64,000 nt of DNA from Isoetes taiwanensis (Eukaryota; Streptophyta; Lycopodiopsida; Isoetales; Isoetaceae). The stretch spans positions 1,995,138 through 2,059,137 of the forward strand of contig JAJEKV010000071.1 of NCBI GenBank assembly GCA_021234155.1, read 5' to 3'. Under the pieces are notes generated by a model. The model was not told the origin of the DNA. It did not search any database and saw only the letters and a list, made by a program, of their open reading frames with translations. Numbering within the stretch: the first letter of the stretch is position 1; each line of letters begins with the position of its first letter. The position numbers were made by a program, and so were the translations under genes. Shown one piece after another: positions 1 to 64,000 of this stretch.

Positions 1-1355
1 GAAAAGGTAAAAGCTATACAAGAATGGCCACAACCTCAATCTGTAAGGGAAATCCGGGCATTCATAGGATTAGCTGGATATTATCGCAGGTTTGTAAAGC
101 ATTTTTCCAGGAAAGCAGCTCCATAACCACCCTACTTCAAAAAGACTTAGCATTCCAATGGTCAGAGGTATGTAACCAAAGTTTTCAAATTCTAAAAGAT
201 GCCTTGACGCATGCACCAATCTTAAAGATTCCATCTATGGAGCGGGACTTTTGTGTGGTAACTGATGCCTCAGGCACTGGGATTGGATGTGCTTTATTAC
301 AGGATGGCCATGTGTGTGCGTATGCATCAAAGAAACTTAATCCAGCTGAATGGAATTATCCAACCCATGATTTGGAAATGCTTGCAATTGTGCATGCTTT
401 AAAGTTATGGAGGCATTATCTTTTGGGTAGGAAATTTCTCCTCAAGACCGATCATCAGAGTCTTAAGTATTTCCTGACGCAGCCTCAGCTAAGTAATCGC
501 CAGAAACGATGGATGCAACTGCTGCAGGAGTATGATCTCACTATAATGTATCAGCCTGGGAAAGATAACATAATTGATGATGTGTTGTCCCGACGATCAT
601 ACTGTGCTGCCATTAGTGTTGCTAATATGCAATGGGACAGCAATCTCACGCAGTTGATCCGGGAGGATTCTTATTTCCAGCCTATAATAGCAGCACTTGA
701 GAAAGGGAAAAATAAGAATCCCTATAAGATTGAAGCATCCAAGTTATTCTGCCACAATCGGTTGTGCATACCAGATAATGCCGACCTTAAACAACAGATT
801 ATGAAGGAAGCTCATGATAGTCCAGTATCGGGTCATCCAGCAGTTCAGAAAACTCTTCGTAAGTTCCGCAAGCAGTTCTTTTGGCCTAGCATGAAGAAAG
901 AAATTTTAGGCTACGTGGCCAGATGTTTACCATGCCAGAAGGTGAAAGCCTCTCACCAGAAGGTCGCAGGGGAATTGCAATCGTTGGATATTCCTGCTAC
1001 AAAACGGGAAAGTATAGGTATGGATTTTATTGTGGGATTGCCTAAGACACGAGCAGGATATGATTCCATCTATGTAGTAATGGATCGTCTCACCAAGCAA
1101 GCGCACTTTATGCCAACCAAAATCATGGCTACTGCTGCAGATGTTGCTAAGATTTTCATCAAGGATATATTCCCTCTGCATGGTATGCCTAAGGTTATTG
1201 TGTCAGACCGAGACACGCGCTTTGTTGGCCAGTTTTGGCAAGCATTATTCCACGGGGTTGGAACCCAATTACGGATGAGTACAGCCTATCATCCTCAAAC
1301 CGATGGTCAAGTTGAAAGAGTTAATCAGGTTGTCGAGGACATAACCAACCACTAG
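1..1355 (+). pseudogene. Ty3/gypsy pol fragment (RT end, RNase H, integrase)
   Basis: This is the 3' half of a Ty3/gypsy polyprotein. Bases 1-120 read in frame 1 as the end of the reverse transcriptase (IRAFIGLAGYYRRF). A one-base loss near 130 moves the reading to the frame open from 24 to 1355. That frame gives RNase H (VVTDASGTGIGCALLQ, then SKKLNPAEWNY and the KTDHQSLKYF signature), the HHCC zinc finger of integrase, and the integrase core (MDFIVGLPK, VSDRDTRF, STAYHPQTDGQVERVN). The ORF stops just after the core in VEDITNH, so the integrase C-terminus, any chromodomain, and the 3' LTR are missing. The left part lies outside the window. The family is certain, and the copy is not functional. 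Confidence 0.95.
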
Positions 1356-1410
1356 CAATTCAATCAAAGTCCATGCCATTTGATATCCCTTTGGCTTTAC
1401 ATATCGTTGC

Positions 1411-1495
1411 TAAATTTGTGCATTCTCTCTAAAATCACCATTCCATCCAACCAAATTTGTGCATTCTCTCTAAAATCACCATTCCATCCAACCAC
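1411..1495. repeat. Tandem duplication, two units of about 42 bp
   Basis: The block beginning CAAATTTGTGCATTCTCTC and ending CCATCCAACCA occurs twice head to tail, almost without change. It lies just after the broken pol gene and looks like a recent slippage or recombination duplication. Confidence 0.85.
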
Positions 1496-1526
1496 ATGCT
1501 TCGCATTAACTTATATTTGTACGTAT

Positions 1527-1554
1527 GCCCGATAACGCCGGGCACCATAACTAG
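1527..1554 (+). mobile_element. Helitron 3' terminus
   Basis: A short hairpin with arms GCCCG and CGGGC is followed 7 bases later by CTAG and then T. A hairpin upstream of a terminal CTRR, with insertion before T, is the known 3' end of plant Helitrons. A near-identical terminus (CGCCGGGCAYCCATAACTAGT type) lies at 31018-31045, so both belong to one family. The 5' end was not found. Confidence 0.6.
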
Positions 1555-3200
1555 TATCTACTAAAGCAACTAAATGTTAAAGTCACCCCAAAGTTTAACG
1601 TTAATGTTGTAATCCCATTACATCTTTAAAGTCACCTTTAATATTTGATCCACCTTTATATAAAGGCCTCATTTATTGCTACAACCTTTTGGCTCCTCCC
1701 ACCTGGCATCTTTCGCCTCACCTCGAGCGGCTTCTTCTTGGACTTCGGCCATACTAGTTGCATTTGACCTCCAAGTTCTTGGCTATGGATGCTACACAAT
1801 TAGTCAAGCCCCTCCCATTCCCCCTCCACCCCCCTTGTTATTTTACTAGGTTAGTATGTATGCTTGATTTTGATGATATAAAATTATGTTCATGTTGTTT
1901 ATATGTTTAATTTACGATCTTGGTGAATGACATAGCTCTTAAGCTTGCATTCATTGCATATAATAAAGAGGAATTATCTTATAGTTAAATCCTTGGCCTG
2001 GAATAATAGTATGCTTTTGTTAGTATGCTCCTAGTTCTAGATGCCTTGAACCTTATTCGGCTCTCAAGTCAAGCACGCCTATGATTCATGGACCAGCTGG
2101 GGGGCTTGCCACAAGCTGAGTAGACGCATATATACTTGTAATCTAGTTCAATTTGGCATCAACGAGATTGGCTCACCAGTTGGGGATGCATGAAGGGCAA
2201 AGATGGATGTTCCCCTAATGATGAGTATATTTGGTAGGTGATCGTCGACTCCATCCCTTGGAAATACTGGCTAGACTTTAATTCTCAAGGCATCATTTCT
2301 TATTTTTGCTTACAGATGCTTAGGCCCATACTCAGATGGATCCTCGAGGAGTACGCCTTAGCGAGTCCTTGGACTACTGGATGGGCTCTTCTATGGGTGT
2401 TGTGGTCCCTAAACTCTAGGTCCTACCTCTGGCATTCATGTCAACAGTCATCTCCAACTTTTGAAGCAGAAGTATGATGCTGGGCTCTCAAAATTGAAGC
2501 CTTTAGGGTTTGAAACAGGAGGGGGAAGCCAAGGCTGAGGCGGAGGAAATTATCCAGCCATGATTTCTCGGATCCTAACCAGTGTCCACATTTTTTGGTT
2601 TTGATCTTGCCAATTAACTCAAGAAAATGCAAAGAAAAAACTCCCAGCAAAAGTTTACCTGTTTCACAGCGGCTCCTCTGCTTCAGCATCGGTTCTTGCG
2701 ATTTGGGGTAAGATTTAAGAAGGGTCTGCATCGGAGGAAAATATCAGTCTGCTATCCGTCTCTGAAAATGCAGCAAATAAAGAAGGATATTTGTACATAA
2801 CTTAGATGAGGAAAGTCCAACGATTTCCCCATCTCCAAGCTCCTTCGATTTAGTGAAATCACTAGACCCAAGCTAGAACGATTCGCCAAAGCTCCAATAT
2901 AAACCTCAGAACGATTTGCCAAATCCCATCTACTTATGTTAAAAGGAACGGTGCAATGCGGGCAATTACTCATAACCGGTGTAACGTGAATCCATGACTG
3001 ACTGCCATAATCATATTTATTGAGATCCACCGCCCAAAGAAATTAGCCGTTTCGCTTAGAAAATTCAAGGCAAGTTGAAGTACACCGGTAAAACAGGAAT
3101 ATTTCCGGAAACCCATTTTTTTCTTCCAAAAGTCACACCCTGAAAAGGGCACACCGGCATCAGCTGGAACCCCAAGAAACATTTTAAATAAGTAGATAGA
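1555..3200. other. Non-coding stretch, no gene recognised
   Basis: Only short unsupported reading frames are present. No domain, RNA gene or clear repeat terminus is visible here. The pyrimidine-rich piece at 1795-1835 looks like low-complexity DNA. Confidence 0.5.
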
Positions 3201-3203
3201 ATA

Positions 3204-3482
3204 GAGTTTTTATCGTCCACGGAGACCAATTGGCCTATGGAACCCAGAAAGGAGGTGCAGCAAGCGTATTACTGTCTGGGTTAAAAAAACTCCATCCCGA
3301 AAGGTTTGGGGGGGAAAAACCATGACAGGAATAGGACTGTTGTCAAACTGTACAAACCCTATCATAGGGGGAGAAAAATATGTACACATATCAAATAAGC
3401 GCCCGAGGGCCGAGCTGATCTCGGCGATCCATGACCCCTTGAAGGTATGACCCAACATCCGCACCGAGGCCGTGCTCAACAT
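3204..3482 (-). mobile_element. LINE 3' end (minus strand)
   Basis: On the minus strand the segment reads GGTTTTT, a C-rich run, AACCCAGACAGTAATACGC and then CCAATTGGTCTCCGTGGACG followed by ATAAAAAC. This matches, piece by piece, the plus-strand element at 3900-4215. The shared final motif also occurs at 7519, 8997 and 16905. The pattern fits the 3' UTR and tail of a non-LTR retrotransposon. No reverse transcriptase is attached, so it is a 5'-truncated copy. The family assignment is by inference. Confidence 0.6.
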
Positions 3483-3899
3483 CTCATGTAGGGGCTGGCC
3501 AGGACGGACCAGCTCAGCATAGCGTAGCTGAATGTCATCGTATGTCGGACAACTCTAGAAGGTATGGCGTTCGTCTTCCACGGAGTGGTTATATTGAGTG
3601 GCTGTGATCAATATTTATTTTGAGGTCCAAAAAGACGTAATATATTAAAAACTTTTGTTCGAAAAAGGTGTACAATAATATATTAAAATAATTATGGAAA
3701 TGAGAGGAGGGTTTATCAATGGCCTTTGTTTTAAATGGATGGCTAGTTATTTAGCTTTTATCCTCAAAATTCCTATTTTCTAAAAACATATTCATACTTC
3801 TATTTCATTATATAATATTTCATCTTCATACTTTATACCCTTGATAGAATTCAAGAGTTTGTAACCACATGTAAGGAGTTACTTAGAGCGATACGGAAT

Positions 3900-4215
3900 T
3901 TTGTGCTACATTTTACCCACCGTCAGTACGTGCCCTAGGGTCGTACATTCAGGAGGTACTGGATCTGTGAGCCCACCTTTGCCCCCGCCTGGCTGCTCGC
4001 TGATCAGGCACTATGGGTACGGTACATGAGTGTATATATTTGTGTGTTTTTGCATTTCGTATATTGGAGCAGTTTGTCAGCAGGCTGATTGCTGCCATGG
4101 TTTTTGAAAACCCTTTGGGGCGGGGTTTTTTTAATCCGGGTAGTAATCTGCTTCCTGCGCTTTTGTATTGGGTCCCATAGACCGATTGGTCTCCGTGGAC
4201 GATAAAAATACCTTC
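3900..4215 (+). mobile_element. LINE 3' end (plus strand)
   Basis: A plus-strand copy of the same 3' UTR: GGGGCGGGGTTTTTTTAATC, then GTAGTAATCTGC, then the motif CCGATTGGTCTCCGTGGACG and ATAAAAATACC. It finishes in a CCTTCCTTCC simple tail, as expected for target-primed reverse transcription. It faces the minus-strand copy at 3204-3482. Confidence 0.65.
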
Positions 4216-4429
4216 CTTCCTTCCTTCCTATAGATTCTAGCTCATATTATATTGCGTAGATAATCCTAGCTCATATTATATTGTCTATATTATATTGTCA
4301 TATTATATTATCATATTATATTGTTTGATGCATAACTTTCATATGTTTAATGCATAAGTTTACATAGGTTTAATGCATATGTTTACATAGCTTTAATAGG
4401 TTTAATGAACCATTTTAGAATGGTACCTC

Positions 4430-4830
4430 TGCAGAAATAACCTCTAGCCTTCGGAACTGAGTTTTTTTACCTTAAGCTATTTTCTCGACTCGCGAGTGCA
4501 TTTTTTACCCTGAGTTGTCTTTCTCGGAGTCGAGAAAGGCTCTCAGAACTGCATTTCTCGACCTCAAAACTGTGTTTTTCACTCTGAGCTGCCTTTCTTG
4601 GAGTCGAGAAAGGCCCTCAGAATTGCATTGTTCAAGCTGTCTTTCTCGACTAAGGTCCTCATACCTAAATTTTTCACTTTGAGCTGCCTTTCTAGACTCA
4701 CAATGCCCTCAGAACTGTGTTTTCACTCTGAGTTATGAGAAAGGCCCTTAGACCCATTCTGATCTGCCTTTTTCGACCGAGAAAGGCTCTCAGTCGTACG
4801 TTTTTTCAAAAATGGCCTTGAGAACTAGTT
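4430..4830. repeat. Imperfect tandem repeats with hairpin cores
   Basis: About six degenerate units contain the self-complementary core CTTTCTCGGAGTCGAGAAAG or its variants. Each is followed by a CTCAGAACTGCATT-like stretch. Unit length varies, roughly 60 to 95 bases. Each core can fold into an 8-bp stem. No coding potential is seen. Confidence 0.75.
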
Positions 4831-4837
4831 TTCATTT

Positions 4838-5850
4838 CATTCTAGAATGGGACTCGCATGAAACCAACAAACCGCCCGTAGACTTGCATCTCATTCATCT
4901 CAGCAGATTTTCTACAATGGTGGATAATGGGTAGTCGCACACATGCGAACTACCCACAAAAAAATAAAGGGAAAATCCAATTATATCATTTGGACCCCAA
5001 CAAAATACAATGCTAATAGAGATTGGGCTAGTGTACCTGCCGAAAGCTTATCACCGGGATTAAAAAACCCCGCCCTTTCGGGTTTTCGAGGAAAAACCCT
5101 AGTGATAAGCCTTTGGCAAGGGGCTTAGACAAACGTAAGGCATAAAAATCGCTCCCAAAACCCACGAATGGAGAAGTCGAAAACAGATGCCGCTCGCTAA
5201 CCTGTACCTGCACATCACCAACAAAACAACAAGACAAAACAAACCTCCCAGAGTGGAAGGGCTGATTACGCGCGTGCCACGCGATAAAAATACAAAAACA
5301 AAGAAGGGGGGAGGGTGGGTTCAAAGAGAAATAGGTACTGCTGAGAGAAGAGGAAGCGCCGATGAGACGTCGATGCAGAAACACGCCTAAAATAGCGAAC
5401 TCCCCAACCCAGAACGGGCATGCGCCACCGCATGCATGCATGCAGATGCTCGCCCCATTCTAGAATGGCGATCCGATGTCTCGGATCGATGGGATTCTAG
5501 AATGGGACTCGCGATGAAACCAACAAAACCGCTACCAATACCAAAGGACTTCCTTACAAACTAAGATCGAGGACGAAGGTCACGGGACTAAGGCTAAAGG
5601 CCGGAAAGGACAAAGATGAAAGAACGCCAAATTAGCCAAACCAAAGCGGGAAGAAGCCCCCTCCCCGCCGGAAAACAATTCAAAGAGAAATAGGTACTGC
5701 TGAGAGAAGAGGAAGCGCCGATGAGACGTCGATGCAGAAACACGCCTAAAATAGCGAACTCTCGCATGCGCCGCCCGCATGCATGCAAAACCTGCATGCT
5801 CGTCCCATTCTAGAATGGCGATCCGATGTCTCGGATCGATGGGATTTGTC
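4838..5850. repeat. Direct duplication with palindromic CCATTCTAGAATGG motifs
   Basis: A block starting TTCAAAGAGAAATAGGTACT and running to AATAGCGAACTC is present at about 5320-5402 and again at 5679-5761. Each copy is followed by a CATGCATGC stretch and CCATTCTAGAATGGCGATCC. The palindrome, or a close form, recurs near 4838, 5456, 5493 and 5806. The inside of 5040-5110, read on the minus strand, resembles the LINE 3' UTR described at 3204 and 3900. The open frames here are shadows of this repeat and are not called as genes. Confidence 0.75.
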
Positions 5851-6152
5851 TTATCTGTAGCCTCACTTGACTAACTTGATTCTATCTTTTGCAGTCCTTA
5901 TCTGTGCTTGATAATACATGTTCGGGGGTAATGGAAAGACCTGTTCATTGAAGAAAGATGGCAAGAAGAGGGTGATGACATCAGTTGGATAGGCCAGCGC
6001 GTGGCCCATGAAGCATCTCTTTGTACAGTTTTCTATCATCTTCAAGTTGCTGGCTTGGAATAGGTCAGAGAGTGCTGCACATGACATTGGCATTAGGTGA
6101 TTCGTGTGTGAAGAGGGTGTAATCGTTGTGACAGTACGACCACTATAGTCTC

Positions 6153-6214
6153 TTTATCTTATCTTATCTTATCTTATCTTATCTTATCTTATCTTATCTT
6201 ATCTTATCTTATCT
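6153..6214. repeat. (TTATC)n microsatellite
   Basis: About 12 uninterrupted units of the pentamer, directly visible. Confidence 0.97.
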
Positions 6215-7504
6215 TCATCACTGTAATATACATTGTAATGAACCCAATTATGAATATGAATTCTTAATTTTTGCATGTCTTGGTAAAGGGATTCACCCTC
6301 ACACGAAAAGATTGTTATTTCCAACGACTCAACTCGCCATGCGAAAAAAAGGTGGTGAAGTGTCTTCGTCAATGGACCGAACCTCATATGAAAAAACTTG
6401 TCTTTCCAATAATTAATTGGGAAAAAAAGGCTTCGCACATCCTTTTTGGGTAAAATAAAAGAGTTCCAACAAAAAAGGGAATTGCATGTGAACCACTTTA
6501 GTCAAATGTGACTTAAGTACTTTCTAAAATTCCCTTTTCATATTTTTTGAATGCATCTGGTGCATTATAAGGTTCTATAGTGTTTAGAAGCATTTGAAAT
6601 TCTCTGAGCATGACTTCAATTGCAATACAATTCTAGAATATGGCTTCTACTTTCTAGTTTCTAGTTTTTTGTACGTGACATTTATGTTTTCTGTGCTCAA
6701 TGAAGTGAGTTGTCTTATACGATGGTTTTTTGCCACAACAACCAATATATGGAGCTTGTTAAGCATGTACTACTATTTTTACATCCGTGTGAGCTGTGAA
6801 TTGAAAATTGAAGGCAAACCCTATTTTGGTGTAAAAACGTTGCTACAGTTTTATTTCTAAGTTCTGCTTTTGCTCAACAACTAGATCATGTAAGACGTAC
6901 TATGTATAATTTCTCTCCTTGTTTCTTATTTAAAGTTGTAAACATAGTTATAGCTCACTAGTTATAGGCAAAGGATGTTTGCTAGAGTTTTTATCTAAAT
7001 TCCCTTCCTAGAGAACATGAATATGCTTACAAAATAGAAAATTTTATTTTTTGTACATTTCTTAACATATCAGACCATGTTGATGTAAACAAACTTTTGT
7101 GAGGTAGAATACATGGCCACTAGTGCATATTTTAGAAATGGTATGGTTAAAGCAATGTCTGAGAGAATTAGCTTATGCACATGAAAAACCACTATAATTT
7201 ACAATGGCAATCGCCACAGCATTGCACTCATGGAGAATCTAAATTTTCATGAGCATCCAATTATATTAGCATATATCATCATTATACTTCTGAGGAAGAG
7301 TTCAATTAAACCATTGCAATGGAATATCTTCCTACTCGAGATATGCCAGCTAACATTCTAACGAAAGACATGTATAGTTAGTTGGTTAGTTAGAAGTTTG
7401 TGTACATCATCGGCAAAATCTTAGGCTCAGTTCAACCAACAATAGGAGCATCTGGAGCACTTGGATACTTGTATTCTCAACCCTACGACTATACACACTC
7501 AGTC

Positions 7505-7556
7505 TATGAATTGAATTGAATTGAATTGGTTTTTAACGTCGTCGGAGACCAATTAG
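7505..7556 (-). mobile_element. LINE 3' tail (minus strand)
   Basis: The minus strand reads TTGGTCTCCGACGACGTTAA followed by a (AATTC)n tail. This is the terminal motif of the LINE family also seen at 3204 and 4180, so it marks another 5'-truncated insertion. Confidence 0.5.
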
Positions 7557-9383
7557 AGGTGCATTAGTGCATTCATATTTTGCTCATATCCTTCTCATTT
7601 TATATATGGCATCCATATCTTTGCATAATTAACCAGTTACTCTATGAACACATGGAATTCTTACTCCCACTTATATAAACACAATATCTACTATGTAGGA
7701 GGTGGTTGCTCTTTCTATGCTTGTGCAAGACTTGTGATTTGATGGTTTATATGCTATTCATGAACTTGCCAATGTTTTTTGAATTTTTATTTCTTTTTCA
7801 AACCAAAAAAACAATATCCCCCATAATACACCAAGACAAAAAGTTCTAAGTTTTTTTTGTTCGATACAAAATGGGGCCATGATAATATCATCTCTTCAAT
7901 ATCTTCATAAAAGCTTACTGCACTTCAATGATGCAGGACAAAGGACATGACAAGAATAATCAGCTTGGCAAAGAGTATGATTTGTTGCTGTGCAAAACAT
8001 ATTTTAATCAACTAGTAGAGTGTGAAACCCAATCAATCCCGCGCGGAAAGTTGCTGTTTTGACCCAGAAAGCTTAACCGCATATGAGCATATTATACATC
8101 ATCAGAAAGTCTCTGAGAGAGCTTTCCAGCGCAATAGAAAGAACTAAAAACATAGTCCCGATTCGAAAGTTATGATAAAAACCATGTTACTATCAAATTT
8201 GCATGGCATGCATTTTGCAAAAAGGTATCTGGATTGAAAATTAAAATAGTAGATTCCTATCTTGATAGATCTAGATCATATCATATGCCCTATGGAATGC
8301 TCTCTCATAAGCTTTTCAAAGATTTTAAGATCAGCTGAATCTGACCTCTGTAGCTCAAGTTATGAGCGCATAAATAATTGATATTTTCTCTCTAGTGCTC
8401 TTCTTTATCTATTTTTAGTGACTTAGATATTATATACAATGGTTTGATAAAAAAGAACCTCTCATAAAAATCTTATTTTTGATTAAACCTTTTTTTTTCC
8501 AACCAAAAATTTGTAAAAAGCATTTGCAAACATAATCAGCCCTATGAATTTGGGACTATAACTAGAAACTGCTAAAATAGTTTTTCTAGGCTTCTTGCAA
8601 GTGAAAGATCATAAAAAGCATATTCTCTTTTACAACAAAATAAGACAGAACATATCACATGCTAGTTGATTAAGAAATATAAAATGAAGAGGATCCATAC
8701 GTTTGCCTTCATTCTATTCTATTCTTCATAATGGACATATCTCATAATGCATACTTTAGAGCAGAAAGATAAACTAAAAGTTTATTTTTTTATACTTGAG
8801 TTGCATTTTGGTGTACAATCGTGCAAGATTCACACTATTGGTTCTAAACTTTTGTTGAGTGTTCAATTGTCTTTTATCAAATTCTACAAGATCGTATCAA
8901 GCTACTATTTTTTTTCTATAGAATCAATTATACAATTTTGTCAAATGGTCAAGAGTCAAGAATCTTGCACTTCTAATTAGACATTTAACAGAATTGAATT
9001 AATTTCTATCGTCTGCGGAGACCAATTGGCCTATGGGACTCAAATAAATGATATAGCAATGGAGGCGCTCATGATGGCGCTTAGGGTTTCAGCCCCCTTC
9101 GTTTGTTTATAACTCGGGATTCTGGTGTCAGATTTGGGTGTTCTTGGGCTCGTTGGAAAGCTCGTCGCAAGCCCTTTTTGAGGTGTATGATTTGTATGGT
9201 GATTCTTCTGTTTTGGTGGAAAGAACTCGCCTGAAAGTCCCGGCCCTCTTTTGGCGGTGCTAGGGTTTGGTTGCAATTTTCTTTTGGCTGTAACTTCTGC
9301 ATGTGGTGGCTGTTTTGGGCATGTTTGGGCTTGTTGGAAAGCTCTTTAAGCATCCATCCAGTGGTGCTTAATCTTCTCAGAGA

Positions 9384-10522
9384 TTGGCCTATTGGGAAGG
9401 ACTATTCAGCTCTAAAACCTGCCCCCTCTTTTTGTTGGAGATGACAAGATCCAGTCGCAGCTTGCCAAAACATTCTTCTGGTAGTTCTACCATAGTATAT
9501 GGAAGAATTGGAAAAGAATATGCTGCAAATTATCTCAGAATAAATGTACGTGATGCACACAAAATGGCTTGCGAAGGTGCTCTTTCGGCTCCTGAGAGTT
9601 TGGTTTCTTCGGTGCACCTCAATCCTTTAGTGTTGCCTAACATGTCTTCTAGTGGCACGAGTGGGGCCGCCTCAATTGAGACAGGAGCTCCATCTTTCTC
9701 CTCTTCTCAGTTACTTGTTCCAGTTTCGATTCCATATAGTTCATGCCTCTGCCCATACGTCTGGTGAGACTGGAAGACGTGTTGAACGTGTGCCATTGGA
9801 AAACTCTTCTGAAAGTGTCGTACTTCTAATGCACGTTGGAGGATCCTCAGGTTAGGTGATGTGCTCTGATCAATTAGCATCTCTGACAATCATTGGAAGT
9901 TCTGCGGGTCAGGCGAGACCCTCTTTGTCTGCCGAAATTGCTTCTGGGCTAGTGGCACCTCCAACACATGTTGGAGGTGCCTCATGTCAGCCGAGATCTC
10001 ATGTGCCTGTAGAGTGCTCCTCTGGACATGCTGCATCTAATAGTGTTGCACAAGCGGCACTTTCAACACAGGTTGGAAGTTCTTTCACGCGGACTTCTCA
10101 TGGAGGTAGTGCTCGGATGGTAGTGCAACCTACACAAACTGGTGTTTCCCCAGGACAAGTGGTGCGTCCAACGCACGTTGGAGGTCCCTTAGGGCAAGAG
10201 GAGTTTCCCCCTCTTCCCCCCCAGCAGCCTGGGTGACTTCCTCTTCCACCCCTCGAGCTGCGACGACCTCACCTTGGAGATCATCTAACACAGTAGCTCG
10301 AGTTACTGGTGTGCGATTTTCTGAGTGGCTTTGCAAGGGCTTGGCGACGCCAGCCACCTCAGCTCGTGTCTCAGAGGCCATTGCCACCATAGTGGATAAT
10401 AACAAGAAAGAAGTTGTGACGTTCCAGCATAATATATGCTCCCAATATGTATATTATACTGCCACGTCACACGTACATGCCATAGATGACATGTACTTGA
10501 GAGCCGAAGAACGTTGCACCTA
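9384..10522 (+). pseudogene. Repeat-containing coding remnant upstream of the LTR-like block, copy 1
   Basis: Not recognised. One frame runs from 9384 with RIGKEYAANYLRINVRDAHK, then coding shifts frame at least twice. The middle part codes a degenerate repeat built on HVGG, with variants THVGGASCQ, TQVGSSFT, TQTGVSPGQ and THVGGPLGQ, broken by a TAG at 9853. The last part (GVRFSEWLCKGLATPATSAR to AEERCT, stop at 10520) is in yet another frame. The same frames and the same TAG recur in copy 2, so decay began before the duplication. It ends about 35 bases before the LTR-like block, where the 3' end of an internal region would lie. Confidence 0.45.
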
Positions 10523-10557
10523 GGGGCCAAGAGTTGCACCTAGGGGGCAACCTCGAA

Positions 10558-12027
10558 TGTTGTGCATGTTAATAAAACATACACAACAAAACCCCCTTGA
10601 ACTCCCATTTTCCAAATGGCATGAATCCATTTGGCCAAGTGGTTAACCTAATCTAGAAAGGGTCTATATAAGGGCTATAACCCTAAACCCTAAACCCTTT
10701 CTATCTTTGACAATTAGGGTTTGCTAGAGCTCCTTTTCCATTCTCGCATTTAGGGTTCTCTTGAGCCATTTCAACCAAGTCAGGACTCCAATTCGCATTG
10801 CTAGGCTCCGAAAAGCCGGATTTGCACAACAGATTATCGATTAGCAGCCATCTTTAGCAAGATTAGGAGCGTGGACGCCTTCCGGGGATCAAAAGCAGGT
10901 CAAGGACCAGATATCTAGTTATTCTGTGTGCAAAGCCGTCTTTGGGCAAGGCAATAGGCTGGTTTAGTATGTTAGATCAACCTTAGAGGCCTTATAGATC
11001 CCGAGATCATAAGTCCTAACAAAGGAACCTAACTCTAGATGTTAGGTAGATAGATTGATGTTATTCTCTATTTCAGTTCTATGATGTTGTATGTATTTCA
11101 CTCTGTGACCTCCATGTATTGGGAAGGGGGGTAGAGGCCTAAAGCTGCGTAGCAGATGATCCTAGATAGCACCACTAGTTCCCAATTACATGCGGCCCGT
11201 GCACAGGAGCCCGCCTGGTTGTGGGTGGCGGGACTAGACCGGATGACAAGGAGGAACTTGTCCCCACACGGACTGACCCTCTGGTGTGTAAAGCCTACCG
11301 GGGGTCTATGCGGGCTAGGCTTAATGGCTTGTCACTGCTTGTGGGCAAGGCATGAGCTCGACACTCGTGGGGTGATGCGTCACCTTCCATTGAGTTCAAG
11401 TCGAATAAGGGCAGTGGCCCTCTAGCCACCCGTGATGGGCATGGATGCCTCTGGAGGGGAGTGACTCTCTTCCTGCCTCATCGGGGCTGGGGAGATGCAA
11501 CCCAGTAGTAGTAGCCCCTCTGGCTATTCACCCGGCAGGCTACGGTCAGGTCCCAATACTTTTCAACCTACTCTGCAAAGTGTGCACGGGAGGGGCGGAT
11601 GGAGTGGACTACCCTAAGCCATGTTCTTATGCCAGCCAAATCCATTTGCCATGAATTCTGTCTGCAATGACTTCTCGAGGCCCAAGCCATCAGTCATCCC
11701 CCTTGAGTCTGAGCCTTGTGTAGGATCTCCCCCTTTTTCTGTTATTGTTTATGTTGATGTTGATATCTCTATGATGTTTATGATGTGTTCGCCCTTCGAG
11801 GTGATTGTATTGATATATTGTGTTATGTGCTCATGTTTATTCATGCTTCCGTATATAGGTCGACCCGAAGAGAGACGGGTGAATGACACATCCACTCTTC
11901 CCTTGCTGGCTCATTCCACACTCAGGGAGTGGGGTCAAGTGAATGGCCCCTGCCAGTTTGGCTGAGAGGGGGGAATGCTCCGACTTCTGATACAGTGTGT
12001 GCACCGTATAGGGAGTAGGGGACGCCA
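10558..12027 (+). repeat. LTR-like block with promoter, copy 1
   Basis: The block starts TGTTGTGCATGTTAATAAAAC after a CTAGGGGGCAACC stretch and ends ACGCCA, three bases before a primer-binding site. It contains a TATA box at 10664 followed by (AACCCTA)n telobox units. It is repeated at 18459-19927 with nearly the same length (1470 and 1469). The TG...CA ends, internal promoter and adjacent PBS fit a long terminal repeat. No second LTR flanks either internal region inside the window, so assignment rests on these landmarks. Confidence 0.6.
10664..10673 (+). promoter_or_regulatory. TATA box of the LTR-like block, copy 1
   Basis: CTATATAAGG followed by GCTATAACCCTAAACCCTAA. Telobox motifs beside TATA boxes are typical of plant promoters active in dividing cells. 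The copy 2 equivalent is 18565-18574. Confidence 0.65.
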
Positions 12028-12030
12028 CGG

Positions 12031-12042
12031 TGGTATCAGAGC
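12031..12042 (+). other. Primer-binding site like initiator tRNA-Met, copy 1
   Basis: TGGTATCAGAGC is the usual primer-binding sequence of plant LTR retroelements and of plant pararetroviruses. It sits three bases after the end of the LTR-like block. Confidence 0.75.
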
Positions 12043-12246
12043 ATGATCTTGGCAGACCACGGTCGAGCACTGACTATTTTCCCATAGGACTAACAGTAGA
12101 TTCAAGCCTTGGGAAATAGCCACCCAAGCAAAAACCTCGAAAATTGGATTTTTTTTTTTCCAATTTTTAGTGTAGTAAATAGGTTAATGCTAAGTTAGTA
12201 ATAAGTTCTAGCAAGAACCCAACCTAAATTGTCCAAGAGGTGACCC

Positions 12247-12517
12247 CTCACAGAGTGTGCCCAGACCACTTTGGACCATGTTCCTAAGTGCTCCCCGCGC
12301 ACTGTGTGAGTGGTGGACCCAAGTTGACCTAGCTAGATGCATAATTTAGCTAATCTGACAGTGTAGTTCAGCTTATTACTTAGCTAATTTTGCATGTTAA
12401 AACATTAAGAAACCCCTTGTAAATTGAAAATTGGACCCAAAAAGAGGTGACCCCTCACAGAGTGCGTCCAGACCACTTTGGACCATGTTCCTAAGTGCTC
12501 CCCGCACACTGTATGAG
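12247..12517 (+). repeat. Two 64-nt hairpin repeats upstream of ORF1, copy 1
   Basis: Hairpins at 12247-12310 and 12454-12517. The arms are CTCACAGAGTGCGC-like and GCGCACTGTGTGAG, 13 of 14 pairs with one G-G mismatch. The interior reads CCAGACCACTTTGGACCATG and TTCCTAAGTGCTCCCC, allowing a small GGA/TCC inner stem. The second copy has small changes in the right arm. The spacers between copies are much less alike than the hairpins themselves. Confidence 0.9.
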
Positions 12518-12629
12518 TGGTGGATACTTTTTGGCTAGATAAACCTAATGTACTCCTCATATCTTCATTAATATCCTCTAGATTGGCCCAATATGGAATT
12601 GCAGGTCCAAACCCTAAATTTTCCCTACC

Positions 12630-12638
12630 TATAAGTAG
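12630..12638 (+). promoter_or_regulatory. TATA-like box of ORF1, copy 1
   Basis: TATAAGTAG lies 97 bases before the ORF1 start, between AAACCCTAAATTT and AAATTAGGGTTCC. The same box with the same flanks precedes ORF2 (14755-14763). The repeated layout argues that ORF1 has its own promoter. Confidence 0.6.
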
Positions 12639-12734
12639 AAAATTAGGGTTCCTCATCCTCAGCGCCTTCAGAAATTAGCTTGTCCCCGAAAACGATTTTT
12701 AGGCGCCAGAGCTCAAATCGCTTCAAACCAAGAC

Positions 12735-13955
12735 ATGGCCTGCACCAAACAGACAACCCGGATCACTGTGCCCCCTGGACATGTGAGCGCCCAAGAGCGG
12801 GCCGATCGACAGAAGGTCCGACAGTTCCAGGAGCGAGCCAAAGCAGAGGAACAGGAGGCTCAGCCTAACCCTAATGCCGAAGAGGAGACCCTAGAGCACC
12901 AGGAGGAGGAGCGCCCCCAAAGCCTTGAAGAAGAAGCCGAAGAAATCACAGAAGAGGCGGCAGCATTGCTGAGGAGGGAGCTCGAGAGAGAGCTCTTCCA
13001 GGACTTCGACAAGGAGGAAAAGAAGATGAAGAGGAAGAGGGATGGCGAACAGACGGAGGAAAGGAAGTCGAAGGAGGAGCGTCACAGGAAGAAGGAGGAG
13101 CGACGTAAGAGAAAAGAGGAAAAGAAGCAGAAGAGGGAGGAAAAGAAGAGGCGACGGGAGGAGCGCGAGAAGCTGAGGGCAGAAAAAGGAAAAGGCCCTG
13201 CGCTATCAAAGGACACGAAGCACAAGCTGAAAACGACTCCCGCCAAAGGAGTCGCCATCCAGGAGCCCGACCCCGAAAAGCCTCCGTCCTCATCTGACAC
13301 TGAGTCAGATGAGGAAAGAAGGATTCCCAGCCCAACTGAGGGTTCGGGACCCTCGAACGCAGGGCGAGAAAAAGAAGACGTAGTAGCAGGGGCACCCCCA
13401 TACCCCAGGTGGCCATCTCCCAAGCACCCATCGGACAACAACAAGAAGCCGAGGCCACAATGGGAGTCGTATGTACTCAAGCAGGATCTTGAGTACAAGA
13501 AGAAGTTGAAAGAGTATACTTCGTACATGAAAATGCACGAAGAATACTCTAAGTACTACGAGGAGCACAAGGTTACGTTTGTCGACGGAGGTCGGCCGAC
13601 GAAGAAGAACACACTGAAGCCACCACCTGAGAAACCAGCTCCCCCAAAGAAGCCCGTTAGAAGAAAGGTGGACTCGCGATTTTCCGGGGCTGCTCGAGAG
13701 ATCCGACATTTCCAGCGGAGTTACGGCTTTCTTATCCCTAGAGCTCCCTTCGCAAGGCTCACAAGGGAAGTTTTACAGAAGTTCGACCCCTCGAAGCGAG
13801 TCACAGATGATATGTTGCTCGCGTTACAGGAGGCGGCCGAGCAACATATAGTCCAGCACTTCGAAGACTCTGTTGCATGTGCTATGCATGCAAAAAGAGT
13901 GACATGTATGCCAAAAGATACGAGGCTGGCTAAATACATTAAGAAGGAATTCTAG
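12735..13955 (+). CDS. Histone H3 fusion protein (H3 tail, charged coiled coil, H3 fold)
   Basis: A 406-residue protein in one uninterrupted frame. Residues 1-9 (MACTKQTTR) copy the H3 tail start ARTKQTAR, keeping T3, K4, Q5, T6 and R8. Residues about 25-170 are Glu/Lys/Arg-rich and likely coiled coil. About 170-315 are Ser/Pro-rich then basic, ending KKPVRRK. Residues 316-406 form a complete H3 fold: AAREIRHFQRS (alpha N), LIPRAPFARLTREV (alpha 1), LLALQEAAEQHIVQHFED (alpha 2), CAMHAKRVTCMPKD (loop 2) and LAKYIKKEF (alpha 3). Cys382, His385 and Asp395 match H3 C110, H113 and D123 of the H3-H3' interface. Ordinary H3 has 135 or 136 residues, so this carries an insertion of about 290. It could enter nucleosomes or tether the element to chromatin; both are inference. 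The start is chosen because it gives the H3 tail directly after Met. Confidence 0.88.
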   Translation: MACTKQTTRITVPPGHVSAQERADRQKVRQFQERAKAEEQEAQPNPNAEEETLEHQEEERPQSLEEEAEEITEEAAALLRRELERELFQDFDKEEKKMKRKRDGEQTEERKSKEERHRKKEERRKRKEEKKQKREEKKRRREEREKLRAEKGKGPALSKDTKHKLKTTPAKGVAIQEPDPEKPPSSSDTESDEERRIPSPTEGSGPSNAGREKEDVVAGAPPYPRWPSPKHPSDNNKKPRPQWESYVLKQDLEYKKKLKEYTSYMKMHEEYSKYYEEHKVTFVDGGRPTKKNTLKPPPEKPAPPKKPVRRKVDSRFSGAAREIRHFQRSYGFLIPRAPFARLTREVLQKFDPSKRVTDDMLLALQEAAEQHIVQHFEDSVACAMHAKRVTCMPKDTRLAKYIKKEF

Positions 13956-14103
13956 ATTAATCCTTGTAAATAATTTTTGTAAATATAAGTTTGTAATTTT
14001 GCTGGATTAATGTGTTAAATCGTGTCTAATCAAGGTGTAATACAAACTTTTGCATTTGGAATTAACAAAATTGGAGTAAAACTCAGTGTTTTTAGCCCCA
14101 CCC

Positions 14104-14578
14104 CTCACAGAGTGCACCCAAACCACTTTGGACAAGGCTCCTAAGTGCTCCCCGCGCACTGTGTGAGTGGTCGAGCACTGATCTATACCAAAACTTGTCC
14201 AAATGCAGAAAGTACGCACACCATTCGACTCAACTCACCTTAATTAGTAGGATTTGACCCTTAGTTTGTAGAAATTGGCCAACCCTTACTCAAATGGAGC
14301 CCTACCCATCACAGAGTGCACCGAGACCACTTTGGACAAGGCTCCTAAGTGCTCCCCGCGCACTGTGTGAGTGGTCGACCCCTAAATTACACCAAAACTT
14401 GTCCAAATGAAGCAAGTAAGGGCACAATCCGACCTATGTCGACGAGATATGCAGGATTCCATCCTTAGTTTGCATGTTTGGCATCATCCTCGACCCAAAC
14501 AAGGCCCCACCCCTTACACAGAGTGCACCCAGACCACTTTGGACCATGTTCCTAAGTGCTCCCCGCGCACTGTGTGAG
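14104..14578 (+). repeat. Three 64-66-nt hairpin repeats between ORF1 and ORF2, copy 1
   Basis: Hairpins at 14104-14167, 14308-14371 and 14513-14578, starting every 204-205 bases. The arms are as in the ORF1 array. The first two have GGACAAGGCTCC in the loop and the third has GGACCATGTTCC, so the GGA/TCC pairing is kept while the loop changes. Spacers share only short pieces such as ACCAAAACTTGTCCAAATG. Confidence 0.9.
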
Positions 14579-14754
14579 TGGTCACACTTAAATTGTCCTA
14601 ACTTAGCATAACTTTCACCAAATTAGAGGAAATTGTTGCAATAGGATCCTTAGAATGCACTCCTTAGCATGATTACTTGCCTTTTGCATAGCAATACCTT
14701 AGAATCATAGGTTTTCCCCAAACCCTAAAATTTCCCAAAATTAGGGTTTTTGCC

Positions 14755-14763
14755 TATAAGTAG
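14755..14763 (+). promoter_or_regulatory. TATA-like box of ORF2, copy 1
   Basis: TATAAGTAG after AAACCCTAAAA and AATTAGGGTTTTTGCC, 110-118 bases before the ORF2 start at 14873. The arrangement is the same as before ORF1. Confidence 0.6.
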
Positions 14764-14872
14764 ACCACAACCCTCATTTGCATCCTACACCCTTGCTCCT
14801 CACTCCTAGCCGATTTTCCAGGCCCCTAAGGCACTTTCCCATCTGTTTAATATCCCTAGCTGCTCATAGACC

Positions 14873-16371
14873 ATGGCAACCACTTAATTTAGGCGATGGT
14901 ACAGCGCCACAGCTCATGTGGCCGAGGCCAACATCAACTCCGTCTTCGCCGTTTTCCAAAAGCAGGTTGATGTGGAGGCCACCATCAATGCCACCCCCTT
15001 CTACCAAGACATTATGTCGGAGTTCCATGCTAAGATAGGACCTTCTCTAGTAGAGCTCCCACCTTGCGTAGGATATTTTGCACCAAGCATGGCCCTCAAG
15101 TTAGCACTCCAAGACATACCTAATATAGACAAGTACCTAGAAAACAAGGCTAGTCGCCTACCTAATTACATGTCTGTATCTGCCAACAGGAGGAGATACT
15201 TCTCTTACAATGCAGCCATAGCTATTTTCCTATCTCTTCGAGCCCAAACCCAGATAGGAGAACCATCGGTGGAACCCCTAGACATAGAGCCAATGGCCAT
15301 GGCAGCAGCTGAAGAAGAGCAGATGCGCCTTGCATACGAGGAGGCAGAGGAAGAAGAAGAGGAAGGACATCGACCTAGTATAAGAAAGGCAACAAGCAGA
15401 GAAGCAGCTCCAAAGCTTCGAAGAAGGGCTCAAAGTTACAAGAACAGCCCCACCACTTGGGCAAGGAATTACAAGCTTGACCCCGGTGATCATAGGAGGA
15501 GAGGCATACTTAAACCTCCATGATATTAAGAACCAACCCGAGTGCCGAGACAGGGGCTACATGGTAGATGAACTCCTACATCCTACGACAAGACCCTGAT
15601 CTCGACGACTTCATCGACAGAGAAATTCAAGACTTCCCCATCAGCATAAAAGAAGCCAGAACATACACCGGCCAGACAACCACAGATATTGAAGCCTACA
15701 CCGACATCAGACAGATGATGGCTGAGCAAGAGTTGCCGACGGAAGGAGTTCTTGGCGATTCAGGAGCGCATGGGAATCAAGGGAAAATCAACGTCTATAC
15801 TCCCACCTAGCACATCGGCATCGGCACCAGCATCATCAGAAAGAAGAAGCATCAACCTGACATCTTCCATGTACCGTGACTACAGAGAGATGGTGGAAGT
15901 ACCGGTTGATGAGTACTCCGGAAGACACCAAGCAGCCTTCACATCAGGCGGAGAGGCAGGGCATGACAAAGCCCTTAGGTTCTATCTCCCTTTACTCATA
16001 GATGGAAGGATAGCGGTCATACACCGCCAATTCAGCCCAGGGGTGAAGAAGGAGTCTTCATGCTCATCGCTCTCTCAGGATTCGGAAGTCATGCTCGTAT
16101 GGCCCCAAACATCGACCATGTCATCCTCGTCAAGTGAACGATAGCATTGAGCATCTTTGACTTCGCAGTCCCCTACAGATGGCAGGGCAGATTGGCAGTG
16201 ACTGCAGCCTATACATCGGACAGGAGGATCGAAGACTTGGTGACCGCACTTCAAGGAGGCCGCCGCGAACATTTCTCTTCTGCAACCCGATGCGAAAAGA
16301 AGCTTTGTGCTAAGTCGAATAGTTCTCAATTTTGGACATTCGTGGGATGGAAAAGAACACGCAGGAGTTGA
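14873..16371 (+). pseudogene. ORF2/ORF3, copy 1 (decayed)
   Basis: Not a recognised family. The original start ATG at 14873 is followed by a TAA after four codons. Coding resumes by 14918 (MAEANINSVFAVFQKQVDVE) and runs to an acidic Glu-rich tail. A loss of bases in that tail shifts the frame relative to copy 2. ORF3 follows, starting at 15568 (MNSYILRQDPDLDDF), with frameshifts near 15750 and 16040 and a TGA at 16135. The ORF3 part is homologous to the 62814-63797 gene. Together the two look like one protein with an N-terminal domain, acidic linker and C-terminal domain. Function unknown; a structural or nucleic-acid-binding role is only a guess. Confidence 0.6.
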
Positions 16372-16433
16372 ACATGCACTATTGCCATCTGTTTTGTGCC
16401 CATATGATAGATAGGTACTATTTGACTACCATA

Positions 16434-16900
16434 GGTGAAGAACAATGATACGACTTTACAATGTAACCTTGAGCTTCTTGGAGAACACGATTATCTGCCA
16501 CATCCAGACCTTTGAAGATTACCAATCTTCGTCTTTTCCAGATAGTCCAAAGCAACCATCCTGCTGCTAGATGAAAAGCCTGGCCTTGTAACTCTGTCCA
16601 GGTACTTGGGTAAATTGCCAAAAGCAGTTGTTGACTTGTTAGTGAAACCTGAAAAAGGGAAAACAACCAGTCCCATACCTGTCTAAGGTGTTCACACATG
16701 AAAAAGCAATGCTCAATGGTCTCAGACCCACGCTTGCATACTGGACACTGATTTGATATTCTAGGGTTAAACTTATGGACAAGCACATTAACCCGCAGAC
16801 ACCTATGAAGAATCTGCCACCAAAGAACTGCCACTTTAGGATGAAGTAGCTTGTCCCATGCCCAAGACCACACCTTCTGCCATTGAAGAGGAGGAAGTTG
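16434..16900 (-). pseudogene. LINE ORF2 C-terminal fragment (zf-RVT)
   Basis: On the minus strand an open frame (16873 to 16418) reads WDKLLHPKVAVLWWQILHRC, then NQCPVCKRGSETIEHCFFMC and LRQVWDWLF. The CPxC...ExxxHxxxxC pattern is the zinc-binding domain at the end of L1-type plant LINE ORF2 proteins. Reverse transcriptase and 3' UTR are missing. The fragment fills the gap between the two H3-bearing units, and its last codons run into copy 1 sequence, so the junction is chimeric. Confidence 0.85.
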
Positions 16901-17285
16901 AATTAATTTCTATCGTCCGCGGAGACCAATTGGCCTATGGGACTCAAATAAATGATATAGCAATGGAGGCGCTCATGATGGCGCTTAGGGTTTCAGCCCC
17001 ATTCTTTTGTTCATAACTCGGGATTCTGGTGTCAGATTTGGGTGTTCTTAGGCTCCTTGGAAAGCTCGTCGCAAGCCCTTTCTGAGAAGTATGATTTATA
17101 TGGTGATTCTTCTATTTGGTGGAAAGAACTCACCTGAAAGTCCTGGCCCTCTTTTGGCGGTGCTAGGGTTTGGTTGCAATTTTCTTTTGGCCATAACTTC
17201 TGCATGTGGTGGCAGTGTTGGGCATGTTTGGGCTTGTTGGAAAGCTCTTTAAGCCTCCATCCAGTGGTGCTTAATCTTCTCAGAG

Positions 17286-18422
17286 ATTGGCCTGTTGGGA
17301 AGGACTATTCAGCTCTAAAGCCTGCCCCCCTTTTTGTTGGAGATGACAAGATCCAGTCGCAGCTTGCCAAAACATTCTTCTGGTAGTTCTACCATAGTAT
17401 ATGGAAGAATTGGAAAAGAATATGCTGCAGATTATCTCAGAATAAGTGTACGTGATGCACACAAAATGGCTTGCGAAGTTGCTCTTTTGGCTCCTGAGAG
17501 TTTGGTTTCTTCGGTGCACTCAATCCTTTAGTGTTGTCTAACATGTCTTCTAGTGGCACGAGTGGGGCCGCCTCAATTGAGACAGGAGCTCCATCTTTCT
17601 CCTCTTCTCAGTTACTTGTCCCAGTTTCGATTCCATATAGTTCATGCCTCTGCGCATACGTCTGGTGAGACTGGAAGACGTGTTGAACGTGTGCCATTGG
17701 AAAACTCTTCTGAAAGTGTCGTACTTCTAATGCACGTTGAAGGATCCTCAGGTTAGGTGATGTGCTCTAATCAATTAGCATCTCTGACAATCATTGGAAG
17801 TTCTGCGGGTCAGGCGAGACCCTCTTTGTCTGCCGAAATTGCTTCTGGGCTAGTGGGACCTCCAACACATGTTGGAGGTGCCTCATGTCAGCCGAGATCT
17901 CATGTGCCTGTAGAGTGCTCCTCTGGACATGCTGCACCTAATAGTGTTGCACAAGCGGCACCTTCAATACAGGTTGGAAGTTCTTTCACGCGGACTTCTC
18001 ATGGAGGTAGTGCTCGGATGGTGGTGCAACCTACACAAACTGGTGTTTCCCCAGGACAAGTGGTGCGTCCAACGCACGTTGGAGTCCCTTAGGGCAAGAG
18101 GAGTTTCCCCCTCTTCCCCCCCAGCAGCCTGGGTGACTTCCTCTTCCACCCCTCGAGCTGCGACGACCTCACCTTGGAGATCATCTAACACAGTAGCTCG
18201 AGTTAGTGGTGTGCGATTTTCTGAGTGGCTTTGCAAGGGCTTGGCGACGCCAGCCACCTCAGCTCGTGTCTCAGAGGCCATTGCCACCATAGTGGATAAT
18301 AACAAGAAAGAAGTTGTGACGTTCCAGCATAATATACGCTCCCAATACGTATATTATACTGCCACGTCACACGTACATGCCATAGATGACATGTACTTGA
18401 GAGTCGAAGAACGTTGCACCTA
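17286..18422 (+). pseudogene. Repeat-containing coding remnant, copy 2
   Basis: Equivalent of 9384-10522, with the same HVGG-type repeats, the same TAG before MCSNQLASL and the same frame changes. A lost base near 18085 (THVGVP) adds a further break. Product not recognised. Confidence 0.45.
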
Positions 18423-18458
18423 GGGGCCAAGAGTTGCACCTAGGGGGGCAACCTCGAA

Positions 18459-19927
18459 TGTTGTGCATGTTAATAAAACATACACAACAAAACCCCCTTG
18501 AACCCCCATTTTCCAAATGGCATGAATCCATTTGGCCAAGTGGTTAACCTAATCTAGAAAGGGTCTATATAAGGGCTATAACCCTAAACCCTAAACCCTT
18601 TCTATCTTTGACAATTAGGGTTTCCTAGAGCTCCTTTTCCATTCTCGCATTTAGGGTTCTCTTGAGCCATTTCGGCCAAGTCAGGACTCCAATTCGCATT
18701 GCTAGGCTCCGAAAAGTCAGATTTGCACAACAGATTATCGATTAGCAGCCATATTTAGCAAGATTAGGAGCATGGACGCCTTCCGGGGATCAGGAGTAGG
18801 TCAAGGACCAGATATCTAGTTATTCTGTGTGCAAAGCCATCTTTGGGCAAGGCAATAGGCTGGTTTAGTATGTTAGATCAACTCTAGAGGCCTTATAGAT
18901 CCCGAGATCATAAGTCCTAACAAAGGAACCTAACTCTAGATGTTAGGTAGATAGATTGATGTTATTCTCTATTTCAGTTCTATGATGTTGTATGTATTTC
19001 ACTCTGTGGCCTCCATGTATTGGGAAGGGAAGTAGAGGCCTAAAGCTGTGTAGCAGATGATCCTAGATAGCACCACTAGTTCCCAATTACATGCGGCCCG
19101 TGCACAGGAGCCCGCCTGGTTGTGGGTGGCGGGACTAGACCGGATGACAAGGAGGAACTTGTCCCAACGCGAACTGACCCCTCTGGTGTGTAAAGCCTAC
19201 CTGGGGTCTATGCGGGCTAGGCTTAATGGCTTGTCACTGCGTGTGGGCAAGGCATGAGCTCGACACTCGTGGGGTGATACGTCACCTTCCATTGAGTTCA
19301 AGTCGAATAAGGGCAGTGGCCCTCTAGCCGCCCGTGATGGGCATGGATGCATCTGGAGGGGAGGTGACTCTCTTCCTGCCTCATCGGGGGGAAGATGCAA
19401 TCCAGTAGTAGTAGCCCCACTGGCTATTCACCCGGCAGGCTACGATCAGGTCCCAATACTTTTCAACCTACTCTGCAAAGTGTGCACGGGAGGGGCGGAT
19501 GGAGTGGACCACCCTAAGCCATGTTCTTATGCCAGCCAAATCCATTTGCCATGAATTCTGTCTGCAATGACTTCTGGAGGCCCAAGCCGTCAGTCATCCC
19601 CCTTGAGTCTGAGCCTTGTGTAGGATCTCCCCCTTTTTCTGTTATTGTTTATGTTGATGTTGATATCTCTATGATGTTCATGATGTGTTCGCCCTTCGAG
19701 GTGATTGTATTGATATATTGTGTTATGTGCTCATGTTTATTCATGCTTCCGTATATAGGTCGACCCAAAGGGAGACGGGTGAATGACACATCCACTCTTC
19801 CCTTGCTAGCTCATTCCACACTCAGGGAGTGTGGTCAGGTGAATGGCCTCTGCCAGTTTGGCTGACAGGGGGGAATGCTCTGACTTCTGATACAGTGTGT
19901 GCACCGTATAGGGAGTAGGGGACGTCA
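18459..19927 (+). repeat. LTR-like block with promoter, copy 2
   Basis: Second copy of the 10558-12027 block, with TATA box CTATATAAGG at 18565-18574 followed by telobox units. It ends ACGTCA just before the PBS. Confidence 0.6.
18565..18574 (+). promoter_or_regulatory. TATA box of the LTR-like block, copy 2
   Basis: CTATATAAGG with ACCCTAAACCCTAAACCC directly downstream, identical in layout to 10664-10673. Confidence 0.65.
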
Positions 19928-19930
19928 CAG

Positions 19931-19942
19931 TGGTATCAGAGC
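19931..19942 (+). other. Primer-binding site like initiator tRNA-Met, copy 2
   Basis: TGGTATCAGAGC, 7900 bases after the copy 1 site. Confidence 0.75.
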
Positions 19943-20136
19943 ATGATCTTGGTAGACCAAGGTCGAGCACTGACCATTTTCCCATAGGACTAACATTAGA
20001 TTCAAGCCTTGGGAAATAGCCACCCAACCAGGAACCTCGAAAATTGGAAATTTTTTTTTCCAATTTTTAGTGTAGTGAATAAAGTTAGTAAGAAGTTCTA
20101 GCAAGAACCCAACCTAAATTGTCCAAGAGGTGACCC

Positions 20137-20414
20137 CTCACAGAGTGCGCCCAGACCACTTTGGACCATGTTCCTAAGTGCTCCCCGCGCACTGTGTGAG
20201 TGGTGGACCCAAGTTGACCTAGCTAGATGCATAATTTAGCTAATCTGACAGTGTAGTTCAGCTTATTACTTAGATTCTAGCTAGTTTTGCATGTTAAAAT
20301 ATTAAGAAACCCCTTGTAAATTGAAAATTGGACCCAAAAAGAGGTGACCCCTCACAGAGTGCGCCCAGACCACTTTGGACCATGTTCCTAAGTGCTCCCC
20401 GCGCACTGTGTGAG
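20137..20414 (+). repeat. Two hairpin repeats upstream of ORF1, copy 2
   Basis: Hairpins at 20137-20200 and 20351-20414. Both have arms CTCACAGAGTGCGC and GCGCACTGTGTGAG, and the loop type GGACCATGTTCC. The second copy is more regular here than in copy 1. Confidence 0.9.
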
Positions 20415-20526
20415 TGGTGGATACTTTTTGGCTAGATAAACCTAATGTACTCCTCATATCTTCATTAATATCCTCTAGATTGGCCCAATATGGAATTGCA
20501 GGTCCAAACCCTAAATTTCCCCTACC

Positions 20527-20535
20527 TATAAGTAG
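20527..20535 (+). promoter_or_regulatory. TATA-like box of ORF1, copy 2
   Basis: TATAAGTAG, 101 bases before the ORF1 start, flanked by AAACCCTAAATTT and TTAGGGTT as in copy 1. Confidence 0.6.
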
Positions 20536-20635
20536 AAAATTAGGGTTCCTCATTTGTCCTCAGCGCCTTCAGAAATTAGCTCGTCCCCGAAAATGATTTT
20601 TAGGCGCCAGAGCTCAAATCGGTTCAAACCAAGAC

Positions 20636-21847
20636 ATGGCCTGCACCAAACAGACAACCCGGATCACTGTGCCCCCTGGACATGTGAGCGCCCAAGAGCG
20701 GGCCGCTCGACAGAAGGTCCGACAGTTCCAGGAGCGAGCCGAAGAGGAGGAACAGGAGGCTCAGCCTAACTCTAATGCCGAAGAGGAGACCCTAGAGCAC
20801 CAGGAGGAGGAGCGCCCCCAAAGCCTTGAAGAAGAAGCCGAGGAAATCACAGAAGAAGAGGCGGCAGCGTTACTGCGGAGGGAGCTCGAGAGAGAGCTCT
20901 TCCAGGACTTCGACAAGGAGGAAAAGAAGATGAAGAAGAGGAAGAGGGATGGCGGACAGACGAAGGAAAGGAAGTCGAAGGAGGAGCGTCACAGGGAGAA
21001 GGAGGAGCGACGTAAGAGAAAAGAGGAAAAGAAGCAGAAGAGGGAGGAAAAGAAGAGGCGACGGGAGGAGGGCGAGAAGCTGAGGGCAGAAAAAGGAAAA
21101 GGCCCTGCGCTATCAAAGGACACGAAGCACAAGCTGAAGATGACTCCCGCCAAAGGAGTCGCCATCCAGGAGCCCGACCCCGAAAAGCCTCCATCCTCAT
21201 CTGACACTGAGTCAGATGAGGAAAGAAGGATTCCCAACCCAACTGAGGGTTCGGGACCCTCGAACACAGGGTGAGGAAAAGAAGACGTAGTAGCAGGGGC
21301 ACCCCCGTACCCCAAGTGGCCATCTCCCAAGCACCCGTCAGACATCAACAAGAAGCCGAGGCCACAATGGGAGTCATATGTACTCAAGCAAGATCTTGAG
21401 TACAGGAAGAAGTTGAAAGAATATACTTCGTACATGAAAATGCACGAAGAATACTCTAAGTACTACGAGGAGCACAAGGTTACGTTTGTCGAAGGAGGTC
21501 GGCCGACGAAGAAGAACACACTGAAGCCACCACCTGAGAAACCAGCTCCCCCAAAGAAGCCCGTTAGAAGAAAGGCGGACTCGCAATTTTCCAGAGCTGC
21601 TCGAGAGATCCGATATTTCCAGCGGAGTTACGGCTTTCTTATCCCTAGAGCTCCCTTCGCAAGGCTCACAAGGGAAGTTTTACAGGAGTTCGACCCCTCG
21701 AAGCGAGTCACAGATGATATGTTGCTCAAGCATGTGAGGTGGCCGAAAGCAAAAGATATAGTCCAAAGACTGAAGACTTCGTTGCATGTGCTATGCATGC
21801 AAAAAGAGTGACATGTATGCCAAAAGATACGAGGCTGGCTAAATACA
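20636..21847 (+). pseudogene. Histone H3 fusion protein, copy 2 (broken)
   Basis: It begins with the same MACTKQTTR tail and charged region, open to 21274. There a TGA replaces the CGA (Arg) codon of copy 1, a CpG-type transition. The frame then continues through the KKLKEYTSYMKMHEEYSKYY segment into the H3 fold with REIRYFQRSYGFLIPRAPFA. After DDMLL the copy 1 sequence ALQEAAEQHIVQHFED is replaced by unrelated codons and the frame shifts, ending at 21811. Alpha 2 and loop 2 are therefore lost. This copy cannot make a complete H3 fold. Confidence 0.85.
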
Positions 21848-22012
21848 TTAAGAAGGAATTCTAGATTAATCCTTGTAAATAATTTTTGTAAATATAAGTT
21901 TGTAATTTTGCTGGATTAATGTGTTAAATCGTGTCTAATCAAGGTGTATTACAAACTTTTGCATTTGGAATTAACAAAATTGGAGTAAAACTCAGTGTTT
22001 TTGGCCCCACCC

Positions 22013-22485
22013 CTCATAGAGTGTGCCCAGACCACTTTGGACAAGGCTCCTAAGTGCTCCCCGCGCACTGTGTGAGTGGTCGAGCACTGATCTATGCCAA
22101 AACTTGTCCAAATGCAGAAAGTAAGCACACCATTCGACTCAACTCACCTTAATTAGTAGGATTTGACCCTTAGTTTGTAGAAATTGGCCAACCCTAACTC
22201 AAATGGAGCCCCACCCCTCACAGAGTGCACTCAGACCACTTTGGACAAGGCTCCTAAGTGCTCCCCGCGCACTGTGTGAGTGGTCGACCCCTAAACTACA
22301 CCAAAACTTGTCCAAATGAAGCAAGTAAGGGCACAATCCGACCTATGTCGACGAGATATGCAGGATTCCATCCTTAGTTTGCATGTTTGGCATCATCCTC
22401 GACCCAAACAAGGCCCCACCCCTTACACAGAGTACCCAGACCACTTTGGATCATGTTCCTAAGTGCTCCCCGCGCACTGTGTGAG
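22013..22485 (+). repeat. Three hairpin repeats between ORF1 and ORF2, copy 2
   Basis: Hairpins at 22013-22076, 22217-22280 and 22422-22485, spacing 204-205 bases as in copy 1. The first has CTCATAGAGTGTGC in the left arm and the third has lost two arm bases (AGAGTACCC). The right arm GCGCACTGTGTGAG is unchanged in all three. Confidence 0.9.
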
Positions 22486-22661
22486 TGGTCACACTTAAAT
22501 TGTCCTAACTTAGCATAACTTTCACCAAATTAGAGGAAATTGTTGCAATAGGATCCTTAGAATGCACTCCTTAGCATGATTACTTGTCTTTTGCATAGCA
22601 ATACCTTAGAATCATAGGTTTTTCCCAAACCCTAAAATTTCCCAAAATTAGGGTTTTTGCC

Positions 22662-22670
22662 TATAAGTAG
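22662..22670 (+). promoter_or_regulatory. TATA-like box of ORF2, copy 2
   Basis: TATAAGTAG, 118 bases upstream of the ORF2 ATG at 22780, between AATTAGGGTTTTTGCC and ACCACAACCC. Confidence 0.6.
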
Positions 22671-22779
22671 ACCACAACCCTCATTTGCATCCTACGCCCT
22701 TGCTCCTCACTCCTAGCCAATTTTCCAGGCCCCTAAGGCGCTTTCCCATCTGTTTAATATCCCCAGCTGCTCATAGACC

Positions 22780-24457
22780 ATGGCAACCTTTGCATTTAGG
22801 CGATGGTACAGTGCCACAGCTCATGTGGCCGAGGCCAACATCAACTCCGTCTTCGCCGTTTTCCAGAAGCAGGTTGATGTGGAGGCCACCATCAATGCCA
22901 CCCCCTTCTACCAAGACATTATGTCGGAGTTCCAGCTAAGATAGGACCTTCTCTAGTAGAGCTGCCACCTTGCGTAGGATATTTTGCACCAAACATGGCC
23001 CTCAAGATAGCACTCCAAGACATACCTAATATAGACAAGTACCTAGAAAACAAGGCTAGTCGCCTACCTAATTACATGTCTGTATCTGCCAACAGGAGAA
23101 GATACTTCTCTTACAATGCAGCCGTAGCTATTTTCCTATCTCTTCGAGCCCAAACCCAGATAGGAGAACCATCGGTGCAACCCCTAGACATAGAGCCAAT
23201 GGCCATGGCAGCAGCTGAAGAAGAGCAAATGCGCCTTGCATACGAGGAGGCAGAGGAAGAAGAAGAGGAAGGAAGCGGCTCGGATTCAGAGGACATCGAC
23301 CTGGTATAAGAAAGGAAACAAGCAGAGCAGCAGCTCCAAAGCTTCGAAGAAGGGCTCAAAGTTACAAGAACAGCCCCACCACTTGGGCAAGGAATTACAA
23401 GCTTGACCCCGGTGATTATAGGAGGAGAGGCACTCCATGATATTAAGAACCTCCCCGAGTGCCGAGACAGGGGCTACAGGGTAGATGAACTCCTACATCC
23501 TACGACAAGATCATGATCTCGACGACTTCATCGACAGAGAAATTCAAGACTTCCCCATCAGCATAAGGGAAGCCAGAACATACACCCGGCCAGACATCCA
23601 CAGATATTGAAGCCTACACCGACATCAGACAGATGATGGCTGAGCAAGAGTTGCTGACGGAAGAGGAGTTCTTGGCGATTCAGGAGCGCATGGGAATCAA
23701 GGGAAAATCAACGTCTATACTCCCACCTAGCACATCGGCATCGGCACCAGCATCATCAGAAAGAAGAAGCATCAACCTGACATCTTCCATGTACCGTGAC
23801 TACAGAGAGACGGTGGAAGTACCAGTTGATGAGTACTCCGGAAGACACCAAGCAGCCTTCACATCAGGCGGAGAGGCAGGGCATGACAAAGCCCTTAGGT
23901 TCTATCTCCCTTTACTCATAGATGGAAGGATAGCGGTCATACACTGCCAATTCAACCCACGGGGTGAAGAAGGAGTCTTCAAGCTCATCGCTCTCTCAGG
24001 ATTCGGAAGTCATGCTCGTATGGCCCCAAACATCGACCATGTCATCCTCGTCAAGAGAACGATAGCATTGAGCATCTTCGACTTCGCAGTCCCCTACAGA
24101 TGGCAGGGCAGATTGGCAGTGACTGCAACCTACACATCGGACAGGAGAATCGAAGACTTGGTGACCGCACTTCAAGGAGGCCGCCGCGAACATTTCTCTT
24201 CTGCAACCCGATGCGAAAAGAAGCTTTGTGCTAAGTCGAATAGTTCTCAATTTTGGACATTCGTGGGATGGAAAAGAACGCAGGAGTTGAACATGCACTA
24301 TTGCCATCTGTTTTGTACCCGTATGATAGATAGGTGCTATTTGACTACCATAGGATTCCCATTATTCTTTATTGTTTTCATTTATTTTATTTTATTTTTG
24401 CATCCGATGATAGTCAGCGGGGTTTGGGCATTGAATGGGGTCAACCATTATCAATAG
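22780..24457 (+). pseudogene. ORF2/ORF3, copy 2
   Basis: The start ATG at 22780 is intact (MATFAFRRWYSATAHVAEAN). A one-base loss near 22934 breaks the frame; it resumes at 22995 (MALKIALQDIPNIDKYLENK) and ends in an acidic tail, EEEEEEGSGSDSEDIDLV, with TAA. The codons after that TAA continue in the same frame (QLQSFEEGLKVTRTAPPLG). ORF3 starts near its MNSYIL start, shifts once near 23585, and is open from 23633 to 24457. It contains TEEEFLAIQERMG, an Ser/Ala-rich linker and ALRFYLPLLIDGRIAVIHCQ. The C-terminal domain matches the 62814-63797 gene. The last 80 or so codons have no match there and may not belong. Confidence 0.6.
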
Positions 24458-24830
24458 CTTGACCGCTAGACTGTCATCGCGATGTCATTTATTTTATTTT
24501 ATTTTTGCATCCGATGACAGTCAGCGGGGTTTGGGCATTGAATGGGGTCAACCATTATCAATAGCTTGACTGCTAGACTATCATCGCGATGGATGTTCTA
24601 TATTCTTTTCATTTATTTTATTTTATTTTTGCATCCGATGACAGTCAGCGGGTTTTGGGCATTGAATGGGGTCAACTATTATCAATAGCTTGACCACTAA
24701 ACTGTCATTGCGATGATGTTCTATTCATCTATTTCATCTTATTTTTACATCCCATGATAGTCAGTGGATTTTAGGCTTTGGGGTCGCCCACTACCAATAG
24801 CTTGACCACTAGGCTGGCATAGCGCTGTGA
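24379..24830 (+). repeat. Four tandem units of about 105-120 bp, each able to fold
   Basis: Units begin near 24379, 24485, 24606 and 24723, with an AT-rich TTTATTTTATTTTATTTTTG head. The body has arms CGATGACAGTC and GACTGTCATCG about 60 bases apart, enclosing a second pair GGGGTCAA and TTGACC. The fourth unit is the most diverged. The array directly follows ORF3 of copy 2 and is absent from copy 1, which breaks off before it. Confidence 0.85.
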
Positions 24831-25357
24831 TTTATTGTATATCTTTTGTTGATTTTCTTTAAAAGTCCTCAGACAGAGAACAAAAAAAATAGAAAAATGA
24901 ATGACGTGAGATAGCACGTTATCTATCATATGGGCAGAGAAGGGAGATTTTTTTATTTTTTTATTTTTCCTCTTTTGTCATACCTTATTAGAACAACGGT
25001 GAATAAGTCGTCTGTACTTGTCTAATTAGTGGTTGAAGAAAACACGCGTATGCAAGCATCTACACATATGATAATTACGGAAAACCCAACTTGTTAACAA
25101 AAGAGTTCTCTGTACATAACATTTCTCTTGCGTATACATGCGAGATTCGTGTATCATTGACTATTTGCAAAGACACATGTACCTCATATTCGAATGACGT
25201 CGAAGAAGTCATATGTACCTGCTCAATAATGATTAAAGAAAAGAAAGCACACATTAGCAGAGAAAACGTTAAGGCAAACATACCTTTGTAGTAGAGAATT
25301 GAAGAAGCCACAAAGAAGCTGCACATATGATGTGATAATTAAGAAAAACTTAGCTGG
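24831..25357. other. Non-coding stretch before the Helitron remnant
   Basis: AT-rich with no supported gene. The pieces CTTGTTAACAAA...CATATGATAATTA occur twice (about 25065 and 25325), a small imperfect direct repeat. Confidence 0.4.
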
Positions 25358-28300
25358 TTAGCAAAGTAGTTCTTTGTAGACAACATTCGCAGTGTATTTT
25401 GTTGTGTTATCCGAAGATAAGAGGATGAGTACATCTTCCCTCTTTCGTATACGTGTCAGGGCCGTGTGTAATTGACCATGTGCAAAGACATTCGTACGTA
25501 AATCAAGGACAACACGATCCAACATTAGTCCCTGGCAGCTATTGAAGGTGGTGGAGTATGCTAGTCGTAATGGTAGTTGGCGTCTGTGGATGGTCCATGG
25601 TCTATTTTCGGGTTGGTAAAAGAAGTCAGTCCTTGAAATTGGATACGTGCAATCATTCAAACGTGCTGTTGACCCTAGAACTTTGACCATTACGAACTTA
25701 TCATGCATTGACGTGATCATGACTCTTGCATTCTTCACCAAACCCTTTTCAGTGTCAAGTCGTTTCATAACGTGGCATATTGCTCCTTAAGATTCGGGTT
25801 CGTGTTCGGGAATGCTTAATGGGTGAAATTGTTCAAAAAATCTGACGTTGCATAAGGATGGTCATACACGATTTCATCTTCTTCACTAATGTGATCGTGG
25901 CTATAATATTTCTTACTTTTGTTGGACACTTTATCTAGCATACGTTCGTTGAAATCTTTGACGTGTTTGTTGATAGGAGACAAAAATGCTCGTTTCTCAC
26001 ACTGACTTGGATTCTTCAAGATGTCAGACGGATACAGAAACTCTTCCGCGTCTGTAATTTTGGTAGTTTTGTTAAATATGTCTAAGGAAACCATCGATTC
26101 CTATGTCATCAACATATTGCATCAGCTCCGGATCACCCGCATTTCGCACTGGTTGTTCTAATTTTAGCACATGAAATGTTTGCCATAACGGAGATGACTT
26201 TATGGACGCATTGATTGCTGCAGTTTTGCCTCCTCCCTTAACAACAAGTGCTACTTACCTGAAATCTCCAGAAGCTATGAAATGCTTTGCCCCAAAGGGA
26301 GAACTATTTTTACACAACTGCTGCAAGAGGTTGTGTACACTCTCTATAACTGCTTTATTAGCCATTGGGGACTCATCCCAAGTTATCGCTCTTACTGCAA
26401 TGAGAAGTTCAGCGGCTCCTGAATCTCGTTCTAATAATGAATGTAGGCCTGCATTTTTTTCTACAACCGGTATTTGGAAAAGCGAGTGAGCAGTTCGACC
26501 TCCTGGGTATTGAAGATCTGCAAGTGTTGTTCTTCCGCATGGAAGCACTATGTCCTTATTCCCGCATATCAATAAATATATACAGTTAAGAACAAACGTT
26601 TTTCCTGTACCAGCCTTGCCATTTACAAATATTGGTTGCTTGCTGTGTATCTGTTTTATCTCATCTCGTATGTAACTATATACTTCTAATTGGTTATTGT
26701 TCATTGCGTTTCACATCTCTATTACAGCTTCTAAATAAGCTCCATGATCAGGAAAGACGGATGACTCATGCATTACATCTCTTACGAGACGAGCGTGCAA
26801 TTGTAACCCGAAGGCTACAATGTTAGTGCCATGTTGAATCAATATATTATTAATTAAGTGGAGTGATTCGTTAAATGCAACTGTTTCTTCATTGGAGTAT
26901 TGGTCTAGCAAATCAATGCTCATTGGTACTCGGAATCTATTCCATATTTCGAGTGCCGGTGCTTGATCAAGTAAGACCATTGCAAATAAAAATCGTAGTT
27001 GTGTGGGACTTAGAGACAATGATGTTGCTTCTTCCATAATTAGCGTTGCCTCGTTACACACTGCAAGTAGTCCATGTGCTTCTGCAGCTTGTCGGTAAGT
27101 CTCATATTCCAAATTATTTACGATCTTGATTTCATCCCACGTTCTTATAGGCCGGTGTATTAGGATTTGTCTTAAATAAAATGCTTCACCAACTCGAGGC
27201 AATAATAAATGTATCCTACATATAATTGGTTGCAGAGTTCTTTTTTTGACAATACTTTTTGCGTATCCTGGCCGTTCTTGCTCTAGATACTCACCACGTT
27301 GCAAGATAGATGTCTTATGGACGTAATGTGTATTGTTCATGATATTGGATATATGTGAGGGAATCAAACTCGGAATCTAGTGGTCGTGAAAAATAGTGGT
27401 CCAAGAGTGAATTTGTATTTGGTAACCGTAGGTGTAATGGGAGACATCTGACGGACGGTGACTTATCTGTTATATGATACGGCATTATTCTCCATGATGC
27501 CTCCATGGCAGACAGATATCGGCATTGATGTAGTCTCGTATTTCGTTTGTACCAGTTGGTCTCGTAGGTTTATCCGGTGATATACTTTTCGAAGAATCTA
27601 TCGACGTCTCCATTTCTTGCCCTTTATTTGCTAAGGAATCACATGACATATATTGAGTTTGTTGACTACTCCTTGACGAAGATTGAGCTGCAGATTCATT
27701 ATCCTGTGTTACTCGAAAGTTGGCACTATCGAACCCTTTATATATATAACCATAGAGATAGGAAAAGACGTGCACAGTAGATGCAACATCGACGGTGATA
27801 TGGCAATCTAGCTCATGGAGTAAGAATGCATTGTACGGGACTACCCACATATCATCTGCACTTCTTCTTCTATATTGTACATAACCCCTTGAATCAAGAT
27901 ATGTCGCGGGATTCACGGGCTTTGGGAAGTTGTAACAACACGAAGTATTGTTAGAAGAACATCTCTCCGTGTGTCTATGAATCATGAACTTTTGTACTTG
28001 GGCTCGAAGTACGGGATCCGATGGCAGTTCAGCAGAAATGATTTCGTAGATGCAGTCGATCGGTATATCAGGTTCTGTGTGCAGCACAAGGTGAGCGTGG
28101 GGCAATCCTCGTTTTTGGAACTCTACAGTATGTATCATATACGAATACGTTGAAAGAATTTTCATAGCAACTCTTTTAGTCGTTATAGTCTACCATGGAA
28201 ACATCGAACAACGATCATAGGTGCATCAGATGCGTTTTGTCTTGGCCTAAGTGTAGTTCGTATCTCGGGCCAATCTGTGTTTGTCGTCATCGTAATAAAT

Positions 28301-28515
28301 AGGGTGAGACGACCTTTTGCCCTTGAGAGCGCTAATGCATCTGCTACTTGTACTGAACACCATCTCTTACACCCCAAGAATGACGCAGGCAAGATAACGT
28401 CATTGTCATCATCATTATCATGTTCAGAATAGTCTTCGTCATACTGTATTCTTTTATTTCGGAATGCCGGCGTTCTAAAATAATTTAGGCGAGCATCTTC
28501 AACTCTTGAATACAT
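25358..28515 (-). pseudogene. Helitron Rep/helicase remnant (minus strand)
   Basis: Read from right to left. At 28515-28183 is a Helitron-like N segment (RVEDARLNYFRTPAFRNKR, RWCSVQVADALALSRAKGR). At 28165-27485 is the Rep domain with the HUH motif in FQKRGLPHAHLVLHTEPDIP and the two-tyrosine region SYLYGYIYKG. Middle segments follow at 27367-26711. Then comes a PIF1-type helicase with Walker A NGKAGTGKTF (26704-26255) and a Walker B-like WDESPM. Finally 25768-25358 carries LRLAYSTTFNSCQGLMLD and the helicase end ALTRIRKRED. Frameshifts and stops separate these pieces. It is a rolling-circle transposon gene, inactive here. The family is clear. Confidence 0.92.
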
Positions 28516-28559
28516 ATCTACTAGGTACTCTCCGCATAGCGACCTAGCTGCAAAGATCG

Positions 28560-31017
28560 ACTTGGTGTAATCCTAACAGGAGCAACAAGGCTATGGAGCC
28601 ATACAAAATCTGCACTAAAACGGGCTCTTCACAGGTGTACGACTTGCTATCTTGGTATAGTAGAGTTATAAGAAATAGAAGCAACTCCTTTTTAGAAATT
28701 TGTGAGGATCATATTATTCTGTTAGATGAGTTCGACAAATGTTTGCCAGCATATTTTCTGCACCAAAAATAGTAGTGAATATCAGTTAATAAAATATACT
28801 TTTAGCTTAATAATTATAGTGAATATCCTTTAATAAAATGTAGTTTTTAGTTTTTTGCAAGTCAGTAAGGACCTTTGTGCTATACATTTTCAAACCTTTC
28901 AGTTTTCTAGCAGAATTTAAGCTGGGGTACCAAGAGTGGCAGGATGGAAGACAACATGATAGAATAAGCATTTGTATGCTGTTAATCTTTTAACCTTTTT
29001 GATCTGACCGTTTTCTTCTTCTTTGCCACAAGGTTTTATGTACCACGCATGCACAACAACTACGAAAGAACTTGGAGGCATGATATTATGATTTTGTGGT
29101 TCTTGAGGCAGTGGCTTTGTAAGCTGCATTCTGGTCAGACTAAAACAAGAAGCGAGATACCATGTCTTGAGTTGCATGGGAGGTAGGAAAACAATTAAAC
29201 TGCAGATTTGAGTTTAACATTTCTCATTCAACACACAGGACTAGAACAAGCCAGACTAGAAACGATAGGCCTTGCAAATGTATAACTTTCTATTTCTTAT
29301 TTACAACGTGCCATATTAGGATTTTTCTATCTGTTATTTCAACTTGGCAATTTTCTGTTTGTTGATTTGAAAGACCCTTTGAATGGATAACTCTCAGAAG
29401 GCCCTCTGTAATCCAGAGGGAATCACAGATGGAAATCGGAGATGGGGAAATGGGGAAGAGCATGGATAACTGCTGTCAGAAGATACAATATGGATAATTG
29501 TCAGAAGGCATGTTGTGAATGAAGCAGGGCTTACTACAAATCTAGATAACTGTCAGAAGTATGCTATGAATGAACCAAGGCTTACCCACAAATGTATTTT
29601 CAAAGTCTTGAGTTGGTCATGGTATTCTTTTGGAAATTTTGATGAGTTTAGAGAGAGGCTGGCACATACCATAAACATAGTTCTAAATCTGCCATAGCAT
29701 GTATTCTAGATGAGAATTAAGATTTACTTTTTACGTTGACATATTATTCATTATTTACAACTATTAACATTCTTTTGCACTTAAAATTCATGCATACCTA
29801 GGCCAAGCGTAGGATTTCTTAGTTAGATACAAAGTTGAGTCGGTGTCAATCCTCGACCAAAGTAGCTGAAACCCGTACTTCATCTTCATTGAATCTTTGC
29901 ATTTGTTATATATCAATAAGAAAGATGTAGCCATTAGACACAATATGGAACTACAAAGCCTAGCTGAACCCAAAGGGCTTCTATGTTGGAAGTGCCATGA
30001 AGACTATACAAAGCTTATCTCACAGTATTGAACGCGTTGTCCTCTCAAGGTAATAACATTTTTCTCTTTGTAATGCATAGATTGATGTTTGCCCAACACT
30101 GTATATTCTTTGCACATATTTATAAGCTAGATTTTGAGTACTTTTGTCAACAAAGAAGCAACATGTTACCCATCTCAAGGTCATACATTTCCATTCACTT
30201 CTCCATGGTTCATTTCGGTTGAATTCTTCCATTGGTTATATAAATAACAAATATGTAGCCATTACATACACTATAAACTACAAAGCCTAGCTCAATCCAA
30301 ATCCCATCTTGGAAGTGCCACAAAGCTACATTCTCCAACTCAAACTAAGAACATGCCTCTCTTTGTAATTAATTAGGTTGATGTTCGCCCAACACTGTAT
30401 ATTCATTGCACGCATATAAGAAAGACGATTTTGACTACTTTTGTCAACAAACAAGCATATTGCCATACGAAGCCTGGCTCCACCCAAAGGGCTCCCATAG
30501 TAAGATAAGATAAGACTATCAGGTACTTTTGATGTTTGCGTAACACTATATATTCGTTGCATGCTTTTAAGATAGAAGATTTTGACTACTATCATCAACA
30601 AGCAAGCAACATATTGCCAAAATCAAGGTAATTACTATTTAAAATCACATAGGTAGATGCTTGCCCAACACTACATAATTGTTGCACACATTTAACAAGC
30701 AAGATTTTGACATGTTGAATGCAACATCTCATTCACAAAATACGTTTGTCAATGAACAAGCAACATATTTACTTAACCACCAACAAACAAATTAAGTAAA
30801 TGCTTCCACTGCTATTTCTATATATCTTATATAACTCTGACAGCTTATATCTGACACAAATTGCACTTTCCCTCCAATGCCTATTTTGATAAGAGTAGGT
30901 GGTTCATGTTCATGCTAAAGCCAAAGTGCTCATTATATCACCATATATTTGACAGAACTCGCACTTGCTCTCCAAGGCCATTTTGGTTACAAAATGCTTT
31001 TCAAGTTGGTGCTAAAG
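28560..31017. repeat. Non-coding stretch with four degenerate repeats
   Basis: 28560-30080 shows no supported gene. From about 30085 to 30760 there are four imperfect copies of a unit containing GATGTTTGCCCAACACTRTA, then TTGCAC...TTTTGACTACT and CAACAAACAAGCAACAT. They start near 30085, 30380, 30530 and 30655. The copies end close to a Helitron 3' terminus, so they may be the interior of a non-autonomous Helitron. Confidence 0.5.
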
Positions 31018-31045
31018 CCTGGCAACGCCGGGCATCCATAACTAG
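31018..31045 (+). mobile_element. Helitron 3' terminus
   Basis: Hairpin CCTGGCAACGCCGGG followed by CATCCATAACTAG and then T. This is the same terminus as 1527-1554. It points opposite to the Helitron genes at 25358-28515, so it ends a different, probably non-autonomous, element lying to its left. Confidence 0.6.
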
Positions 31046-31353
31046 TAAACATAAGACTGATAAAGATTTTGTTTATAGATTGTTTAATAGAAAGCAACAT
31101 CAATTCACAAATATAAATCATGCTTTTATATTTGTCCATATATATATCATCTAAACATCCATGCTAATCTATAATATTATGCATACTGAGCAGTTAAATT
31201 TTCTTATCTTTGATCCCTACAATTGCTTTGCCCACATGTTTCTCGCAACATCGTTGGTGCATTCGACTATTTGTAGAAGACGATGTAATCGAGTAAGTTG
31301 TCCGCACATTTTGTTAATGCTCAGAGATAACTTAAGCACACTCATTGGACATC

Positions 31354-32289
31354 TTATCTAATTCTGTCGATAACCTCTCTTGTGTTTGGCCTTGCACATA
31401 ACCTATATGATGCTATGTGCAATGCAACTCGATTTCGTCTCCTCTTTCTAGTTGTTCCACTATTAACTTGATACATTCTCACTACCTCCCCATTACTTGC
31501 AACCTTATCAAATACTGCTCGAATCGCTTGATTGTTTGAACATTCACCTATCTCTTGACTAGCATGTAATGTTGTACTTGTATCCTTCTGCCCAAGCTGC
31601 TTTTCCATTATACTACAAAGCAATAGAAAATAATATCCTTAGAACACTCAAACTGTAACAGAGATGTGTGCACAATATCATAGCATATATTCATGAAACT
31701 CTCAAATATATGGATGTTCATCTTATTCACACACTACCACTGTAACAAAGGGCAATTATATATCTCAAGTTCTTCCCCACGAACTATTGACTATGTATTC
31801 AGTCACTATATAAAATAGGAACCAGTAATCTCACATTGGTAACCCCATCTAGAATGTACATAACATCTCTACCGAATACACCCATTAATACATGGCTAGT
31901 TCATCGTCTACGATAATCTCTTCTATGGAAAACTTGGATTGTCACATCGTTTCCCAAGATCAAAGCCCTGCATATGCCCTCAACATCGTCATTTGGCCCT
32001 CACAAAACCTCAATAGCAACAGGTGACGAGGGTGCATATTCCCATTTGTTATGACCTCCTCAAATAAGTCACTAGAATTTATTATTGCAATGTTATTCAT
32101 ATCTTGAATTTCAAACGAGACGATTGAAAATAAACGAACATCTCCAACAGTTCTAACAAACCCAACGACTTCTCTACTTCTTCTCGCACCAAAAACCAAT
32201 GAGTACACGAGTAAGAACTCGTGGCATCCAACTGTGCTCACATCCAAACCCCGGAGTACAGCAAACATCAACTCCACAGCTCTATCCAT
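31354..32289 (-). other. Possible coding remnants, unrecognised
   Basis: Two minus-strand frames stand out for their length in AT-rich DNA: 31623-31354 (89 residues, with a basic TTRKRRRNR stretch) and 32289-31960 (109 residues, ending LLLLRFCEGQMTMLRAYAGL). Neither matches a family I know. They could be exons of a decayed transposon gene. Support is weak. Confidence 0.2.
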
Positions 32290-32468
32290 TCAATATATGT
32301 AGCGTAGTCGAATCCCGTTAACAAAAACTCACCTAAATAATGAGATGGATTAACCCTTAATATATGTATATTAGATACGAGAATACGATATACCAAGATT
32401 TTAAGAACCACATCATGCCTCGAATTGTACCTAATCATTCTTTGTCTCTACACATAACCCTGGATATG

Positions 32469-33066
32469 GACTCAAGACCTAGTCTCCATCATGCCTCTTA
32501 TACTTTTTACGAATCTAGACCACATAACTATCACAACTCTCAAGTTTAAATTCGAAACGATGATCACGTTTCTATCCTTACACTAGGATGTCCATTGGGA
32601 GGCTTATCAAAGCCTTAAGTACATTCTAACAATTAACCTCCGAACAACATGAACGTAATTACCCAAACAGGGGGGGCCAGACGCTCAAAAAATCAAGGAT
32701 GGACTTGCAATTCGTTCGTTCACAAGTACCAACTAAGTATGAAGCAGCGGACCATGTTTCCTGAAGGGGCTCAAGGAGATCATTGACTCAAGACCTAGTC
32801 TCCATCATGTCTCTTATACTTTTTACGAATCTAGACCACATAACTATCACAACTCTCAAGTTTAAATTCGAAACGATGATCACGTTTCTATCCTTACACT
32901 ACGATGTCCATTGGGAGGCTTATCAAAGCCTTAAGTACATTCTAACAATTAACCTCCGAACAACATGATATCCTTACACTACGATGTCCATTTGGAGGCT
33001 TATCAAAGCCTTTACATTCTAACAATTAACCTCCGAACCACATGACCGTAATTACCCAAGAAGGGG
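32469..33066. repeat. Two and a half tandem copies upstream of VPS16
   Basis: A block beginning GACTCAAGACCTAGTCTCC and ending CCTCCGAACAACATGA occurs at 32469-32652 and 32784-32967. A shortened third copy lacking the first half lies at 32968-33066. It lies within 220 bases of the VPS16 start codon. Confidence 0.85.
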
Positions 33067-33279
33067 GAATCAAGGATGGGCTCGGACCCTTTCAATGCAA
33101 CTAATACCCTTGAACTTTCAAATAGCAAGTCCTCAAAATAGCATGAAAGTACGGAGTACGGGCATGTACAATGGTCATCCTTAGGCAACGTAAAAAGTTG
33201 ATCTGGAAGATGGGTAATCTTTACTGAATACATAGATAGTGCAACAAGCAAAATTTGCTAGGAAGATTAGTCGCAAACC

Positions 33280-36200
33280 ATGTCTGTAGCTGCAGAATGG
33301 AGCGCCTTTGGGAAGTATTTTTACCGAAAGCAAGAAATTTACTCTATGTGTTGGCAGAAGGTGGATCTAAGAGGCCATAAGGTAGCTTGTGCTCGATTTG
33401 GTGGACCCATTGCTATCATAAGGGATGATGCGAAGATTGTTCAACTGAGAGCAGAATCTGCAAGACCTAAGCTTTTGATATTCACATCTTCAGGTATACT
33501 CCTTGCATCTGTTCTATGGGATAGGCCAGGAGGAAGGTTGATTGGTATTGGGTGGACAGATGAAGAAATTCTGTTGTGTATAATGCAAGATGGTACTGTC
33601 TTTCAATATAATGTGCATGGTGAACTTTTGCCAGAGCACATTACTCTTGGCAGAGAGTGCTGGGAACAGGGAGTTGCAGATTGTGTCATTTGGGGTAATG
33701 GGTTGGTATGTATCACAGAAGCTAATCAGTTGTTTTGTGTTCCTGATTTGAGCAATCCTCAGGCAACCAAACTAGCAAATTTGAACCTAGAAGAGCCTCC
33801 ACTTTGCATGACAGTTATTGAGCCACAGCATACTGTTTCTGGACATGTAGAAGTGTTGTTGGGAGTTGGATCCTCTGTGTTTATTGTTGATCAAGATTCT
33901 GTCCAAGATCAGGGTATTCTGTTTGGACCACTGCAGAAAATAGCTGTGTCTCCAACTGGCATTCAAGGAATTTTGCTTGCTTGCTTTACTCATGATGGGC
34001 GCCTTCTTGTTGTTACCCCTGATTTTTCAAGCATTAGAGCTGAATTCAATGCACAGGTAGGAGTTTACACAAATATCCAATTGCATCAATATATTATTTG
34101 TTTGCGATGAAAAAGTTTCATCATCTAAGGATTCACATGGTATTGTCTGATGACAATTATCTTAAATGCAGTCGGCATTACCACCGGATCAATTAACATG
34201 GTGTGGAGTAGATACTGTTTTGTTGTATTGGGAAGAAACTCTGTTAATGGTTGGTCCTGCTGGTGCATCTGTCAAATACCCTTACGAGGAGCCTCTTGTT
34301 CTTATTCCTGAGTGTGATGGAGTCCGGATATTATCCAACTCATATATGGAGTTCCTGCAACGTGTCCCAGATTCAACGCTTTCAATTTTTTCCATTGGGA
34401 GCACATCGCCAGCTGCAATGCTGTACGATGCACTCGACCATTTTGATAGACGCAGTATCAAGGTAGGATCTATGTGAACATATAACTTAATCAAACAGCA
34501 GTCATTTTGAGAACTTCTTGTTTCCTAATCACAGGCAGATGAGAATCTTACCTTAATCAGTTCTTCTCTTTCCGAAGCAGTTGAGTGCTGTATTAATGCA
34601 GCTGGGCATGAATTTGATATATCACAACAGCGTACTCTCATGCGTGCTGCCTCATATGGGCATGCTTTCTGCAGGTAAATATAGTTGCTCGCTGTTTTGC
34701 CTTAGTAACCAATCTTAAAATTAATTTCATTTAAAACCATAAGACCATGAGCTCTTGAGCATGGTTTCACTACAGTTGTAACTGTGGTGCATAAAACAGC
34801 TTTCTGTTGTATTTCATAATATATAAATGTTTGTGGCCATGGTGCAGTGGCTTCCCGCGTGACCGCTTTCCACAAATGTACAAAATATTAAGGGTACTTA
34901 ACGCCGTGCGGAGATTTGAGATTGGCATTCCTCTTACAATACAACAATTGAAGGTAAGGTATTTTCAGTATTTCTGTCCCTCATCTAGCATGTCTTTTGG
35001 TGATTGAAGAATCTGTTCCTCCAGGCTGCATGTACTACCTTATGTTGAAGACAGTTGAATTCCATGCCCCCTGTTTCATGCCTAGATTACATGTTTGTCA
35101 TTGAAGCCATTTAAGTCATGGCAGTCAGAATGTCCTGACTCTATTTATCTGGTTAAAAGATGTCTACACTCAGATCCTTTTTGTTACTTTTCTGCACCAG
35201 TTTTGTTTCTTGACTACTCCCTAAATAATTCCATTGCAAGTTTTGTGCAGGTTTTGACAGAACCTGTTTTGATTGCTCGTTTAGTCAATGCATATCGGCA
35301 CCTGCTTGCATTCCGCATATCAGAATATCTAGGCCTTGGCCAGGTTAGTTTTCATCAATTTGTGTCTTCTCTTAGATCTGTAAATATTACATTTTTTGTG
35401 TGCTTATAGCAGAACATTTACGACTTTCATGTGATTACTTTTATTGTGTACATCAGTCTTGGAGAGGTTTTATCTGGTCTGACACATATTGTGCTTTGTA
35501 CCTTTGGTTAAATCTGGAAACTTCTGCACCTTTTATTTACCGGGAACTTCATGAGTAGACTTCCTCATCTCTACACATTTTGCTTTTGCTCAACGAGAAC
35601 AATGCCATTGATATTTTTCAAAAAAACTATGTGTAACATCTTGGCAAGAGAATGACCCTAATGAGCTTAATGGATTTGCTTAAGTCATGGACATGGCCTC
35701 TAATCTGTCTCACAATGGCAGGATACAAAGGCTATATTGTACTTTAAGCTCTCATTGAGCTATTATTGTGAGTTTATTTGGAACTCTTATTGATGTTGAT
35801 GCATCTGTTTGTGAAGCCAGGAAACTGTCCTTGTGCATTGGGCATGCTCAAAGATAAAAGTGGCCAATGCAGTGGCCAATGCAGTTCCAGATACCTCATT
35901 GCTTGATGTGATACTTGACAAGGTATTGTGATACCAGACTTGTTCCAGTTTTTGCATGCATTGTTTAGAGGGAATCATATCTAAATTGCTGTCAACATCT
36001 ATTCAGCTGAAAACATGCCCCGGAATCCCATATGCTGCTGTTGCAGCATATGCACATAAAAGTGGACGACGCAAATTAGCTGCACTTCTTTTGGATTATG
36101 AGCCACGCTCTGGTGAACAGGTAGTTTTTGGTTTATAGATTTATTTATATGATGTCTCATTTCCACCTCTATTATCATCTATGCATCACATTCAAAACAC

Positions 36201-39200
36201 ATCATACATCTTTTATTATGGCAAAGTTGGCTTAAACATTGAGAATAGCTAGTATTTTAATTGTTTTTCTTTACATTGTTGATTTTGTATGAGTTTCGAT
36301 CTACATCCCTAAATGCTGATTGCTGAGTACTTGGGCTGCTTTAATTCTTGGGCGAAGGGCTGAACGGACATGAAGCATAAGACATTTTCGTGTTTTTGAT
36401 GGTTCAAATAGTTATGTCTACAGATAACCAATTTGTTAGTCTTAAGAAAGGCACATAGAAACTCGAGTACGGAGAAAAGGATGTTGGCAGCACTTGGACA
36501 TTTGTGAGCTTCTTTTCTGAGTACCTTGGAAATAAAAAGGGCCCAGATGCATGTTCTAGTGCAAATACTCTGTTTAATTCCTCTATAATTTTTAATTTAA
36601 GGCATTTGGCTCCATCAAATTTCAGAGAAGAAATTTTCTTATTGGTGGTTTGTCATTTTAGGTTCCTCTTCTGGTAAGCATGGGAGAAGAAGAAAGGGCA
36701 CTGCAAAAAGCAATTGAAAGTGGAGACACCGATCTTGTTTATTTTACAATCTTTCACTTGTGGCAGAAGGTATCTCCTCATCAGTTTAATGAAATTTCTG
36801 TTTATTCTGTACACCAGATCCATTGAAACATTAATACCATCTATGTGATGCATTAAAGTATTCATTATATTTTGGCACTGAACTGAGATCTGGTGAATGC
36901 ATCATTATTAATGAAAATAGTATCAGCTTCTATGCCTTCGTCTTTATGACAGAAACATCTTATCTCCTGACCATCTTTCTCTTTTGCTCTCGAAATTTTT
37001 TATTCTGGCAGAAACCTGTGGTGGAGTTTTTCCGCATCATACAAGGGAAACAACTTGCACGCGATCTTTTTGTGTCTTATGCTAGGTATTTAAGTGTATA
37101 ATAAGCTCTTAAGTCACATGTGTGTACCTAAAAATTTTATAGTTCTGAAACCAACCGAAGATGTGATGAGAAGGATTGGCTCGACTAAGAGCAAGCTCAA
37201 CCTGCCGAAATGAGCTTGTTTTTAGGCCATTCCCCTTTTTCCTTCCCATAAACCTTTACTTTTAGCATCTCCCGGCTGCCCATCCAATGACAAGAAAACT
37301 CTCTACAGCATCCTAAGGTTATGTGATTATGTTCCACAAGCTCATGCATGGTTGCACCGCAGCACTTTCCCATGCGTCTGCAACTAAATTGAACAAACAA
37401 CTGGACGGAGCAGGTAGCGGAACAGCTTTTGAAACAAAAAAACTACTAACAGTTCCTACACTATGTCAAGTGGGACACATGCATTATATTATGGCAGGAG
37501 CTGATCGATCTAGCAGTAGGAGTCCCAAACAATTTATATGGCAGCAAGCTATAATAGATAGTAGTTAGTTATAAACTTGAGACACATTGACATCACCATC
37601 ATCTATGTCATCTTCATCAGATTCTTCATCGTAGTTTGGAGGTCTTCACCTTGCCACAGTAACTACATTGCATTTTCTCGCCCCTGGTTCCTCTGTACAC
37701 TTGCCCAGAATAGCGTTATGCTCTCTGAAGAGCCAATGAATTTCCTTCCCCGTTTACTAAAGCTTGATGCTTGAACTCTGTCTGGAATGTTTCTAAAAAA
37801 GCCACCATTTTGGAAAGGAGAAGAAGAGCCTTGTGTGAATTGGAAAAGGAAAGAAGAGATCTGGGCAAATTTGGCAGTTGCATGGTATCTTTCGAAGACA
37901 GTGCATTGTAAATGATAGAATTAAGGAGACGTAGGTATTAAATCTGGCCGATTTACATGTTTGGGATGTCCATACTGGAAAAAGGCAACAAAGGATGACT
38001 ATATAAGCCTAAAGCAAACGTGTTTCATGCAGATTGAGAGACCCAAATTGCATTCCGTTTGATGTGTTCTGTTGTGATCCGTTTCATTGCTATGTTCCGG
38101 TGCAATCAGACTGATTATGCATGTTATGCAGTGCAAATAGTAAGGCATTTTATGATGTTTCAGTTAGAAATTACATCCATGCACTTTCCAGCCATGAACA
38201 AGTTCTTTTGTACATAACCTGTTTGCTGAACCTGTTATCCTTAAATAGAATGGATGATTGACAATCCTGACTTGCATGGAAAACAGCCTATGCTCCTATG
38301 TGGGAGGATGTGAGCTTGGTTATGGCAGATATTATTGTCCAACTATATTGTCTACTACATGCAGGGAATTTAGTGAGAGTTTTTGTGACAAGTTCTTCAA
38401 TATTTACAAACGTGTTCCTTTGGGCACAAGTCTGAACCAAATTAATTAAACAAAAAACTTATAGACTAAGACTTTAGAGATTAAACATTGTTTTGCTTCT
38501 TTCTACTATCTATTTATGCTGGATTCTGTATGTGTAGACAAAATGAACCTACGATATTGAGGGAGTTTTTTTTGTCTTCGGGACAACCACAGGTACTTAA
38601 AATCTAAATAGTGGCTTTGTGGTTTAACAACCGAAACTCAACCATATGATGGAAGCATGTTATTATCTGTCCTGAACAACACATTTATGATGTTATAATG
38701 GTATGTGGTTGTAAGTCTTCACATTTCTTTTCATTTAAAGACTGTAAAACCAAGGGAGCATTTCCTAGATGGGTCCACAATAGTGTATTTTTAGCATGCT
38801 AGGCATATCAAACAATTATTGTGCTCCATAAGAGGTTTGGGAGCTTATGAAGCGCCACACTACAGACTTTCTCCATGCACATATGAAGCAGCATGCTGCC
38901 TCTGCCTCCCGAATTGAGTATTATGGACAATTCAAGGGCAATATTGAACTGCTCTAACGTGGTATTAGCCAACCCAAGTATATGTGCTTGGGTTTGAAAC
39001 TTTGTGCAATACCTGGTTAAGCTTCGACCCAATATCCAAACGTATAAGGTAATCATCCATTGTACACCATAAGGGACTACACGATTTCCGAAAATCGAAA
39101 GCTTAAGTTGTTTCACACTAAGACATTGGGCATCATCCATTGACAAACACTGTTGAGAGTGTATGGCTATTACATTATGAGTTTGCATATGCTATGACTT

Positions 39201-40619
39201 TATTTTCTTATTTGTGTACAAGTATATCTAGGGGAAGGGCATGTGAATGATGTATATTGTTTGCCAACTCTTTTGGTGGAACGCTTCATGTGGCGTGTGA
39301 ATTAGTTGGGAGTGTTATGACAGGCACAAAGTGGGGTAGAGGGGCTATTCGGCGTCTTCATTTGCAGCTTCAGAGATAGTTTAATTCGTTGAAGGAATCC
39401 TTAACTGTGGTTGAATATCTCCTTAGACACATATGACTTTGATATAGGGACTCCTATTCTGGTTGTGGGGAGTTTAAAGGCACAGTAGTGTGGACAGTCT
39501 TTCTATTAATTTAACCAGTTAATTTAATTATTTCAATAATAAATGGATAAAGCATAGTAATAGTATGTTGTTGTATTGCCAGTGTGCAGCAGAAATACTC
39601 TTGAAAGAAGCTTGGCAGAATGCGGAGAACCCTGCCACTCGTCAAGGTTCATCTCTTCAAGGTCCACGCCTCAGGCTTCTGGAGGAAGCCCAAGATCTCT
39701 ACACACAAACTAAGGAGCACTCATTTGAAGCCAAGGCCATTGAAGAACATGCTAAACTTCTGAAGTATTGTCTTTTGACCTTTTAAGAATTGACTAACAT
39801 TTTCCAATTGAATCTGACTGATTGCTAAATTATTGTTTTGCGCACAGAGTGCAGCAGGAATTAGAAACCAGGACTGGTCAACCTATTTTTGTTGACTCTA
39901 GCATAAGTGATACCATTCGCACATGCATAGTGCTTGGGAACCACCAAGATCTTTAAATCGAATCGTGTTCTATTTAAGGTTGACAGGCTTCTCTATGTAT
40001 ACTAGCTTTTTTTATCTAACTTTGCTGACCTTTCCTATGTTTGTTCAGGTTCCAGACAAGAGGTTTTATTGGCTGAAAGTATTAGGCTTAGCAACTGCTA
40101 AGAAGTGGGAGGCACTGGAGAAATTCTCAAAAGAGAGGAAGCCACCAGTCGGTAAGATCATTCTCTATAGAGGGCTTTCGTGGAGTTGATTTTCAATTTT
40201 GTTAGCAGATTAAACTGTGCGGATAGAGCTTTCCGTTATGACAATTCATTTGCATTTAATCTATTATGTTCCTATCCAGGATACAAACCATTTGCAGAAG
40301 CATGTATTGAAGAGGGTGAGAATGCAGAGGCATTGAAATATATAACAAAGCTTTCTGATCCCCAAGAAAAGGCAGAGGTTAGCTCCTTGAAGGGTTATTT
40401 AATTGAGCCTATAAGAACTAATAGTCCAGCATCTTCTAATGGGTTTATTCACTGCAGATGTTTGCTCGCATTGGCATGGCAAAGGAAGCTGCTGAAGCTT
40501 CTTCACAAGCAAAAGATGGAGAATTTTTGGGGCGTTTAAGATCTACATTTGGACAAAACACAGCTGCAGCTTCTTTACTTGATACCTTATGGGACCGCTT
40601 GTCATTACAAACTGCTTAG
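33280..40619 (+). CDS. VPS16: VPS16 (core subunit of HOPS/CORVET tethering complexes)
   Basis: VPS16 is a core subunit of the HOPS and CORVET complexes that tether membranes at late endosomes and vacuoles. Exons by splice sites: 33280-34056, 34172-34462, 34535-34674, 34848-34953, 35251-35343, 35821-35922, 36007-36120, 36662-36769, 37012-37085, 38538-38592, 39583-39764, 39848 to about 39977, 40049-40151, 40280-40377, 40458-40619. The N-terminal beta-propeller part starts MSVAAEWSAFGKYFYRKQEI. The alpha-solenoid end has CPGIPYAAVAAYAHKSGRRK, SDTIRTCIVLGNH and GRLRSTFGQNTAAASLLDTL. Length, about 830 residues, fits plant VPS16 (about 860). In exon 12 a frameshift gives TAA at 39954, while the next frame would continue to a proper splice. 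A 12-base duplication in exon 6 doubles ANAV. If not a sequencing error, the frameshift removes the last fifth. Confidence 0.9.
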
Positions 40620-40648
40620 GTTTTATATATGCTATCTTAGTAATGTTA

Positions 40649-42027
40649 TGCTGTTTGATTAAATTATATGTTCACGTAGATCCTACCTTGATACTGCGTC
40701 TATCAAAATGGTCAAGTGCATCGTACAGCATTGCAGCTGGCGATGTGCTCCCAATGGAAAAAATTGAAAGCGTTGAATCTGGGACACGTTGCAGGAACTC
40801 CATATATGAGTTGGATAATATCCGGACTCCATCACACTCAGGAATAAGAACAAGAGGCTCCTCGTAAGGGTATTTGACAGATGCACCAGCAGGACCAACC
40901 ATTAACAAAGTTTCTTCCCAATACAACAAAATAGTATCTACTCCACACCATGTTAATTGATCCGGTGGTAATGCCGACTGCATTTAAGATAATTGTCATC
41001 AGACAATACCATGTGAATCCTTAGATGATGAAACTTTTTCATCGCAAACAAATAATATATTGATGCAATTGGATGTTTGTGTAAACTCCTACCTGTGCAT
41101 TGAATTCAGCTCTAATGCTTGAAAAATCAGGGGTAACAACAAGAAGGCGCCCATCATGAGTAAAGCAAGCAAGCAAAATTCCTTGAATGCCGGTTGGAGA
41201 CACAACTATTTTCTCGCAGATGGTCCAAACGTAATACCCCGATCTTGGACAGAATCTTGATCAACAATAAAACACAGAGGATCCAACTCCCAACAACACT
41301 TCTACATGTCGTAAACAAGATATCTTTGTGGCTCAATAACCGTCATGCAAAGTGGAGGCTCTTCTAGGTTCAAATTTGCTAGTTTGGTTGCCTCGAGGAT
41401 TGCTCAAATCAGGAACACAAAACAACCGATTAGCTTCGCGATACATACCAACCCATTACCCCAAATGACACAATCGCAACTCCCGTTCCCAAAGACTCTC
41501 GCTAAGAGTAATGTGCTCTCGGCAAAAGTTCACCATGCACATTATATTGAAAGACAGTACCATCTTGCATTATACACAAATGAATTTCTTACCCAATACC
41601 AATCAACCTTCCTCTGGCCTATCCCATAGAACAGATTCAAGGAGTATACGAAGATGTGAATATCAAAAGCTTAGGTCTTGCAGATTCGCTCTCGGTTGAA
41701 CAATCTTCGTGATCATCCCTTATGATAGCAATGGGTCCACCAAATCGAAAGCACAAGCTACCGTATGGCCTCTTAGATCCACCTTCTGCCAACACATAGA
41801 GTAAATTTCTTGCTTTCGGTAAAAATACTTCCCAAAGGCGCTCCATTCTGCAGCTACAGACATGGTTTGCGACTAATCTTCCTAGCAAATTTTGCTTGTT
41901 GCACTATCTATGTATTCAGTAAAGATTACCCATCTTCCAGATCAACTTTTTACGTTGCCTAAGGATGACCATTGTACATGCCCGTACTCCGTACTTTCAT
42001 GCTACTTGCTATTTGAAAGTTCAAGGG
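40649..42027 (-). pseudogene. Inverted partial copy of VPS16 (promoter side, exons 1 and 2)
   Basis: The reverse complement of 33105-34498. Exon 2 (40972-40680 on the minus strand) is almost identical to the real exon, differing by Val to Ile in the coded protein. The first intron is kept, so this is a DNA-level duplication and not a retrocopy. Exon 1 has several small losses and substitutions between 41154 and 41860 and no longer reads through. The copy also includes about 170 bases upstream of the ATG. It begins 30 bases after the VPS16 stop codon, inside its likely 3' UTR. Confidence 0.93.
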
Positions 42028-43759
42028 TGGTCCCACCAAGTGACCTTCCCCTACATTATAGAAACATAAAAACTATTAACTACATTATAGAAACATAAAA
42101 ACTATTAATTGGCTTATTTCCCACTATTATTCATTATTTTTCATTCTTTATCGGTTTTTTCCTCATGTTTGATTTTTGACCATTGATCTTTGGAATATTC
42201 TGTGTTCTGTGCCAAATCGAAGGCCATTAGTTTTTTTGCCAATAATTCGCCCGCCACTTCCAATGTTTAAACGCTACATATGGTTAGAAGATTTTTTTTT
42301 AAAAAAAAGGTCAAGTCGTGCCTCTGCTGGCATCGATTGCAGATGGCAACGCATTCGGAGCCAAGGCCATGAGATTCGGCGAAGAAGCTCCAGGCCTTCA
42401 CCATGCCCCGGCTCCACGCCCACAGCAAGTCTACTGGAAAATCTACAAATCTACATCACGCCCCCAGCAAGTTGACTGGGCAAATGCAAAACTCAAGAAG
42501 AAAAATTGAATCCATGCCTCTGCTGGCATCCATTGCTGATGGTAACACAGAACCAGCATGAACCCAGCCGGAGCCTTCGCCACCCTAAGCAACCTAAGCC
42601 GGAATCATCCTGGAAGCAACCCATAGCCCCTAAGCAACTCGTAAGCAACCCAGCCGGAATCGACCATAGCTCCTAACCAACCCAGCCGGAATCATCCTGG
42701 AAGCAAGCACTATGAATCAGCCCATGCCGAAACCCCTGCCTGCCTGCCCGTCCCACTGGAATCCATTCACGCCCCTGCTCAAAAAAGAAAGCAGCGTGTG
42801 TTCTTATCCTTCTATCCTCAAACCATGCAGATCAACACCACAATAATCACATCCCAGATATTTTGACTGGCCAAAAAGCAGCTCAAATCACTCAAAAAAT
42901 ACTCTCTGACTACGGTTTCGCATACATATGCCCCCAAAATCTAGTCCCAACCATCGGTGAGATACCCTCCCCAAATACCAGACAAAATAATTAGAACATT
43001 ATGTGTTCTCTCATGGTTGATTTGGATTGTGATTTGCAAGCGCAAGCAAAAAACTATCAAATTTTTGCATGGGTTTGAGAGCTAGTTATAAATCTTTGCC
43101 TTCATGTTTGCAATGAAACCCATTTACTTTCCCATATCAATTCTTGCATCTCTAGCCTATCCTCGTGGCTGGCCACATCATCTAGTTTTATCCTAAACCA
43201 TTGGATGTGCTAATATTCTCATCATGGCTGAGGAAATCTAATGCGGGCCGTAGTGTTCGAGCTTGGGTTTTCTCGTCTCACTTTCTTTATGGTTCTTGTT
43301 TTCATTGTGTCTTCTGGTACCTTTAGATTATGGGAGATTCCATGGAATCTCCCACATCAAGGCCAGTACACCAGACCCCTTCGATCTCCACAGGGTGACC
43401 TACAAACTAGACGAAGTTAGACTGCCAGGAAGCTCGAGACTGGGTGAGAGATTGATTCCATGCTCATTCTGCCACAAAAAATCCAAAAGCAATTTGTGTC
43501 TGGAGCCCTGTTTGGAGAACTAAAGTGCACAAACCATATCAGGAAATTTAATGTCTGCTTTCTTGAAATGTAAGAGCACATGATCTTCCTTAAACTCTGC
43601 TCTTGAAGGTAGAATGAGATCATCATCAATAAGATTATAAAATGGTTCCGATTCTCTCAAACTTTTAAGCTATAAAACACCTGCTCTTCAGAAAAACAAT
43701 CAACGGTGGTCACCTAGGACACTTATTTTCAATTTTGCTTCAAGATTATTAATCTGTTT
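42028..43759. other. Non-coding stretch, no gene recognised
   Basis: No supported gene. At 42535-42720 there are short imperfect repeats of CAACCCAGCCGGAATC. The rest looks unremarkable. Confidence 0.45.
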
Positions 43760-44197
43760 TGTAACATACCTGGGAGACCGCTTGAATGGATCTTGGTGTC
43801 ACGTTCCTGAGACACTGGCATAAATGGGTAGAAGCGACTACTCATAAACGTCTAAACGATTTTGCTCAGTTGGTTAAGGGCATGTCGGCAAGGAACATTA
43901 CATTTGGTATCAAAGCAGGGCTGGAGTTCGAGTACCGGGGCGTAAATGACATGAATGTCATATGACACGTAATTCTACTGCGGAGGGAAAGTACAGTGTG
44001 GTTGTGTCCACAGTGGATGCTCGAGGACAAGCATAGTTCTAGTGGGAGAGAGTGTAATAGACCCATGGGAGACCGCTTGAGTGGATCTTGGTTTCGTGTT
44101 CCCGAGACACCGAAATAAATGGGTAGAAGCAACTACTTATAAACGTCTAGATGGTTTTGTCCAGTTGGTTAAGGGCATGTCGATTAGGAACGTTACA
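43760..44197 (+). mobile_element. TRIM (terminal-repeat retrotransposon in miniature)
   Basis: A 438-base element with two similar terminal repeats, 43760-43902 (TGTAACATACC to TTACA) and 44053-44197 (TGTAATAGACC to TTACA). A primer-binding site TGGTATCAAAGC lies at 43905-43916 and a purine tract GTGGGAGAGAG sits directly before the second repeat. Flanks TGTTT and TGTTC look like a 5-base target duplication with one change. There is no coding capacity, as expected for TRIMs. The repeat also carries CAGTTGGTTAAGGGCATG, which resembles a tRNA A box, and GAGTTCGAGTACC, like a B box, follows in the interior. Confidence 0.85.
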
Positions 44198-47100
44198 TGT
44201 TCAGCTTCTATTAGCTTGGGAATACCCACAAGGTACCTGTTTGTATAATATTTTTATGTAATACAAGATGGTAATGCGGCGGCGTGCCGCCGCTATATTT
44301 CGACGTGTTTTTTGAAGTAGCCCAAATAGATCAACGGGTGGAACTTGGGATTAGAATGTTGTTAGTTATACGTTGAAGGAAATGATAAGGTGCCCTGACG
44401 GATTGGTTTTAGCTCAGTACTCCTTCCTTAGTGAGAAGGAATTTCTAACATTTGCGTAAAATTTTAGAATAGTTTTTAAAAATATGATGTATTTTAATGC
44501 TCTTGCCTTAACGATAATGTTGCCTCCCATGAAGTGGAAATTAGAAGGCTCTTTCGTATTTAATCTTTATTGCATTTTTTATTGTGAAGTATGATTCAGC
44601 ATACACGCACTTTCCATAGTCAATACTCATTGCATTGTTCAATTCTTTCTTCTTGAAGTTCTCTGTTCATTAACTTCTCTTTTTTACTTAAAGATGCAAT
44701 ACATTGTAAGGGATCATGCCTCTAAGATAATGTAATAAGAATTTTAAAGATTTGATCAGAATATGAGGCCCGGATCAGCTTCGAATTTTCATACGACGTG
44801 CGTGGTCGGTCATTTACAAAGAGTAGAAATTGATACGGGTTCTTTAAGACCATAAATATTTTTTGTGTTTGCACGTGTCCCACGTAACTTTTGTATAATA
44901 ATAGGAAGAAGAATATAAAATAAGGAGGGAGAATTTATAAGATGTAGCAGACAAATAAGGTGCTAAAGTCACTTTATTTTATTTTATTTTTTTCTTTCTG
45001 CCCCCCTTTTTTTTTCTTTTATTAACTAGGTTTATTTAGAACAGGGCAACACAGAAGACAATTTTTGCAGAAAGGGGAGCGGCTATGGCAGGATTCCGGC
45101 CTTTCCCTGGAATCGTCCCGACTTTGACAGCAACGGCCAGTCCTTCCTTTGATCACAACCTTCTTCTGATTTTGTTTTTTCAGGGTCGTTCTTCACAGAG
45201 GACGGTTCCTGCAAAAAATCCAAGGCTATGGCATGGCCGAATCGACCCCTTCCTTATCTCTATTTTGCTTTCTTTTACAGATTAAGCTTCAAGCAAGTGG
45301 CGGTTCCTGGCAGAGGAATAGCCGATTCTGGGTTCTAGACAAAGCTTGCACTAAATCGATTTTTGGGCAGCAAAAAATCAGGGTGTTGTTTCAAGACCGA
45401 TCTTTATCTTTTATCTTGCTGTTAATATTTTCTCTTAATCAATCTTAGTCAGATTTCAACAAAGAACAGACGATATAGATATTGCATCTACAGAAGATGT
45501 CGGGAGGATGCAAACGGCTCCAAAGTTAATTTATTCCTTGTTTTAACAATTTAGGGCAGTAGCCATGGCAGATTTACAGAGCTTGGCCGCTGCGATAAAT
45601 TTCTTGTATATTTTATATTTGTTGTTTTTTGTTTAAATTTATTTGCATACTCATTTAAATGATATGAAACGATTTCAATATCATAGCATAGCATGGCATT
45701 GTACCTGAAAGGAAAAAATTTCAAGCCTTTATCTCAGATAAACTTCCAACGTTTGAGTTTGGTATTTGTGATCGCATGGTTGGGCTAAGATTTCTGTGGC
45801 GTATTGTATAAAAAATCGTATATCTTGCTATGTTTAAGGAGCTTAATGTCATTTAGAGGTGATGTTGCTTTTTTGGGTTTTTATATGACTTTTATTTCGA
45901 AATGTTAGGAAGAATAAATTTTTTTTGGAGGCCGTTTTTCTGGGGCGTCGATAGAAACTGATGCTCCCTTCTTTTTTTGGCTGGGGTAGCAGAGCAGAGG
46001 GGGAAGCACAGAGGTAGGGAGGTATGGCAATGAAGAGAGGTAGAGAGCAGAGGGCTATGGCGATGAAGCCCACAGATGGTTTGGCAGTTGAAGCCATCGG
46101 CTATGGCGGCGCTAATTTGTGCCATGTCGGCTTTGTTGTTGTTTGCTTGTAGCTTTGCTGCTGTTTGCTGCTTGTAGCTTTGCTGCTGTTTGTTGTTTGC
46201 ATGTCGGCTTTGTTTGCTGTTTGACTTGCTTTGCCGCTGCTTGCTTCTAGCATTTATGCATTTATGCATGATAGGTAAGATGGCAGTAGAGTAGAAGGGT
46301 TCTGGTGAGGCCAACGTGGCCCAGAGGTTCGAATCCTCCAGCCCTGGTATAAACAGCCATGTCTGTACGTTGTACAGGTGCATCCAGTTGCTATGAAGAT
46401 GATTGATTCCGAGGTTGATTCCGAGATTGTGCAAGATTGATTTTGGCAGCATGATTCATTCAAGCATTCCGAAATTTTGGATTGACTGCAGGATTAATTG
46501 GGGGAGCAGTGCAGGGTCGATTGGGGAAGTTTGGCTTAGCACAGGCAGTCTGATTTAGCAGAGAGAACATAGTTTTGTAGAAATTGTTAATGCTATGGTT
46601 TATTCTGCAAATGCTATTTTCAATCGAGACCATAGGGAATGGCATGGTGAATTTTTGGAAAATTATTAATAGCCATGGATCTGGCACAATACTAAGAATA
46701 TGCCGCCAATCAATGGCTCCCAAAGAGAATATAGAGATTAAGGGAATATAGAGATATAACATATAAATCTGTATCTGGATTAATAGGGCCTGAAGCAATT
46801 TCATGTTGCAAATGGAACGCCATGGCAGCTTCTCGGTAGCTTGCATCTAACCCAGAATCCAACTAAATCCAAAATAACATGAGCCATAACATGAATCCAA
46901 AATCCCAGACTCATGTTCCCAACAGAGTATCCAAATTTCGGCTGGATAACAACAAATTTCTGCACTGACTTTACCCTTCAGCAAATCGGATTTGCTCCAG
47001 GATTGCTTCGCATTATTGATTCTCCCTTGCAATTTGTCAGTTTTCAGCTCAATTGCTGCTGTTTTTCTGCAATCTGAAACACATTCAAGTGGTCTGTCTG

Positions 47101-48225
47101 TCTCAAACAACATGGGCTTTTTCACGCGATCTGCCAATCTTCACCGCTTTGATAATCCTCAATAGCCTGCATCAATCAGGCCATGTACCCATGTTCCGAT
47201 TCTGTTGCCCCTTTCTTTTTTGCATCTGACATAAGTGATAGGTTTTGGCAGACGAAATTTAATTTAGCCTAAATGTTCACTATGGCTCATGCAAAAATGC
47301 CAATTGGTATGTATCTAGTGAGAAATTAATTGAACAGGCAACAAAGACACAGGAAAAGAACTCTAGTTAGACAACATGAGAAGCACACTACCAAACTTTA
47401 AACCTGAGTCAATGAGCATCCAATTGAAAAGGTGGAATAGCAATTCTCCATTATTTTGCCAAATAATGAATTGATGATGTTCGGTACATTAACCACTCCA
47501 TTTCATGTATAAAATTATTCTGTGTCCCAACATGCCGCTAATGGCATAAACTGAAGCCTCCCTTTACCTTCACATGGTGTGCATAATCATATTTTGGTTT
47601 TCATAATTGTTTGCTTTGCCATTTAACTTACTGGCTACAACAGGTTGGTTAGAGCTAACACGTGTCTGAAATTTAAAGATTAAAAATGTTCACAATGGGG
47701 CTGGCAAGATAGAGTTTCATTCGCATCGTTGCGAATAGACGCAAATCCATTACTAAGTAGGCATTGCATTAACAGGTTGGACGTTAATAGTGGGTCCAAC
47801 ATCATAGATTTTGAGCCAAAGAAATGTTCGCAGCTGTCAGGCAAATAAAACTCCAGACATGAAAAGTTTTTGGCCAAACATGAAAACCTGTTTGCTCCAA
47901 CAAAATTCATTCATTGTAACATGCTAGCGCAGGGTTTTATTAGACATTTGGTCAAACAAATGCAGTGAGTGTAACACGACAGTGTGATAGTTGATGTACT
48001 GCATTTGGAATGTGCATTATATATGAACTACTTGTAGGGCATTTGTAGTAACCCATCCTATGTAAGTTAAAGGGAATAGGAAGTAATTAAACTTTCAATG
48101 CATGTAAAAATTGCAGGCTTTGCATCTATTCCTCTATGATATAGTCTGCTCAAACAGAACCTTGACAAATGGAAGATAGCAAGTAAGTTATCTTAGAGTA
48201 TTTTGTGAATTGTTATTGTTGGCAT
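44198..48225. other. Non-coding stretch, no gene recognised
   Basis: About 4 kb with no supported gene. There is a T-rich run near 44975-45020 and a (TTTGCTGCTGTTTG)-type imperfect repeat at 46130-46250. GGTTCGAATCC at 46327 resembles a pol III B box, but no complete tRNA fold is found around it. The short frames are not supported. Confidence 0.4.
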
Positions 48226-50990
48226 AATGCCTCGTAAAGAGTGGTTTGCGAACGTACCTGAGGATGATAGGGATAAAATACGAGAAAGAAAGATTGGGCG
48301 AGGAGACTAGAAAGAAGGAGACAAATCTGCAACCATCTATCTGAGGAAGATAAGAAGAGAATGCGAGATAGACAAAGAGCATTACGAGTAGGTTTAACTG
48401 AAGAAGACAGGAAAAGAGCACGAGAAAGAGGTAGGCAATGTTACAAAGAACATATAGCCTCACAAAGGAATTGTGTGCCCATGACAATGTGTGTTAGCTC
48501 AAACATTGACGTTCTATTGAATCCACGTAACAACTGGAGTTGAGTAGTCAAGATAAGTATATACAAATACCACATGTCAATCTAAACTCTATTGGAGTAA
48601 AGACTCTGCCTATAACAGAATGCCCTTCAATCTCGAGTGAGCGTCAAATAAAAAGAAAACCTGAGAGGCTCGTAGATATTGCAAGAGAACGTCGTCAAGC
48701 AGATTCCAATATGACTAGTGTAGATGTCACGCGACAACTATCTATTAAATCTATCGAACAAGATGTGTCCAATGCAGGAAGTGAAGTTTTAGCGAGTGAA
48801 CAAAATTATATATCGTCCCTAGCTATAGATGATGGCCATGCACCTTAAAGTCAGGAACAACAAGAGAATGGGTCTGAAAGGCTCATAGATGTTGCAAGAA
48901 AATGCTAACAAGTAGATGCAAATGTGAGGAATGTGACTAGGCTAGAAGTCACAGAACAACAATTTATTGAGCCCATCGAACAACCCATGTCGAGTATAGC
49001 AACGGAACTCATAGGGAGCGAACAAAATGATATATTATCTATAGGCATAAATGATGGCCATGTAGCTCAGAGAGAGAAACAAGGGGATTTGAGGTTGACT
49101 GAAGCAGGTGAAAGAAATGGGAATGAAGAATTAGATTGGATGGTACCATCTATCAATTCAAGAACAGGAGCTTCGATACATTGGCGATCTTGAGCCCAAC
49201 ACATGATTATGGCAATGCTTCGTACATACGCGATGGATTCATGGAATAAAACGTGCACGTATTGCCATATTCCATTACTCAACATGGAGCAAAATGGGTT
49301 CTGTTGCAATCGTGGAAAGTGGTTACTGCCGTTGCTAACCCCTTTACCCACAACTTTGAACAACCTATACAACATGCAAGATTTTGCTATATTAGCAAGA
49401 AAAGTGAACAAATTATTTTGCTTCAACGTACTTGGAGTGAGTGGCGGGTTTGTAAATTTAGATTTTCCTTCATTAGCGACTATTATTGGATGAACATACC
49501 ATCGATTACTCAGGGCATCTAATACATTGGTATATATATGATGAAGCTGAATGATATGCACAAGCTCGAGACCAACGCATACCATTTCAATGGATTGCAA
49601 TTGCCAGTTCAATTCTTAATCAAGTAAACCCATTACTTTGAAACCTTCGAACTATGGGAACCATGCGTCTACCATCAACATACATTATGTTCCAAGGAGA
49701 AATTGCCAGTAATGAAATTGCGGCTATTGCAGATGCCAGTAATACAACAGATATTTCTCCTCGGATAGCTGGTTTCTGGGTCCATAATGAGGGGGAACCA
49801 ACTTTCATGAACATCCTTGATCCTATGTACAAACCATTGCAATATCCGCTATTTTTCCCACACGGTAATATTGGTTGGGGACTTGGAAATGAGATGGTCT
49901 TATACAATTGCAATGGTATAAGTCTAGATTGCTACATGAGGGATGTTTCCTTCAATTAGATCGTCTATGTGGAGAATATCATGTATTCTAGAGTTGAAGA
50001 TGCTCGATTAAACTACTTTAAAATGCCATCATTTCGGAATAGAAGGGAACAATATGATGAGGACTATTCCGAACGAGAAAATGATGCTCAAAATGATATT
50101 ATTTTGCCATCGTCTTTCTTGGACTGTCAGAGATGGTGTTCTGTGCAAGTTGCAGATGTGCTGGCATTGTCTAGATCAAAAGGTCGTCCTACTTTATTCA
50201 TAACTTTAACTACAAATACAGATTGGCCAGAGATACGAATCAAACTCAGACCTTGACAAAATGCATCTAATGTTCCTATGATTGTCGTCCAATGCTTTCA
50301 TGGAAGATTACAACGTTTGAAGGAATTTCTTCATAAATTCTTTCAATGCATATCATATATAATAATAGTCATAGAATTTCAAAAGCGTGGGTTGCCACAT
50401 GCTCATCTCGTTTTGCATACTGAACCCGATATACCTGTCGAATGCATAGATGAGATTATCTCTGTGGAGTTGCCTACAAGTCCAATCCTTTGAGCACAAG
50501 TTCAAAAATTCATGATGCACAGACACACAGATAGGTGCTCTGCGAATGGAAATCCACGTTGTTACAAATACCCAAAGAATGTCAACCCAAGTACATATCT
50601 TGATTCAAAGGGCTAGGTACAATACAAGAGGAAGAGTATAGACGATGTATGGGTGGTATCATATAATTCTTTCCTCCTACATGAGTTGGATTGTCACATT
50701 ATAGTAGATATTGCATCCACAATCCATATATTTTCTTATCTTTATGCTTATCCCTACAAAGGATTTGACAATGCAAGTTTTCAGATAATCCAGGATAGGC
50801 ACTCAAGTTCCATACCATCATCATTCGGTGTTCCATGGAATGGTCACACAATCCTCGTCGATGAATATTGATCAAAAGGAAGATAGTATAAATCAAGTAC
50901 CAGAACATGCCTCATCCGATCGAGATGTTAGGCGAGCACCTAGGGATGAAATACAAGATTACTTGAGAGCACGTTATCTATCAACGACAT
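48226..50990 (+). pseudogene. Helitron Rep remnant (plus strand)
   Basis: The N-terminal half of a Helitron protein of the same family as 25358-28515. It starts MPRKEWFANVPEDDRDKIRE and continues as Arg-rich repeats (RMRDRQRALRVGLTEEDRKR). At 49203-49500 is a segment like the Helitron zinc-binding head. At 49654-50256 are PRIAGFWVHNEGEP, RVEDARLNYFKMPSFRNRRE and RWCSVQVADVLALSRSKGRP. The Rep catalytic piece FQKRGLPHAHLVLHTEPDIP lies at about 50380-50440, followed by LYAYPYKGFD. Several stops and shifts break it and no helicase follows, so it is truncated. Confidence 0.9.
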
Positions 50991-51136
50991 AAGCGGCTTG
51001 GAGAACAATGTCATATGACATAACAAATAAGTCTCTGGCTGTCAAATGCCTACCTCTGCATCCGACATGCTATTCGATTACGATGAGATTCCCCTCATCC
51101 ATGTTTATCAAAGTGAAAACATAAAATTTATCGTGG

Positions 51137-51450
51137 TGATGGCCTAGTGGTAAATCCATTGGTCATGTGTGTCCCCTAACCAGGATCAAAACCACTGACT
51201 AGCACTGGGTAGTAAAAAAAGAAAAAAAAAGAAGGGAAAAGGGACCTATTGCATTGGCGGCCTAGTGGTTAAGCCATTGGTTATGGGTGGTCCCCAACCA
51301 GGTTCAAAACCCACTGACTTCTATCGGATGGTGATACAAAAAAGAAAAAGAAAAAAGGGGAGGGGAGGGGGAGACCATTGCGGTTCGCAGCCTAGTGGTC
51401 AAGTCATTGGTTATGGGCAACTCCCACCCAGACTCAAAACCCTACCATCG
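51137..51450 (+). repeat. Three copies of a tRNA-derived, SINE-like head
   Basis: Each copy has GGCCTAGTGGTTAAG or GCAGCCTAGTGGTCAAG, like a pol III A box. About 30 bases later comes GGTTCAAAACCC or GACTCAAAACCC, like a B box. They begin near 51137, 51257 and 51386, each followed by an A-rich stretch with GAAAAA or AAAAAG. A further GGTTCAAATCCC lies at 51589. The pattern fits tRNA-related SINE units in tandem. No functional tRNA fold is claimed. Confidence 0.6.
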
Positions 51451-52413
51451 GATAGTGGGGAAACAACAAATAATAAAAAAGAAATGAGAAAATAAATTAA
51501 TATTGTAGTAACAAATCAGAAATCTCATGGTGATAAAAAACAGCTCATGCATATCATATCGGCACAGGAACACAAGACAAATAGAGTGGGTTCAAATCCC
51601 GCATGTTCACGAATGAGGATAAGAATGGGAAAAAGAAATGTTCGCGGCGGGATAAATTTCTTGTATTGCTATAATTTGCACTATAGGCATTTAACTGTAA
51701 CATTTATTTGCAAATTCAGATACATTGCATCTGATCAGGGACAGTCAAATTGTTGGTAAAACTACACATACGTAAATGCAACTTAGGTTGCATTCTGCCA
51801 TATCCGCCAATGGCATTGCGCCATCTGGCGAAGGTTCTCTTCCAGAACTTCTGTGAAACTCAAGAGCACCGACAGTTCTTGAAATTACTTGGATTTACCT
51901 CAGATTCTGGCGATCTACCTCTCATTCCGGCCATCTACCTCTCATTCCGATGCTTTCTACCGCCCTTAACGAAGTTTTACCCCCGATTGAGAAAGAGAAT
52001 CACGACCTAAGTTGCATCCACGTTATAAGAATGGCGGTTCTTATTGCCGATTCGAGGAGTCATCCACGCCTCCGTGCTTCCGTGGCGCCGGCAGGGATTC
52101 CTCCCTGGGAATCGGCAGTAAACTGCCATTCTTATATACAAAACGATGATTACCTGCATGAAGTTGAGCTCCATCGTAGAGCCCGACCAAACGTGTATGA
52201 TTGCCCACTTTCTTACTTCGCCAAAAAAAAATAAGAATGGGAGCTAGAGTACAAGCATGTATCAGTCATCTAAACTCGAGCAACATCCTCCACCCTTCCT
52301 AATTGGCTTAATTCTCTGGCTCCACCACCAAATCATGCAAGCTCCAACAAAACCCACTTCTCAAATCCAAGCTGAACCTCCCATTACGGTTTCTTTCCAC
52401 CCTAAACCCTCGA

Positions 52414-53740
52414 ATTCGACGGCAATTGCGTCGGCCATAGCCGAATCCATGGTGACTGGCAGAATAACGACTACAACGGATTTGGGGCGGTTTCTGGCAT
52501 ATTCCAGGCACATACCAGGCATATACATAAAATATGCCAAAAAAAACCCCACATTAACTAGGGTTTGCCCCCTCAAAATGTTACAGATAAATAAAATGGA
52601 TAATTTTATCATTTAGTTGTTCTGAGATGAATAAAATCTTGGGGGAGGGGGAGTGTAAAAAGCCTAAGTTTTGCGCCATTTCTTATCGAATATTGGTTGT
52701 TTAGGTGCATTCTTTTCTCTACGTCTCAGTAATAAGCGTTTGCTTGAAATTCTTGTCAAAATCTGTCACTTTTATAAAGGCGGGAATATCTTGCGGGTTT
52801 AAGCGGGCCGGTAGCTCGCTCTGTTTTTTTGCAAGCACCTCTGTTTCATGCTTTTGCATTCGATTACGGCAAATTTAAGATTTGCCTAGATCCAGGCACT
52901 CATCCTTCTTCTCTGCTCTAGCCTAGCCCATCATTTGTTTTGAGCCATTTCTTCCTTCTATCTTCTCGCCTAGCCTAGCCCATGTTGTTTCAAGCCATTT
53001 CTTCCATATCCGTTGAAACGGATATCCCGTTGTTTATCTACCATATCCATATCTCTGCCATATCCATATCTCCATATCCATATTCCATATCTCTGCCATA
53101 TCCTTGCCCATCGCTGTTTCTTCCTTGCAAACAAAAAAGAACACTCTCGATGCATATTCTAATTGTTAGAAATCGGCCCCTTTTCTTTTTGAGCAGCCGA
53201 AATGAACCAAATCATGGCAAATCATAGAGATATCATATGTTGGGAAAAAAAACAAAAACAAATTCCGCCTTGCCATCGCTGTTTCTTCCTTCTCTCTTCT
53301 CCGCCATAGCCGTTGAACAAAAGTTTCTGCCACAAAAATCTCCGCCGGAAAATTTTTACGGTACGTAATTTCAGCAAAAGTTTATTACGTTTGTTAATTT
53401 CCGGCGGTAGGAATTTCGGCGGTCGGAATTCGACGGCAATTGCGTCGGCCATAGCCGAATCCATGGTGACTGGCAGAATAACGACTACAACGGATTTGGG
53501 GCGGTTTCTGGCATATTCCAGGCACATACCAGGCATATACATAAAATATGCCAAAAAAAAACCCCACATTAACTAGGGTTTGCCCCCTCAAAATGTTACA
53601 GATAAATAAAATGCGCAATTTTATCATTTAGTTGTTACAGATGAATAAAATGCGCGGGAGCGGGGAGTGTAAAAGAGCGAAGTTTTGCGCCATTTCTTAT
53701 CAGAATATTGGTTGGCCGGTGCATTCTTTTCTCTGTACCT
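52414..53740. repeat. Direct duplication of about 310 bp upstream of the FAD oxidase gene
   Basis: The block beginning ATTCGACGGCAATTGCGTCG and ending near GGTGCATTCTTTTCTCT is present at about 52414-52727 and 53427-53737. The second copy ends about 145 bases before the oxidase ATG. Differences include a short indel in the GGGGGAGGGGGAG stretch. The frames inside it (MVTGRITTTTDLGRFLAYSR) are the same in both copies and unrecognised. Confidence 0.85.
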
Positions 53741-53883
53741 TGGAAGCGAAGCGTCATTCCCTTAGTAGGTAAGCAATCCTGCTACTTCTTAAAGAAATAA
53801 TGTACAAAATTTATGATGCAGTCTTGCTTCTTTTACAATTCTAATTTTCCTTATTTAGAAGTCTGCAAGAGCAATGGGCACCC

Positions 53884-55671
53884 ATGGCTCCCTTTTTGCT
53901 AATGTTCAAGGTTATAACTTCAGCCACTTTGTTATTTTCTATTGATGCTCATGTGATACAAGAAGACAGAGGGCTACGTTGCCGCTGCATGCCCTCTCAG
54001 ACATGTTGGCCTCAAGCTGCAGAATGGAAAATCTTCAATTCATCGGTAGAAGGAGCACTTATTGCATCAGAGCCTCTAGCTTCTCCTTGCCATGACCCTT
54101 TTTATGATCCAGAGGCATGCAATTCAATAAAGCGCAATTGGAATGATCCTTTCTGGAGGGCTCAACAGCCTTCTGCGCTACAAGCTCCAAACTATGAAAT
54201 GTATGGTAGTCATGGTTGTCTTTTGCAAACTCCAAAAGAAGCTCCTTGTTGCAAAGGTGCACTTCCAGAATATATAGTCCAAGTATCCAAAGCCGCCCAT
54301 GTTCAGAAAACAATCTTGTTTGCTGCTAAGCATGATCTTCGACTAGCAATCAAGAACACAGGGCATGAAATGACTGGCAGAAACACTGCAGCAGGGGCTC
54401 TGAGTTTATGGATGCATCATCTTAAGGGCATCACCTTCTTTGACAACTTTGTTCCTTGCAAGAACAGTTCAACCTTGGACAATTTGCTTCCTTGCAAGAG
54501 AATATCAGCTGTTAAAGTTGCAGCTGGTGTGCAATGGGAAGAGTTATACGAGGCTGCAGATCGACATGGAAAGACTGTTGTAGGAGCTCAATGCTCTTCA
54601 GTTGGAGCAGCTGGAGGATATCCTCAGGGTGGTGGCCATAGCCAAATCTCCCCCTCATTTGGCCTTGCTGCAGACAATGTCTTGGAGTATGAAGTGGTCA
54701 CAGCGAATGGGAAGCTTATGGTGGCAAATGCTTGTCACAACCAACACCTCTTCTGGGCTCTGAGAGGGGGAGGGGGAGGTACCTATGGTGTTGTTACATA
54801 TGTCACCTATGCCACTTATCCTGCTTTAAGAAGCCTAGTATTTGCTTCATATTCTATTTCTGCTTCAAACTCTTCAGCTTTTAAGGAGTTTCTTGCTGAA
54901 TTCCTCTTGATGAGCCCGTCTCTGGCCAATGTTGGCTGGGGAGGCACGTTTCTCCTAGGAAACAACAAGAGCTTAGTCATCCAATACTTGTTGCCGAACA
55001 AGGATACCCGTTTGGCTAACAAGACCATCGTCAATCATTTGGTTACTTGCAAGAGCAAGTTTGACTTGACTTTGAGTGGTGGCCTTCAGGTCTTCCACTC
55101 TTACTATGAATGGCACCGCGCTGTTCACTGCTCCCGAGAAGGAAAATGTGGGTATCCATCTGGTTTTACAACACTTGAGGCATCTAGACTCATCCCTCGA
55201 GTTACTATCCAGTCCTCCTCTTTACAACTTGCAAGTGCACTAATCAAAATTCAGGAGGCAGGTTATCCGCGAGTCTCAGGCTACCTTGTTGGAGGGGGCA
55301 AAGTTTCTTTACCACATTTCAATGCAGTCAATCCTGCTTGGAGAAATGCAACTTTGCACATTCTAGTGGCAGGTTTCTATCCGGAATTTTCTACTGTTGA
55401 GGCCAAAATTTCCATGGAGACCATGCTAACAAATACAATGAAAATGCTTAGAGACCTGACATCAGGTTCTGGGAGTTATATGAATGAGGCAGATTCTAAT
55501 GAGGCGACCTGGCAAGAATCCTTCTTTGGCAGCCACTATAAGACCCTCAAACATATCAAGGATATGGTGGATCCACATGGATTGTTTGTTTGCAGGCATT
55601 GTGTAGGAAGTGAAGATTGGAGCAATGATCTCAATTGTCGATTGCAACCGCCAAGCTCTTCAGTAACTTAA
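53884..55671 (+). CDS. Secreted FAD-linked oxidase, fungal-like isoamyl alcohol oxidase type (BBE family)
   Basis: A 595-residue, single-exon protein. Residues 1-22 are hydrophobic and fit a signal peptide. A Cys-rich N-terminal segment includes CHDPFYDPEACNSIKRNWND, then the PCMH-type FAD-binding domain (about 128-315) with KNTGHEMTGRN, VGAQCSSVGAAGGYPQGGGH and FWALRGGGGGTYGVVT. His161 and Cys237 sit where the berberine bridge enzyme family binds FAD covalently by two bonds. The end (NEADSNEATWQESFFGSHYK, KDMVDPHGLF) is the BBE C-terminal domain. The lay-out and the WRAQQPSALQAPN segment resemble fungal isoamyl alcohol oxidases more than typical plant BBE-like enzymes. Substrate unknown. Fungal origin by transfer is possible, judged only by remembered family features. 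Confidence 0.88.
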   Translation: MAPFLLMFKVITSATLLFSIDAHVIQEDRGLRCRCMPSQTCWPQAAEWKIFNSSVEGALIASEPLASPCHDPFYDPEACNSIKRNWNDPFWRAQQPSALQAPNYEMYGSHGCLLQTPKEAPCCKGALPEYIVQVSKAAHVQKTILFAAKHDLRLAIKNTGHEMTGRNTAAGALSLWMHHLKGITFFDNFVPCKNSSTLDNLLPCKRISAVKVAAGVQWEELYEAADRHGKTVVGAQCSSVGAAGGYPQGGGHSQISPSFGLAADNVLEYEVVTANGKLMVANACHNQHLFWALRGGGGGTYGVVTYVTYATYPALRSLVFASYSISASNSSAFKEFLAEFLLMSPSLANVGWGGTFLLGNNKSLVIQYLLPNKDTRLANKTIVNHLVTCKSKFDLTLSGGLQVFHSYYEWHRAVHCSREGKCGYPSGFTTLEASRLIPRVTIQSSSLQLASALIKIQEAGYPRVSGYLVGGGKVSLPHFNAVNPAWRNATLHILVAGFYPEFSTVEAKISMETMLTNTMKMLRDLTSGSGSYMNEADSNEATWQESFFGSHYKTLKHIKDMVDPHGLFVCRHCVGSEDWSNDLNCRLQPPSSSVT

Positions 55672-56565
55672 AATGCTGCTGGAGAGGCAGATAGACAACC
55701 AGGAGAGAAGAAAAGAGGGAAGCCAAATGTTGGTAAAAAGGATGTAGGGAATATCACACTGATAAAAATAATCCATACAATCTTTAAATAATCTCAAAAA
55801 TCAGACAACAAAATTCGAACAATGTTCTGTGCCCAATTATCTCTCCTAGATCAGTATATGTTAATGCATTCCACGATTTCCAGTGCATCCTGAATGAAAA
55901 GATCTAGTTATAGTTAGGCCAGATCAAGTATGTGAGTTTACTGTTCCTACATTTTATGTTGGAAAGAAATGCTTAAACCTGGAAGGAATACGTATAAGCT
56001 GCAGTCTTATTGTTCAGAATACCAGACAGCTGTCTTAAAGCCTTTGGAACCAAGCGAGAAAACTATTACATGACATCTTCCTCATATTCCTTACTATTTG
56101 TGAGCACGGGATCTGGCTCATTGCAACATGTAGCATGTTTGGCAGAGATGGAAAGAAATGCTTAAAGCTTCAAATACATATAAGCTGCAGATTAGTGCAG
56201 ACTTTTAAGCTGAAACACCTTAAATTTCTGGAACCAAGCCAGAAAATGGCCTCTTATTTTCTACTATTCATAAGCATATTCATAAGCACGGGATCTGCAT
56301 CATGGCACTGTGTGCCATGTTATGGATATTCTGTATAGGTTATATGTTTACGGAATTGCAAGGAAATTCAGTGCACTACAAGAAATTGAAGACGTTTCTA
56401 TAGTTTGATTTTTGAAGCAATGTATTACTACATGGTTTATGGTGTACATGATAGAATTAGACATACAGATTTGTACAAGTGTGAACTTCCATCAGAAAGA
56501 GAAAAGATGGTAATAGAAATAAAACAAAGCATCTTCAGGTGATCTTTTACATAATTATGCAAGTG
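55672..56565. other. Intergenic region between the oxidase and the LRR gene
   Basis: This holds the 3' flanks of two convergent genes. A piece around GGAAAGAAATGCTTAAACCT and AAGCTGCAG is repeated at about 55960-56110 and 56148-56300 as a degenerate direct repeat. No gene is seen. Confidence 0.45.
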
Positions 56566-58953
56566 TTATTGCTGACAAGGTGGTAATCTTGCACCACATA
56601 ACCCAGGATTACCTTCGAAGTTAGAAACATCAAGAGACATAAAGGAAGCCCCTGGCGGGATCTCACCCCTAAGTCTATTGTTTGAGACATTGAAGATCCA
56701 CCATTGTTTATTTGCCAATCCCAAAGGAATCTGACCTGACAACTGGTTATTTTGCAGTTGAAGCTGCAGGAGATGGGTGTTCTTCTCAAACTCTGCTGGG
56801 ATTTCACCACTGATGTTGTTGAAAGATAAGTCCATTGTGGATGCGCCAAAGATCTTTAAAGGTAGTGACTGAATCTGTATTGTAGCAAACCACTTTGGAA
56901 TTGGACTTTTTATTTTGCAGTGGCTTAGACTAAGCTTCCCAAGTGCAGGCGCATTTGCAAGGCCCTGTATCTTCTTAAAGCTGAGCTCATTTTTATCCAA
57001 GTATAGTTCTGCTAGTTGAGTAAAGTTCTCCATGTGGTGAGGTAACCCAGTAATCTTGTTGCTAATCATTTCAATCCTCTCCAAGGAAAAGGGAAGATCT
57101 CCATCCTTAATTTGACCTTCTAATTTGTTGAATGACAGATAAAGATGTCGTAGATTTTGAAGACTCCTGAGGCTTGTTCCCAACCCTGTTATCTCATTCT
57201 CAGTCATGATGAGATATTGCAAACTTGAAGGGAATATATTGGGAATATTTCCACCGAGCCCACACTTAGAAAGCCCAAGGCTGACCAGATTTGGAAGAGT
57301 GGCAAGTCCTGCGATAGCCTGGAAGCCAAAGTTGTTGTTGTCCAATTGTAATGTCGACAAGTTTGCAAGATGCCTCATGTTAGGTGGAAGAGCAGTAATT
57401 TTGTTGTACTGCAAAGAAACATTAAAGAGGTTTCGGAGGTTCTCAGTAAACCTCTGAGATATAGGCCCAGAAAGCTGATTATAAGAAAGTTGCAGCTCTG
57501 TGAGTCTTGAAAGTAGACCAAATGAAGCTGGAATTTGCCCTGAGAGTTGATTATTGGAGAGTCTCAAGATCTCAAGATTTGAAAGCAAACCAAGTGAATC
57601 TGGAATTCTTCCGGATATGGATGTCCCAGTGATGCTCAGGTACTGTAGACTAGATAGCTGCCCAAAGGATTTAGGGATGCTGCCATTTAATCCCCGATTG
57701 AAAGAAAGTTCCAGAACAGCTAGTTTATGCAAGGAACCCAAGGATTCAGGAATGGCTCCACTCAAATGATTGTTATAAAGATCTAGGTACTGGAGATTGA
57801 AGAGTTTCCCTAACGATGAAGGTAAGGATCCAGAAAGCCCTGTAGACTTGATTTCAAGGTTCTGAAGACTAAACAGATCTCCAATACTGCTTGGAAGAAT
57901 TCCAGATATTTGTGTTTTAGATAACTGCAAATGCCTTAGTTTAGACAGCTGACCTAGTGATAAAGGAATTGCTCCTGAAATGCTTGTCTCCTCCAATAAG
58001 ACCACCTCTATATTATACAAATTAGCTAACCAATCAATGGAGCCACGAAGCTGCATATTGGTAGAGAGATCAAGCTTCTTTAAGGCCCGCAAACTCTTGA
58101 ATGTCTCCGGTATACTTCCAGTAAGAGCACAAGAGCTCAAATTCAATTCCTTAAGCTTTTTCAGATTGCCTAATGTGTCAGGAATGGCTCCACATATACC
58201 GTAATTATATTCCAGGTTCAAAATACGGAGTTCAAGGAGATTGCCTAAGCTGTGTGGAATTGCACCTTCAATGCCATTATGTGAAAGTTCCAAAAACTGA
58301 AGGCTTTGTAAGAACCCCATTGAGCTAGGAAATGGACCATGGATAGCATTATATGAAAGATCTAAAACATTAAGGTTAGATAAGAACCCCAATGAGGTTG
58401 GAACCTGACCTTCCATGCTATTGTGTGAAAGATTCAAAACACGAAGCTCAAAGAGAGAACCTAATGACATGGGAATTGAACTCATGCGGTTATATGAAAG
58501 ATCTAAAATACGAAGCTTAGATAGAGCAGCTAATGAGTCAGGAATAGAACCGAGAATTTGACAAGATGACATGTTCAGAATTTCAACATACATGAGTTTG
58601 CCGATTGCAGGGGACAGAGTTCCATCAAGATATGTCTTTGCAAGCTCTAACCCAACAACATGTCCGTTTTTGTCATCACAGCGCACACCATTCCAGCTGC
58701 AACAGTTTGAAGTGGAATTCCAATTTGCAAGTTCGTCAAATGGATCCCTGAAACTTGCCTTGATTTCCAAAAGAGTCGCTCTTTCTAAAGACATGCAGTG
58801 TGGATTTTTGCCAGCCTCCAGGTTCACAAAAGACAAGGCATAAATCATTAGATGAAGCAGAATGTAGGTGCCCATGATCATAAGATGATAAGCAATCCAG
58901 GAAATTGGTGAAGATAGGCAGCCGAAAGATTTACAGGTGGCTATGTCCACCAT
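56566..58953 (-). CDS. Leucine-rich repeat protein without membrane anchor or kinase
   Basis: A 795-residue, single-exon protein. An N-terminal hydrophobic stretch (about residues 20-45) suggests secretion. The plant LRR cap follows, with CMSLERATLLEIKASF and CCSWNGVRC. Then come about 27 LRRs of the plant extracellular LxGxIPxxLGxLxxLxxLxL type from about residue 100 to 765. It ends with the closing cap NPGLCGARLPPC and QQ then stop. That is where receptor-like proteins and kinases normally go on to a transmembrane helix, so the protein stops at the end of the ectodomain. It may be a secreted decoy or co-receptor, like polygalacturonase-inhibiting or RLP-derived proteins, or a truncated receptor. 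The overall class is certain; the ligand is unknown. Confidence 0.9.
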   Translation of the reverse strand: MVDIATCKSFGCLSSPISWIAYHLMIMGTYILLHLMIYALSFVNLEAGKNPHCMSLERATLLEIKASFRDPFDELANWNSTSNCCSWNGVRCDDKNGHVVGLELAKTYLDGTLSPAIGKLMYVEILNMSSCQILGSIPDSLAALSKLRILDLSYNRMSSIPMSLGSLFELRVLNLSHNSMEGQVPTSLGFLSNLNVLDLSYNAIHGPFPSSMGFLQSLQFLELSHNGIEGAIPHSLGNLLELRILNLEYNYGICGAIPDTLGNLKKLKELNLSSCALTGSIPETFKSLRALKKLDLSTNMQLRGSIDWLANLYNIEVVLLEETSISGAIPLSLGQLSKLRHLQLSKTQISGILPSSIGDLFSLQNLEIKSTGLSGSLPSSLGKLFNLQYLDLYNNHLSGAIPESLGSLHKLAVLELSFNRGLNGSIPKSFGQLSSLQYLSITGTSISGRIPDSLGLLSNLEILRLSNNQLSGQIPASFGLLSRLTELQLSYNQLSGPISQRFTENLRNLFNVSLQYNKITALPPNMRHLANLSTLQLDNNNFGFQAIAGLATLPNLVSLGLSKCGLGGNIPNIFPSSLQYLIMTENEITGLGTSLRSLQNLRHLYLSFNKLEGQIKDGDLPFSLERIEMISNKITGLPHHMENFTQLAELYLDKNELSFKKIQGLANAPALGKLSLSHCKIKSPIPKWFATIQIQSLPLKIFGASTMDLSFNNISGEIPAEFEKNTHLLQLQLQNNQLSGQIPLGLANKQWWIFNVSNNRLRGEIPPGASFMSLDVSNFEGNPGLCGARLPPCQQ

Positions 58954-58961
58954 GAACTTGC

Positions 58962-59050
58962 TTGGAAAAAATGATAATTTAATGGTGAATACTCATACTT
59001 TGGCGTTGCTTGGAAAAAATGATAATTTAATGGTGAAGACTCGTACTTTG
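58962..59050. repeat. Tandem duplication at the LRR gene start
   Basis: A 47-base unit with GCTTGGAAAAAATGATAATT, TAATGGTGAA and TACTTTGGCG occurs twice in a row just upstream of the LRR start codon. Confidence 0.85.
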
Positions 59051-59492
59051 GCGGTTTGCAGGTGGTCGTTAATACTCGTCTTTAGGATTTGGTCGGAACA
59101 AATGGAATGTCCACTAAAACATTATTATTTACGGTGCATCTATCTGTTCTGTCGTATATTAAAGTCCGGATATTTATATACGTGTAGGATATGCATCTTT
59201 CTACCTGGAGGGTTGTTGTCTTCTGGGTTGCATCATATATAGAAAAGAATGGGAACAGTAAGGAAACCTGACAATTTCTGGCTCGAGGGATCTTCCTGGT
59301 ATATCCCACCGAACGTAGTTGCCGTGGATACCATATTATGGTATATCTGCATTCCTTGTGGACTTCGTGCAATTTCTATAATTTAGGCTGGTTTAAACAA
59401 CACGGCGTGTCAGAGCTACTACATGGTCGGCGCATCTGAACGCGGAGAGAGATTGTGTGTATTTTGATCGAGAAAAGGATAACCATATTGAA

Positions 59493-60073
59493 CGTAATGA
59501 ACGGGAGGTTCAAATTACGGCATTATTCGGCGCTAATTAAAAGCTGTAATTGTGCTCCTGATTTTCCGGAGCGGCGCCGCCTCCTCTGCAACTAATTTTC
59601 TTGCTGGCCATTAGGCCCATAGCTCCTTCTTCCGGCTTCAGCCTCGCTGTAGCTCCTTCTTCCGGCCATAGCTCCTTCTTCCGGCTTCAGGATAGAATGC
59701 GAAACGTGGCTTAAAACCTTCAAAAAGTAATCTATTTTGTCTATTGAAAAAAGTCGGCAGCTTAATCGATCGTCTTTCTTAAGTGTTTTAAAGAAGAATA
59801 GAGCAAAGAAAGAAGAATGATCTTGAAGCTTCATACTGTCGTTGGATTCTACCGTTTTTTTAGCCATAGCCAAGATAGGATCCATCGGAACAGAGCAGTG
59901 TTCTGTATGTGCAAACGAAGAGGACGCCCTTTTTCCTCCAAGAATTGCTTCTATAGCAGCGCCAGTAGGACCCCTTAGAGCAGAGCAGTCACCAGAACCT
60001 CCCGAGCACCGGAGCAGAGCACCGGAGCAGAGCAGAGCATGGAGGGGGTAATTTGAACCTCCCGTCCATTACG
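59493..60073. mobile_element. MITE-like element with 26-bp terminal inverted repeats
   Basis: CGTAATGAACGGGAGGTTCA (59493) continues to AAATTAC at 59518. The reverse complement, with one change, is at 60048-60073. The 530 bases between carry no gene, but have repeats of CATAGCTCCTTCTTCCGGC (59618-59690) and of CCGGAGCAGAGCA (60009-60035). No clear target duplication was identified, so it may be a foldback element or chance remnant. Confidence 0.5.
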
Positions 60074-60420
60074 CACGGGAAAATACCCCCCTCAGGTTTT
60101 CCGGGGGCAATTTGCTCGGCGGCGCCGCCAGTGACGCGACTGCTTTTCCGCCGCGGCGCGCCGCCACCGCCGGGCGGGCGCCGCCGCGAATTACCCCGGA
60201 AAACCCTCGGGGGGTATTTTCCCTTATACGTAGTTGAGGGGTAGTTACGTTTTTTATAGATTTTGAACATCAATATATTATCCGCCAGTGCGTCCGCCAC
60301 CGCTGGCGGCGCCGCCTCGCAAATTGCCCCCGGAAAACCCTCGGGGGGTATTTTCCCTTATACGTAGTTGAGGGGTAGTTACGTTTTTTATAGATTTTGA
60401 ACATCAATATATTATTGAGG
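60074..60420. repeat. GC-rich inverted and direct repeats
   Basis: GGGAAAATACCCCCC and TTTTCCGGGGGCAATTTGC at about 60077-60116 form an inverted repeat with 60184-60226, around a very GC-rich core. The right arm and its flank (CCCTCGGGGGGTATTTTCCC to CATCAATATATTAT) are then repeated directly at about 60203-60283 and 60337-60415. No coding is seen. Confidence 0.75.
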
Positions 60421-60861
60421 TACATATAATCCCTTAACGTAAAGGCTGCTTACGTGTAATTCTGCTCCCATATCAAATAGGGAGCTTACACGTGGCACTC
60501 TTTCTATTAGGGAAAGTTGACTAAGGTTTTCATTGTCATCAAGTTTTTTGCAGAATGTGGATAAAAATTCCAGAATGTCTTCTGGAATGTAGGGTAAGAA
60601 GATCAGAATGTAGAGTAAAAGTGTTAGAATGTAAAGTAAAAACAATACAATTAGAGTTATAAAAACATTGATCAACTTAAAAGCATTGATCACAGTAGAA
60701 ACACTTATCACAGTAAAAGTTTTTTGTATTCAACTTAGAAATAAAAAAAGGTTTACAATCAAACTTTAAACAACTACTGCTACTTTAGTTCCAAAATTCA
60801 ATTTCCACAGTCATTTCCACTGATACGTTTCACAACCTCTACAATGTTCAAACTGCCACCA

Positions 60862-61402
60862 CTAGGAAGGATTACAGTTGTTGAAAGTGCCACCCGAAAT
60901 GTTAGTAGTGCCAATATCAAGGCTCAAATTGAAGGCCATCCTGACACGCAGATTATCACCAGCAATCTCTTCAAGAGACACTGTATCAAAAAAAGGATCA
61001 TCAAGTTCACTAGCAGGTCGAGTAATAATAGGCTGATCCTTTTCTAACCAATATCTTTACCCACATATATATCATGATCACCTGACAAACCATCAACTAT
61101 TAAATCATGATCTAGAGAAGAAACTAGAACTATAAACTAGATTACCTGTAATAGATTACCTATAACTGGAATACAAGATACTTGAACTAGAACTACAATA
61201 CCTGTATTATGATCAGAAGCAGCCGACTGAGAATCTAACACATTCAAATTTCCAATATTTTGTCTCGCATCATAGACGGCCAATTCTTCATTGTAAACAT
61301 TATCAAACATTCTCCGTGATCCGTCTGCGTTGAATGGTTGTCTGATGATTGACATGACAGCTTTAGACTTTAATTCAGATTTCTTATCATACCTGCAAAA
61401 TA

Positions 61403-61493
<91 letters not shown>

Positions 61494-62310
61494 ACAGACA
61501 ATTAGAACTACTAACTACTACTACTACTACTACTAATACTACTACTAGTACAAACAGAACTAATACCACTAACAGAACTAGAACTTACCTCTTATACAAC
61601 TCAGTATTCCTGTGACCAGTGATGTTCATTCCAACATCAGTGGAAACATTCGCACGTGCAAGACGACTAACAACTGAACTCCGGCCAGATTTTCCAGAAT
61701 ATTTTCCTTGTACGCCAATTGTGCTTAGCATGTATTTCATCAAAGAAGCTAGAACTCTAGCACTAACTCTGTGCTTCTTATTGTACCAGACCTACACATC
61801 AAATTAACAAATTAGAACATGGAAGTAATTCAAAAACAAATATGAAACTAAGGCAGAAACTTACATGGCCTTTAGGAGAATTGATACACTGCATAAAGAC
61901 AAATCTAGATTGATGTTCATCTTCCGGATAACATGGAAGATGCCTCACAAGACATTTAAAAGTCAGCACTATATCAACCTCAAAGCACTGCACAGGTAAT
62001 CGAAAAGATTCTTCTTAATACTTCTTCATAGAAACATCATAGTTCTTACTCAGACGCGCACTATATTCAAGATATTCTATGCCATTAACAACCAGGACCT
62101 GAAAGTCTGGAATTCTCTACCTCTGATTGCAAAGCGAGAGACACAGTAATACATGAACCTCCTTTGAAGCTCTCTATTACTAAACTCGGCGAGCTCAATG
62201 TCTCGCGCATGCAGCAGCGCCCTCGTGAAGGCTAATCTGTCTACCGCCTCGATATTCTCGGCGACGAGACGACTGTTTTCATCGTGGATCTCCTTGAATC
62301 TCTTCATCAC
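60862..62310 (-). pseudogene. Tyrosine recombinase, DUF3504/Crypton-like (decayed)
   Basis: A spliced minus-strand gene. Exons: 62310-61865, 61791-61589, 61392-61202 and 61111-60862, all with GT-AG borders. The first gives ELQRRFMYYCVSRFAIRGRE (candidate box I Arg), then NGIEYLEYSARLSKNYDVS, typical of DUF3504. The second gives WYNKKHRVSARVLASLMKYM, then KSGRSSVVSRLARANV (box II, Lys in place of His) and MNITGHRNTELYKR. The nucleophile Tyr is the first whole codon after the intron, 9 residues after the TGH His, the normal spacing. A frameshift near 62112, a TAA at 62015-62017 and a one-base loss near 61050 break it. Such recombinases move Cryptons and similar elements and are uncommon in plants. 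Right-hand termini not identified. Confidence 0.78.
61396..61545. repeat. (TAC)n microsatellite inside a recombinase intron
   Basis: About 30 uninterrupted TAC/CTA units at 61403-61491, then a shorter run at 61510-61545. It lies in the intron between the TGH exon and the Tyr exon. Confidence 0.97.
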
Positions 62311-62523
62311 TGCAAGGGTGATGCCATGGGGAGCTCTTGGCGCGGGGGAGTGCTATCTTGGCGTGGTCGCTTGCTAGAGGAAGATGAAGATGCCAGCGGA
62401 GCGATGAGAATGCAGAAGGCGGAAGTGGAAGATGAGCAGAAGGCGGAAGGCAGAAGACGATCGGAGGTCGAAGGCAAGATAGAAGGTCTTCTATTTATAA
62501 CATAGATTTCGTAGTAGCTTGAG

Positions 62524-62711
62524 TCACACGACGCGAAGGATGCCGTCGGTCAGGAAAATGGACCGTTGCTTCTCGCGTCGTGTGAGGAATAAATAAAGTA
62601 ATTGTTTTTTTCCAATAATATTTCATTTCTTCTAGAGAAATATCACATATCACACGACGCGATAGCTCGTGTTCGTCAGAAAATTAAACTGATGTATTTC
62701 GCGTGGTGTGA
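62524..62711. repeat. Two 62-nt hairpins with CACACGACGCG arms
   Basis: Hairpins at 62524-62585 and 62650-62711. The arms are TCACACGACGCGA and TCGCGTCGTGTGA; the right arm of the second has one change. The interiors differ, but each keeps an inner stem: GGTC with GACC in one and TCAG with CTGA in the other. They lie between the recombinase gene and the 62814-63797 gene, upstream of the former and downstream of the latter. They may be subterminal repeats of a DNA transposon. Confidence 0.8.
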
Positions 62712-62813
62712 ATAAATACAAATAAAATAATTTTTATTAATAATTTCGGTGATACAATCTATACATAAGTAATTTTACTGATACAAGTTGGAAAATATAT
62801 AACTTCCAATTTT

Positions 62814-63797
62814 TCAAGCTTCATCGTCAATTTCATGCTCTTTCAATCCCCTGCTGCACTGATCCAACAAGGCAATGACTCCCATGTTATCGACCCCAGC
62901 TTCCAACCTTGGATGAGTCAAGCCAGCAGCTAAAAAATTTAACATATTGCTCGCCCGCAGACCGGCTTGGTCGTCAAAATATTGTAACACAACATCCCGC
63001 TGAATTGCTATCACCCTTTCAGTGTTTGATGCCAATTGGGAATGGTTCCCGAACATGCATAATGCATGGATGTAATAAACAAACTCTGCACCTTTTGGAC
63101 TAAAAGCTCTGCTGAAGACGATTATCTCCCCATTAACGAATCTTGAGATATATCGTAACAATGTGGAGTTCTTCAATCTTTCCTGTCCCCCACGTGCATG
63201 TCGGCAAGTTAAATCATCTACTTCCCACAAATAAGACCCCTCAAGGTTATTTTCTTCACATTTCTCCTCATCCATGAGGCTTATGCTGCTGCGATTGACT
63301 GAAGAGCCTGCCAAACCTGTAGATTCTGTTGGCAACTTTGCACAGAGACGCTGGAATTCTTCTTCCGTTGGCAGATTCGCCTCCTCTTGAGCAAATCGAG
63401 ACTTCAGCCTCTCATAGGCTTCTTTAAGCTTTATAGCATTGCCAGTATAAGAAGACACTTCAAATATCTCTTTGTCCAAGTCCTCTTCAAAATCTAGGCC
63501 TAGGTTTACCCATTCGGCCAAGGTACTGATAAGCTCGTCTTCCCTAGCACACATTCGTAACAAAGACGGGTTCCTCAGTATATCACTTAGCAATAAGTAT
63601 TCTTTGCCTTCCACTAAAATTGGCGTTATGTCAGACAACTTCTTTTCATCCTCATCCTCATCCTCATCACCTTCAGAATCATCTTCCTCCTCTGGTTCAC
63701 CCAAGGCTAGTGCGTCGATGCCAAAACTCCTACATTCTTGCTCTTCTTCTTGTAGATCTATCTCCATTTCTACGTCATAGTCAGCATCATCACACAT
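62814..63797 (-). CDS. Homologue of ORF2/ORF3 of the H3-bearing unit, function unknown
   Basis: An open 327-residue frame from ATG. Residues about 1-55 are strongly acidic. Next comes ITPILVEGKEYLLLSDILRN, matching SLTPVIIGGEAYLNLHDIKN of ORF2/ORF3. Then EDELI and FEEDLDKEIFEV match VDELL and LDDFIDREIQDF, and NLPTEEEFQRL matches the ORF3 TEEEFLAI. A Ser-rich linker and a C-terminal domain follow with NGEIIVFSRAFSPKGAEFVY and HALCMFGNHSQLASNTERVI, matching the ORF3 GRIAVIHCQFNPRGEEGVF and IALSGFGSHARMAPNIDHVI. It is intact where the others are broken. I know no named family for it. It may be an independent element gene or the host relative from which the unit's gene came. The start could lie in an upstream exon. 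Confidence 0.7.
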   Translation of the reverse strand: MCDDADYDVEMEIDLQEEEQECRSFGIDALALGEPEEEDDSEGDEDEDEDEKKLSDITPILVEGKEYLLLSDILRNPSLLRMCAREDELISTLAEWVNLGLDFEEDLDKEIFEVSSYTGNAIKLKEAYERLKSRFAQEEANLPTEEEFQRLCAKLPTESTGLAGSSVNRSSISLMDEEKCEENNLEGSYLWEVDDLTCRHARGGQERLKNSTLLRYISRFVNGEIIVFSRAFSPKGAEFVYYIHALCMFGNHSQLASNTERVIAIQRDVVLQYFDDQAGLRASNMLNFLAAGLTHPRLEAGVDNMGVIALLDQCSRGLKEHEIDDEA

Positions 63798-63905
63798 AAC
63801 TGACCCCCGTTAGCTTAAAGATTTCATTGTTTCCAATGTATCTTCGGTTTGGCCGAGCAGAATGCAATAACTAGCGAATGCAAACGGCAAAGAGAAATAA
63901 GTTAC

Positions 63906-64000
63906 CTTCTTAAGTACAAGGACGCAGCCAGGAGGAGCCCGCTGTGCATCATTCTTGAAAAACGTCTTCGCTGCTTGCAAATGGGAAGCCGCTTCCTCTA
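63906..64000 (-). other. Possible upstream exon, running off the window
   Basis: On the minus strand one frame is open from the window edge: EEAASHLQAAKTFFKNDAQR and APPGCVLVLKK, ending at AAG followed by GTAACTTA, a good donor. The frame does not join cleanly by a visible acceptor to the 62814-63797 reading frame, so the link is uncertain. Confidence 0.35.

Follow-up and report, generated by a model that had tools for sequence, protein, structure and literature searches.

A divergent histone H3 with a long charged tail beside a long terminal repeat in Isoetes taiwanensis

An open reading frame of Isoetes taiwanensis, here called ORF1, encodes what by its sequence is a divergent H3-family histone and not a canonical H3. 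It is best explained as a histone carried by a plant LTR (long terminal repeat) retroelement, non-autonomous or truncated, in whose 5' internal region it lies; to this reading we assign a probability somewhat below 60%. The window analysed is a stretch of 64,000 nucleotides of contig JAJEKV010000071.1, and all positions refer to it. Directly established are the identity of the fold, the LTR, the primer site, the duplication, the intact frame of the first copy and the upstream motifs common to two of the ORFs.

Histone fold of ORF1

The intact copy of ORF1 (copy 1) is divided as follows.

12735..13955 (+): ORF1 copy 1, intact, H3-family protein of 406 aa (Pfam, PDB sequences, alignment and model)
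12735..12764 (+): H3-like N-terminus M-ACTKQTTRI, with K4 and R8 kept and R2→C, A7→T and K9→I
12765..13688 (+): long charged linker, replacing H3 tail residues from about 10 to 46
13689..13952 (+): H3 histone fold, ORF1 residues 319-406, equivalent to H3 positions 47-134 without gaps

The frame runs from an ATG at 12735 to a stop at 13955 with 406 codons open, exactly where the first-pass annotation of this DNA had put it. The sole Pfam family in ORF1 is the core-histone model PF00125, which matches residues 292-402 with an E-value of 1.1e-22. H3 chains of the PDB match residues 285-405 (phmmer, E about 1e-21). The phmmer search of PDB chains returned 175 distinct sequences up to E 0.001; the best 60 of the 175 are all named histone H3 and the best among the matches listed is Histone H3.3 (E 7e-22). 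Profile and H3 sequences both place ORF1 in the histone H3 family over the fold. Among NCBIfam models an archaeal histone model matched below its cut-off (E 4e-05), and the other matches were at chance level.

Residues 319-406 align with plant H3.3 without a gap (46/88 identical, 52%, score 211). Similar values were obtained for plant H3.1 (45/88, score 207) and Xenopus H3.2 (44/88, score 209), and lower ones for yeast H3 (40/88, score 181). Alignments with the CENH3 proteins of Arabidopsis (41/88, score 179) and maize (43/88, score 176), both typed references, each required a two-residue gap, and human CENP-A required eight gap positions (41/85 identical, score 152). The earlier proposal of an alignment through the whole H3 fold was borne out by this gap-free match over H3 47-134, with which Pfam and PDB agree. 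The segments ALQEAAE, FED, HAKRVT and MPKD that it listed are all present in ORF1, and the equivalents of C110, H113 and D123 are kept in the alignment. Two of its statements need correction: the excess over H3 is about 270 residues and not an insertion of 290, and the view that H3 variants differ by few residues does not extend to CENH3s, which are strongly diverged H3 variants.

Residues that are regarded as H3 contacts in the nucleosome are largely unchanged in ORF1: 8/11 for DNA, 9/10 for the H3-H3' bundle and 9/12 for the H4 interface, where the other 3 are conservative replacements. The changed contact residues include R63, K64, F84 and L109. Residues 296-406 were also modelled as a single chain by single-sequence AlphaFold. 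Helices were predicted at residues 315-329, 336-350, 358-384 and 396-405, a layout which we take to be the aN/a1/a2/a3 arrangement of H3. The confidence was modest (mean pLDDT 61.5, pTM 0.39), with pLDDT 80-84 in blocks 41-70 of the model. The model check that the first-pass annotation had suggested gave H3-like helices at modest confidence, and alignment and model together indicate the H3 helix layout without insertions or deletions. A Foldseek search with the model gave 399 matches up to E 10, the best 50 of which are histone or nucleosome entries with 44-50% identity. The top E-value is 3.5e-5, and superposition among these best 50 is poor (TM by query 0.45-0.47, rmsd 10-16 Å); with a TM of about 0.46 and such deviations the Foldseek match leans on sequence.

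ORF1 could instead be a host H3 variant gene, long-tailed and possibly related to CENH3, which by chance lies beside an LTR fragment, was locally co-duplicated with it and is used by the host. This we consider unlikely. CENH3 joins an H3-like start to a variable tail, as ORF1 does, and the motif LIPxAPF of ORF1 resembles maize CENH3; both likenesses, which rest partly on typed references, would suit a host gene. The scores speak against it, since plant and animal H3 reach 207-211 and the two plant CENH3 proteins 176-179, although yeast H3 at 181 is hardly better than CENH3. Loop 1 of CENH3 exceeds that of H3 by one residue or more. ORF1 is free of gaps with H3 and has a two-residue gap with the typed Arabidopsis and maize CENH3 references, so that its loop 1 is without the insertion, and MPKD is of the H3 type. 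A CENH3 origin, suggested by LIPxAPF, was rejected, as plant CENH3 scores below plant H3. ORF1 shares the complete H3 fold with plant H3.3 and CENH3, but it differs from them in its identity of 52% to H3.3, its tail of about 300 residues, the missing CENH3 loop-1 insertion and the replacement of K9 and K14.

N-terminal tail and linker

Following the initial methionine the ORF1 sequence is A C T K Q T T R I T V, against A R T K Q T A R K S T in H3. The first nine residues had been described as a copy of the H3 tail; seven of them match, methionine included, and two differ. The change of K9 to isoleucine is flanked by A7→T and S10→T. K14 is replaced by glycine, and from there the tail cannot be aligned with H3 until just before the fold, so the later tail lysines up to about 36 have no alignable counterpart. 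Among the modifiable lysines of the canonical tail (K4, K9, K14, K27, K36) only K4 is kept, and because the modifiable tail is otherwise replaced ORF1 is classed as a divergent variant. The linker is highly charged: residues 10-316 contain 77 K/R, 68 D/E and 30 P among 307 residues.

The duplicated block and its LTR

ORF1 lies in a block that is present twice in the window, each time with an LTR.

8994..16435 (+): duplicated block copy 1, 7.4 kb
16898..24354 (+): duplicated block copy 2, 96% identical to copy 1
16436..16897 (-): LINE fragment of 462 bp between the block copies (zf-RVT, E 3.2e-12, in the minus-strand piece 16421-16909)
10415..12029 (+): LTR copy 1, 1615 bp, beginning TGTGACGT and ending ACGCCACG
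18315..19929 (+): LTR copy 2, TGTGACGT...ACGTCACA, 96.8% identical to LTR copy 1
12031..12042 (+): primer binding site TGGTATCAGAGC, one base 3' of LTR copy 1

In copy 2 the LTR termini TGTGACGT and ACGTCACA form a perfect 8-bp terminal inverted repeat and both TG...CA ends are intact, while the 3' end of the copy 1 LTR is CG. The sequence TGGTATCAGAGC, which we take to be the initiator tRNA-Met (iMet-type) primer site of plant LTR elements, recurs in copy 2 at 19931. Its first 11 bases are found only at 12031 and 19931 on both strands of the whole window, and 0.003 occurrences of the 12-mer are expected from base composition on the plus strand of the window. A TG...CA LTR with an adjacent primer site, as in LTR retrotransposons, is thus present. 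ORF1 begins 705 bp after the 1615-bp LTR, with the primer site between them, and each LTR is preceded, at a distance of one base, by a purine run, AAGAAAGAAG.

The LTR occurs only twice in the window, at a spacing of 7.9 kb, and both copies are inside the duplicated block. Because the same block flanks both LTRs on both sides, no target-site duplication can be defined. The pair represents either the 5' and 3' ends of one element within a tandem or one 5' LTR that was duplicated with its surroundings. With just two copies of the block in the window, in one tandem, independent transposition is unsupported; this counts against the element reading, and a segmental duplication that took in a single truncated element is just as possible. 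A local event that duplicated 7.4 kb in tandem would also suit a host gene. The first-pass annotation had proposed a mobile or viral element that captured H3 and inserted a charged coiled coil between tail and fold. The element-like repeat stands, with its LTR, its iMet-type primer site and a block present twice; capture of a host H3 followed by insertion is unsupported, and the long tail could have evolved first in a host H3 variant.

Search for gag and pol

All 55 of the 55 listed stop-free pieces of the block and its left edge, of at least 70 aa in copy 1 and at least 90 aa in copy 2, were scanned against Pfam, two of them from the ATG on and with E limits of 1, 10 or 0.1 depending on the piece set. 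No gag, protease, RT, RNase H, integrase or movement protein was detected in any of these 55 pieces, a scan that genes decayed into shorter pieces could escape. Curated cut-offs were passed only by Histone (copy 1 and one copy 2 piece) and zf-RVT. Sub-cutoff matches to PI3K_1B_p101, Spidroin_MaSp, DUF4148, Lysostaphin_N, APEH_N and UL41A were taken as chance. Since the scanned pieces hold neither the gag nor the pol of an LTR retrotransposon, the class can be given only as a non-autonomous or truncated LTR retroelement. A pol fragment of Ty3/gypsy type is found at 24-1355 (+), about 9 kb upstream of the first LTR, with RNase H, an integrase zinc finger and a sub-cutoff rve match.

ORF1 might also be a gag- or capsid-like structural protein of a retroelement or pararetrovirus, in which the H3 fold binds the element's own nucleic acid. 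It occupies the usual place of gag, after the primer site, and is highly charged. In the accessible text of PMC10377300, caulimovirid genomes measure 7.1-9.8 kb and endogenous forms are often found in tandem arrays, which the tandem spacing of about 7.9 kb and the iMet-type primer site would fit. Against this, no movement-protein, protease, RT or RNase H family was detected in the scanned pieces, and a by-eye likeness of the neighbouring ORF3 to 30K movement proteins found no Pfam match up to E 10 and an unusable model. Caulimovirids, moreover, are not known to have LTRs. A structural role is accordingly judged improbable.

The movement protein, capsid zinc finger, protease and RT-RNase H of Caulimoviridae were not found in the 55 pieces, and an endogenous caulimovirid was dropped as a candidate, the 30K likeness of ORF3 being unsupported by Pfam, PDB or model. 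The viral origin offered as one option by the first-pass annotation likewise gained no support, with no movement-protein, RT or capsid family in the scanned pieces. ORF1 had no relatives in viral or genome contig collections, a result that says little because the scan reaches close relatives only and canonical plant H3 also found none in the viral contig collection.

Neighbouring ORFs, hairpins and promoter-like modules

Upstream and downstream of ORF1 the block carries hairpin repeats, two promoter-like modules and two further ORFs.

12235..12524 (+): two 75-nt hairpin repeats upstream of ORF1 (units 12235-12317 and 12442-12524)
12607..12639 (+): ORF1 promoter-like module, CCAAACCCTAAATTTTCCC and CCTATAAGTAGA (12628)
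14094..14585 (+): three 75-nt hairpin repeats between ORF1 and ORF2
14718..14764 (+): promoter-like module of ORF2, containing both motifs of the ORF1 module (TATA at 14753)
14888..15523 (+): ORF2 copy 1, no Pfam family, with a stop four codons after the likely ATG
15568..16368 (+): ORF3 region copy 1, broken by frameshifts, no family
23633..24457 (+): ORF3 copy 2, 274 aa open, no family (fold model unusable, pLDDT 44)

The hairpin repeat occurs in ten copies, in 12235-14585 and 20125-22490, and each block has two before ORF1 and three before ORF2. Its 31-nt core had 10 matches in the window with up to 3 mismatches and 0 in 100 shuffles. The five hairpins that were folded, out of ten, beat their shuffles (z -3.7 to -6.5), and the least variable part of the repeat is the 3' arm. 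No Rfam match was found in 8900-24900, hairpins included, up to E 0.5, and the hairpin core had no match in the viral contig collection.

The motif CCTATAAGTAGA occurs four times in the window, every time before ORF1 or ORF2. A box, CCAAACCCTAAAxTTTCCC, is also common to the upstream regions of both ORFs; its local score of 33 was reached by 0 of 1000 shuffles, the highest of which scored 32. ORF1 and ORF2 are tied together as one unit by the hairpin repeats and the TATA motif that they have in common. For an LTR element, promoter-like modules in the interior are unusual, and the TATA motif and leader of the ORF1 cassette are what a host gene would have; the presence of the same upstream motifs at the unrelated ORF2 in the same repeat argues the other way.

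ORF2 and ORF3 lie downstream of ORF1 at 14888-16368 in copy 1, where they are broken by a stop and frameshifts, and at 22750-24457 in copy 2. ORF2 has no Pfam match up to E 10. It was considered as a paralogue of ORF1 and rejected, with no BLASTP match up to E 10. ORF3 was considered as a 30K movement protein from its by-eye likeness and also rejected: it has no Pfam match up to E 10, nothing usable in the PDB and a model with pLDDT 44.

A tandem array at 24365-24860, with copies 107 and 124 bp apart, adjoins the right edge of block copy 2. To its right are Helitron remains at 26258-28572 (-), with Helitron_like_N (E 7e-20) and PIF1 helicase (E 4e-31). A second Helitron_like_N piece (49960-50797, +, E 1e-10) has the opposite orientation and is 71-75% similar. 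Inverted repeats at 33136-42007 are 97-99% identical. A Vps16 N-terminal match (E 3e-31) overlaps their left arm, and between the two arms there is a weak Vps16_C match below the cut-off, so this is perhaps an inverted duplication of Vps16 exons. The window also contains a long CTA trinucleotide microsatellite (61401-61500) and, by Pfam, LRR and berberine-bridge-enzyme-like genes, which are in keeping with a land plant.

Decay of the second copy and selection

The second copy of ORF1 no longer encodes a full-length protein.

20636..21864 (+): ORF1 copy 2, broken, with a premature stop and a frameshifted patch in helix a2

The stop is at codon 211 and the garbled stretch covers about codons 363-380, and the histone profile still matches one piece (E 1.2e-07). 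Codons 1-23 are identical between the copies. Taken over all 401 comparable codons, the comparison gives pN/pS 0.52 (Fisher p 0.034), and the changes divide 16, 16 and 18 over the codon positions. Codons 1-362, before the garbled end, show 14 synonymous and 22 non-synonymous changes (pN/pS 0.43, p 0.021; positions 11, 11 and 14), and codons 1-316 show 13 and 19 (pN/pS 0.40, p 0.013); the test assumes independent sites and does not correct for mutation bias. The tail and linker supply modest sequence evidence that ORF1 was under constraint in the past. Selection on the fold is not supported by the comparison, because fold codons 319-362 show 0 synonymous and 2 non-synonymous changes. The H3 domain nevertheless probably evolved for a long time as a working histone, in host or element, because 42/88 residues differ from H3.3 and no indel or stop has appeared.

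Constraint on the linker would fit a host gene as well, but copy 2 is already a pseudogene. That ORF1 is a captured H3 in plain decay, carried by the element as functionless cargo, seems distinctly unlikely. Such decay would explain the stop and frameshifts of copy 2 and the two changes in fold codons 319-362, both non-synonymous. It would also have a parallel in Pseudocercospora fijiensis, where all H3 copies borne by a transposable element (TE) are inactivated according to the available portion of PMC6710886, though many are potentially active in Pyrenophora tritici-repentis. In copy 1, however, 406 codons stay open, and the pN/pS of 0.43 (p 0.021) over codons 1-362 argues for constraint. 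The 42 replacements in the fold, with contacts kept and no indel or stop, would hardly be neutral.

Comparison with known systems

Capture of histone H3 by hAT DNA transposons is described for P. fijiensis and relatives and for P. tritici-repentis in the text available of PMC6710886. By the same account P. fijiensis has 784 H3-like sequences, of which 90% are truncated and only the original has escaped inactivation by RIP, and P. tritici-repentis has 26 H3 copies. There too a TE carries and multiplies an H3 coding sequence, which is intronless in P. fijiensis, but the carriers are DNA transposons and no long tail insert is described in that portion (PMC6710886). ORF1, in contrast, is from a plant and an LTR element, has about 270 extra residues and is open in one of two copies.

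Among plant LTR retrotransposons, additional or captured ORFs are well documented, as in Retand, Grande and Bs1 (PMC7264820 and PMC11963269, as far as their accessible text goes). Likenesses to ORF1 in these excerpts are a non-gag/pol ORF within an LTR element, non-autonomy of some copies and known capture of host genes. Their additional ORFs are more often placed between pol and the 3' LTR, whereas ORF1 follows the primer site and has its own promoter-like module. A term search did not find the word histone in the main text of PMC7264820 or PMC11963269. Among the matches listed for TE-borne or captured histones, titles and abstract openings named no plant retroelement with a histone. A survey of eukaryotic chromatin genes reportedly discusses TE fusions, so a published precedent is possible.

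Giant viruses such as Medusavirus and Melbournevirus are also genetic parasites that encode histones. In the excerpts of PMC11500106 and PMC12297534 these are large DNA viruses with core-histone sets or doublets, and nothing there links them to the LTR element described here.

Proposed role

For the preferred reading, a divergent H3 carried by an LTR retroelement, the following role is proposed. The predicted protein would consist of an H3 tail start, a charged linker of about 300 residues and a complete H3 fold. ORF1, if it belongs to the element, would be the first ORF of its 5' internal region, an intronless cassette with its own promoter-like module that may be expressed as protein. The product may pair with H4 and enter chromatin as a substitute for H3, or alternatively tether the long charged tail to nucleosomes. 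In either form the tail could bring a charged, perhaps nucleic-acid-binding arm to chromatin, and chromatin at the element, or at its integration targets, may thereby be altered. From the kept contact residues we infer a chromatin-targeting role.

A more specific idea, that the element encodes a histone which disarms its own silencing, is a long shot. The predicted tail keeps K4 and R8, has isoleucine for K9 and would offer no recognisable K27. Nucleosomes with this protein could take no K9 methylation on that tail, because K9 is isoleucine. By analogy with K-to-M and K-to-I histones, which trap their enzymes, the QTTRIT tail might trap H3K9 methyltransferases. In the portions available of the literature, H3 with K27 changed to methionine or isoleucine inhibits PRC2 and H3 K9M binds the active site of G9a (PMC6513997), K27 isoleucine is weaker than methionine, K9M and K36M reduce their enzymes and K4M does not (PMC4446520, a review), and K9M in fission yeast blocks H3K9 methylation dominantly (PMC5030085). 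Like these mutants and the inhibitor EZHIP, ORF1 would present a hydrophobic residue where the H3 tail has a lysine open to methylation, in this case K9→I following an intact R8. The known systems, as far as those excerpts go, are either normal H3 carrying a mutation or EZHIP, an inhibitor from mammals, with isoleucine described for K27 and not for K9. The neighbours of position 9 differ in ORF1, and inhibition by its product is hypothetical.

The modest reading, a divergent H3 within a plant LTR element, already takes H3 carried by TEs beyond the DNA transposons of fungi, to an LTR element of a plant and to a new protein design. Provided that ORF1 yields a protein, a mobile element might use it to alter how the DNA surrounding the element is packaged. 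Transposon silencing in plants works largely through marks on H3, and an H3 altered at K9 and extended by a long tail within a retroelement would, if this is true, be a direct weapon or tool in that conflict. It would also mean that a mobile element can harbour the remodelling of a protein that ranks among the most conserved in eukaryotes.
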